Positions 1-33,810 of a stretch of DNA of 33,810 nucleotides are shown here, one piece after another. The stretch's first letter is position 1. Every line of letters begins with the position of its first letter. The position numbers were made by a program, and so were the translations under genes. The notes beneath the pieces were generated by a model. That model was not told the DNA's origin. It did no database searches and saw nothing but the letters and a program-made list of their open reading frames with translations. This DNA is from a bacterium (GTDB lineage Bacteria; Actinomycetota; Acidimicrobiia; Spongiisociales; UBA5794), in assembly GCA_024228555.1 (NCBI GenBank), contig JAAETI010000133.1:1-33810 (forward strand). Reading direction: 5' to 3'.

Positions 1-987
1 ACCGTCTGCTGCAGGTGTTCCCTCGGGGAAGAACGACGAGAAGAACGATGCCTGGCGGTGCATGAAGCACTTGCCGTCTACGAGCGGCTCAGCGTTGTCG
101 CCGAAACCGGTCGATGCAATCGAGCCACCGGCCGAGAACACAGCGCCCTCGGTGTTCCAGAGGTTGAGGATCTCGTCGAAGACCATCGTGACGCGCTCGT
201 CGGAGAACGGTACCTCGTTGGCTACCCACTGGTCATAGACATCGGCGCCGTTGAAACGGAGCATGAGGTCTTCGACCCAGTCGGTGAACGTCCAACCAGT
301 TGCTGGGCCAGATTCAATACCGACACACCATGGAGTGTTGCCGTCGGCGATCATCTGATTGCTAAGAGCGACCAAGTCGTCCCAAGTCTCGGGGACGGTG
401 TAGCCAGCAGCCGTGAACGGTGCGGGCTGGTACCAAACGAGAGACTTCAGGTCAGCCTTGGTCGGGATACCGAACTGAGTACCGTCGACATTGCCGAACG
501 AAGTCCATGCGTCGATATGGTTCTCGGTCATTACGGCTTCAACATCAGCTGGAAGCGGTAGCAACACGCCCTGGCGGGCGAAGTCGGCAAGCTTGCCTGG
601 CTGCGGGAAGACAAAGACATCCGGCGGGTTGCCACCGGCTACCTGTGCGTTGATCTGATCGGCAGCATCACGAGCACCCGTGTAGATGATCTCGATGCCG
701 GTGTCAGCGGACAACAGGTCGAGTGCGGCCTGAAGAGCGCCCGCCTCTGCCTCGGTCTCTTCGGGTCCGAACACCGTTACGCGAGTACCGGACAGATCGA
801 CCATTGGTTCGGTCGTGTCAGATGCTGCCGTGGTATCGGTTCCACTGTCGTCGGGTGCGGCTGTCGTATCGGCAGCCGCCGTTGTATCTGAGGGAGCCGC
901 AGTCGTATCATCGCCACCATCATCGCCGCACGCAGCAGCAACAAGGGCAAAGACAACGAGTAGCAGCAACCACTTGAATTGCTTCAT
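1..987 (-). CDS. Sugar ABC transporter substrate-binding lipoprotein (family 1), 3' end outside window
   Basis: The gene starts at ATG 987-985 behind a strong GGAGGAGG ribosome site and runs off the left edge, so only about the first 329 residues are visible. The N-terminus is a lipoprotein signal (positive MKQFKW, hydrophobic stretch, lipobox VAAAC with Cys20), followed by an Asp/Thr/Ala-rich linker typical of actinobacterial surface lipoproteins. The mature part resembles family 1 solute-binding proteins of the alpha-glucoside/oligosaccharide type: a GNPPDVFVFPQPG segment, a GIPTKADLKSLVWY segment and a WCVGIESG...GWTFTDWVED segment. It should capture a sugar outside the membrane for an ABC permease that would lie to the left. 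It is divergent from the six-gene operon starting at 1258, so the two may share substrate or regulation. The family is fairly sure; the substrate is not known. Confidence 0.85.
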   Translation of the reverse strand, partial: MKQFKWLLLLVVFALVAAACGDDGGDDTTAAPSDTTAAADTTAAPDDSGTDTTAASDTTEPMVDLSGTRVTVFGPEETEAEAGALQAALDLLSADTGIEIIYTGARDAADQINAQVAGGNPPDVFVFPQPGKLADFARQGVLLPLPADVEAVMTENHIDAWTSFGNVDGTQFGIPTKADLKSLVWYQPAPFTAAGYTVPETWDDLVALSNQMIADGNTPWCVGIESGPATGWTFTDWVEDLMLRFNGADVYDQWVANEVPFSDERVTMVFDEILNLWNTEGAVFSAGGSIASTGFGDNAEPLVDGKCFMHRQASFFSSFFPEGTPAADG

Positions 988-1205
988 GGAGTCCTCCTCC
1001 TTGAGCATCGACCGAGCGCCGATGCACGTGTAACCATACCGAGGCGAGTCGTCCGCGCAAAGTCGCTCAGCCCATTTTCTGGTATGCCCTGGAACCGCAT
1101 CCAGACCCGGAATTGGACTTCACTCCCCGGCCCTTGCGGTACTAGTCTGACGCTTGCATGAGTTGAGGCTCGATGTTCCCCAAAACACCAGCACTGCTCT
1201 TGCTA

Positions 1206-1241
1206 GAACCAGAAACGGAACCGGTTCCACTGGTAGGAACC
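1206..1241. promoter_or_regulatory. Nested palindrome upstream of the six-gene operon, possible operator variant
   Basis: Within the 270-base divergent gap 988-1257, a perfect 12-base palindrome GGAACCGGTTCC lies at 1217-1228. It is flanked by an ACCAG/CTGGT inverted pair and by further half-sites, AGAACC at 1206 and GGAACC at 1236. The half-sites GGAAC and GTTCC are those of the palindrome found five times elsewhere in the window, but here two extra bases (CG) separate them. It sits 30-40 bases before the start at 1258, where a repressor could block transcription. Whether the same protein binds is uncertain because half-site spacing normally matters. I see no convincing -10/-35 pair in this gap; a TATGGT (minus strand, 1034-1039) is a weak candidate for the leftward gene. 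Confidence 0.45.
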
Positions 1242-1257
1242 AAATGCGGAGACAGCG

Positions 1258-2190
1258 ATGGCACAGGTAGTTGTATCGGAGTTCATGAACGAAGCCGCAT
1301 TGGCTCCGCTGCAAGACCGGTTCTCCGTCTTGTTTGACCCCGAGCTAGTGGACAAGAGAGATGAATTGCTGGTGGCGGTTGGTGCGGCCGAGGCTGTCAT
1401 CGTTCGCAACCGGACCCAGGTAGATACCGGGTTGCTTGCCGCGGCACCAGCGCTTCGCACCGTCGGACGGCTCGGAGTTGGACTCGACAACATCGACCTC
1501 GAGGCTTGCCGAGGGCGTGGAATCGAGGTGCACCCGGCAACTGGGGCAAATGCACTGGCAGTTGCCGAGTATGTTATTGCCTCGATCTTGATTCTGTTCC
1601 GCGGCGCCTACCAAGCGCAATCGCGCATGCTCGACGGCTCGTGGCCCCGTGCGAACCTCCAGGGCCGCGAGACCTCTGGCAAGCGGCTGGCGCTCGTTGG
1701 TCTCGGTGGGATTGCGCGGCTTGTCGCCGCCAGGGCAGCCGCCCTCGGCATGGTCGTGACCGCCCACGACCCTTACCTGGGCCCCGACGATACGGCGTGG
1801 AGTCAGGTGAAGCGCATGGAATCTCTCGAAGAGCTACTGCGTGGCGCCGATGCCGTCAGTCTGCATGTGCCGCTCACCGACGGGACCCGCCACCTCCTCA
1901 ATGACCAGACCCTGCAAGCCCTCGCCCCTGGAGCGATCGTGGTGAACACCTCACGTGGCGGCATCATTGACGATGCCGCTTTGGCAGCAGCGGTCCGCAA
2001 CGGTCACATCGGTGGGGCCGCCCTCGATGTATTCGAGGACGAACCACTGACCGCCACCGGTGCGGAGATGTTCTCCGGCCTCGACAACCTTGTTCTGACC
2101 CCGCACATCGCAGGCCTCACCGCGGAATCGAATTCCCGCGTTGACGAGGTGACGGTGCGCAACGTATTGACGACCTTGACCGACAACTAA
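1258..2190 (+). CDS. D-isomer-specific 2-hydroxyacid dehydrogenase, (S)-sulfolactate dehydrogenase-like
   Basis: A 310-residue NAD(P)-dependent dehydrogenase of the phosphoglycerate dehydrogenase/2-hydroxyacid dehydrogenase family, interconverting a 2-hydroxyacid and a 2-oxoacid. The Rossmann motif GLGGIA is at about 148-153. The catalytic triad is present: Arg233 in NTSRGG, Glu262 in DVFEDEP and His283 in TPHIAG. The N-terminus (VVVSEFMNEAAL), IVRNRTQVD and GRLGVGLDNIDLEAC strongly recall proteins annotated as (S)-sulfolactate dehydrogenase (SlcC). That resemblance is from memory and does not prove the substrate. It is the first gene of a six-gene operon with gaps of 30 bases or less. ATG 1258 has GGAG a few bases upstream. 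It lacks the C-terminal ACT/ASB domains of biosynthetic SerA, favouring a catabolic role. Confidence 0.85.
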   Translation: MAQVVVSEFMNEAALAPLQDRFSVLFDPELVDKRDELLVAVGAAEAVIVRNRTQVDTGLLAAAPALRTVGRLGVGLDNIDLEACRGRGIEVHPATGANALAVAEYVIASILILFRGAYQAQSRMLDGSWPRANLQGRETSGKRLALVGLGGIARLVAARAAALGMVVTAHDPYLGPDDTAWSQVKRMESLEELLRGADAVSLHVPLTDGTRHLLNDQTLQALAPGAIVVNTSRGGIIDDAALAAAVRNGHIGGAALDVFEDEPLTATGAEMFSGLDNLVLTPHIAGLTAESNSRVDEVTVRNVLTTLTDN

Positions 2191-2210
2191 GCGAGCTACG
2201 GAGACAGCAA

Positions 2211-2873
2211 ATGAAACTCTTCCTCGACAGTGCCAAAACCGACGAGATCAAATGGGCCCTAGAGATGATGGACATCGACGGGGTGACCACGAACCCCGGG
2301 CATGTCAAGGCATCAGGCAAGCCGTTTATGTCGGTCATTGCGGAGATTGCCGAGATATTCGCCGGGACCGACAAACCGATCTCCGTCGAGGTCAATCCGC
2401 ATCTCGACGATTGGAACGAGATGGTCAAGGAAGGCAAGAAGCTTGCCGCCATATCTCCCAATTTCGTGATCAAGCTGCCGGCAACCGACGCCGGTTTCAA
2501 GTCTGTCTACGAGTTGGCGAACGACGGGATCAGGTCGAACCTGACGCTTGTCTTCTCCGCAGCACAGGCACTGCAAGCCATGCGCATGGGCGCTCACTTC
2601 GTCTCCCCTTTCGTTGGTTGGAAAGAGACCAACGGTGAAGAGACGACCCACTTCATCGATGAAGTCACCCAGATTCGCAACGTTTTCGGTTTCGAGACCG
2701 AGATCATCGTGGCGGCCGCCCGCAACACCCGCCAGCTGGTCAACTCCGCGGTCGTGGGTGCTGACATCATCACCGCCGGTCTCGCCGTCTTCAAGGATGG
2801 CTTCAGCCATCCGTTCACCGATGTCGGTCTTGCCAAGTTCCAGGCTTTCTGGGACGACACTCCGTACGAGTAG
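2211..2873 (+). CDS. Fructose-6-phosphate aldolase/transaldolase (short FSA type)
   Basis: A 220-residue single-domain TIM-barrel class I aldolase of the transaldolase family, the length typical of FSA/TalC. Active-site features are intact: Asp6 in the first strand (KLFLDSA), TTNPG at 26-30, the Schiff-base lysine Lys88 in FVIKLPAT, and SNLTLVFSAAQA near 109-120. Such enzymes cleave or transfer a dihydroxyacetone unit from a ketose with fructose-like C3/C4 stereochemistry. It follows the hydroxyacid dehydrogenase by 20 bases, has GGAG before its ATG, and its stop codon touches the next start. Beside an isomerase-like protein it could supply the carbon-carbon cleavage of a sugar pathway. Short members also include sulfofructose transaldolases, so the real donor ketose cannot be read from sequence. 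Confidence 0.88.
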   Translation: MKLFLDSAKTDEIKWALEMMDIDGVTTNPGHVKASGKPFMSVIAEIAEIFAGTDKPISVEVNPHLDDWNEMVKEGKKLAAISPNFVIKLPATDAGFKSVYELANDGIRSNLTLVFSAAQALQAMRMGAHFVSPFVGWKETNGEETTHFIDEVTQIRNVFGFETEIIVAAARNTRQLVNSAVVGADIITAGLAVFKDGFSHPFTDVGLAKFQAFWDDTPYE

Positions 2874-4291
2874 TGGAAATGAACCCATCCAGAAACCGTG
2901 TCGGTGTCATTGCGCTAGCTCGCCCAACCTTCGACGTTCCATACGCTGAAGAGGTAGCGGCGCAGGCGATGCAGACCCTCGCCGGTCTCGATGCCGATCT
3001 TGTCGGATCTGCAGATTTGCTATTCGATGCGGAGAGCACCGAGGTTGCGCTTGGCCAGTTCGACGGTATCGAACTCGACGCACTGTTGCTCCTCCAGGTG
3101 TCCTTCACCGACTCGTCGATGACTGAGGCGATTGGGGCACGTTTTGATGCTCCGATCATCCTCTGGTCGTTTCCGGAGGAGCGGGTTGGAGGACGTCTTC
3201 GGCTCAACTCCTTCTGCGGTCTCAATCTGGCCGCTTTTGCGCTTGTCAATGCCGGAAGCGCCTTTGGCTATGTCCATCGCAATGCCGACGACGCTGGTGC
3301 AGTCGGTGATATCACCGGTCTGCTGACGGGCACGATCGGCCAACCACCGACGCAGCGCCGTCGGCCAAAGGAGACATCGACCAGCGCGGCAGCGGTCGCC
3401 ATGGTGGCCGCATCAAAGCTGTCGGCAACGACGATCGGCGTTATTGGTGATCGGCCGGTTGGGTTCGATCCATGTGGGTACGACCCCGACAAGTTGACCG
3501 GTGTCACGGGGGTCAAGGTAGAGCGCAAGGAGCTCGAAGACCTGTTCAGTAGCGCTGCCGCCGTCCCGGCACCGGTACTTGCTGCCACCCGGCAACGTGC
3601 CAATCAGTCGCTGGGGAACCTCGATGAGCTGGAGCAGGAAGCACTGGACAAGTCGTTGAGCCTCTACGGGGGTTTGAAGGGTCTGATCTCTGATGGTGGC
3701 TGGGCCGGTGTTGCCACCAGGTGCTGGCCGGAGTGTTTCACCGACTACGGCGGAGCTGCATGCTCGCCGCAGAGCATGCTCATCGATGACGGTATCCCCG
3801 GTACCTGCGAAGCAGACGTGTATGGAAATGTCACGGCGCTGCTCTTGCAGTACGTTGCGGGCGAGCCATCGTTTGTGGCGGATCTTGTCGAGATGGACAC
3901 CGATGGTGACACGGGCGTGATGTGGCATTGCGGGCTGGCACCCATGCACATGGCGCCGGAAGATGGCTCGGCGACCGGCACGATTCACTCGAACCGGGCC
4001 AAGCCGTTGCTCAACGAGTTTGCGCTCCGTCCCGGACGAGTCACGTTGGCCAGGCTCAGTCAGGCCGGCGGTGTGCAGTCGTTGGTGATCGGTGGGGGGA
4101 CGATGCTCGATGCGCCATTGGCGTTCTCGGGGACGGCTGGTGTCATCGAATTCGACAGACCAGCTCCCGAAGTTGTGGCCACCATCATGCGGGAAGGTCT
4201 CGAACACCACTTTGGAATTGTGTACGGCGAGTATCGCGAAGAACTGGAAGCCCTGGCCGCAAACTGGGGTATCCCTGTAGTCGATTTGTAA
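2873..4291 (+). CDS. L-fucose/L-arabinose isomerase-like protein
   Basis: About 470 residues with the layout of the L-fucose isomerase-like family: two alpha/beta domains (to about 300) followed by a beta-rich C-terminal domain. Recognisable parts are VGVIALARPTFDVPYAEE at the N-terminus, the central segment RCWPEC, the E-x-D-x-x-G style segment GTCEADVYG and a late MWHCG. Family members interconvert aldoses and ketoses with a divalent metal. Directly after a transaldolase-type aldolase, it could provide the ketose substrate. GTG 2873 overlaps the previous stop by one base; ATG 2879 is an equally possible start and neither has a strong ribosome site. Some family members have no proven isomerase activity, so the reaction is an inference. 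Confidence 0.7.
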   Translation: MEMNPSRNRVGVIALARPTFDVPYAEEVAAQAMQTLAGLDADLVGSADLLFDAESTEVALGQFDGIELDALLLLQVSFTDSSMTEAIGARFDAPIILWSFPEERVGGRLRLNSFCGLNLAAFALVNAGSAFGYVHRNADDAGAVGDITGLLTGTIGQPPTQRRRPKETSTSAAAVAMVAASKLSATTIGVIGDRPVGFDPCGYDPDKLTGVTGVKVERKELEDLFSSAAAVPAPVLAATRQRANQSLGNLDELEQEALDKSLSLYGGLKGLISDGGWAGVATRCWPECFTDYGGAACSPQSMLIDDGIPGTCEADVYGNVTALLLQYVAGEPSFVADLVEMDTDGDTGVMWHCGLAPMHMAPEDGSATGTIHSNRAKPLLNEFALRPGRVTLARLSQAGGVQSLVIGGGTMLDAPLAFSGTAGVIEFDRPAPEVVATIMREGLEHHFGIVYGEYREELEALAANWGIPVVDL

Positions 4292-4306
4292 AAGAGGAGC
4301 AGCAAG

Positions 4307-5323
4307 ATGAGCAAGGTGAAGGTCGGCGTCGCCGGCTACGGAACAATCGGGAACAGGCTCGCTGCTGGTGTGGCGCGGCAAGATGACATGGAACTGGTCG
4401 GCGTCGCCGATGTTGCCCCCACCCTTTCGGTGCGGGCGTTGAAAGAGCGCGGGATGCCGTTCAAGCTCTTCACCGCCTTTGACGGCGCCGAGAAAGGTCT
4501 CGAGGAGGCCGGAATACCGGTGTCCGGCGGCTTTGACGATCTGCTCGGCGAAGTAGACGTCATGCTTGATGCTGCCCCCGGCGGGATCGGTGCCAAGAAC
4601 AAAGAGAAGTACGTCGCGGCTGGGGTGAAGGCAGTCTTCCAAGGTGGCGAGGCAGGCGAGGTCGCCGACGTGTTCTTCCACGGAACCGTCAACTACGAGA
4701 AGGGTCTCGGTGTTGACTATCTGAAGCTGACATCGTGCAACACAACCGGGCTGATCCGTGCGGTCCACGCAGTCCATGCCGCGGTTGGCCTCACCAAGAC
4801 GTTCATAACCATCGTGCGCCGTGTCTCGGATCCCGGTGACACCCACCGCGGTCTCACCAACGTGCTGCAGATGGACCCGATCCCCAACCATCAGGCTGTC
4901 GACCTCATGCACATCATGCCGGACGTCGAAGCGACGGGTTTGCTGGTGACTGCTCCGGTGACTCACGGTCACATCATCACTATCTCGGTCTCTCCGAAAG
5001 AGAAGATGTCTGTTGATGAGGCGGTTACCGCTTTCCGTAACTACCCGCGAATCAAGGTTGTTCGCATCGATGAGGGCTTCAACTCGAATGCCGCCATGTT
5101 CCAGTGGGCTCGCTACATGGAAAGCCCGCGCGCCGACCAGTATGAGATTGGTCTGTTCGAAGAGACCGTCGGTCTGTCCGGTGATGACGTTGTGTTTGCC
5201 ATCAACATCCCGCAGGAGTCGGTGACGATTCCCGAGACGATTGATGCGGTGCGAGCCGCGATGGAGATGCAGTCCACCGGCGCCGAAGCAGTTGCACTGA
5301 CCGACAAGTATCTCGGCATATAG
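4307..5323 (+). CDS. Archaeal-type (type II) glyceraldehyde-3-phosphate dehydrogenase
   Basis: A 338-residue protein matching the archaeal phosphorylating GAPDH class rather than bacterial GapA. Evidence includes the N-terminal VKVGVAGYGTIGNRLA with nucleotide motif GYGTIG at 10-15, DAAPGGIGAKNK near 88-99, FQGGEAGEVA, the catalytic cysteine Cys144 in SCNTTGL, IVRRVSDP near 169-176 for phosphate contacts, and the C-terminal RADQYEIGLFEETV. Known members oxidise glyceraldehyde-3-phosphate to 1,3-bisphosphoglycerate with NAD(P). The usual PSHHG motif reads PNHQA here (194-197), so the second histidine is Gln, which could signal altered specificity. It has GAGGAG before ATG 4307 and lies inside a sugar operon, so it may oxidise the aldehyde released by the neighbouring aldolase. 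Family certain; substrate open. Confidence 0.87.
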   Translation: MSKVKVGVAGYGTIGNRLAAGVARQDDMELVGVADVAPTLSVRALKERGMPFKLFTAFDGAEKGLEEAGIPVSGGFDDLLGEVDVMLDAAPGGIGAKNKEKYVAAGVKAVFQGGEAGEVADVFFHGTVNYEKGLGVDYLKLTSCNTTGLIRAVHAVHAAVGLTKTFITIVRRVSDPGDTHRGLTNVLQMDPIPNHQAVDLMHIMPDVEATGLLVTAPVTHGHIITISVSPKEKMSVDEAVTAFRNYPRIKVVRIDEGFNSNAAMFQWARYMESPRADQYEIGLFEETVGLSGDDVVFAINIPQESVTIPETIDAVRAAMEMQSTGAEAVALTDKYLGI

Positions 5324-5334
5324 GAGAAGCTGAA

Positions 5335-6399
5335 GTGATCCGTTACGGCGTCATCGGGACCGGGATGATGGGTCTCGAGCACATCAACAACGTGAATGCT
5401 CTCGAGGGTGCCGCAGTCGTGGCGATCTCAGACCCTGATCCGCAGTCGCGGAAGTTTGGCAAAAACACTGCAGGTATCGAAGACGACATGGTTTTCGAGG
5501 ACCACAAGGATCTGCTGGCCGCGGGTGTCTGCGATGCGGTGGTGGTGGTGTCCCCGAATCACACCCATGCCGACGTCATGGAGGACGTCCTTGCCACCGA
5601 TGTGCATGTGCTCGTCGAGAAGCCATTGGGCACCTCGGTTGCCGAGTGCCGCCGCATTCTCAAAGCTGCGGAAGGCCACAACGGTGTGGTCTGGATGGGT
5701 CTCGAGTATCGGTACAAGCCACCGATTGCCGCTCTGGTCGATGCGGTACGTGCGGGTAATGCCGGTGCGGTGAAGATGGTGGCCATCAGGGAGCATCGCT
5801 TCCCCTTCCTGCCGAAGGTCGGTGACTGGAATAGGTTCCGCCGTAACTCGGGCGGCACCCTCGTCGAGAAGTGCTGTCACTTCTTTGACCTGATGATGCT
5901 GATCAACGAGGCAAAGCCGGTACGGGTATACGCCTCGGGGGCTCAGGACGTCAATCATCTCGATGAACGGTATGACGGGGAGACCCCCGACATCCTCGAC
6001 AACGCCTACGTCATTGTGGACTTCGATGACGGAACTCGCGGCATGATCGATCTATGCATGTTCGCCGAGGGCTCACGCAACGAGCAGGAGCTTGCGGTCA
6101 CCGGAGACACCGGGAAGGTCGAGTCGTTTGTGCCCGAGGCTGTTCTGCGGCTGGGTCGCCGTGCCGAGCGCTCGGTTACCGAGCACCCGGTCTCTGACGA
6201 TCACGTTGCCTACGCCGGTCTTCATGAGGGCGCAAGCTATCTGGAGCACGTCGATTTCTTGGACGCCATTTGCAACGGCACTCCGCCCAAGGTCACCCTC
6301 GAGGACGGTCTGCTGGCAGTTGCGGTCGGAGAAGCCGCCCACCTTTCAATTGACGAGGGTCGCCCGGTCATGATGACCGAGGTCCTCGGTAGTAACTGA
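5335..6399 (+). CDS. Gfo/Idh/MocA-family oxidoreductase
   Basis: A 354-residue NAD(P)-dependent sugar or cyclitol dehydrogenase. The N-terminal Rossmann domain opens with YGVIGTGMMGLEH, the conserved EKP occurs in VEKPLGTS near residue 100, and the C-terminal domain has SGGTLVEKCCHFFDLM with the conserved His and Asp. The start is GTG 5335 with GGAG nine bases upstream; the gap to the GAPDH gene is 11 bases. The family covers inositol 2-dehydrogenase, glucose-fructose oxidoreductase and many uncharacterised sugar dehydrogenases. It is one of three such enzymes in the window, with IolG at 14909 and the gene at 18969, suggesting oxidation of several stereoisomers or intermediates. Exact substrate unknown. 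Confidence 0.88.
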   Translation: MIRYGVIGTGMMGLEHINNVNALEGAAVVAISDPDPQSRKFGKNTAGIEDDMVFEDHKDLLAAGVCDAVVVVSPNHTHADVMEDVLATDVHVLVEKPLGTSVAECRRILKAAEGHNGVVWMGLEYRYKPPIAALVDAVRAGNAGAVKMVAIREHRFPFLPKVGDWNRFRRNSGGTLVEKCCHFFDLMMLINEAKPVRVYASGAQDVNHLDERYDGETPDILDNAYVIVDFDDGTRGMIDLCMFAEGSRNEQELAVTGDTGKVESFVPEAVLRLGRRAERSVTEHPVSDDHVAYAGLHEGASYLEHVDFLDAICNGTPPKVTLEDGLLAVAVGEAAHLSIDEGRPVMMTEVLGSN

Positions 6400-6429
6400 C
6401 AAACCAATTCCATTTGGAGACCGATATAC

Positions 6430-7635
6430 ATGGCCCTGTCCATAAACCCCAACATCAAGCGCCTGGTTTGCTCGCGTACCGGCGAAGAGGTCGAGCACGA
6501 CGGCTTCAGCCATCCGATCGGGCTTTCCCCTGCCGGTTTCCCTGTCGCTGTCGAGTACGACCTCGCGGCTATCTCTGAGCAGTTCGGGGATGACCTGTTT
6601 GTGGACCGTCCCGGGATGTGGCGCTACACCAACCTGCTCCCAGTGGCAGGGGTGCCTGACGCTTATGGCGCCGATGTTGGCCAGACCCCGACCGTGCCGT
6701 ATCCAGATTTGAGCGAGCGGTACGGAATCGACCTTTGGGTCAAGCACGAGGGTGGCAACCCGACCGGCAGTTTTAAGGACCGCGGTCTTGCGGTCGGGGT
6801 TGCTTTGGGGCATGCGCTTGGTGCCGAGTCGTTCTTCCTTCCCACCCAGGGCAACGCAGGTGTTGCTGCCTCGTTGTTCTCGACCCGTCTTGGGTTGCGG
6901 GCGTGCCGGGTCACGATGCCGGAGGACTACGTCGGTGGCATGTATCACAAGGCGTGTGCTCACTATGGGGGAGAGGTCAGTTTCTTTGGCCCGAACATTG
7001 CCGCGGCAGGCAAGTTTGCCCGTGAGCAAATGGCTGAAGAGGTTGCCGCCGGCCGTAGCGTCGATCTTTCGACCTTCTTCGAGCCGGGGCGTCTCGAGGG
7101 TAAGAAGACCATGGGTCTGGAGATCTTCGAGCAGTTTGGTGACGATCTGCCCGACTGGGTTGTCTACCCAACCGGTGGCGGCACCGGGCTGGTCGGTATC
7201 TGGAAGGCGTTTGAGGAGCTGAAGGCGCTCGGTCTCATCCCGGTAGACAAGGCGATGCCAAAGATGGTTGCTGTGCAGTCGGTCAATTGTGCGCCGGTCG
7301 TTGAGTCATTCCGTGCTGGCTCCGAGCTGGTCGCTCCGGTTACTAGCGAAGGCACTATCGCCGATGGCCTTGATGTCCCCGGCGCCATAATGGGCCACGA
7401 GATCCTGCGGGTTCTCCGTGATAGTGGTGGCCAAGGCGTTGCGGTGACCGAGGAAGACATCACCGTTGCCTACAACGAGCTGGCCGCGGTTGGCGCAGCT
7501 TCCGGTTTTGAGGGATCGGCAACGCTCGCCGCAACCAAGAGCCTGCTCGAGTCCGGCTCGATTACGGCCGGCGAGAAGGTCCTGCTTCTCAATACCAACA
7601 GCCCCTGGGTAGCCCTTTCCAAGACGCTGAGTTAG
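6430..7635 (+). CDS. Threonine synthase-like PLP-dependent (fold type II) enzyme
   Basis: A 401-residue protein with threonine synthase architecture. There is a short N-terminal CSRTG segment, where many threonine synthases carry a small zinc-ribbon-like region, then the PLP lysine Lys116 in GGNPTGSFKDRG, QGNAGVAAS and the phosphate-binding glycine-rich loop PTGGGTGLVG. Threonine synthase converts O-phosphohomoserine to threonine. Related fold-II enzymes do other beta/gamma eliminations or replacements, including cysteate synthase. It is the last gene of the six-gene sugar operon, 30 bases after the dehydrogenase, with GGAG before ATG 6430 and no thrA/thrB nearby. That context is odd for plain threonine biosynthesis and hints at a different phosphorylated or sulfonated hydroxy/amino-acid substrate. 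Family sure; function not. Confidence 0.8.
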   Translation: MALSINPNIKRLVCSRTGEEVEHDGFSHPIGLSPAGFPVAVEYDLAAISEQFGDDLFVDRPGMWRYTNLLPVAGVPDAYGADVGQTPTVPYPDLSERYGIDLWVKHEGGNPTGSFKDRGLAVGVALGHALGAESFFLPTQGNAGVAASLFSTRLGLRACRVTMPEDYVGGMYHKACAHYGGEVSFFGPNIAAAGKFAREQMAEEVAAGRSVDLSTFFEPGRLEGKKTMGLEIFEQFGDDLPDWVVYPTGGGTGLVGIWKAFEELKALGLIPVDKAMPKMVAVQSVNCAPVVESFRAGSELVAPVTSEGTIADGLDVPGAIMGHEILRVLRDSGGQGVAVTEEDITVAYNELAAVGAASGFEGSATLAATKSLLESGSITAGEKVLLLNTNSPWVALSKTLS

Positions 7636-7650
7636 CAACCAAGCCCGCCC

Positions 7651-7680
7651 CAAGCCGGTCCAAGCCGGTCCAAGCCGGTC
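7651..7680. repeat. Three tandem copies of a 10-base unit
   Basis: The unit CAAGCCGGTC is repeated exactly three times at 7651-7680, just after the stop at 7635, and is followed by a degenerate fourth copy. It lies in the 226-base gap before the transaldolase gene at 7862. It is probably slippage-prone DNA; I see no hairpin or coding role. Confidence 0.8.
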
Positions 7681-7792
7681 CCAAGACCGTTCCTGCGTAC
7701 AACGGTGGCGTATATGCGCGACGAGGTACGCAAGAACGGAATCGGGATAGCCGTTGCGGTATGTGGTTCATAGTTGGATTGCCTCTTCCGCA

Positions 7793-7806
7793 TTGGAACG
7801 TTCCAA
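7793..7806. promoter_or_regulatory. Operator palindrome TTGGAACGTTCCAA, site 1 (transaldolase gene)
   Basis: A perfect 14-base palindrome 55 bases before the ATG at 7862. The same core occurs at 10254, 15959, 17917 and 25892, each time in an intergenic region before catabolic genes. The symmetric shape with a central CG is typical of LacI/GalR-family operators. A clear -10 box downstream is not evident at this copy, unlike at 15959, 17917 and 25892. Confidence 0.82.
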
Positions 7807-7861
7807 GCTAGTGTGGATGAGGCATCCGTGCGGTCGAAAAACAAGCCGGGAGGGAACGACA

Positions 7862-8953
7862 ATGCTGGAAACTGAGTTCAAGAGTCCGTTGCATCAGACG
7901 GTGAGTACCACTGAGACGGACTTCTGGAATGACTCGTGTGCGATTGGCGAGCTCACCTACGCAATAGAGCACGGTGCGGTTGGCGCCACCAGTAATCCCA
8001 CCATCGTCGAACAGGTCCTCAAGCAAGAGCGTGAGCTCTGGGTCGGCAGAATTCACGACCTTATCTCCGCCAATCCCAACTGGTCTGACGAGGAAGTCAT
8101 GTGGCAGGTCTTTGAGGAGATCGGTGTCAAAGGTGCCGAGATGCTGCTGCCGGTCTTTGAGCGCGAGGGTGGCAAGAAAGGCCGGTTGTCGATTCAGACA
8201 AACCCTTCGAACTACCGCAATGCGGAGCGGATGGTCGAGCAGGCTGTCTACTTCTCCGGACTAGCCCCAAACATCCAGGTCAAGCTCCCGGTCACGAGCA
8301 AGGGTGTGGCGGCGATCGAAGAGGCGACCTACCGCGGGGTCAACGTAAATGCCACTGTTAGCTTCACCGTGCCTCAGGCCGTTGCCGTTGGCGAGGCGGT
8401 CGATCGGGGTCTGGCGCGGCGTGTTGCCGAAGGCCTCCCTATTGATGACATGACACCGGTGTGCACGATCATGGTGGGCCGAACGGACGACTGGATGGGT
8501 GTGGTGACGAAGCGTGATGGCATCACCGTCAACCCCTCATACATACCGTGGGCCGGTGTTGCCGTCTTCAAGAAGGCGTATGCGATCTTCCAGGAGCGCG
8601 GCTTCAAGGCCCGTCTGCTGGCGGCTGCGTACCGTCATCACCTCCACTGGTCGGAATTGATCGGTGCCGATGCCATTCTGACGATTCCGTCGAAGTGGCA
8701 GAAGCTCTTCAATGCCTCACAGGTCGAGGTCATCGAGCGGATGGACGACCCGGTTGCCCCTGAAGTCGTTGCGGAGCTCTACGACCGTATTCCCGACTTC
8801 CGTAGGGCGTACGACGCCGATGGGATGACGGATGCTGAGTTCGATACCTATGGGGCCACCGTGCGAACGCTGCGTGGGTTCATTGCATCACACCATGAAC
8901 TGATTCGGGTGATCCGCGAGGACTTCATGCTCCCCAACCCAGACGTCAAGTAG
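7862..8953 (+). CDS. Transaldolase-family protein (long form)
   Basis: A 363-residue TIM-barrel class I aldolase related to transaldolase. Features include Asp24 in FWNDSCA, the TSNPTI strand at 43-48, the Schiff-base lysine Lys141 in NIQVKLPVTSKG and NVNATVSFTV near 161-170. ATG 7862 follows GGGAGGG; upstream in-frame starts would run across the operator at 7793. Transaldolases move a dihydroxyacetone unit from a fructose-like ketose to glyceraldehyde-3-phosphate, giving fructose-6-phosphate and an aldehyde. It is a single-gene unit with the same operator as iolB, iolG, iolD and the transketolase operon. It is therefore the best candidate for cleaving 5-dehydro-2-deoxygluconate to malonate semialdehyde without prior phosphorylation. 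That role is inference; an ordinary pentose-phosphate transaldolase is the alternative. Confidence 0.85.
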   Translation: MLETEFKSPLHQTVSTTETDFWNDSCAIGELTYAIEHGAVGATSNPTIVEQVLKQERELWVGRIHDLISANPNWSDEEVMWQVFEEIGVKGAEMLLPVFEREGGKKGRLSIQTNPSNYRNAERMVEQAVYFSGLAPNIQVKLPVTSKGVAAIEEATYRGVNVNATVSFTVPQAVAVGEAVDRGLARRVAEGLPIDDMTPVCTIMVGRTDDWMGVVTKRDGITVNPSYIPWAGVAVFKKAYAIFQERGFKARLLAAAYRHHLHWSELIGADAILTIPSKWQKLFNASQVEVIERMDDPVAPEVVAELYDRIPDFRRAYDADGMTDAEFDTYGATVRTLRGFIASHHELIRVIREDFMLPNPDVK

Positions 8954-8979
8954 CCACAGGCGATCTGAGCAACCGGCTC

Positions 8980-9363
8980 CTACTGATCCTGTGTGGCGAG
9001 CACGTTGGCCACCTTGTCCAGATCGCTGGCGCCAATGACAACCCGGTTGTTCGTCGCCATGTAGAGGATGTAGAGCTTGGCCCCGGCATCGGCCACTTTC
9101 CTGGCGATCTCGCCAATCGCCCCCGGCCGGGGCACGAATTCGGCCATCACGACGGGACGCCGGTCAAGTGGAATGAAGTGGGCGGTCCGCAGCGCCTGGT
9201 AGGCGTCCTCAGCGTCGTCGTCCTTGACGACGACATGGACGATGCGGCCCTCCAAGCGAGGGAAGGTGCATGAGGCTTCCATCTGGATCGAGGCATCGCC
9301 AAGCGTTTCCCAGATCTCGGCTACCGAGCGGTCTTCTCCGACGACAAAAGTCAGGTCGTGCAT
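8980..9363 (-). CDS. Small tandem-ACT-domain protein
   Basis: A 127-residue protein made of two ACT-like repeats: one from the start (LTFVVGEDRSVAEIWETLGDASIQMEASCTF) and a second from about residue 67 (VVMAEFVPRPGAIGEIARKVADAGAKL). ACT domains bind small effectors such as amino acids and usually regulate a partner; no catalytic or DNA-binding part is visible. The start at 9363 is chosen because AAGGG precedes it; an in-frame ATG five codons upstream has no ribosome site. It lies 25 bases after iolB on the same strand, so it should be transcribed from the iolB operator-promoter. An effector sensor or allosteric partner for a regulon enzyme is possible. It converges with the transaldolase gene. 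Confidence 0.75.
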   Translation of the reverse strand: MHDLTFVVGEDRSVAEIWETLGDASIQMEASCTFPRLEGRIVHVVVKDDDAEDAYQALRTAHFIPLDRRPVVMAEFVPRPGAIGEIARKVADAGAKLYILYMATNNRVVIGASDLDKVANVLATQDQ

Positions 9364-9388
9364 TTGGTTTCCCTTCATAGTTGTCACA

Positions 9389-10240
9389 TCACGCGGAGGT
9401 GAGCGGCAATCGTGGATCTGGTTCGAGTTCCTCGAGGGCCGTCCGCGCCCAGGCGTGCGCCGGGTCATCGCAGAAGCGCCACACCCGTTCGGGCGACGGT
9501 CCGGCCATTACGTTGAGGTAGTACATGTGGTGTCCCGGTGTCGCCGCGGCAGGTCCGTGAAATCCGCGCGGCACCAAGAACACGTCCTCGTTGCGAACGG
9601 TGACAGTCTCGTCAATCGCATCGTCGCTGGTGTAGCAACTGAAGAACCCGGTGCCATGGTCACCGGCGATCTTGAAGTAGTAGATCTCTTCGAGTTCCAC
9701 CTCTGTCTCGGTGGTTATGTCGTGCTTGTGAGGCGGGTACGAAGACCATCCACCCTCGGGTGTAATCACTTCGACTGCGATGAGTTTGTCGGCATCCGCC
9801 ACATCGGCGCTGAGGAAGTTGTTGATCTGTCGGGTTCCGCGACCGCCTCCCCGTACCTCCACCGCGATCGCCGCGGCCGGGACGCAATACGGATCGATTC
9901 TTCGAGTCGCTTTGGCCGTGCAAAAGGCGATCTGGCCGCCGCCGGCCGATGTAATCCTCGCCTCGCTGTCGATGGGAAGGTAGGCGAAACCACTGATGCC
10001 GGAGAAGACATCGTCTCGCCCGTCGATGGCAAAGGTTCTTCCTTCAGTCTCGACCACACAGGTGCCGGCCAGCGGAAGAACAGCAGTCTCGTTTGTCACG
10101 GTGGCGTATTCGATGTTGGCGCCTGGCTGCATCTCGAGTACCCGGAGCCCGCTATAAGTCCACCCTGCTCGAGCCGGATCGACATCGACGGAGAATCCGT
10201 CGCCTGCTGCGGTACCCATCGGATAGAACAGTTGGTCCAT
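9389..10240 (-). CDS. iolB: 5-deoxy-glucuronate isomerase
   Basis: A 283-residue double-cupin protein of the KduI/IolB family. IolB converts 5-deoxy-D-glucuronate to 5-dehydro-2-deoxy-D-gluconate in cytoplasmic inositol degradation. Likely metal ligands are in the second cupin: the PPHKHD motif at 169-174, LEEIYYF with Glu184/185, and His228 in VPRGFHGP; the C-terminus HHMYYLNVMAG is typical of IolB. The start at 10240 has AAGG upstream; a longer frame to 10267 would translate the operator and is rejected. Transcription probably starts from a TTGACA at 10306-10301 (minus strand), with the operator at 10254-10267 acting as a roadblock. The ACT-domain gene follows. No iolC, iolJ or iolA homologue is in the window to use the product. 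Confidence 0.9.
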   Translation of the reverse strand: MDQLFYPMGTAAGDGFSVDVDPARAGWTYSGLRVLEMQPGANIEYATVTNETAVLPLAGTCVVETEGRTFAIDGRDDVFSGISGFAYLPIDSEARITSAGGGQIAFCTAKATRRIDPYCVPAAAIAVEVRGGGRGTRQINNFLSADVADADKLIAVEVITPEGGWSSYPPHKHDITTETEVELEEIYYFKIAGDHGTGFFSCYTSDDAIDETVTVRNEDVFLVPRGFHGPAAATPGHHMYYLNVMAGPSPERVWRFCDDPAHAWARTALEELEPDPRLPLTSA

Positions 10241-10253
10241 GCACTTGCCTTCT

Positions 10254-10306
10254 TTGGAACGTTCCAAGCCCTATGAAAACTAATATGATCAGGCCCGGGA
10301 TGTCAA
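10254..10306. promoter_or_regulatory. iolB promoter with operator palindrome, site 2
   Basis: The perfect palindrome TTGGAACGTTCCAA is at 10254-10267. Reading leftward toward iolB, TTGACA lies at 10306-10301 and an imperfect -10 (TATTAG or TTAGTT) at about 10285-10278, so the operator falls just downstream of the -10, a classic repression position. The same 84-base gap also serves the rightward gene at 10325, so repression could affect both. Confidence 0.75.
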
Positions 10307-10324
10307 TGGTCGAAAGGTTTACCT

Positions 10325-10888
10325 GTGCGCAGCAGGCTTCTGCTAGTCATCGCAGCCGGAGGTATCGCACTTCTCGGTATAGGCGTCATGACTCTTGGCA
10401 GTGGATCGCAGCCAAAGCTGGTGATAGATGCTTCCGTTGCCCCTGACTTTGCACAGGTTGCCGAAGAGGACTGGGTCTTGTTCGTCACGGCGTTTCCTGC
10501 CCAGCAGGAATGTATCGGGCAGGTCACTCTCATCGCCGACTACGACCTCGACGATCTGGCCAAATACGACCCGTCGACTCGGACTATGGCTGTTCGGGTT
10601 CCCGCACCTGAGGTGCTGCTCGACCGTGCTCTGATCCACGAACTGGCCCATCATCTCGAGTTCGTCTGCCCATCCCAAGTTGACGTCCGCAAACCGTTTC
10701 TGGCGGCACTCAGTCGTAGCGGTGACGAGTGGTTTGCCGGTCAGGAGTGGAGCCGTATCCCAAGCGAGATATTTGCGGAGGGGGTCGTCGAGTACGTCCT
10801 GAATGAGCGAGGAAGGGTCCATGTCGACATCGGACTCATCGAACAGTCGGCAGTCGATGTGATAGTCGAGTGGGCGACCGGTGGATAA
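10325..10888 (+). CDS. Membrane-anchored putative zinc metalloprotein (HExxH), function unknown
   Basis: A 187-residue protein starting at GTG 10325. An N-terminal hydrophobic stretch (about 5-25) is an uncleaved anchor or signal, placing the rest outside the membrane. HELAHH at 105-110 contains the HExxH zinc motif, and SEIFAEGVVEY at 147-157 offers Glu148/Glu152 as a third ligand, as in gluzincin-like peptidases. Cys63 and Cys115 could form a disulfide. It diverges from iolB, shares that operator region, and ends at a strong terminator, so it is a single-gene unit. I do not recognise a named family. Peptidase activity is plausible, but no substrate or link to inositol use can be read from sequence. 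Confidence 0.7.
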   Translation: MRSRLLLVIAAGGIALLGIGVMTLGSGSQPKLVIDASVAPDFAQVAEEDWVLFVTAFPAQQECIGQVTLIADYDLDDLAKYDPSTRTMAVRVPAPEVLLDRALIHELAHHLEFVCPSQVDVRKPFLAALSRSGDEWFAGQEWSRIPSEIFAEGVVEYVLNERGRVHVDIGLIEQSAVDVIVEWATGG

Positions 10889-10889
10889 G

Positions 10890-10920
10890 AAGGTGGGGCG
10901 AGCGATGCTCGCCCCACCTT
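10890..10920. terminator. Strong bidirectional hairpin terminator
   Basis: A perfect 14-base-pair stem (10890-10903 with 10907-10920) around a GAT loop, G+C-rich in the middle with AA/TT at the ends. It begins one base after the stop of the rightward gene at 10888 and lies before the end of the leftward ATPase gene at 10949, so it can end transcripts from both sides. Confidence 0.85.
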
Positions 10921-10948
10921 CCCGGGAGGGAGGTTTCTTCGACTAGGC

Positions 10949-11806
10949 CTATTCGTCGCCGAGGCCTAGTTGCTCAGTCTCTTCGCCAAATGCGGTAGCT
11001 GCCTCCGCAAGCTCGTCGTCACCGGTCTGCGCTGCCGCCTTCTCCAACTCGTGTTGGAGGGTCTCAAGGTCGGCACCACCGGCCATCATCTGTACGAGCT
11101 GTTCGAGTGGGATATCCTTCTTCTGGTAGTCACCAAGCACTTCGCCGCGACGTAGGATCACAAAGTGATCACCAACGGGATAGGCGTGGTGTGGATTGTG
11201 CGTGATCAGGATCACACCGAGACCACGTTTTTTGGCCTCGACGACATAACGCAACACCACCCCAGCCTGCTTGACACCAAGCGCCGCCGTCGGCTCGTCC
11301 AGAATCAAGACTCGTGCCCCGAAATAGACGGCCCTGGCGATCGCCACCGACTGGCGTTCTCCGCCGGAGAGAGTTCCGACAGGTTGCTCCGGGTCGCGGA
11401 TGGAGATCCCCATCTTGCCGAGTTCATCAACAACGGTCTGCTTGGACTTGGCGACGTCCATCCGTTTGAAAGGAGTCTTACCTTGCTGGAGCTCGGACCC
11501 GAGGAAGAAGTTCCTCCAAACTGCCATCAGCGGCACCATGGCCAGGTCCTGATATACCGTGGCAATTCCAGCATCGAGAGCCTCGCGCGGCGATGCAAAG
11601 TTGGCCACTTCGCCATCAACCCGATACTGACCATCGCTGGCCTGATGGAGCCCACAGAGGATCTTGATGAACGTTGATTTGCCGGCACCGTTGTCGCCAA
11701 GGACGCAGGTAACTTCGCCCGCATTCACGTGCGCAGACACATCCTTGAGCGCCATGATGTTGCCGAAGTACTTCGATACAGAGTCGACTTCTATTAGGTG
11801 CGTCAT
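10949..11806 (-). CDS. Sugar/inositol ABC transporter ATP-binding protein
   Basis: A 285-residue single-cassette ATPase of the carbohydrate-uptake (CUT2) type, energising import through the adjacent permease. Walker [10 protein letters not shown] is at 37-45, the signature LSGGERQ at 146-152, Walker B LILDEP at 167-172, and the H-loop in ITHN. Unlike RbsA/MglA, which have two fused cassettes, it has one, as in FrcA. ATG 11806 overlaps the permease stop in ATGA, so translation is coupled; a longer frame to 11905 lies inside the permease gene and is rejected. The C-terminal tail from about 250 is acidic and Ala/Glu-rich. It is the last gene of the iolG transport operon. Confidence 0.9.
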
Positions 11807-12837
11807 GAGCGTGCCCTTTGTGCGCGGATGCGTACGAACTGATTGAGTAGCGCTGCTCCCAGCAGCATCAGGCCGAGGAAGAGTTTGAACCAGTCGGCCT
11901 CCCACCGGGCGAACGCAAGACCCTGACGGACCATTTCAAAGATCAGTGCACCGATGGCGGCACCGATCGCCGATCCGTACCCACCGGTGAGTAGACAGCC
12001 ACCAATCACGGCGGCGATGATGAACTCAAACTCAAGTCCGACCCCGGTACCGATCTGTGCGGATTGGAAGCGGAATGTGTTGAACATTGCGACCAGCCAC
12101 GCAGAAACCGACACGTTGACAAACAGCATGATCTTCACCTTGTTGACGGGCACACCGACGGCCCGAGATGATGCGGCGTCACCGCCGACGGCAAAGATCC
12201 AGTTGCCATATCTGGTGCGGAGCAGGACGAACGTTGCCAGCGCGGCGATGACGATCCAGTAGTAGACCGGGATCCGGATCCCGGCGAATGGTGTCGACGC
12301 AAAGAGGATGCGAGTCCAGTCGGAACCCTCGAGGTAGTCGCTGAGGTAGATGGTTGTCTGCCCGCTGATGAGTCGGGTGAAGCCAAGTCCAGCGCCTTGC
12401 ACAATGAAGAATGTTCCGAGCGTCACGATGAAGCTGGGGAGTTTGGTCTTGATGACCATGTATCCGTTGAATACTCCGACGCCGACCGCCAAAGCAAGCG
12501 ATAGAAGCATCGCAAGCCAGACCGGTGCGCCGGCATCCTGGATGAGCAGCGCCATGGTTATGCCGAGCCCGCCGATGAGTGCGCCCGAAGACAGGTCGAA
12601 CTCGCCGCCAATCATCAGCAACGCGACCGCCACCGCCATGATGCCGAGCGTTGCGGCTGGGTTGGTGTATGCCGATATGGCATCGACGGTGAAGAAGTTC
12701 TCGGTGATCACCGAGAAGAAAGCGAATACGGCGACCGCTCCAATGATCGAGCCGAACTCTGGTCTGGTGAGCAGCTTCTTGAGTAAACCCGCCTTGATAA
12801 GTCGATCGTCGGTATCTACCGGCGCGTCAGTGGTCAC
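11803..12837 (-). CDS. Sugar/inositol ABC transporter permease
   Basis: A 344-residue inner-membrane permease of the RbsC/FrcC family (BPD_transp_2) with roughly ten hydrophobic segments. The family-typical segment [11 protein letters not shown] follows the second or third segment, and [15 protein letters not shown] near the end is the ATPase-contact loop. I start it at GTG 12837, preceded by GGAGG at nine bases. An in-frame ATG at 12891 would begin inside the hairpin at 12861-12894 and lacks a ribosome site. It is followed by the ATPase with a four-base overlap. With iolG and an IolE-like gene upstream in the same operon, the substrate is probably inositol or a related cyclitol, but this is context only. 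Confidence 0.9.
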
Positions 12838-12860
12838 GTCCTTGTACCTCCCTCCGGGTT

Positions 12861-12894
12861 GAGATGGTTCGCCGCCGATGCGGCGAACCATCTC
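12861..12894 (-). terminator. Intercistronic hairpin between binding-protein and permease genes
   Basis: A perfect 15-base-pair stem (12861-12875 with 12880-12894) with a CGAT loop, 21 bases after the binding-protein stop and before the permease ribosome site. There is no U-tract, so it probably attenuates read-through or protects the upstream mRNA 3' end, raising binding-protein levels over permease and ATPase, as in many ABC operons. Confidence 0.75.
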
Positions 12895-12915
12895 CGACCC
12901 TACTAACTGCGGTTG

Positions 12916-13914
12916 CTACCTGGTCTGAGCGGCTACGCCGTCCTTGACCTGGGCAACGTTGGTTGAATCAACAAAGCCAGGACCGGTGAGGATTGCTTGT
13001 CCACCACCAATCACATGACCGTTCTGCAGGTTCAGCACCAATGCAATGACCGGCAAGTGACCTTGCAGGTACTGCTGCTGATCGACAGCGAAGTTGATGG
13101 TGCCGGCCTCGATTGAGTTGAGCACCTCTTCGCCGAGGTCGAACGTTGCCAGCATTGCGGAGCTACCGGCCTCAGCAATGGCATCGCGGGCCCGGATCGA
13201 CACGTCGGGGTTCAGCGTGATGACGGCATCGACGCTCCCGTCGCTGACCTCTGTCTTCAGCGTCTCAAACGCTGCGTCGAGGTTGGCGATGTCGATCTGG
13301 AGCCGCTTGACGGTTGCGCCGGCTGCGCCGGCCTCTACACCGTCACAACGAGCCTGCAAAGCGGCGTTGTTGGCTTCGTGCACGGGGCACAGAATGTTGG
13401 TTGCACCTGCTTCGACCAGACGCTGTCCGGCACCCTGGCCGGCGATGAACTCATCTTGGCCGGCGTGGCCGATGGCTGCCGTCGTGGCAAACACATCAGA
13501 GCCGGAGTTGATGGTCACAACCGGAATCCCGGCGTCGGCGGCGCGCTGGATGGCGTCCCGCAACGCATCGACGTTTGGCAGCGTGAGGATGATTCCGTCA
13601 ACGCCATTGGCAATCGACGTATCAACCAGAGCTGCCTGCTTGGTGATGTCGGGATCTCCGATCATGTTGCAGGAAACGCCGTAGGAGGCGCATGCATCGT
13701 CGAAGCCCTTCTTCATGACGCCCCAGAACGTTCCGGATGCATCCTTGTCGTGGAACAGCAGGTCGATCTTCAGATCGGACTGGCTGACCTGTTCGGCTGC
13801 GGTGGTGCCGCTGCCTTCGGCCGCCGTTGTCGTAGCGGCGTCATCGTCGCCTCCACATGCTGCCGCAATCAGTGCGAAAGAAAGCAGCAACGCTGCCAGT
13901 GCCCTTCGCTTCAT
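12916..13914 (-). CDS. Sugar/inositol ABC transporter substrate-binding lipoprotein (Peripla_BP_4 type)
   Basis: A 332-residue lipoprotein: signal MKRRALAALLLSFALIAAAC with Cys20 as the lipidation site, an Asp/Thr/Ala linker, then a periplasmic-binding fold of the ribose/inositol (LacI-like) group. Recognisable parts are FWGVMKKGFDDACASYGV, DPDITKQAALVDTSIANGVDGIILT, GIPVVTINSGSD, GHAGQDEFIAGQGAG and DQQQYLQGHLPV. It captures the sugar at the outer membrane face and delivers it to the permease at 11803. GGAGGAGGG precedes ATG 13914. It sits between the IolE-like gene and the permease in one leftward operon. Inositol or a similar cyclitol is the likely ligand from neighbours, not from identifiable binding residues. 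Confidence 0.9.
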   Translation of the reverse strand: MKRRALAALLLSFALIAAACGGDDDAATTTAAEGSGTTAAEQVSQSDLKIDLLFHDKDASGTFWGVMKKGFDDACASYGVSCNMIGDPDITKQAALVDTSIANGVDGIILTLPNVDALRDAIQRAADAGIPVVTINSGSDVFATTAAIGHAGQDEFIAGQGAGQRLVEAGATNILCPVHEANNAALQARCDGVEAGAAGATVKRLQIDIANLDAAFETLKTEVSDGSVDAVITLNPDVSIRARDAIAEAGSSAMLATFDLGEEVLNSIEAGTINFAVDQQQYLQGHLPVIALVLNLQNGHVIGGGQAILTGPGFVDSTNVAQVKDGVAAQTR

Positions 13915-13971
13915 ATATAGCCCTCCTCCAGTGCGTAACTGTGTGTCACCCGTGCGACACCCTTTTTCGTT

Positions 13972-14021
13972 GAGATCCGGCGGTCCGGAACCTCGCTATC
14001 CCCGCAAGACGGGGAAATCTC
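13972..14021 (-). other. Compound inverted-repeat structure between the IolE-like and binding-protein genes
   Basis: An outer GAGAT/ATCTC pair (13972-13976, 14017-14021) encloses two small hairpins, TCCGG/CCGGA (13976-13989) and CCCCG/CGGGG (14000-14014). It lies immediately after the stop of the leftward gene ending at 14022 and could be an mRNA processing or attenuating structure. Stems are short, so the call is weak. Confidence 0.35.
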
Positions 14022-14912
14022 TCATAGGTCGGCTGCGATCTTCATTAGGTACTCAAAGCTCTTGATTGCGTCGGCTTTGGGGCCGGCGCCTTCTTCTGGT
14101 TCCGCTGCAAGGGATGCGTCTTGCTCCAGCACGTACCACCCGTCGAAGCCGGATGCCTCAAGGCGGTGAATAACCCCTGCAATGTCCACATCGCCTTGTC
14201 CGAGTGGTTGGAACATCCCGTCGATTACGGCCTGTTTGAAGCCGACTTCGCCGGATCGGACCTTGCCGGCAAGTCCGTCGTCAACATCCTTCAAATGTAC
14301 GTGACGGACTCGGCCTTTGGCCGTTTCAGTGATCTCTGCGGGGTCGGCGCCTGCGACGAAGAGATGACCTGTGTCAACGCACAGATCGACATCACATGAC
14401 TCGAGAAGCCGTTCCACGTGGTGTTGGCGCTCGATTGCCATCCCCCAGTGTGGGTGCAGTGCGGTCACCAGACCGTTGTTGCCGGCGATATCGCGGAGGC
14501 GCTTCAGGTTCCCGAGGAAGGCAGTCCAGTCCTCGTCGTCCATCTCTACTGAGGTGTCGTAGCCGTCCAGATGCGATGAGGGTCCGAGCACCATGACCTC
14601 AGAGCCGGTTCGTGCCAACTGGTTGGAGGCTCGATCTACATATTCCAAGACGGTCTCGATCCGATCCGGTCGATACAACACTGCGGGGACGAAACCTCCG
14701 ACGATTTTTAGGTTGTAGCCGCCCAGATAGTCGGCCAACTCATCCGGATCGAGTGGGAGGTATCCGTCGGGGCCGAGTTCGGTGGCAGAGAGGCCGACGT
14801 CAACCATCTCCTCCATCACCCTGTCCCGTTGCATCAGGTGTCCCCACCCTGGTGAACCATCAACACCCCACGTAATCGGGGCACCGGCGACTCTGGTGAG
14901 CAGGTTGCTCAT
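14022..14912 (-). CDS. IolE-like sugar phosphate isomerase/epimerase-family protein
   Basis: A 296-residue TIM barrel of the xylose-isomerase-like AP-endonuclease family 2. The start (RVAGAPITWGVDGSPGWG) matches the pattern of IolE and related inosose dehydratases/isomerases. Likely metal ligands are in LHPHWGM, CVDTGHLFVAG, HVHLKDVD and the C-terminal WYVLEQD. IolE dehydrates 2-keto-myo-inositol to the dione cleaved by IolD. ATG 14912 overlaps the iolG stop in ATGA and has AGGAG upstream, so it is translationally coupled to iolG. Several family members are inosose isomerases (IolI) or sugar epimerases, so IolE is the best but not the only reading. Confidence 0.75.
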   Translation of the reverse strand: MSNLLTRVAGAPITWGVDGSPGWGHLMQRDRVMEEMVDVGLSATELGPDGYLPLDPDELADYLGGYNLKIVGGFVPAVLYRPDRIETVLEYVDRASNQLARTGSEVMVLGPSSHLDGYDTSVEMDDEDWTAFLGNLKRLRDIAGNNGLVTALHPHWGMAIERQHHVERLLESCDVDLCVDTGHLFVAGADPAEITETAKGRVRHVHLKDVDDGLAGKVRSGEVGFKQAVIDGMFQPLGQGDVDIAGVIHRLEASGFDGWYVLEQDASLAAEPEEGAGPKADAIKSFEYLMKIAADL

Positions 14913-15904
14913 GAGAACTCCTCAATTAGTACAGGTCGATTCGTCTCACGTGATCGGCGGCAGGCCTCTGCGACCACTTGGGCGGCACAGGCGTCGTCGA
15001 CTGTGCAAGGACTTGGCCCATTGTTGGCAACGGTGTTGACGAACGCCTCCATCTCTGCCGTGTATGCGGCACCGAAACGTTCTAGCCAGCCAACCGTCAC
15101 AGGATCTCGGGGAAGGTCGAGCCCAGCGTCGAGGGTGCGGATGGGGGTGTGGGGATCGAGTCCGATCGCCACGCTGTCGGCGGTCCCGAAGACTTCCATG
15201 CGCACGTCGTAGCCGTGCGGATCGGTGCGGACCCCCGTGATGACGGCGAGCGTTCCGCCATCGAGCTTTGCGGTCACCACCGCGGTTGATATGTCTTCGA
15301 ACTCGCCAAAGACGGGAAGACCGTGGGTGGAGCCCGTTGCGGTGACTTCGAGGACTTCCTGCCCGGTCACAAAGCGGAGGATGTCGAACTCGTGGATAAG
15401 CATGTCGGGGAAGATGCCACCGGAGACCGCTATGTACTCGGCAGGTGGCGGCTCGAAGTCGTGGGTCTGCGCCTGTACCAGCATCACATCGCCGAGGGCA
15501 CCCTGGGCGATCAGCTCGTGGGCGGTGCGGTAGCCGACATCGAAGCGTCTCATGAAACCCATCTGGACCATGATGCCGCTGGCGTTCACTGCGGTCGCTG
15601 CACTATCCATCGAACCCAGATCCTTGGAAATGGGCTTCTCGCAGAATGTGGGCAGGCCGGCCGCAGCGGTGTCGATCAAGTAGGGAGCGTGGGTCTCAGT
15701 CGAGCTGGCGATCACGATCGCATCGACCGTGGAGAAGAGCTCGGCGGGGTCTTCAACGTGACTGGCGTTGAGCTTCGAAGAGAGCGCGATAGCGCGGTCG
15801 GTATCGGTATCGGCGACAACTATCTCTTCGACTGTTTCAAGGCGATTGAGGACCTCGGCGTGCAGCGTGCCGATACGTCCTGCGCCTATCAAACCGATTC
15901 GCAA
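14909..15904 (-). CDS. iolG: Inositol 2-dehydrogenase-like Gfo/Idh/MocA oxidoreductase
   Basis: A 331-residue NAD-dependent dehydrogenase, by context oxidising an inositol to an inosose. GAGRIG at 7-12 binds the nucleotide, EKP is at 89-91 in FCEKPISKD, and the catalytic region GGIFPDMLIHEFDILRF carries the conserved Asp and His. TTG 15904 is chosen because GGGGAGGG lies five bases upstream and the Rossmann strand begins at once (LRIGLIGAG); the longer frame to 16039 would read through the operator. It heads the leftward operon with the IolE-like gene and the transporter, and faces the reductase gene at 16054 across a shared operator. Inositol is inferred from the regulon; family relatives include scyllo-inositol and sugar dehydrogenases. 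Confidence 0.78.
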   Translation of the reverse strand: MRIGLIGAGRIGTLHAEVLNRLETVEEIVVADTDTDRAIALSSKLNASHVEDPAELFSTVDAIVIASSTETHAPYLIDTAAAGLPTFCEKPISKDLGSMDSAATAVNASGIMVQMGFMRRFDVGYRTAHELIAQGALGDVMLVQAQTHDFEPPPAEYIAVSGGIFPDMLIHEFDILRFVTGQEVLEVTATGSTHGLPVFGEFEDISTAVVTAKLDGGTLAVITGVRTDPHGYDVRMEVFGTADSVAIGLDPHTPIRTLDAGLDLPRDPVTVGWLERFGAAYTAEMEAFVNTVANNGPSPCTVDDACAAQVVAEACRRSRETNRPVLIEEFS

Positions 15905-15940
15905 AGAAGCCCTCCCCAGGTTCTGAGCTTTGCGTCCTGA

Positions 15941-15988
15941 GTTCCACACAGAATCATGTGGAACGTTCCAACACCTGAACCGTATACT
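15941..15988. promoter_or_regulatory. Divergent iolG/reductase promoter with operator palindrome, site 3
   Basis: The palindrome TGGAACGTTCCA is at 15959-15970. Rightward, TATACT at 15983-15988 lies 12 bases after it, so the operator occupies the -35/spacer region of the promoter for the gene at 16054. An extra half-site GTTCCACA at 15941-15948 forms a second inverted repeat with TGTGGAAC (15957-15964), suggesting a second, wider-spaced contact toward iolG. Confidence 0.78.
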
Positions 15989-16053
15989 GCGAGTGAATCC
16001 GATGTCAAGCGGTTCTGCAAGGAACTGCGTCTCGATCAAGGCTTGGAGGGGTC

Positions 16054-17007
16054 ATGAGATTGCTCGTCACCGGTGGGACCGGTTTTGTTGGCAGCAACAT
16101 CGTCAAGGTTGCGATTGAGCGGCATCAGGCTTCGGTGGTCACGACGTCGCACTCCTGGCGGGGTGACGGCTCAGAGCCGTTCTCTGTAGTCCCCGTCGAC
16201 ATGACTAATCCAGTAGCGCTGCGTGCTGCCGTGATCGATAGCAGGCCGGATGCGATCGTTCACAGTGCAATCCTCAACGACTTCGTACGCATGTATGCGG
16301 ATCGTTCGCTCGCTTGGCAGAGTTACGTCGAGTCGACGGAGACGCTTGTCGCCGCGGCGAATGAAGTTGGGGCCAAGATGGTTCTGATTTCTACCGACTG
16401 GGTCTTCGACGGTGCGCAGCCGGCGGCCACCGAGAAGACACCTCCCAACCCGATCAACCTCTATGGCGTCCTCAAGGTTGTCGGTGAAACGATCGTCACC
16501 AGCACTGCGAACGATGGCGCGGTTGCCCGCGTTGCAGGAGTGAACGGGACCCACTGGTTGCGTGACGACTACGTCGCAGCGCAGAACCCAGGTCTTGGCC
16601 ACTTCATTGGTGCCGTCGTCAACGGTCTCCGGACGGGTCAGCCGTTTGCCGTCTGGGAAGGCCCGCTCAACATGGTTGGGACTCCGGCGCTCGCCAGCGA
16701 GAGCGCCGAGATGGTCATGCGGATCATCGAGAAGGACCGACGAGGCATATTTCATTGCACCAGCGGGGCGACCGTCGACCGGATGGGTCTGGCGTTGGCC
16801 ACCGCGGCTGCGTTTGATCTAGACGCGGAGTTGCTCACCGTCGGACCAGGGGACTTCAGCGGCACCGGCCCCGCCCCAATCCCGGTCGACACCAGCCTCG
16901 ATGCGACATACACCAGTGACGCACTTGACTACGAGCTCCCCGACCTGGATCGGTTGCTTGCCACGTTCCGCCATGAAGTCGACCATGCTGAACTTCTTCC
17001 GGTGTGA
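16054..17007 (+). CDS. RmlD-like extended SDR (NAD-dependent sugar reductase/epimerase)
   Basis: A 317-residue extended short-chain dehydrogenase resembling dTDP-4-dehydrorhamnose reductase. The nucleotide motif GGTGFVG is at 7-13, STDWVFDG at 113-120, and the catalytic pair Tyr137-xxx-Lys141 in NLYGVLK. Relatives reduce or epimerise sugars, often nucleotide-linked, but no rml genes are nearby. It is transcribed from the site 3 promoter and overlaps the SMP-30 lactonase start by four bases (GTGA). The pair resembles sugar dehydrogenase plus lactonase modules, in which the SDR oxidises an aldose to a lactone. That role is inference. GGAGGGG precedes ATG 16054. Confidence 0.75.
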   Translation: MRLLVTGGTGFVGSNIVKVAIERHQASVVTTSHSWRGDGSEPFSVVPVDMTNPVALRAAVIDSRPDAIVHSAILNDFVRMYADRSLAWQSYVESTETLVAAANEVGAKMVLISTDWVFDGAQPAATEKTPPNPINLYGVLKVVGETIVTSTANDGAVARVAGVNGTHWLRDDYVAAQNPGLGHFIGAVVNGLRTGQPFAVWEGPLNMVGTPALASESAEMVMRIIEKDRRGIFHCTSGATVDRMGLALATAAAFDLDAELLTVGPGDFSGTGPAPIPVDTSLDATYTSDALDYELPDLDRLLATFRHEVDHAELLPV

Positions 17008-17897
17008 GTGCGGACGTGTACTGCGCGCTGCCTGCGGAGGCCAAGCTCGGAGAGTCTCCCGTGTGGAGTGTCGACCAACAGGTCCTCTACTGGGTAGACA
17101 TCGATGGTTGCGTGGTGCATGAGTTTGATCCCGGCACGGGGACCGACCGTGGCTGGCTGATCCCAGGACGACCAACTGCTCTCGCGCTGACCGCCGAGCC
17201 GTCTCATCTTCTGGTTGCGGTCGAGACCGGGTTGGGTTGGCTTGATCTTGGGTCGGGGGACTTCAGTGCATGGAGGCCCCTCGAGGAAGCTCGCGAGGGG
17301 ATTCGGCTGAACGACGGCAGATGTGATCCCGCGGGCCGCTTCTGGGTCGGTGGGATGTTCGTACCAACGTCGGCGGGGCGGTTCGAAGCTCGACTGCATC
17401 GTGTCGAAGGTGATGGCACATTTGAGACGACACGGCAAGAGGTCGGTTGTTCCAATGGTCTGGCGTTCTCGCCAGACGGCGATGTCATGTATTGGGCCGA
17501 CACACTCCACTCCACCGTTTGGGCATATGACTATGACGTTGCAACCGGTCGTCAGTACAACGAGCGAGTGTTTCTTGACTTTGGTCCGCTGCCGGGTCGC
17601 CCCGACGGCGCCTGTGTTGACGAAACCGGTTGCTACTGGATCGCCTGTGTCGGCGGATCGGCGGTTCTACGAGTCACTCCACAGGGTGTGGTGGATCGCC
17701 AGATCGATCTTCCGGTGCTGCGTCCCACGATGCCGGCATTTGGAGGGCCCAATCTCGAGACTCTCTTCGTAACGACAATCGGGCGGCGCGCTGCGTCAGA
17801 GTCTGACCTGGGGAATCCGGGAGGCCTCTACGTGATCGATGCCGGCGTTGGCGGGCTTCCGGAACCGCAGTTTGCCGGGCGACCGTCGCTTGGCTGA
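17004..17897 (+). CDS. SMP-30/gluconolactonase-family lactonase
   Basis: A 297-residue six-bladed beta-propeller of the SMP-30/LRE family, which hydrolyses sugar lactones to aldonic acids with a bound divalent metal. All expected ligands are visible: Glu17 in LGESPVW, the Asn103-Asp104 pair in RLNDGRCDP, Asn151 in CSNGLAFSPDG and Asp201 in GRPDGACVD. GTG 17004 overlaps the previous stop (GTGA), so translation is coupled to the RmlD-like dehydrogenase, suggesting consecutive steps: oxidation to a lactone, then ring opening. It ends just before operator site 4. The lactone itself cannot be named. Confidence 0.88.
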   Translation: MSADVYCALPAEAKLGESPVWSVDQQVLYWVDIDGCVVHEFDPGTGTDRGWLIPGRPTALALTAEPSHLLVAVETGLGWLDLGSGDFSAWRPLEEAREGIRLNDGRCDPAGRFWVGGMFVPTSAGRFEARLHRVEGDGTFETTRQEVGCSNGLAFSPDGDVMYWADTLHSTVWAYDYDVATGRQYNERVFLDFGPLPGRPDGACVDETGCYWIACVGGSAVLRVTPQGVVDRQIDLPVLRPTMPAFGGPNLETLFVTTIGRRAASESDLGNPGGLYVIDAGVGGLPEPQFAGRPSLG

Positions 17898-17916
17898 GTC
17901 GGCACCGAGAAACATG

Positions 17917-17945
17917 TGGAACGTTCCAATAGCGGCCGGTATAGT
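17917..17945 (+). promoter_or_regulatory. Promoter with operator palindrome, site 4 (iolD operon)
   Basis: TGGAACGTTCCA at 17917-17928 is followed by TATAGT at 17940-17945. The first arm of the palindrome acts as a -35-like GTGGAA with an 18-base spacer. It begins 19 bases after the SMP-30 stop and drives the four-gene operon from 17977. A repressor bound here would cover the -35 and spacer. Confidence 0.82.
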
Positions 17946-17976
17946 CGGACTGAGCGAGCACCGTGGAGGGAACCCG

Positions 17977-18972
17977 TTGTCTGGATCGAAGCCAAACGTA
18001 TGGTTCGAGCGAGAGATCCTTCTAGATCTTGTTGAGTCCGTCGCTGCGGCGGCAACCATTCTTGGACCGGCGAGCGCAACCCCTGACGATCCCTACAGAA
18101 CCTTGTCCTCCGCAGAGGGAATCGTCGCATCGGTCCATCGGTACGACGCCGCGGTGATGGACCTGGCTCCCGGCTTGAAGGTGATTTCTCGCACCGGTAT
18201 TGGTTACGACAAGGTCGACGTGGCTGCGGCGACTGCTCGAGGTATAGCGGTATGCAACGCACCCGATGGTCCAACTATCTCGACCGCCGAGCATGCAGCA
18301 ACCCTGATGATGATGGTCGCCAAGAACGTCAAGCGGTCGGAAGCCGAGCTTCGCGGCGGGGGAACAGATTTCTACGCCCGCCACACCGGGATCGAGTTGG
18401 AGGGTCGGACCCTCGGTCTTGTCGGGTTGGGGAGGATTGCCCGTCGCGTCGCCCTGATTGCGGCCGGGCTGGGGATGCGTGTGACCGCGTTCGATCCCTA
18501 CCTCGACGATGCCGCGTTTGGCCCAGATGTCGTAAGACGGGTCACCATCGAAGACCTCGTGGCGGACGCCGATGTCGTTTCGCTTCACATCCCCCTCACT
18601 AACGACAACGCTGGCTTTTTCGGGGTCGAACTGATTGGCGCCATGAAGCCAGGGTCCATCCTCATCAATACTGCGCGCGGTGGGCTGATTGATCACGATG
18701 CCCTCGAGGCAGCTCTGAACTCGGGCCACCTCTTTGGTGCCGGTCTCGACGTAACCGATCCCGAGCCGCTACCACCGGAGGATCCGTTGCTGGCCCGCAA
18801 CGACGTCGTTATCACTCCGCATGTGGCCGCAGGGACGGCGGGGGCAAAGCGGCGAATCTTCAAAGGAGCATTCGATCAAGTCATACAGGTGTTGGCCGGC
18901 CAACGACCACCAAATCTCGTCAATCCCGAGATCTGGTCCGGCCGGCCGGTTGAGATAGGAGACTCACGGTGA
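17977..18972 (+). CDS. D-isomer-specific 2-hydroxyacid dehydrogenase (PGDH-like)
   Basis: A 331-residue dehydrogenase of the phosphoglycerate/2-hydroxyacid family: GLGRIA at 150-155, catalytic Arg234 in NTARGG, Glu263 in DPEPLP and His282 in TPHVAAGT. The start is TTG 17977, six bases after GGAGGG. Earlier in-frame codons overlap the SMP-30 gene and the promoter. It is clearly diverged from the dehydrogenase at 1258, with different N-terminal and substrate-loop sequences. It is the first gene of the iolD operon under operator site 4, overlapping the next gene by four bases. It may reduce or oxidise a hydroxyacid or 2-keto-acid arising from cyclitol or sugar-acid breakdown. No C-terminal ACT domain is present. 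Confidence 0.85.
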   Translation: MSGSKPNVWFEREILLDLVESVAAAATILGPASATPDDPYRTLSSAEGIVASVHRYDAAVMDLAPGLKVISRTGIGYDKVDVAAATARGIAVCNAPDGPTISTAEHAATLMMMVAKNVKRSEAELRGGGTDFYARHTGIELEGRTLGLVGLGRIARRVALIAAGLGMRVTAFDPYLDDAAFGPDVVRRVTIEDLVADADVVSLHIPLTNDNAGFFGVELIGAMKPGSILINTARGGLIDHDALEAALNSGHLFGAGLDVTDPEPLPPEDPLLARNDVVITPHVAAGTAGAKRRIFKGAFDQVIQVLAGQRPPNLVNPEIWSGRPVEIGDSR

Positions 18973-20144
18973 GCGAATCGATAGGTATTGGAGTCATCGG
19001 CTTTGGCTGGATGGGGCAAGCGCATTCCCGGGCCTACCGGAACATTCCCGTCTATTACCCGGAGACCGGGATACGACCGCGGCTGGTTGCGATCGCCGAT
19101 ACGGTGCCCGAGCGGGTGGAGTTGGCGACGGACAATTTTGGCTTTGAGACCGGAACGAGCGACTGGCGGGAGTTGTTGGAACGAGACGACATCGACGTCA
19201 TCGATATCACAGCTCCCAACGCACTTCACGAAGAGCTGGCAGTTGCTGCGGCCAAGGCAGGCAAACACATCTTCTGCGAGAAGCCGGTCGGGATCGAGCC
19301 GCGGGCAACGGCTGCGATTGAGCAAGCCGCACGTCAAGCCGGGGCGATCACGGGTTGCGGCTTCAACTATCGCTGGGCACCGATGGTTCAGTACACCAAG
19401 CAGCTCATCGCTGAAGGCCGCTTTGGCGACCTGACCCACTATCGCGGCAGGTTCTTCTCGATGTACGGTCGGGATCGTCTTGGTCTGTTGTCGTGGAGGT
19501 TCAAGCAGGACGAGGCAGGCTACGGCGTGCTGTCGGACATCATGTCGCACACCATCGACATGGCCCTGTACCTGTGTGGACCGATCACCCGGGTGGTTTC
19601 GGTAAAGGAGATCTTTGTCAAAGAGCGTCCCCTGCCAACACCCGGCTCGGGAACGCACTACGACCGGGGCAAGCCCGGTGACCCCACCGGCCAGGTCACA
19701 AACGAGGACTATGTGGGGGCACTTGTCGAGTTCGCCAATGGGGTGCGGGGCACGCTCGAGGTGGATCGTTCGATATTTGGGCCGCAGAGTTCGATGGCAT
19801 ACGAGATGAACGGGGAAAGGGGAGCTGCCTCGTGGGATCACGAGAAGCTCAACCAACTCCAGCTGTATTTGCCAGAGGAGCAGCCAACCGATGGGTTTGT
19901 CGAGGTATTGGCGGGTGACACCTACCCCCACCAGGGCAACATCGTCCCCGGTGGCGGCAACTCCATTGGCTACGAGGACCTGAAGATCATCGAAGCCCTG
20001 GAGTTCCTCAAGGCTGTGGCCGCAGGTCGACCCAACCACCCCAGCTTTGGCGATGCGCTGGCCGTTGCCTCGGTTGCCGATGCCATGACTCGTTCGTGGG
20101 AATCTGAGAAGTGGGAGAACGTGGTCAGTCTCCGTATCGACTGA
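18969..20144 (+). CDS. Gfo/Idh/MocA-family oxidoreductase
   Basis: A 391-residue NAD(P)-dependent dehydrogenase, longer than IolG. The Rossmann motif GVIGFGWMGQAHSRAY is at the N-terminus, EKP occurs in FCEKPVGIEP, and the catalytic Asp/His are in GVLSDIMSHTIDMALYL. The extra length lies mostly in a substrate-domain insertion with PTPGSGTHYDRGKPGD. Relatives with this pattern (FNYRWAPMVQY, GRFF) act on cyclitols or sugar derivatives. GTG 18969 overlaps the preceding stop, and the aldolase follows after 16 bases. In an iolD operon it probably oxidises an alternative inositol isomer or inosose; the substrate is not determined by sequence. Confidence 0.87.
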   Translation: MSESIGIGVIGFGWMGQAHSRAYRNIPVYYPETGIRPRLVAIADTVPERVELATDNFGFETGTSDWRELLERDDIDVIDITAPNALHEELAVAAAKAGKHIFCEKPVGIEPRATAAIEQAARQAGAITGCGFNYRWAPMVQYTKQLIAEGRFGDLTHYRGRFFSMYGRDRLGLLSWRFKQDEAGYGVLSDIMSHTIDMALYLCGPITRVVSVKEIFVKERPLPTPGSGTHYDRGKPGDPTGQVTNEDYVGALVEFANGVRGTLEVDRSIFGPQSSMAYEMNGERGAASWDHEKLNQLQLYLPEEQPTDGFVEVLAGDTYPHQGNIVPGGGNSIGYEDLKIIEALEFLKAVAAGRPNHPSFGDALAVASVADAMTRSWESEKWENVVSLRID

Positions 20145-20160
20145 CCGGAGGAGCGAACCG

Positions 20161-20928
20161 ATGTTGGTAGAGAACTCAACCAAACGAAAGCTGGCGGAGG
20201 GCCAGGCCGTCTACGGGACCTTCTTCCGGCAGCCACTGCCAACCCTCGCAGAGTTTGTGGCGATGCAGGGATGGGACTTCCTCGTCTTTGACGGGGAGCA
20301 CGGCTCTCTCGAGGCGGGCGATATTGAGGGCTTGGCCCGTGCATGCGAGTTGCACGATGTGACACCGATGGCCCGAGTGACCACCAATACCCCGCCGGTC
20401 ATCCTGCGCTTTCTTGATGCGGGCGTGCATGGCGTGCAAGTGCCGTGGGTCAACACTGTTGCGGAAGCCGAAGCAGTAGTGGCGTCCGCCAAATATCCCC
20501 CCCTTGGTCACCGTGGTCTGGCAGGGAGCCGGCAGGGCGGCTGGGGCAATACGGAGCCGCTTGCCGACTTCACGACACGAGCGAATTGCGAGACGCTAGT
20601 GATAGTCCAGATTGAAACGGCAGAGGCCGCCGCCGCCGTCGCGGAGTTCACCGCGGTCGACGGTGTCGATGTGTTGTTCATCGGTCCCACGGACCTGTCC
20701 GCCTCTTTGGGGCACCCCGGTAATCCCGGTCATCCCGAGGTGCAAGAAGTGATGGACCAAGTGGCGAAAGCGGTAGTCGCATCGGACAAGACGCTCGGCA
20801 TCTTTGCCGGTACCGCGGCGTTCGCAACGGAGTGGTACGACAAGGGTGCCCGATACTTCGCCGCAGGTTTTGAGGGAATCGTGAAACAAGGAACGCAGTC
20901 ATATCTATCAGCGGTCAAGGGAGCATAA
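20161..20928 (+). CDS. HpcH/HpaI-family class II aldolase
   Basis: A 255-residue TIM-barrel metal-dependent aldolase of the 2-keto-3-deoxy sugar-acid/4-hydroxy-2-oxoheptanedioate group. Visible active-site parts are FDGEHG at 43-48 with His47, Arg72 in MARV, the metal ligands Glu152 in VQIET and Asp178 in IGPTDLSASLG, and VPWVNTVAEAE. Members cleave 2-keto-3-deoxy acids to pyruvate plus an aldehyde. It lies two bases before iolD and behind GGAGGAG. A pyruvate-forming aldolase is not part of the standard inositol pathway, so this suggests a side branch for sugar acids, perhaps fed by the dehydrogenase/lactonase pair at 16054-17897. The substrate is an open question. Confidence 0.87.
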   Translation: MLVENSTKRKLAEGQAVYGTFFRQPLPTLAEFVAMQGWDFLVFDGEHGSLEAGDIEGLARACELHDVTPMARVTTNTPPVILRFLDAGVHGVQVPWVNTVAEAEAVVASAKYPPLGHRGLAGSRQGGWGNTEPLADFTTRANCETLVIVQIETAEAAAAVAEFTAVDGVDVLFIGPTDLSASLGHPGNPGHPEVQEVMDQVAKAVVASDKTLGIFAGTAAFATEWYDKGARYFAAGFEGIVKQGTQSYLSAVKGA

Positions 20929-20930
20929 AG

Positions 20931-22775
20931 ATGGAGACAATCCGGCTGACAACAGCGCAGGCAATCGTGAAGTGGCTGCTGGCGCAGCGCACGGTGGTTG
21001 ACGGTGAGGAAGTAGGCGTATTCGCCGGAGCTTTTGGCATCTTTGGTCATGGCAATGTCACATGTCTTGCCGAGGCATTGCAGCCGGTTCAAGACGAACT
21101 CCCGACATGGCGCGGTCACAACGAGCAGTCGATGGCGCTGGCCGCGGTTGCCTACGGGAAGGCGATGCGAGGCCGGCGGATCATGATCGCCACTTCCTCG
21201 ATCGGTCCAGGCAGCACCAACATGGTCACCGCGGCTGCCGTTGCCCACGCCAACCGGATACCACTGCTCTTGTTCTCGGGCGACACCTTCCAGCATCGGA
21301 TTGTGGATCCGGTGCTGCAGCAGGTCGAGAACTTTGGCGATCCGACCATCACTGCGGCCGACACCTTCAAGCCTGTGACGCGCTACTGGGATCGCATCAG
21401 CCGCCCCGAGCAGATCATCCAGTCGTTGCCACAAGCACTGGCGGTCATGCTTGACCCAGCCAGCAGAGGCCCGGCCTTTTTTGCGCTCCCGCAGGACATC
21501 CAGGCCGAGGCGTACGACTATCCAGCTCGATTCTTCGAGCCAAAGGTGCACTACATCCGTCGCCCCGGTCCCGACCCGCGTGACATCGCCGCGGCTGCCA
21601 AGATGCTGGTCGAAGCGAAGAAACCAATGATCATCGCCGGCGGCGGCGTTCACTATTCAGGCGCGGTCGCCGAGTTGACTGACTTTGCCGAGCGACGTGG
21701 CATCCCTGTGGTCGAGACCGTTGCCGGCAAGGCAGCGTTGTTGCACGACCATCCCAACTATGCGGGTCCGATCGGGACTACCGGGTCTGAGGCTGCCAAC
21801 GCGGTGGCTGAGGACGCCGATCTCGTCCTGGCGATCGGGACTCGACTCCAGGACTTCACCACGGGTTCATGGTCGGTGTTCAAGAACCCTGACGCACGGT
21901 TCGTTGCGATCAACACCGCGGGGTGGGACGCCCACAAACAGATGGCACAGCCGGTTGTCGCCGACGCCAAGGTTGCAATCGAAGCGATCGACGCCGCAAT
22001 TGGCGACTACGCGGCGCCTGCGGAGCGTCTTGCCTTTGCCCAGAGTCAGATCGCCGCATGGCACGGCTACCTCGATTCGTGGAAGGAAAGAGAGCAAGAC
22101 GGCGCCCCTGCCTATGCCCAGGTCATCCAGGTTATCAACGAGATCTGTGACGACGATGACTACTGCCTGTCGGCGGCGGGTGGCCTTCCGGGTGAACTCA
22201 CCATGGGGTGGCGGTCAAAGTCGATTGGCTCTTTCGACTCTGAGTACGGCTATTCGACAATGGGGTACGAGATCGCAGGAGCCTGGGGAGCCAAGATGGC
22301 GCGCGGTGAGGGCGATGTCATCTGTTGGGTGGGCGATGGCTCCTACCTGATGATGAACTCGGACATCTACTCGACAGTTATGACCGGCAAGAAGGTCATC
22401 TTCATGGTCTGTGACAACGGCGGCTTTGCCGTGATCAACCGGCTCCAGGTCAACACCGGTGGCGCCGAGTTCAACAATCTCTTGCGCACAGCTCGTCATG
22501 AACGCTACTTCCATGTCGACTTCGTCAAGCACGCCGAATCGATGGGTGCGCTTGTGGAGAAGGTGGAGCGACTCGAAGACTTGCCCGCTGCCTGGGCGCG
22601 GGCGAAGGCGGCCGACCGCAGTTATGCGATTGTGGTCGACATTGACGAGTACACCTGGACCGAGGGCGGTGCTTGGTGGGAGGTCGGGATTCCCGAGGTG
22701 AGTGACCGCGAGCTGGTCAGGGTGGCCCGGGCAGAGTTGGACGCTGAGAAGAAGCATCAACGAGTCGGGATCTAG
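20931..22775 (+). CDS. iolD: 3D-(3,5/4)-trihydroxycyclohexane-1,2-dione acylhydrolase
   Basis: A 614-residue thiamine-diphosphate enzyme, full length for IolD, which opens the cyclohexane-dione ring of the inositol pathway to 5-deoxyglucuronate. Diagnostic IolD segments are FGIFGHGNVTCLAEAL, RGHNEQSMALAAVAYGKA with the ThDP-activating Glu65, TSSIGPGSTNMVTAAA, DPVLQQVENFGD and DIQAEAYDYPARFF. The C-terminal ThDP/Mg motif starts at GDG near residue 468 and ends in the CDNGGFAVINRLQ region. It is two bases after the aldolase gene with AGGGAG before the ATG. This is the strongest marker that the island degrades inositol; IolB at 9389 would take its product. Confidence 0.95.
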   Translation: METIRLTTAQAIVKWLLAQRTVVDGEEVGVFAGAFGIFGHGNVTCLAEALQPVQDELPTWRGHNEQSMALAAVAYGKAMRGRRIMIATSSIGPGSTNMVTAAAVAHANRIPLLLFSGDTFQHRIVDPVLQQVENFGDPTITAADTFKPVTRYWDRISRPEQIIQSLPQALAVMLDPASRGPAFFALPQDIQAEAYDYPARFFEPKVHYIRRPGPDPRDIAAAAKMLVEAKKPMIIAGGGVHYSGAVAELTDFAERRGIPVVETVAGKAALLHDHPNYAGPIGTTGSEAANAVAEDADLVLAIGTRLQDFTTGSWSVFKNPDARFVAINTAGWDAHKQMAQPVVADAKVAIEAIDAAIGDYAAPAERLAFAQSQIAAWHGYLDSWKEREQDGAPAYAQVIQVINEICDDDDYCLSAAGGLPGELTMGWRSKSIGSFDSEYGYSTMGYEIAGAWGAKMARGEGDVICWVGDGSYLMMNSDIYSTVMTGKKVIFMVCDNGGFAVINRLQVNTGGAEFNNLLRTARHERYFHVDFVKHAESMGALVEKVERLEDLPAAWARAKAADRSYAIVVDIDEYTWTEGGAWWEVGIPEVSDRELVRVARAELDAEKKHQRVGI

Positions 22776-22944
22776 GTAGTGGCCCATCGTCCAATTGCCT
22801 GCCCGTTCCCTCCGGCCATCGGTGCCCCTGGCTACGGCTTTGTCCTTGACGCATTTCATTCAATGCGCCTTCGTCCTCAGGCTGTGCCAGATGACGCCGA
22901 GTGCCTCGGAGATACCATGACACCAATCGAACGAAGGGCCACCT

Positions 22945-23763
22945 GTGCGTGAACTCGAAGGGAAGGTAGCCCTGCTCACCGGGGCTGGATCGCTGATCGG
23001 TGCTGCCATCGGTCGCAAGCTCGTGGAGGCGGGTGCCAAGGTTGTGATGGGCGGCCGCAACGAGACCTACGGTGCCGAGGTGTCCCAACCGTTGGGAGAT
23101 GCGGCGGTGTTTGTTCGCACTGACATCAACGTCGACGATGACCTCGACAACATGGTCGCGGTCGCTGTCGAAGGGTTTGGCGGTATCGACATCGTCGTCT
23201 CGGCGGCGGCAATCTTCGAGTGCGGCATGCTGGAAACGACGCGCGAGCAATGGCGACGAGCCTTCGACACCAATGTCATCAGTGGTGCGATGTTGATCGA
23301 GAAAGCTGTCCCGCACATGAAACAGCGCGGGGGCGGCTCGGTGGTCATCATCGGCTCGATATCGGGCAAACAGTCGCAGCCGAACCGCATCGTCTACCCA
23401 ACCACCAAGTCGGCTCTACTCGGTCTCACGCGAAACATGTCGCAGGCGCTTGCCCCTCACAACATCCGGGTCAACCATTTGTCGTTGGGTTGGGTGTGGA
23501 GCCGCAACATCGAGAAGAGATACGGGACCAGGGAGCGCGCCGATGAGTTTGCGGCCGAGTTCCATATGCTGGGCCGGATGGCTGATCCAGACGAGACTGC
23601 GGATCCTGTGGTGTTTCTGTGTTCGGACCGAGCCTCCTTCATCACCGGCGCCGACGTTGCGGTCGATGGCGGCTACGACGCCATGGGACCGGAAGCGCTT
23701 GGCCAGGCCTATCAGAAGGTGCCGGTTCTGGAAGGCTTCCCTAACACGCCGAATACGAAGTAG
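22945..23763 (+). CDS. Short-chain dehydrogenase/reductase
   Basis: A 272-residue classical SDR: cofactor motif TGAGSLIGAAIG from about residue 12, SAAAIF in place of the usual NNAG at about 86-91, catalytic Ser138/140 in IGSIS and Tyr151-xxx-Lys155 in YPTTKSA. It oxidises or reduces a hydroxyl, probably on a sugar or cyclitol. The GTG start at 22945 follows AAGGG. A 169-base gap separates it from iolD, with a TTGACG at about 22846 but no clear -10, so read-through from the iolD operon is as likely as its own promoter. The C-terminal ~25 residues (GQAYQKVPVLEGFPNTPNTK) are an extension I do not recognise. Confidence 0.85.
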   Translation: MRELEGKVALLTGAGSLIGAAIGRKLVEAGAKVVMGGRNETYGAEVSQPLGDAAVFVRTDINVDDDLDNMVAVAVEGFGGIDIVVSAAAIFECGMLETTREQWRRAFDTNVISGAMLIEKAVPHMKQRGGGSVVIIGSISGKQSQPNRIVYPTTKSALLGLTRNMSQALAPHNIRVNHLSLGWVWSRNIEKRYGTRERADEFAAEFHMLGRMADPDETADPVVFLCSDRASFITGADVAVDGGYDAMGPEALGQAYQKVPVLEGFPNTPNTK

Positions 23764-23830
23764 GACTCAGCGCCGCTCGGGTCTCTGTACTACGAGTTGT
23801 CCGTAGCGGCCTCGCTACTGTGGAGATGGC

Positions 23831-25843
23831 ATGAAGTTGCCTCTCAGATCGTTTGTCGATCCTCGTCATACAGCAGCATTCATTGCGCTTGCGCTACTTG
23901 TCGGCTTCCTGGCCGGGGTCGCGGGAGCCGGTCTGATCGCCGCGATCGACGGCTTGACCAGCGCGATCTCATGGCTAGAGGACCAACTGCGGTTCGGTCG
24001 TTGGTTGCCTCTTCTAACCGTCCCGCTCGGGCTGGGTATCGCATGGCTGATCGGTCGTCGCTTCCCAGAGGTGAAGGGGAGCGGTGTACCGGAAACGACT
24101 GCCGGCTTGGCTGTACGTGCCGGCTACGTTCCCACGCGGTCGATCTTCTGGAAGACGGCGGCAACCGCCGCGACTCTCGGCGGTGGAGGATCGGCAGGGC
24201 GAGAAGGGCCGACAGTGATGATCGGTGCTGCGATCGGTTCTTCGATCGGGCGCCACTCCGGACTCGGTGAAGATCAGATCCGGTCGCTCGTCGCAGCCGG
24301 TGCCGGCGCCGGGATTGGCGCCACCTTCAATGCGCCCATTGCCGGGATGCTGTTTGCGATGGAAGTCATTCTGGGCAACTTTGCGATTCGCCATCTCAAC
24401 GCTGTTGTCATCGCATCAGTGACTGCTGCGGTCACAACCAAGACTCTGGTCGGCCAGGAGCAGATACTCTCGGCCGAGTCGCACACCATCGGCTCTCCAA
24501 CCGAGCTGCTGCTCTATGCAGGGCTGGGGGTTCTTGCCGCCCTGGTTGGTGTTTTGTTCCTCAGGACGTTCGATACCGTCCACTCCAAGATTGATCTCTT
24601 CGTTGCCCGTCCCTGGCTCAGGCCCATTGTTCTGGGTGGGCCCGTTGCCATCCTCATCGCGATCGAGCCTCGGTTGTTCGGCACCGGTCAGTCGTTTATC
24701 CAGGGCCTGGTTGACGGCAGCACCCTCGAAACCGCGTGGTGGGTTCTGTTGGTCCTGGCGGGCCTCAAGGTCCTGGCTACGGCCGGCACCTTGGGCTCCG
24801 ACGGATCAGGAGGGCACTTCATGCCGGCGCTCTTCATCGGGTCGACGTTGGGAGCGGGGGTCGCCGCGTTGCTTGCGCCGGTTTGGGAGATATCAACCAT
24901 CGACACCGGCGCCTTCGCCGTCGTTGGAATGGCGGCTACCTTCGCCGCGGTCGCCCGCGCCCCACTGACATCCATCCTGATCGTCTTCGAGCTGACTGGT
25001 GACTACGGGCTTGTCCTCCCACTCATGCTGGCCACATCACTGGCCACGTTGATCGCGGACAGGCTGCATCGTGAGACCGTCTACACGATCCCGCTTGTCA
25101 GCCGTGGTATTCGTCTTCTCCGCACCAGCGATATCGATCTGCTCGACACTGTGAGGGTTGTCCAGGTGATGTCACCCTGGAGCGAGGTTGTGCGGCCGGG
25201 GGATTCAACGCGTGAGGTACAGGACCAGCTCGATGTCCATCGACATCACGGGCTTCCGGTCGTTGACGAGGATGAGCAGCTGGTCGGGATCATCACTTTG
25301 ACCGATGTGGCGCGGACCGGGGGACCGGGGGACGAGGTGACCGCCGCAGTAGCTATGACCCCGAACCCTGTCACCGTTACGGAATCGACGCCGGTGTCGC
25401 GCGCCATGGAGCGAATGGCCAGCCTCGGTGTCGGTCGTCTCCCCGTGGTTGCGGATGAAGCGCCCACGAAACTGGTGGGGATGTTCCGGCGCGAAACTGC
25501 GGTGAAGGCTTATCACTTTGCGCTCACCGAAGCCACAGAACACGAGCTCGCCCGAAAACGACAACGGCTCTGGACGAGACCGGATGCTGAGTTCTTCGAG
25601 TTTCATATACCGGGTGGCTCCAAGGCGGACGGCGCACCTCTGAAGGACGTGCAATGGCCGCAAGGCTGCACATTGGTGGCGATCCGGCGCGGACATGCAG
25701 TCCTGGTGCCCGATGGCACGACCGTTCTTGAAGCCGGTGACATCATCACTGGATTCGGAGCCGCGGATGCCAGGGATCGGGTGATGGAACGGTTGCGAGC
25801 GCCGATGGAAGTTGTGGGCGAGGGCGAAGACGAATCCGGCTAG
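23831..25843 (+). CDS. CLC-family chloride channel/transporter with CBS and TrkA-C domains
   Basis: A 670-residue membrane protein. The CLC core (about 15-425) has the three anion-pore motifs GSGVPE (83-88), GREGP (123-127, holding the gating glutamate) and GGHFMP (327-332), with Tyr418 as a candidate inner-gate tyrosine. The position of the internal proton glutamate in E. coli ClC-ec1 (second Glu of its IIEE motif) reads Val179 here (AMEV), so proton coupling may be lost or altered. Two CBS domains (about 445-570) and a TrkA-C-like domain (about 590-655) follow in the cytoplasm and could sense nucleotides. It lies 67 bases after the SDR, with GGAG before the ATG and no operator copy. Any link to sugar catabolism is unclear; it may be a general ion transporter. 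Confidence 0.9.
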   Translation: MKLPLRSFVDPRHTAAFIALALLVGFLAGVAGAGLIAAIDGLTSAISWLEDQLRFGRWLPLLTVPLGLGIAWLIGRRFPEVKGSGVPETTAGLAVRAGYVPTRSIFWKTAATAATLGGGGSAGREGPTVMIGAAIGSSIGRHSGLGEDQIRSLVAAGAGAGIGATFNAPIAGMLFAMEVILGNFAIRHLNAVVIASVTAAVTTKTLVGQEQILSAESHTIGSPTELLLYAGLGVLAALVGVLFLRTFDTVHSKIDLFVARPWLRPIVLGGPVAILIAIEPRLFGTGQSFIQGLVDGSTLETAWWVLLVLAGLKVLATAGTLGSDGSGGHFMPALFIGSTLGAGVAALLAPVWEISTIDTGAFAVVGMAATFAAVARAPLTSILIVFELTGDYGLVLPLMLATSLATLIADRLHRETVYTIPLVSRGIRLLRTSDIDLLDTVRVVQVMSPWSEVVRPGDSTREVQDQLDVHRHHGLPVVDEDEQLVGIITLTDVARTGGPGDEVTAAVAMTPNPVTVTESTPVSRAMERMASLGVGRLPVVADEAPTKLVGMFRRETAVKAYHFALTEATEHELARKRQRLWTRPDAEFFEFHIPGGSKADGAPLKDVQWPQGCTLVAIRRGHAVLVPDGTTVLEAGDIITGFGAADARDRVMERLRAPMEVVGEGEDESG

Positions 25844-25890
25844 TCCGCATGGCGATCCGTCCACGAACCAGATCCGCCCTGCAACATTCT

Positions 25891-25921
25891 GTTGGAACGT
25901 TCCAACTCGTAGGGATATACT
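25891..25921 (+). promoter_or_regulatory. Promoter with operator palindrome, site 5 (transketolase operon)
   Basis: The longest perfect copy, GTTGGAACGTTCCAAC (25891-25906), is followed by TATACT at 25916-25921. TTGGAA serves as the -35 with an 18-base spacer. The predicted transcript starts near 25928 and leads to ATG 25967. Operator geometry matches site 4 base for base, so the same regulator very likely controls both. Confidence 0.85.
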
Positions 25922-25966
25922 GCAACCGAGGCGATGGGAATCCATTGACCTTCGGGAGGGTCCTTC

Positions 25967-27379
25967 ATGAGCCAGAACGAACTTGATACGACAACCTACA
26001 TTTCCGAGCTGATGGATCGCGCCCGGAAGGCGCAGAAAGTAGCGGAAGGGTTCTCGCAAGAGAAAGTGGACGAGCTCGCCGCCGCAATCACCTGGGAAAT
26101 CGCTGCAAACGATGAGCTTCTTTGCGAAATCGCTGAGTTCTCATTCGAAGAATGCCAGTTGGGTGATGTCGCTTCCAAGATCGCCAAGGTCGCCGGCAAA
26201 TGTCGGGGAATCCTGTATGACGTCAAGAATGCCAAGAGCGTCGGGGTAGTCGAGGAGATGCCGGAACGCGGGCTTGTGCGTATTGCCAAGCCTGTTGGCG
26301 TGATCGGCTCGCTGGTGCCAAGCACCCAGGGAGAGTTCCATCCGCTGACTCAGGCCATCTTTGTGGTCAAAGCCAGGGATGCGGTCATCTTCTCCCCGCA
26401 TCCCCGGAGCAAGCTCACAACGCTGAAGGTGACGAACCTCCTTCGGGCCGTAATGAAGAAGTATGGCGCTCCAGAGGACCTTTTCATCACGATCGAGGAT
26501 CCCTCAATTCCCAAGACCAACGAGCTCATGAAGCAATGTGATCTGGTGATCGCCACGGGTGGTCAGCCCATGGTTCGGGCGGCGCACAGCTCGGGAACGC
26601 CAGCCTTCGGTGTCGGAGCGGGCAACGCAATCATCATCATCGACAAGACCGCCGACCTCGCCGACGCAGCAACCAAGATCAAAGCCAGCAAGACATTCGA
26701 CCTCGCCGCGGGGTGTTCCTGTGACAACGCTGTCGTGATCGACGAGTCGGTATACGCCGAGATGCTGGCTGAGTTCCGCAAGGTCGGTGCGCATCTGCTC
26801 AATGCGGATGAGAAGGAGAAGCTGAAGAAGGCGATCTGGCCCGAATGGCCCGCCAACCACATCATCAGCAGGCATGTCGTGGCGTCACCGGTGAGCAATC
26901 TCGCCGAGCTGGCCGGTCTTGATGTCCCTGAGGGAACCAGCTTCCTGCTGGTGGAAGAGGACGAAACCGGGGAAGCATCGCCATTCAGCGGTGAGAAGAT
27001 GAGTCTCGTGACCGCCGTCTACAAGAGCAGCAGCATCGACGACGCAATCCGCATCACCAATGAGAACCATGCGTACTCAGGCCACGGACATTCATGCGGC
27101 ATCTTCTCGGCGACACCCGAGAACGTAGAGAAGCTGGCGCTGGGAACCTATACGACTCGCGTCGTTGTAAACCAGCCGCAGGCCGCAACCAATGGCGGCA
27201 GCTGGGTCAGCGGAATGCCATTCACCCATTCTCTGGGCTGCGGGACGTGGGGTGGCAATGGCATATCGGAGAACATTGCACTCAAGCATTACCTGAACAA
27301 CACCTGGGTCATCCGTGAGATCCCCAGCTTCCAACCAACCGACGAGGAGCTGTTCTCCGGCTTCACGCCTCGTGCGTGA
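25967..27379 (+). CDS. CoA-acylating aldehyde dehydrogenase, sulfoacetaldehyde dehydrogenase (SauS/SqwD)-like
   Basis: A 470-residue CoA-acylating aldehyde dehydrogenase of the EutE/SauS branch, oxidising an aldehyde to an acyl-CoA with NAD(P). The catalytic cysteine is Cys250 in FDLAAGCSCDNAVV. KPVGVIGSLVPST, SSGTPAFGVGAGNA, the late AYSGHGHSCGIFS and the C-terminal ISENIALKHYLNNTWV follow the pattern I recall for sulfoacetaldehyde dehydrogenases. Sulfoacetaldehyde and malonate semialdehyde both carry an acid group two carbons from the aldehyde, so in this inositol regulon malonate semialdehyde to malonyl-CoA is a natural proposal; sulfoacetaldehyde itself is the other. It is first in the site 5 operon, with GGGAGGG before the ATG. 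Substrate is inference. Confidence 0.85.
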   Translation: MSQNELDTTTYISELMDRARKAQKVAEGFSQEKVDELAAAITWEIAANDELLCEIAEFSFEECQLGDVASKIAKVAGKCRGILYDVKNAKSVGVVEEMPERGLVRIAKPVGVIGSLVPSTQGEFHPLTQAIFVVKARDAVIFSPHPRSKLTTLKVTNLLRAVMKKYGAPEDLFITIEDPSIPKTNELMKQCDLVIATGGQPMVRAAHSSGTPAFGVGAGNAIIIIDKTADLADAATKIKASKTFDLAAGCSCDNAVVIDESVYAEMLAEFRKVGAHLLNADEKEKLKKAIWPEWPANHIISRHVVASPVSNLAELAGLDVPEGTSFLLVEEDETGEASPFSGEKMSLVTAVYKSSSIDDAIRITNENHAYSGHGHSCGIFSATPENVEKLALGTYTTRVVVNQPQAATNGGSWVSGMPFTHSLGCGTWGGNGISENIALKHYLNNTWVIREIPSFQPTDEELFSGFTPRA

Positions 27380-27430
27380 TTCAGACCGAAATCCGGACAC
27401 GATATTGACCGATACCTGGGAGAGGGCAGT

Positions 27431-28891
27431 CTGAAGAACCGCATCTCGACAGCCGAGGAGGCGGCCGCCTCTATCCGTGACGGCATGACCGTTGCCATGA
27501 GCGGATATGCGATGGCGGGCTATCCCAAAGCTGTCGTCGAAACTCTTGTGCAACGCAAGCAGAGCGGTGACGCCCTGTCGTTCGAGCTGATCACCGGCGC
27601 CAATGTGCCATGGCTGGATGAAACGCTCGGAGCGGAGAAGCTAGTGACCCGGCGAGCCCCCATGGTGGCCAGCCGCACCCTCGCCGCCCAAGCCAACAAC
27701 GGCTCTCTGAGTTACGTCGAGCAGCAGATGAGCAAGATGCCGCGGCTGCTCAGAAGCAACAGCTTCGGAGAGATCGATGTTGCACTGGTCGAGGCACTCG
27801 GATTCGACGATGACGGGGATCTAATACCCACCAGCTCCGTCGGCATGACCCACTATCTGATGGCCGCCGCGGATGAAATCATTGTCGAGATCAACACCGC
27901 CCAGCCGGATGTGCTGCGGAGTCTGCATGACATCCACATCCCAGTGGCAGCACCCGATGCGCAGCCGATCCCGCTGGTCCGCACCAATCAGCGAATCGGC
28001 TTGTCGGGTATCCCGGTTGACCGGAAGAAGATCCGGCACATCGTCGAGACCGACATCCCGGAGCGAATGGGGCCGCAGCCATCGGGCACCGCGGTGACGA
28101 GGAACATCGCCGACCATCTGTTCAATTTTCTCGAGTTGGAAGTCCAGAAGACCGGGCACCTTCCGCCGATTCAGACGGGTTTCGGCGCTATCGCCGATTC
28201 TGTTGCCGATGCGTTTCAGCAAGCCAGCTTCCGTGATCTCCAGTTCTTCTGCGGAGGCATAACCGAGCCTGTGTTGGAGCTCCTTGCTGCCGGCAAGGCG
28301 ACAGCCCTATCAGCCGGTGGGTTGGGGATGAGCGAGCGGGTGGAGCAGATTCTGAACGACACTCCGAATCTGCGCGACCACCTGGTGCTCCGCAACGGTG
28401 ACATCACCAACAGTGCCGAAGTGATCGGACGGTTGGGGCTGGTTGCGCTGAATACCGGCATTGAGATCGACATCTACGGCAATGTGAACTCGAGCCATAT
28501 CGCAGGGAGCCGGGTTGTCAACGGCATTGGGGGCGGAGCGAGTTTTGCCCAGAACGCCGGCCTGTCGGTGATCTTGATACCGTCGACGGCCAAGGGCGGG
28601 GCAATCTCCAACGTCGTTCCCATGGTGTCCCACCAGGACATCTCTGAACACGACGTCGATGTTGTCGTAACCGAGCACGGCATCGCCGATCTACGCGGGC
28701 TCGATGACGGAGAACGCGCTGACGCCATCGTCACACACTGCGCATCCGAGGCCTATCGAGGGCAATTGACGACCTACCTGCAGACCGCACGTGAGCAATG
28801 CGGCGGACACCATCCCCAGCTGCCCGAAGCGGCGTTTGGCTGGTACCGGCGGCTCAAAGAGGAAGGGACCATGCTGGAGGAGGGATCATGA
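27431..28891 (+). CDS. Acetyl-CoA hydrolase/transferase-family CoA-transferase
   Basis: A 486-residue protein of the succinyl-CoA:acetate/4-hydroxybutyrate CoA-transferase family, moving CoA between carboxylic acids. Typical parts are the N-terminal STAEEAAASIRDGMTVAMSGY, the catalytic Glu279 in FFCGGITEPVLEL, and GGGASFAQNA and VVTEHGIADLRGL toward the end. The first ATG in frame (27485) would cut into the conserved N-terminus. The frame is open upstream to the previous gene's stop, with CTG 27431 four bases after GGGAGAGGG, so I take CTG as the start. It would recycle CoA from the acyl-CoA made by the preceding dehydrogenase, releasing the free acid. It overlaps the next gene by four bases (ATGA). 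Confidence 0.83.
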   Translation: MKNRISTAEEAAASIRDGMTVAMSGYAMAGYPKAVVETLVQRKQSGDALSFELITGANVPWLDETLGAEKLVTRRAPMVASRTLAAQANNGSLSYVEQQMSKMPRLLRSNSFGEIDVALVEALGFDDDGDLIPTSSVGMTHYLMAAADEIIVEINTAQPDVLRSLHDIHIPVAAPDAQPIPLVRTNQRIGLSGIPVDRKKIRHIVETDIPERMGPQPSGTAVTRNIADHLFNFLELEVQKTGHLPPIQTGFGAIADSVADAFQQASFRDLQFFCGGITEPVLELLAAGKATALSAGGLGMSERVEQILNDTPNLRDHLVLRNGDITNSAEVIGRLGLVALNTGIEIDIYGNVNSSHIAGSRVVNGIGGGASFAQNAGLSVILIPSTAKGGAISNVVPMVSHQDISEHDVDVVVTEHGIADLRGLDDGERADAIVTHCASEAYRGQLTTYLQTAREQCGGHHPQLPEAAFGWYRRLKEEGTMLEEGS

Positions 28892-29778
28892 AGAAGATCG
28901 AGCTCTACGAAGTCGGACCACGCGACGGTTTTCAGATGGTGGATGAATACATCCCGTTGGAGACGAAGGCCCGCATCGTCGAAGGGCTGCTGGATGCCGG
29001 ATTGAGACATCTGCAGATAACGTCCTTTGTGAGTCCCAAAGCAATCCCCCAAATGAGAGATGCTGGGGATTTGGCGGCGAAGGTAGTCAGCAAGTATCCG
29101 GATGCGGATCTCTTTGCGCTGGTCCCGAATCTGCGTGGTGCCGAGGCGGCGTGGGAGTCCGGTCTTCGCGCAGTGTCCTATGTGGTGTCGTTGAGCGAGA
29201 GTCACAACCGGGCAAACATCAAGAGGACGCATGAGGAGTCCTTTGCCGGTCTGCAGGCGATTCTGGAGTCCTATCCAGAGATGGATGTCTGTCTGGATCT
29301 GTCCACCACGTTCGGTTGCCCGTTTGAGGGGATGAAGAGCGAAGATGAGGTTGTTCCCTTCCTCAAGCCCTATGTCGACAGCGGAATACGCACCGTCAAT
29401 CTCTGCGACACCATCGGCATCGCCAACCCGGCTCAGGTTCGCCGAATCATCGAGGCCGTCAGGGCCGCATACCCGGTGCTGGATCTGCAGGTTCACATTC
29501 ACGACACCCGCAACATGGGAATGGTCAACACGCTGGCCGCCATCGAGCTCGGCGTCGACAAGGTGCAGTCAACCTTGGGCGGTCTGGGGGGCTGTCCCTT
29601 TGCGCCGGGGGCATCCGGGAACCTGGCTACGGAAGACCTGGCGTTCATGCTGTCAGAAATGGGATACGAACTTGGCGTCGATATCCCAAAGATGATCAAA
29701 CTCGCCAAATACCAAGCCTCAGCAATACCTACGGGACAGTTCAGCGGGCATCAATTCAGAATCCCCGACACCAACTAG
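28888..29778 (+). CDS. HMG-CoA lyase-like DRE-TIM metallolyase
   Basis: A 296-residue protein of the hydroxymethylglutaryl-CoA lyase family, which splits 3-hydroxyacyl-CoAs by a retro-Claisen reaction with a divalent metal. All hallmark residues are present: Arg12-Asp13 in GPRDGFQ, His203 and His205 in HIHDTRNMG, and the active-site loop cysteine Cys236 in GGCPFAPGASGNLATED. ATG 28888 overlaps the CoA-transferase stop; the longer frame from 28798 lies inside that gene. HMG-CoA itself has no obvious source here, so it may act on another hydroxyacyl-CoA formed by the acylating dehydrogenase and CoA-transferase next to it. Leucine degradation genes are absent nearby. Confidence 0.87.
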   Translation: MKKIELYEVGPRDGFQMVDEYIPLETKARIVEGLLDAGLRHLQITSFVSPKAIPQMRDAGDLAAKVVSKYPDADLFALVPNLRGAEAAWESGLRAVSYVVSLSESHNRANIKRTHEESFAGLQAILESYPEMDVCLDLSTTFGCPFEGMKSEDEVVPFLKPYVDSGIRTVNLCDTIGIANPAQVRRIIEAVRAAYPVLDLQVHIHDTRNMGMVNTLAAIELGVDKVQSTLGGLGGCPFAPGASGNLATEDLAFMLSEMGYELGVDIPKMIKLAKYQASAIPTGQFSGHQFRIPDTN

Positions 29779-29801
29779 CACATCACCACGGAGAGACGCA
29801 T

Positions 29802-30638
29802 ATGGCAAACAAAAAAACGGTTGATCTCGTCGAGGAGAAGGCTGCTCTGATGCGCCGGGATGTCATCGAAATGGGCTACGCCGCAGGAGGCCGCGGCGCC
29901 CACTTCGGACCGGCTTTGTCAAGTATCGAAATCGTGGCGGGCTTGTTCTTTGGAATCATGAATCATGATCCCAAGAATCCGACGATGGCGGATCGGGACC
30001 GATTCGTCCAGAGCAAGGGCCACGCCTGCCTTGCCTACTACGCCGCACTGACGGAGACCGGCTACATCACAAGAGAACAGATGTACACCTTCAAGGGCGA
30101 CAACAGTTTCCTCGCCGGCCATCCCACTAGGAACATGAAGTACGGCATCGAGGTGACTTCAGGAAGCCTTGGCAACGGCTTTGCCGTCGCTTGCGGGATG
30201 GCCAAGGCGGCGAAGATCAAGAGCGACGATCACAAGGTGTATTGCCTCGTTGGCGACGGGGAATGCAACGAGGGGATCATCTGGGAAGCGGCCATGAACG
30301 CCGCCAAGTATGAACTGGACAACCTCATCGCAATCGTCGACCGCAATGGTGTCCAGCTGGCCGGCACCACCAAAGACATCATGGATGTTGATATCGAGGC
30401 GCTGTGGAGAGCGGCGGGCTGGGATGTCGTTGTCGTTGAAGGTGGCAACGACGCTTCGAGTGTGCTCGAGGCTTTGCAGGGAATGAGAGATTCCAGCAGC
30501 GGGAAACCTCACGTGATCATTGCCAACACGACGAAGGGCAAAGGCATTTCGTTTATGGAAGGCAGCCTCGGCTGGCACGCCAGGCCTATGCCACAGGAAT
30601 TCTATGAACAAGCTGTAGCGGAATTGGAGAACGCATGA
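29802..30638 (+). CDS. Transketolase, N-terminal subunit
   Basis: A 278-residue half-transketolase carrying the diphosphate/Mg part of the thiamine-diphosphate site. Visible features are GGRGAHFGPALSSIEI, SKGHA with His74, GHPTRNMKYGIEVTSGSLGNG, and the GDG motif at 151-153 continuing through GECNEGIIWEAAMNAAKYELDNLIAIVDRNG. It needs the C-terminal subunit encoded by the next gene, which overlaps it by four bases. Split transketolases are common in archaea, Firmicutes and catabolic clusters, including sulfoglycolytic ones. It lies in the site 5 operon behind the acylating dehydrogenase, not near pentose-phosphate genes, so it probably moves a two-carbon unit from a catabolic ketose to glyceraldehyde-3-phosphate. 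Confidence 0.92.
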   Translation: MANKKTVDLVEEKAALMRRDVIEMGYAAGGRGAHFGPALSSIEIVAGLFFGIMNHDPKNPTMADRDRFVQSKGHACLAYYAALTETGYITREQMYTFKGDNSFLAGHPTRNMKYGIEVTSGSLGNGFAVACGMAKAAKIKSDDHKVYCLVGDGECNEGIIWEAAMNAAKYELDNLIAIVDRNGVQLAGTTKDIMDVDIEALWRAAGWDVVVVEGGNDASSVLEALQGMRDSSSGKPHVIIANTTKGKGISFMEGSLGWHARPMPQEFYEQAVAELENA

Positions 30639-31621
30639 CCGCACGGGGAGTTGACATGAGGAAAGCACCGACAGACAGATTGCAGGAATGGTCCAAGAAA
30701 GGTCACCGGACCGTGCAGGGAGACACCCTGGTGATGCTGGCCGCCGACTACCCGGACATGGTGGTAATAAGCGCCGACCTCACCCCGACGGCACGGCTCA
30801 CCGACTTCAGGGAAACCTATCCGGACAGGTTCTTTGATGTCGGTATCGCCGAACAGAATCTGATCGATTTCACGGTCGGGCTTGCTCTCGAAGGTCTTCG
30901 TCCCTTTGCCGTTGGCCTGGCGGGCATAGTGCCGATGCGTCCAGCCGAACAGATGCGTGCCGCCCTGGGCTATATGAATGCAAACGCGACGGTCATCGGC
31001 ATCGAAGCTGGCGTACGGTTTGGGCCGCTGGGGAATACTCACTATGCCATGGACGACATCGCCGTAGTCAGGGCGATTCCGAATTTCACTGTTATCTGCC
31101 CGTCCGACCCGCTCTCAACCCACAAGGCGCTCTACGCTTGCGCCGAGCACGAGGGCCCCGTCTACGTCCGCCTCACCGGCGGTCCGGGGTATCCCGTGAT
31201 GTATCCCGAGGACTTCGATTTCCAGATCGGCAGGGCCATCGAGTATCGCCCGGGTAGCGATGTTGCATTTGTATCGAGTGGATCTCTTCTCGCCGATGCG
31301 GTAGGCGCCGCCGACATTCTCGAGGGCAAAGGGATTTCGGCCCGGGTTGTCGACATGCATACCGTGAAACCGTTGGATACAGAGATGCTGGACAGGGTAT
31401 TCGCCGAAAACAAGCTCGTCGTCACGGTTGAGGAGCACAGCTCGATCGGCGGCCTGGGTGGGGCGGTTGCGGAATACAAAGCCGGTTTCGCCGATGCTCC
31501 GAAACAGCTTATCGCCAGTCTGGGCGACAAGTTCCAGAAGCTCGGTGACCATACGTTCCTGATGAAGCTAAACGGGTTGACAGCCCCCGACCTGGCGGCT
31601 CTGGCGGAGGCGAACGTGTAG
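30635..31621 (+). CDS. Transketolase, C-terminal subunit
   Basis: A 328-residue partner containing the pyrimidine-binding and C-terminal transketolase domains. Glu73 in DVGIAEQNLIDFTVG activates thiamine diphosphate, DLTPTARL and GPLGNTHYAMDDIAVVRAIPNF are typical, and VEEHSSIGGLGGAVAEY marks the C-terminal domain. ATG 30635 overlaps the first subunit's stop (ATGA) and has GGAG five bases upstream. ATG 30656 behind GGGGAG is a second possible start in the same frame. It is the last gene of the site 5 operon and is followed by a terminator hairpin. With the N-terminal subunit it should form a functional enzyme. Confidence 0.92.
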   Translation: MTARGVDMRKAPTDRLQEWSKKGHRTVQGDTLVMLAADYPDMVVISADLTPTARLTDFRETYPDRFFDVGIAEQNLIDFTVGLALEGLRPFAVGLAGIVPMRPAEQMRAALGYMNANATVIGIEAGVRFGPLGNTHYAMDDIAVVRAIPNFTVICPSDPLSTHKALYACAEHEGPVYVRLTGGPGYPVMYPEDFDFQIGRAIEYRPGSDVAFVSSGSLLADAVGAADILEGKGISARVVDMHTVKPLDTEMLDRVFAENKLVVTVEEHSSIGGLGGAVAEYKAGFADAPKQLIASLGDKFQKLGDHTFLMKLNGLTAPDLAALAEANV

Positions 31622-31633
31622 GCGAGATTTGAG

Positions 31634-31664
31634 AAGGAGGCCGCCCCGAGGGAGGGCCTCTTTG
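31634..31664 (+). terminator. Probable terminator after the transketolase operon
   Basis: GAGGCC at 31637-31642 pairs with GGCCTC at 31655-31660, possibly extended by an inner CCC/GGG pair, followed by TTTG. It starts 13 bases after the stop at 31621. It is a moderate-strength hairpin with a short T-run, but the position fits. Confidence 0.6.
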
Positions 31665-31816
31665 ATTCACACACCCGCTCGGGTTTGCCGGCTATCTCTC
31701 GCCGAGGGGCGCTCGATAACGTCTTCGGTGGCGGGTGTTATGTGTGGCGGCATCACCGCCATCAACTTGCCGACTCGCCTTCGAGATCGAGGGTGCCGGG
31801 TGGCTACGCTCTGGAT

Positions 31817-32428
31817 GTGAGATATGCGAGCCGCGTCGAGATGCTGAAAGCCTTCGGACCATTTGCCGAGGTGTTCGAAACGACAGGCGAGGATCCGAAT
31901 CCGTACTTGAGCCTTCTGCGGCTCGAAGGCGATGTTTCGACGGCGACAGTGGATCGCATCCGGGCTGCGATTGAGTGCGAGGACAGTCATCGTGCGATTC
32001 TCGTGTTGCTGCAGGACGACAACTGGCGACCTCACCTTGTTGGCGCGGTCGCTATGGCGATCAGCCCTTCACCGAAGGCAATTACTGAGACTTGGAGAAC
32101 GCTCGATGCGGGCAGTTGGGTGACGCCGCAAATGGCCGCAGCTCTGTCGCTCGTCGATAGCTCATTTCGAGAGAGGGCGATCGACCGTCTCAACAGGGGC
32201 TGTCCACTCCTCGATCTGCCAACGTTCAAGTTCAGATCGGTAATCGAACAACACAGCGCTCAGGGTCCAAGCGGCTCGAAGGCCCGCTCGGCCAAAGCAG
32301 CCGCCTCGCTCTTCGCACTCGTCGAATTCGACCAACCTGACGATCCTGCGATTGTTGCGCTTCGACGGGACTCAGACGTCCAAGATCTCATTCGGAGTGA
32401 CACGTCCCGGGACGTGGTGTATGAGTGA
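31817..32428 (+). pseudogene. Hypothetical protein gene truncated by IS insertion
   Basis: About 203 residues from GTG 31817; ATG 31841 is another candidate, and no start has a strong ribosome site. I recognise no family. The protein is mostly helical, with short repeated helix-turn units (STATVDRIRAAIECEDSHRAILVL, WRPHLVGAVAMAIS), possibly HEAT-like. The frame runs into the left inverted repeat of the IS256-type element: the last nine residues and the stop (32399-32428) are encoded largely by IS-end DNA. The natural C-terminus was therefore displaced and would continue beyond the right edge of the window. It follows the transketolase operon terminator, so it has its own promoter, which I cannot identify. 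Confidence 0.6.
32402..32423. repeat. Left terminal inverted repeat of the IS256-type element
   Basis: Reads ACGTCC-CG-GGACGTGGTGTATG, matching the reverse complement of 33785-33806 except for the two central bases. It contains its own small ACGTCC/GGACGT palindrome, which may be part of the transposase binding site. Confidence 0.8.
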
Positions 32429-32455
32429 TACCGCGTCGGCCTTGCAGGTTCCTTT

Positions 32456-33700
32456 CTAGCCGATTGCTGGTTCGAGTGCTGGGGTCACCTCCTCGAGTTG
32501 GTCGGGTTCGATGAGTCGGATGCGGGTTTGGGCGAGTGATTCGAGGCTCATGTATCGGCGGGCGATGGCCCATTCGTCGTGTTGTTCGGCGAGTAGGGCG
32601 CCGATTAGCCGGATGATCGATGGTCGGGTGGGGAAGATGCCGACGACGTTGGTGCGACGCCGGATCTCCTTGTTGAGACGTTCTTGGGGATTGTTGGACC
32701 AGATCTGGCGCCAGTGGGCTTTCGGGAACCCGGTGAACGTCAGGATCTCTCCTCCCGCCTGGTCGAGATGATCCGCGGCGTCTGTGAGGCCCACGTCGTG
32801 GAGGTGGTCGACGATGCGGTGATGCTGCGCCCATACCGACTTCGGGTCGGGTTGGGCGAAGATGGTTCGCACCATCGTGGCGACCATCGATCCAGATGAT
32901 TTCGGGACCTTCGTCAACAAGTTCCGCATGTAATGAGTCCGGCAGCGCTGCCACGACGCACCCGGCAACGTCGCCGCAACAGCATCGACCAGGCCGGTGT
33001 GGTCATCGGAGATCACCAACTGGACACCGGAGAGTCCCCGGGCCACCAGGGACCGGAAGAAGGCGAGCCAGCCGGCCCCGTCCTCAGCCGTGGCGAGGTC
33101 GACGCCGAGGATGTCACGGTTGCCGTCGGCGTTGACACCTGTCGCCAGCAGGCAGGCGATGTTGACGATGCGGCCACCCTCGCGGACCTTCATCGTCAAC
33201 GCGTCGGCCCACACATAGGTATACGGGCCTTGGTCGAGTGGCCGGTTCCGGAAATCCGCAACCATGTCGTCGAGGGTCTTGGCCATCTCCGAGACCTGCG
33301 ACTTGGACAGCGATGTGATCCCGAGCGTCTCCACAAGACCTTCGACCCTCCGGGTGGAGACACCCCGCACATAGGCTTCCGAAACGACCTGGATGAACGC
33401 CCGCTCCGACCGGGTCCTCGCATCCAGGAGCCAGTCCGGGAAATACGAACCAGTCCGTAGCTTCGGGATCTTCAGATCGATACTTCCCGTCCGAGTGTCC
33501 CACCGGCGGGACCGGTAGCCGTTGCGGCGATTGACCCGGTCCGGGGAACTCTCCCCGTAGGCAGCACCGCACACCACATCGGCTTCGGCTCCCATCAACT
33601 CTTCAGCAAAGCTGCGCACCATCTCACGCAGCAAGTCGTTGTCGTCGGTTTCGAGCTGCTTGCGCAGCCACACCAACGCGTCCATGCTCTTATTGATCAC
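32456..33700 (-). CDS. IS256-family (mutator-type) transposase
   Basis: A 414-residue DDE transposase, full length for the family. The catalytic acids are expected at the Asp of VWADALTMKVR, the Asp in VISDDHTGLVDAV and the Glu of NPQERLNKEIRRRTNVVGIFP; the spacing and the CRTHYMRNLL segment between the second Asp and the Glu are typical. I start it at GTG 33700, six bases after GAGGAG; an in-frame GTG at 33754 has no comparable site, and ATG at MDALVW is a further option. The reading frame has no breaks, so the element may be active. Confidence 0.92.
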   Translation of the reverse strand: MINKSMDALVWLRKQLETDDNDLLREMVRSFAEELMGAEADVVCGAAYGESSPDRVNRRNGYRSRRWDTRTGSIDLKIPKLRTGSYFPDWLLDARTRSERAFIQVVSEAYVRGVSTRRVEGLVETLGITSLSKSQVSEMAKTLDDMVADFRNRPLDQGPYTYVWADALTMKVREGGRIVNIACLLATGVNADGNRDILGVDLATAEDGAGWLAFFRSLVARGLSGVQLVISDDHTGLVDAVAATLPGASWQRCRTHYMRNLLTKVPKSSGSMVATMVRTIFAQPDPKSVWAQHHRIVDHLHDVGLTDAADHLDQAGGEILTFTGFPKAHWRQIWSNNPQERLNKEIRRRTNVVGIFPTRPSIIRLIGALLAEQHDEWAIARRYMSLESLAQTRIRLIEPDQLEEVTPALEPAIG

Positions 33701-33784
33701 CGCGTTCTCCTCACGGTCGCTAACACATACCTGTGAGGCTGGCGCGGTGATCACCTATTGGGAAGCACCCTCACAACGGGGCCC

Positions 33785-33806
33785 CATACACCACGTCCGT
33801 GGACGT
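33785..33806. repeat. Right terminal inverted repeat of the IS256-type element
   Basis: Reverse complement of the left repeat at 32402-32423 with two central mismatches. Only four bases follow before the window ends, so the precise element boundary and the flanking host sequence are not visible. Confidence 0.78.
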
Positions 33807-33810
33807 AACT

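Follow-up and report, generated by a model that had tools for sequence, protein, structure and literature searches.

A conserved five-gene operon and a proposed transketolase-initiated exit from bacterial inositol catabolism

The operon and the inositol genes around it

The window, which is the whole stretch of 33,810 nucleotides analysed here, carries at positions 25967-31621 one operon of five intact, tightly spaced genes on the plus strand, and the families of their products were assigned with NCBIfam and Pfam models. The operon opens with a SauS-like CoA-acylating aldehyde dehydrogenase (ALDH) of 470 aa (25967..27379; NCBIfam SauS model), followed by a class I CoA-transferase homologue of the ScpC/AarC/Cat1 type (27431..28891; NCBIfam, alignments), a 297-aa enzyme of the HMG-CoA lyase (HMGL) family (28885..29778; NCBIfam, Pfam, alignments) and a split transketolase, whose N-terminal, TPP-binding subunit TK-N (29802..30638; NCBIfam, Pfam) overlaps by 4 bases the C-terminal subunit TK-C with its altered head-group site (30635..31621; NCBIfam, Pfam, alignment). 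The preliminary description had placed this same combination in one operon, and the genes are intact where it put them. The first ATG of the CoA-transferase homologue lies at 27485, but the frame upstream of it is still open and encodes a conserved '..LKNRISTAEEAAASIRDG' N-terminus; the true start is therefore probably a non-ATG codon near 27431. For the lyase, 28885 is the most likely start rather than 28798, since GGAGGG lies just upstream and the orthologous stretch begins there. A promoter-like site upstream of the operon (25892..25921, plus strand) gave 9/12 matches, which is not above chance.

The window also carries much of an inositol pathway. The diketo-inositol hydrolase gene iolD (20931..22775, plus; 816 bits, cut-off 715) is the genome's only copy above the cut-off, and iolB (9389..10267, minus; 286 bits, cut-off 205) encodes the 5-deoxy-glucuronate isomerase that makes 2-deoxy-5-keto-D-gluconate. 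An iolE-like inosose dehydratase (14022..14912, minus; 163 bits) and an iolG-like inositol dehydrogenase (14909..16039, minus; 306 bits) remain below their cut-offs of 290 and 355, and on the same strand lies a sugar-type ABC transporter (10949..13914) with ATPase, permease and a binding protein whose closest model is a rhizopine binding protein. A D-2-hydroxyacid dehydrogenase, a Gfo/Idh oxidoreductase and an HpcH/HpaI aldolase (17839..20928, plus) stand beside iolD in related genomes too, and a divergent transaldolase adjoining iolB (7862..8953, plus) shares 65-70% identity with transaldolases of two other iol loci, L164 and L179. A type II GAPDH homologue (4307..5323, plus), 61-62% identical to GAPDHs of clusters in Clostridia and Spirochaetes that combine iol genes, transketolase and PGK, is possibly a phosphorylating D-malate-semialdehyde dehydrogenase. 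The genome has iolC and iolA as well, on another contig (C7).

Distribution of the operon and its linkage to inositol genes

The same five genes occur in Acidimicrobiia, Spirochaetes, Clostridia and Anaerolineae, and because their order is identical throughout, the set is far beyond chance. Among the operon genomes, mostly MAGs, iolD scored above the cut-off in 19/24, with two further fragments, and iolB was found in 21/24, while iolD occurs in 42/292 class genomes overall. The enrichment of iolD (6/7 vs 40/290, Fisher p = 6e-5) is computed from counts that are phylogenetically non-independent and come mostly from MAGs. The linkage is physical in several genomes: in L059 and L163 (Clostridia) a run of iolD-iolE-iolH-gfo-iolB leads directly into the operon, and in L063 and L186 it leads into the operon's first gene, after which the contig ends, all of these clusters being without iolC or iolJ; in G297 the operon lies between iolB, iolG, iolE and ABC genes on one side and iolD on the other, as read from two contig ends. 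The kinase gene iolC adjoins the operon in L056, L061 and L178 and exceeds the cut-off in 15 of the 24 operon genomes, the other nine having none above it. Since clusters with and without iolC both occur, IolC is not consistent with the role of a required partner. In L062 and L064 the dehydrogenase, CoA-transferase and lyase genes stand with an iron alcohol dehydrogenase and without an adjacent transketolase, and no iolB or full iolD was found in these two genomes; the trio may therefore serve another aldehyde source.

Active sites and the proposed route

The dehydrogenase keeps its catalytic Cys250, belongs to an orthologue group of 68-94% identity and has SauS as its best NCBIfam model, at 478 bits against a cut-off of 600, which it does not reach. 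We propose that it is a D-malate-semialdehyde dehydrogenase making 1-malyl-CoA.

In the CoA-transferase homologue the catalytic glutamate of canonical relatives (AarC Glu294) is replaced by glycine in 28/28 orthologues, Gly257 of the window protein (counted from 27485) occupying this site, whereas the oxyanion-hole Asn347 and Gly388 are both kept in all 28 and identity to ScpC and AarC is about 40%. Residue positions were taken from alignments to solved homologues, with no gaps around this glutamate. We propose that the protein acts as a 1-malyl-CoA/4-malyl-CoA isomerase, and the missing glutamate suggests an intramolecular shift, in which the substrate's second carboxylate would attack the thioester, form cyclic malic anhydride and place CoA onto the other carboxyl; we hold this mechanism tentatively, at somewhat less than an even chance. 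If it is true, the intramolecular CoA isomerase would be new both as an enzyme activity and in its mechanism, and would work within a new inositol branch that also uses a D-malyl-CoA lyase of the HMGL fold.

The lyase exceeds the HMGL subfamily cut-off (262 vs 246 bits, NCBIfam) and shares the fold and the residues Arg41, Asp42, His233, His235, Cys266 and Asn275 (metal ligands and catalytic residues, invariant in its group) with HMG-CoA lyases (human HMGCL, 1ydo, 6nds). It differs from them by E72Q, D257Q, A130L, G203C and G239N, group-specific changes that are invariant in the aligned orthologues and argue for a substrate other than HMG-CoA. We propose that it is an (R)-malyl-CoA lyase yielding acetyl-CoA and glyoxylate. 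The L-malyl-CoA/citramalyl-CoA lyases of the CitE family (PF03328) carry out the same proposed cleavage, but they are an unrelated family with (S) rather than the (R) stereochemistry proposed here. As one CitE-type lyase accepts both (R)-HMG-CoA and (S)-malyl-CoA (PMC6689899), the (S)-HMG-CoA geometry of the HMGL fold would correspond to (R)-malyl-CoA.

The best solved relative of TK-N is a split transketolase, 6yak, and the TPP motif GDGE..N and the catalytic histidines can be recognised in the sequence and in the 6yak alignment. The head-group site in TK-C is changed: human H416, D424 and R474 are replaced by Glu, Leu and Gly, and the positions of R356, S383, H466 and R525 read R, T, E and G, changes that are invariant in the operon transketolases. 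The known head-group motifs are RSFHR for phosphate and RAFDR in the sulfofructose transketolase (PMC11659671), and in the alignment both are absent from the operon enzymes, where the His and Arg of the phosphate motif are Glu and Gly.

From the gene content and order, their conservation, the active-site changes and the co-occurrence with iol genes, all of which are observed, we infer each reaction below, as well as which aldehyde accepts the ketol unit and what precisely the CoA-transferase homologue does. The IolB product 2-deoxy-5-keto-D-gluconate is the same compound as 5-deoxy-D-fructuronate and has the D-threo configuration of transketolase donors. The split transketolase would transfer the C5-C6 ketol unit of this compound to an aldehyde and leave D-malate semialdehyde (3-hydroxy-4-oxobutanoate); the default acceptor is taken to be glyceraldehyde 3-phosphate, which would yield xylulose 5-phosphate. 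The SauS-like dehydrogenase would use CoA and NAD+ to oxidise the D-malate semialdehyde to (R)-1-malyl-CoA, the glutamate-less CoA-transferase homologue would shift CoA to C4, in the step as drawn probably intramolecularly by way of the cyclic anhydride, and the HMGL homologue would cleave (R)-4-malyl-CoA to acetyl-CoA and glyoxylate. We consider it likely, on these sequence comparisons, that the operon is such a transketolase-initiated exit from inositol catabolism. The preliminary description had offered the carboxylate half of this scheme, from 3-hydroxy-4-oxobutanoate through malyl-CoA and CoA exchange to acetyl-CoA and glyoxylate, as one branch of a two-way reading; the iol linkage and the active-site changes favour that branch over the sulfonate one, while the proposed source of the aldehyde, 2-deoxy-5-keto-D-gluconate, whose genes iolB, iolD, iolE and iolG lie in the window, had been missed.

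Independent support for the D-malate semialdehyde comes from sister clusters, which pair iolD, iolE, iolB and/or iolG and another split transketolase with type II GAPDH, phosphoglycerate kinase (PGK) and a malate racemase or malic enzyme. On this route the product must be D-malate if the reading holds, and D-malate had been predicted from the stereochemistry of DKG before the racemase was found. LarAH6 malate racemase exceeds its cut-off (565-587 vs 500 bits) in four clusters, of which three belong to this sister type and one has just GAPDH and PGK. None of the nine sister genomes that were newly found, among them one with a contig of 1.81 Mb, has an iolC above the cut-off. Besides the trio of L062 and L064, several points weigh against the proposed route: other sister clusters carry malic enzyme, whose usual substrate is L-malate; iolC is present in most operon genomes, and a phosphate on C6 would keep a transketolase from acting; and the altered transketolase pocket makes glyceraldehyde 3-phosphate a less likely acceptor.

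Alternative explanations and implications

The nearest alternative shares the start of the route as far as 1-malyl-CoA. In it, the CoA-transferase homologue uses another nucleophile and is an ordinary intermolecular transferase or a hydrolase, or a different compound is the substrate of the lyase. Two residues might substitute for the glutamate, the Cys of the FFCGG motif, which is almost invariant (one sequence has Ser), and an acidic residue four positions further on, and the sister route releases malate; yet neither residue is fully invariant, the AarC E294A mutant is inactive (PMC4876117) and free malate would give the lyase no CoA ester, so that we regard this version as unlikely. Considerably less probable is an operon that handles the malonate semialdehyde of the normal IolC/IolJ route in place of IolA. 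MMSDH-type IolA is indeed absent from all operon genomes outside the Acidimicrobiia, and Spirochaetes carry iolB-iolC-iolJ-like-iolD clusters on the same contig as the operon, but some clusters lack iolC and iolJ, Acidimicrobiia carry both IolA and the operon, and the conversion to malonyl-CoA, which had also been suggested earlier, leaves transketolase and lyase without a role and was rejected for that reason.

Generic acyl-CoA metabolism, such as that of leucine and HMG-CoA, beside an unrelated transketolase would agree with the HMGL score above the subfamily cut-off, but the five-gene order conserved across distant phyla and the group-specific active-site changes in the HMGL, transketolase and CoA-transferase proteins make it very improbable. 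We give the least credence to a sulfo-TK role, with the transketolase acting on sulfofructose and sulfoerythrulose, the dehydrogenase on sulfoacetaldehyde and the CoA-transferase recovering sulfoacetate. SauS is the dehydrogenase's best model, and an SftI-like isomerase with a small transaldolase lies at 2211-4291; both dehydrogenase and isomerase (262 vs 700 bits) are, however, far under their cut-offs, the transketolase motif is not RAFDR, the lyase would have no role and the conserved neighbours are iol genes. No sulfoquinovosidase, sulfonate exporter, SqwI-like isomerase or other sulfonate gene was recognised in the operon neighbourhoods. The sulfonate reading was rejected on cut-offs, motif and neighbours.

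The proposed exit nevertheless has a parallel in the sulfo-TK pathway of sulfoquinovose (SqvD, SqwGH, SqwI, SqwD, SqwKL; PMC11659671), where a split transketolase likewise acts on an acidic ketose and a CoA-acylating dehydrogenase on an acidic aldehyde. The differences are that the ketose here would be an inositol-derived deoxy-uronate, that one transketolase step would be enough, and that the CoA-transferase homologue and lyase would take the acyl-CoA to central metabolites. With canonical myo-inositol catabolism (IolG, E, D, B, C, J, A) it would share the steps to 2-deoxy-5-keto-D-gluconate and then replace or parallel the kinase IolC, the aldolase IolJ and the dehydrogenase IolA; its products would be acetyl-CoA, glyoxylate and a ketose (phosphate), those of the canonical route being DHAP, acetyl-CoA and CO2. 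Our search, which covered a library of open-access papers, found no paper on a transketolase exit from inositol; the word 'transketolase' does not occur in the inositol survey PMC9430895, nor 'inositol' in the LarA papers, and such an exit from bacterial inositol breakdown seems to be undescribed.

Inositol, from phytate, is a major carbon source of plant origin. To score its catabolism in bacteria, iolBCDE is the usual gene set (PMC9430895), and the transketolase exit, if true, would explain genomes positive for iolB, iolD and iolE that lack iolC. It predicts two enzyme activities, in that an HMGL homologue would cleave D-malyl-CoA and a glutamate-less CoA-transferase would shift CoA, and it places LarAH6 malate racemases in a physiological setting. 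Inositol breakdown would thereby gain a link to the pentose phosphates and a C2-producing branch, in parallel to sulfosugar breakdown with its transketolase and transaldolase branches.

Structure and distribution of the operon

All five genes at 25967-31621 (forward strand), encoding an acylating aldehyde dehydrogenase, a class I CoA-transferase homologue, an HMG-CoA-lyase (HMGL) homologue and the N- and C-terminal halves of a split transketolase, are intact. The 3′ end of the CoA-transferase gene runs into the lyase gene (start most likely 28885), and the second transketolase gene overlaps the first. The CoA-transferase frame is open upstream of 27485, its true start probably being a non-ATG codon near 27431. 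Directly 3′ of the operon, a 247-aa reading frame (31685-32428) found no match in Pfam or NCBIfam, and shortly downstream an IS256-like transposase frame (32456-33754), assigned by eye, lies on the opposite strand. A chloride-channel-like protein (23831-25843) is kept at 87% identity beside the iolD/operon region of another genome (L152, 9135).

A dehydrogenase search of 84,980 genomes returned 24 loci at 68-94% identity, the next being at 58% or less. Lyase orthologues in 296 genomes of the class fell into two widely separated groups, three at 91-92% identity and the rest at 45% or less. The gene order is common to Acidimicrobiia, Spirochaetes, Clostridia and Anaerolineae; a betaproteobacterial-labelled locus carries the first part of the operon on one contig and the remainder on another contig of the same genome. 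Loci L055, L177 and L178 of genome G305, labelled Betaproteobacteria, lie on short contigs; their iol and operon genes look clostridial, and they are possibly mis-binned.

Association with myo-inositol genes

In Clostridia (L059/L163) the operon is directly preceded by iolD-iolE-iolH-gfo-iolB, and in L063/L186 the same row is followed by the dehydrogenase and then the contig end; neither iolC nor iolJ was found within these clusters. In L056 the row is preceded by iolC. In the acidimicrobial genome G297, read from two contig ends, the operon is flanked by iolB/G/E and ABC genes and, on the opposite side, iolD. Several Spirochaetes carry an iolB-iolC-class-II-aldolase-iolD cluster on the operon's contig and, divergent from the operon, a gene for a DeoR-type regulator that shares 55-59% identity with its counterpart in the clostridial iol cluster.

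Genome-wide, iolB was found in 21 of the 24 operon genomes and iolD scored over cut-off in 19, with fragments in two more, against a class background for iolD of 42/292 genomes (6/7 versus 40/290, Fisher p about 6e-5, uncorrected for relatedness). The dehydrogenase IolA (MMSDH) was found in no operon genome outside Acidimicrobiia. The kinase gene iolC coexists in 15/24 and adjoins the operon in three; phosphorylating C6 would draw substrate away from the transketolase, which leaves two options: such genomes use both exits, or the kinase takes another substrate.

Predicted reactions and active sites

The IolB product, 2-deoxy-5-keto-D-gluconate (DKG), is 5-deoxy-D-fructuronate, a 1-hydroxy-2-ketone of the D-threo configuration that transketolases require. 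Removal of its ketol unit by the transketolase would leave D-malate semialdehyde (OHC-CHOH-CH2-COOH), the carboxylate counterpart of D-glyceraldehyde 3-phosphate. The dehydrogenase would convert this to (R)-1-malyl-CoA, the CoA would be moved to the other carboxyl to give (R)-4-malyl-CoA, a β-hydroxyacyl-CoA, and the HMGL-type enzyme would cleave it to acetyl-CoA and glyoxylate, (R)-malyl-CoA corresponding in space to (S)-HMG-CoA, the HMGL substrate. Consistent with this pairing, one CitE-type lyase accepts both (R)-HMG-CoA and (S)-malyl-CoA (PMC6689899). This sequence would therefore give each of the five gene products a role, in order. Comparative genomics supports well that the operon is a new branch of a known pathway, its enzyme activities being predicted, and bears out in outline the malyl-CoA route proposed in the preliminary description.

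The sulfonate route offered beside it was not borne out. Head-group motifs are RSFHR where phosphate is bound and RAFDR in the sulfofructose transketolase (PMC11659671), whereas the operon transketolase reads R, T, E, G. Human H416 is replaced by Glu and D424 by Leu in every operon transketolase examined, and an extra Arg lies within GVRFG/GCRFG. With the phosphate pocket altered, glyceraldehyde 3-phosphate is a less likely acceptor of the ketol unit.

In the CoA-transferase orthologues the position of AarC Glu294, a Glu in canonical relatives, is Gly257 in 28/28, while the oxyanion-hole residues Asn347 and Gly388 are each retained in 28/28. The AarC-E294A mutant is inactive (PMC4876117). This residue pattern would fit a CoA shift within one molecule, with the second carboxylate of the substrate taking the glutamate's place. 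The dehydrogenase retains catalytic Cys250 and the lyase its catalytic and metal residues; all lyase orthologues aligned have E72Q, D257Q, A130L, G203C and G239N, changes that the canonical outgroup shows seldom or not at all.

The first three genes also occur apart from the transketolase. In G257 none was recognised beside them, and in L062 (9962-19641) and L064 (509-6942) they are paired with an iron alcohol dehydrogenase, with no adjoining transketolase; at L062 there are, in addition, genes for a TRAP transporter and for a D-2-hydroxyacid dehydrogenase. Neither iolB nor a full iolD was found in these two genomes. Their gene sets point to the trio as a portable malate-semialdehyde module, which in L062 and L064 may serve a 3,4-dihydroxybutyrate route.

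A proposed sister route and the window genome

Besides the operon, some of the Clostridia that carry it possess another inositol cluster (L161, L168), arranged as iolD-iolE-malic enzyme-type II GAPDH-PGK-split transketolase; one of the two also includes iolB. Here GAPDH and PGK acting on D-malate semialdehyde would yield D-malate and ATP, and one would then expect either a malate racemase or a malic enzyme; D-malate was predicted from stereochemistry ahead of the racemase discovery. The nickel-dependent malate racemase LarAH6 scored over its curated cut-off in L202, L203, L206 and L207 (565-587 versus 500 bits). GAPDH occurs together with iolB, D, E, G, PGK and both transketolase halves in L202, L203, L205 and L206; of these genes L207 shows GAPDH and PGK only. 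The sister-type GAPDH is present in 11/188 genomes of one order. No iolC scored over cut-off in nine newly found sister genomes, in one of which (G365) the cluster lies on a 1.81-Mb contig. We take this route as independent support for the proposed operon pathway. A SulP-type permease, which could be a dicarboxylate carrier, adjoins malic-enzyme-bearing clusters (L161, 12937; L162, 8035; L168, 4947; L200, 16029); the L200 copy, which was checked, has Pfam Sulfate_transp and STAS domains.

The preliminary description had the five genes right and left out the window's iol genes, namely iolD (20931-22775; 816 bits, cut-off 715), iolB (9389-10267; 286, cut-off 205) and, below cut-off, iolG-like (306, cut-off 355) and iolE-like (163, cut-off 290) genes; a sugar ABC transporter is encoded in the same window. 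A type II (archaeal-type) GAPDH (4307-5323), well over cut-off and 61-62% identical to the sister-cluster GAPDHs, sits in this actinobacterial inositol cluster with no PGK nearby. Beside it (2211-4291) are a fructose-6-phosphate-aldolase-like transaldolase and an SftI-like isomerase (262 bits, cut-off 700), a pair that recurs close to iolB/G/E in one related genome (L182, 3547-5650). A divergent transaldolase (7862-8953; L164, 14130-15212; L179, about 644) adjoins iol genes each time, its copies in Acidimicrobiia, Anaerolineae and a betaproteobacterial MAG being 65-70% identical. If it acts on DKG the product would be malonate semialdehyde, in parallel to the sulfo-TAL branch. As contig C7 of the window genome also carries iolC, a second iolB and iolA, the operon would there provide a second exit from inositol breakdown and not a replacement.
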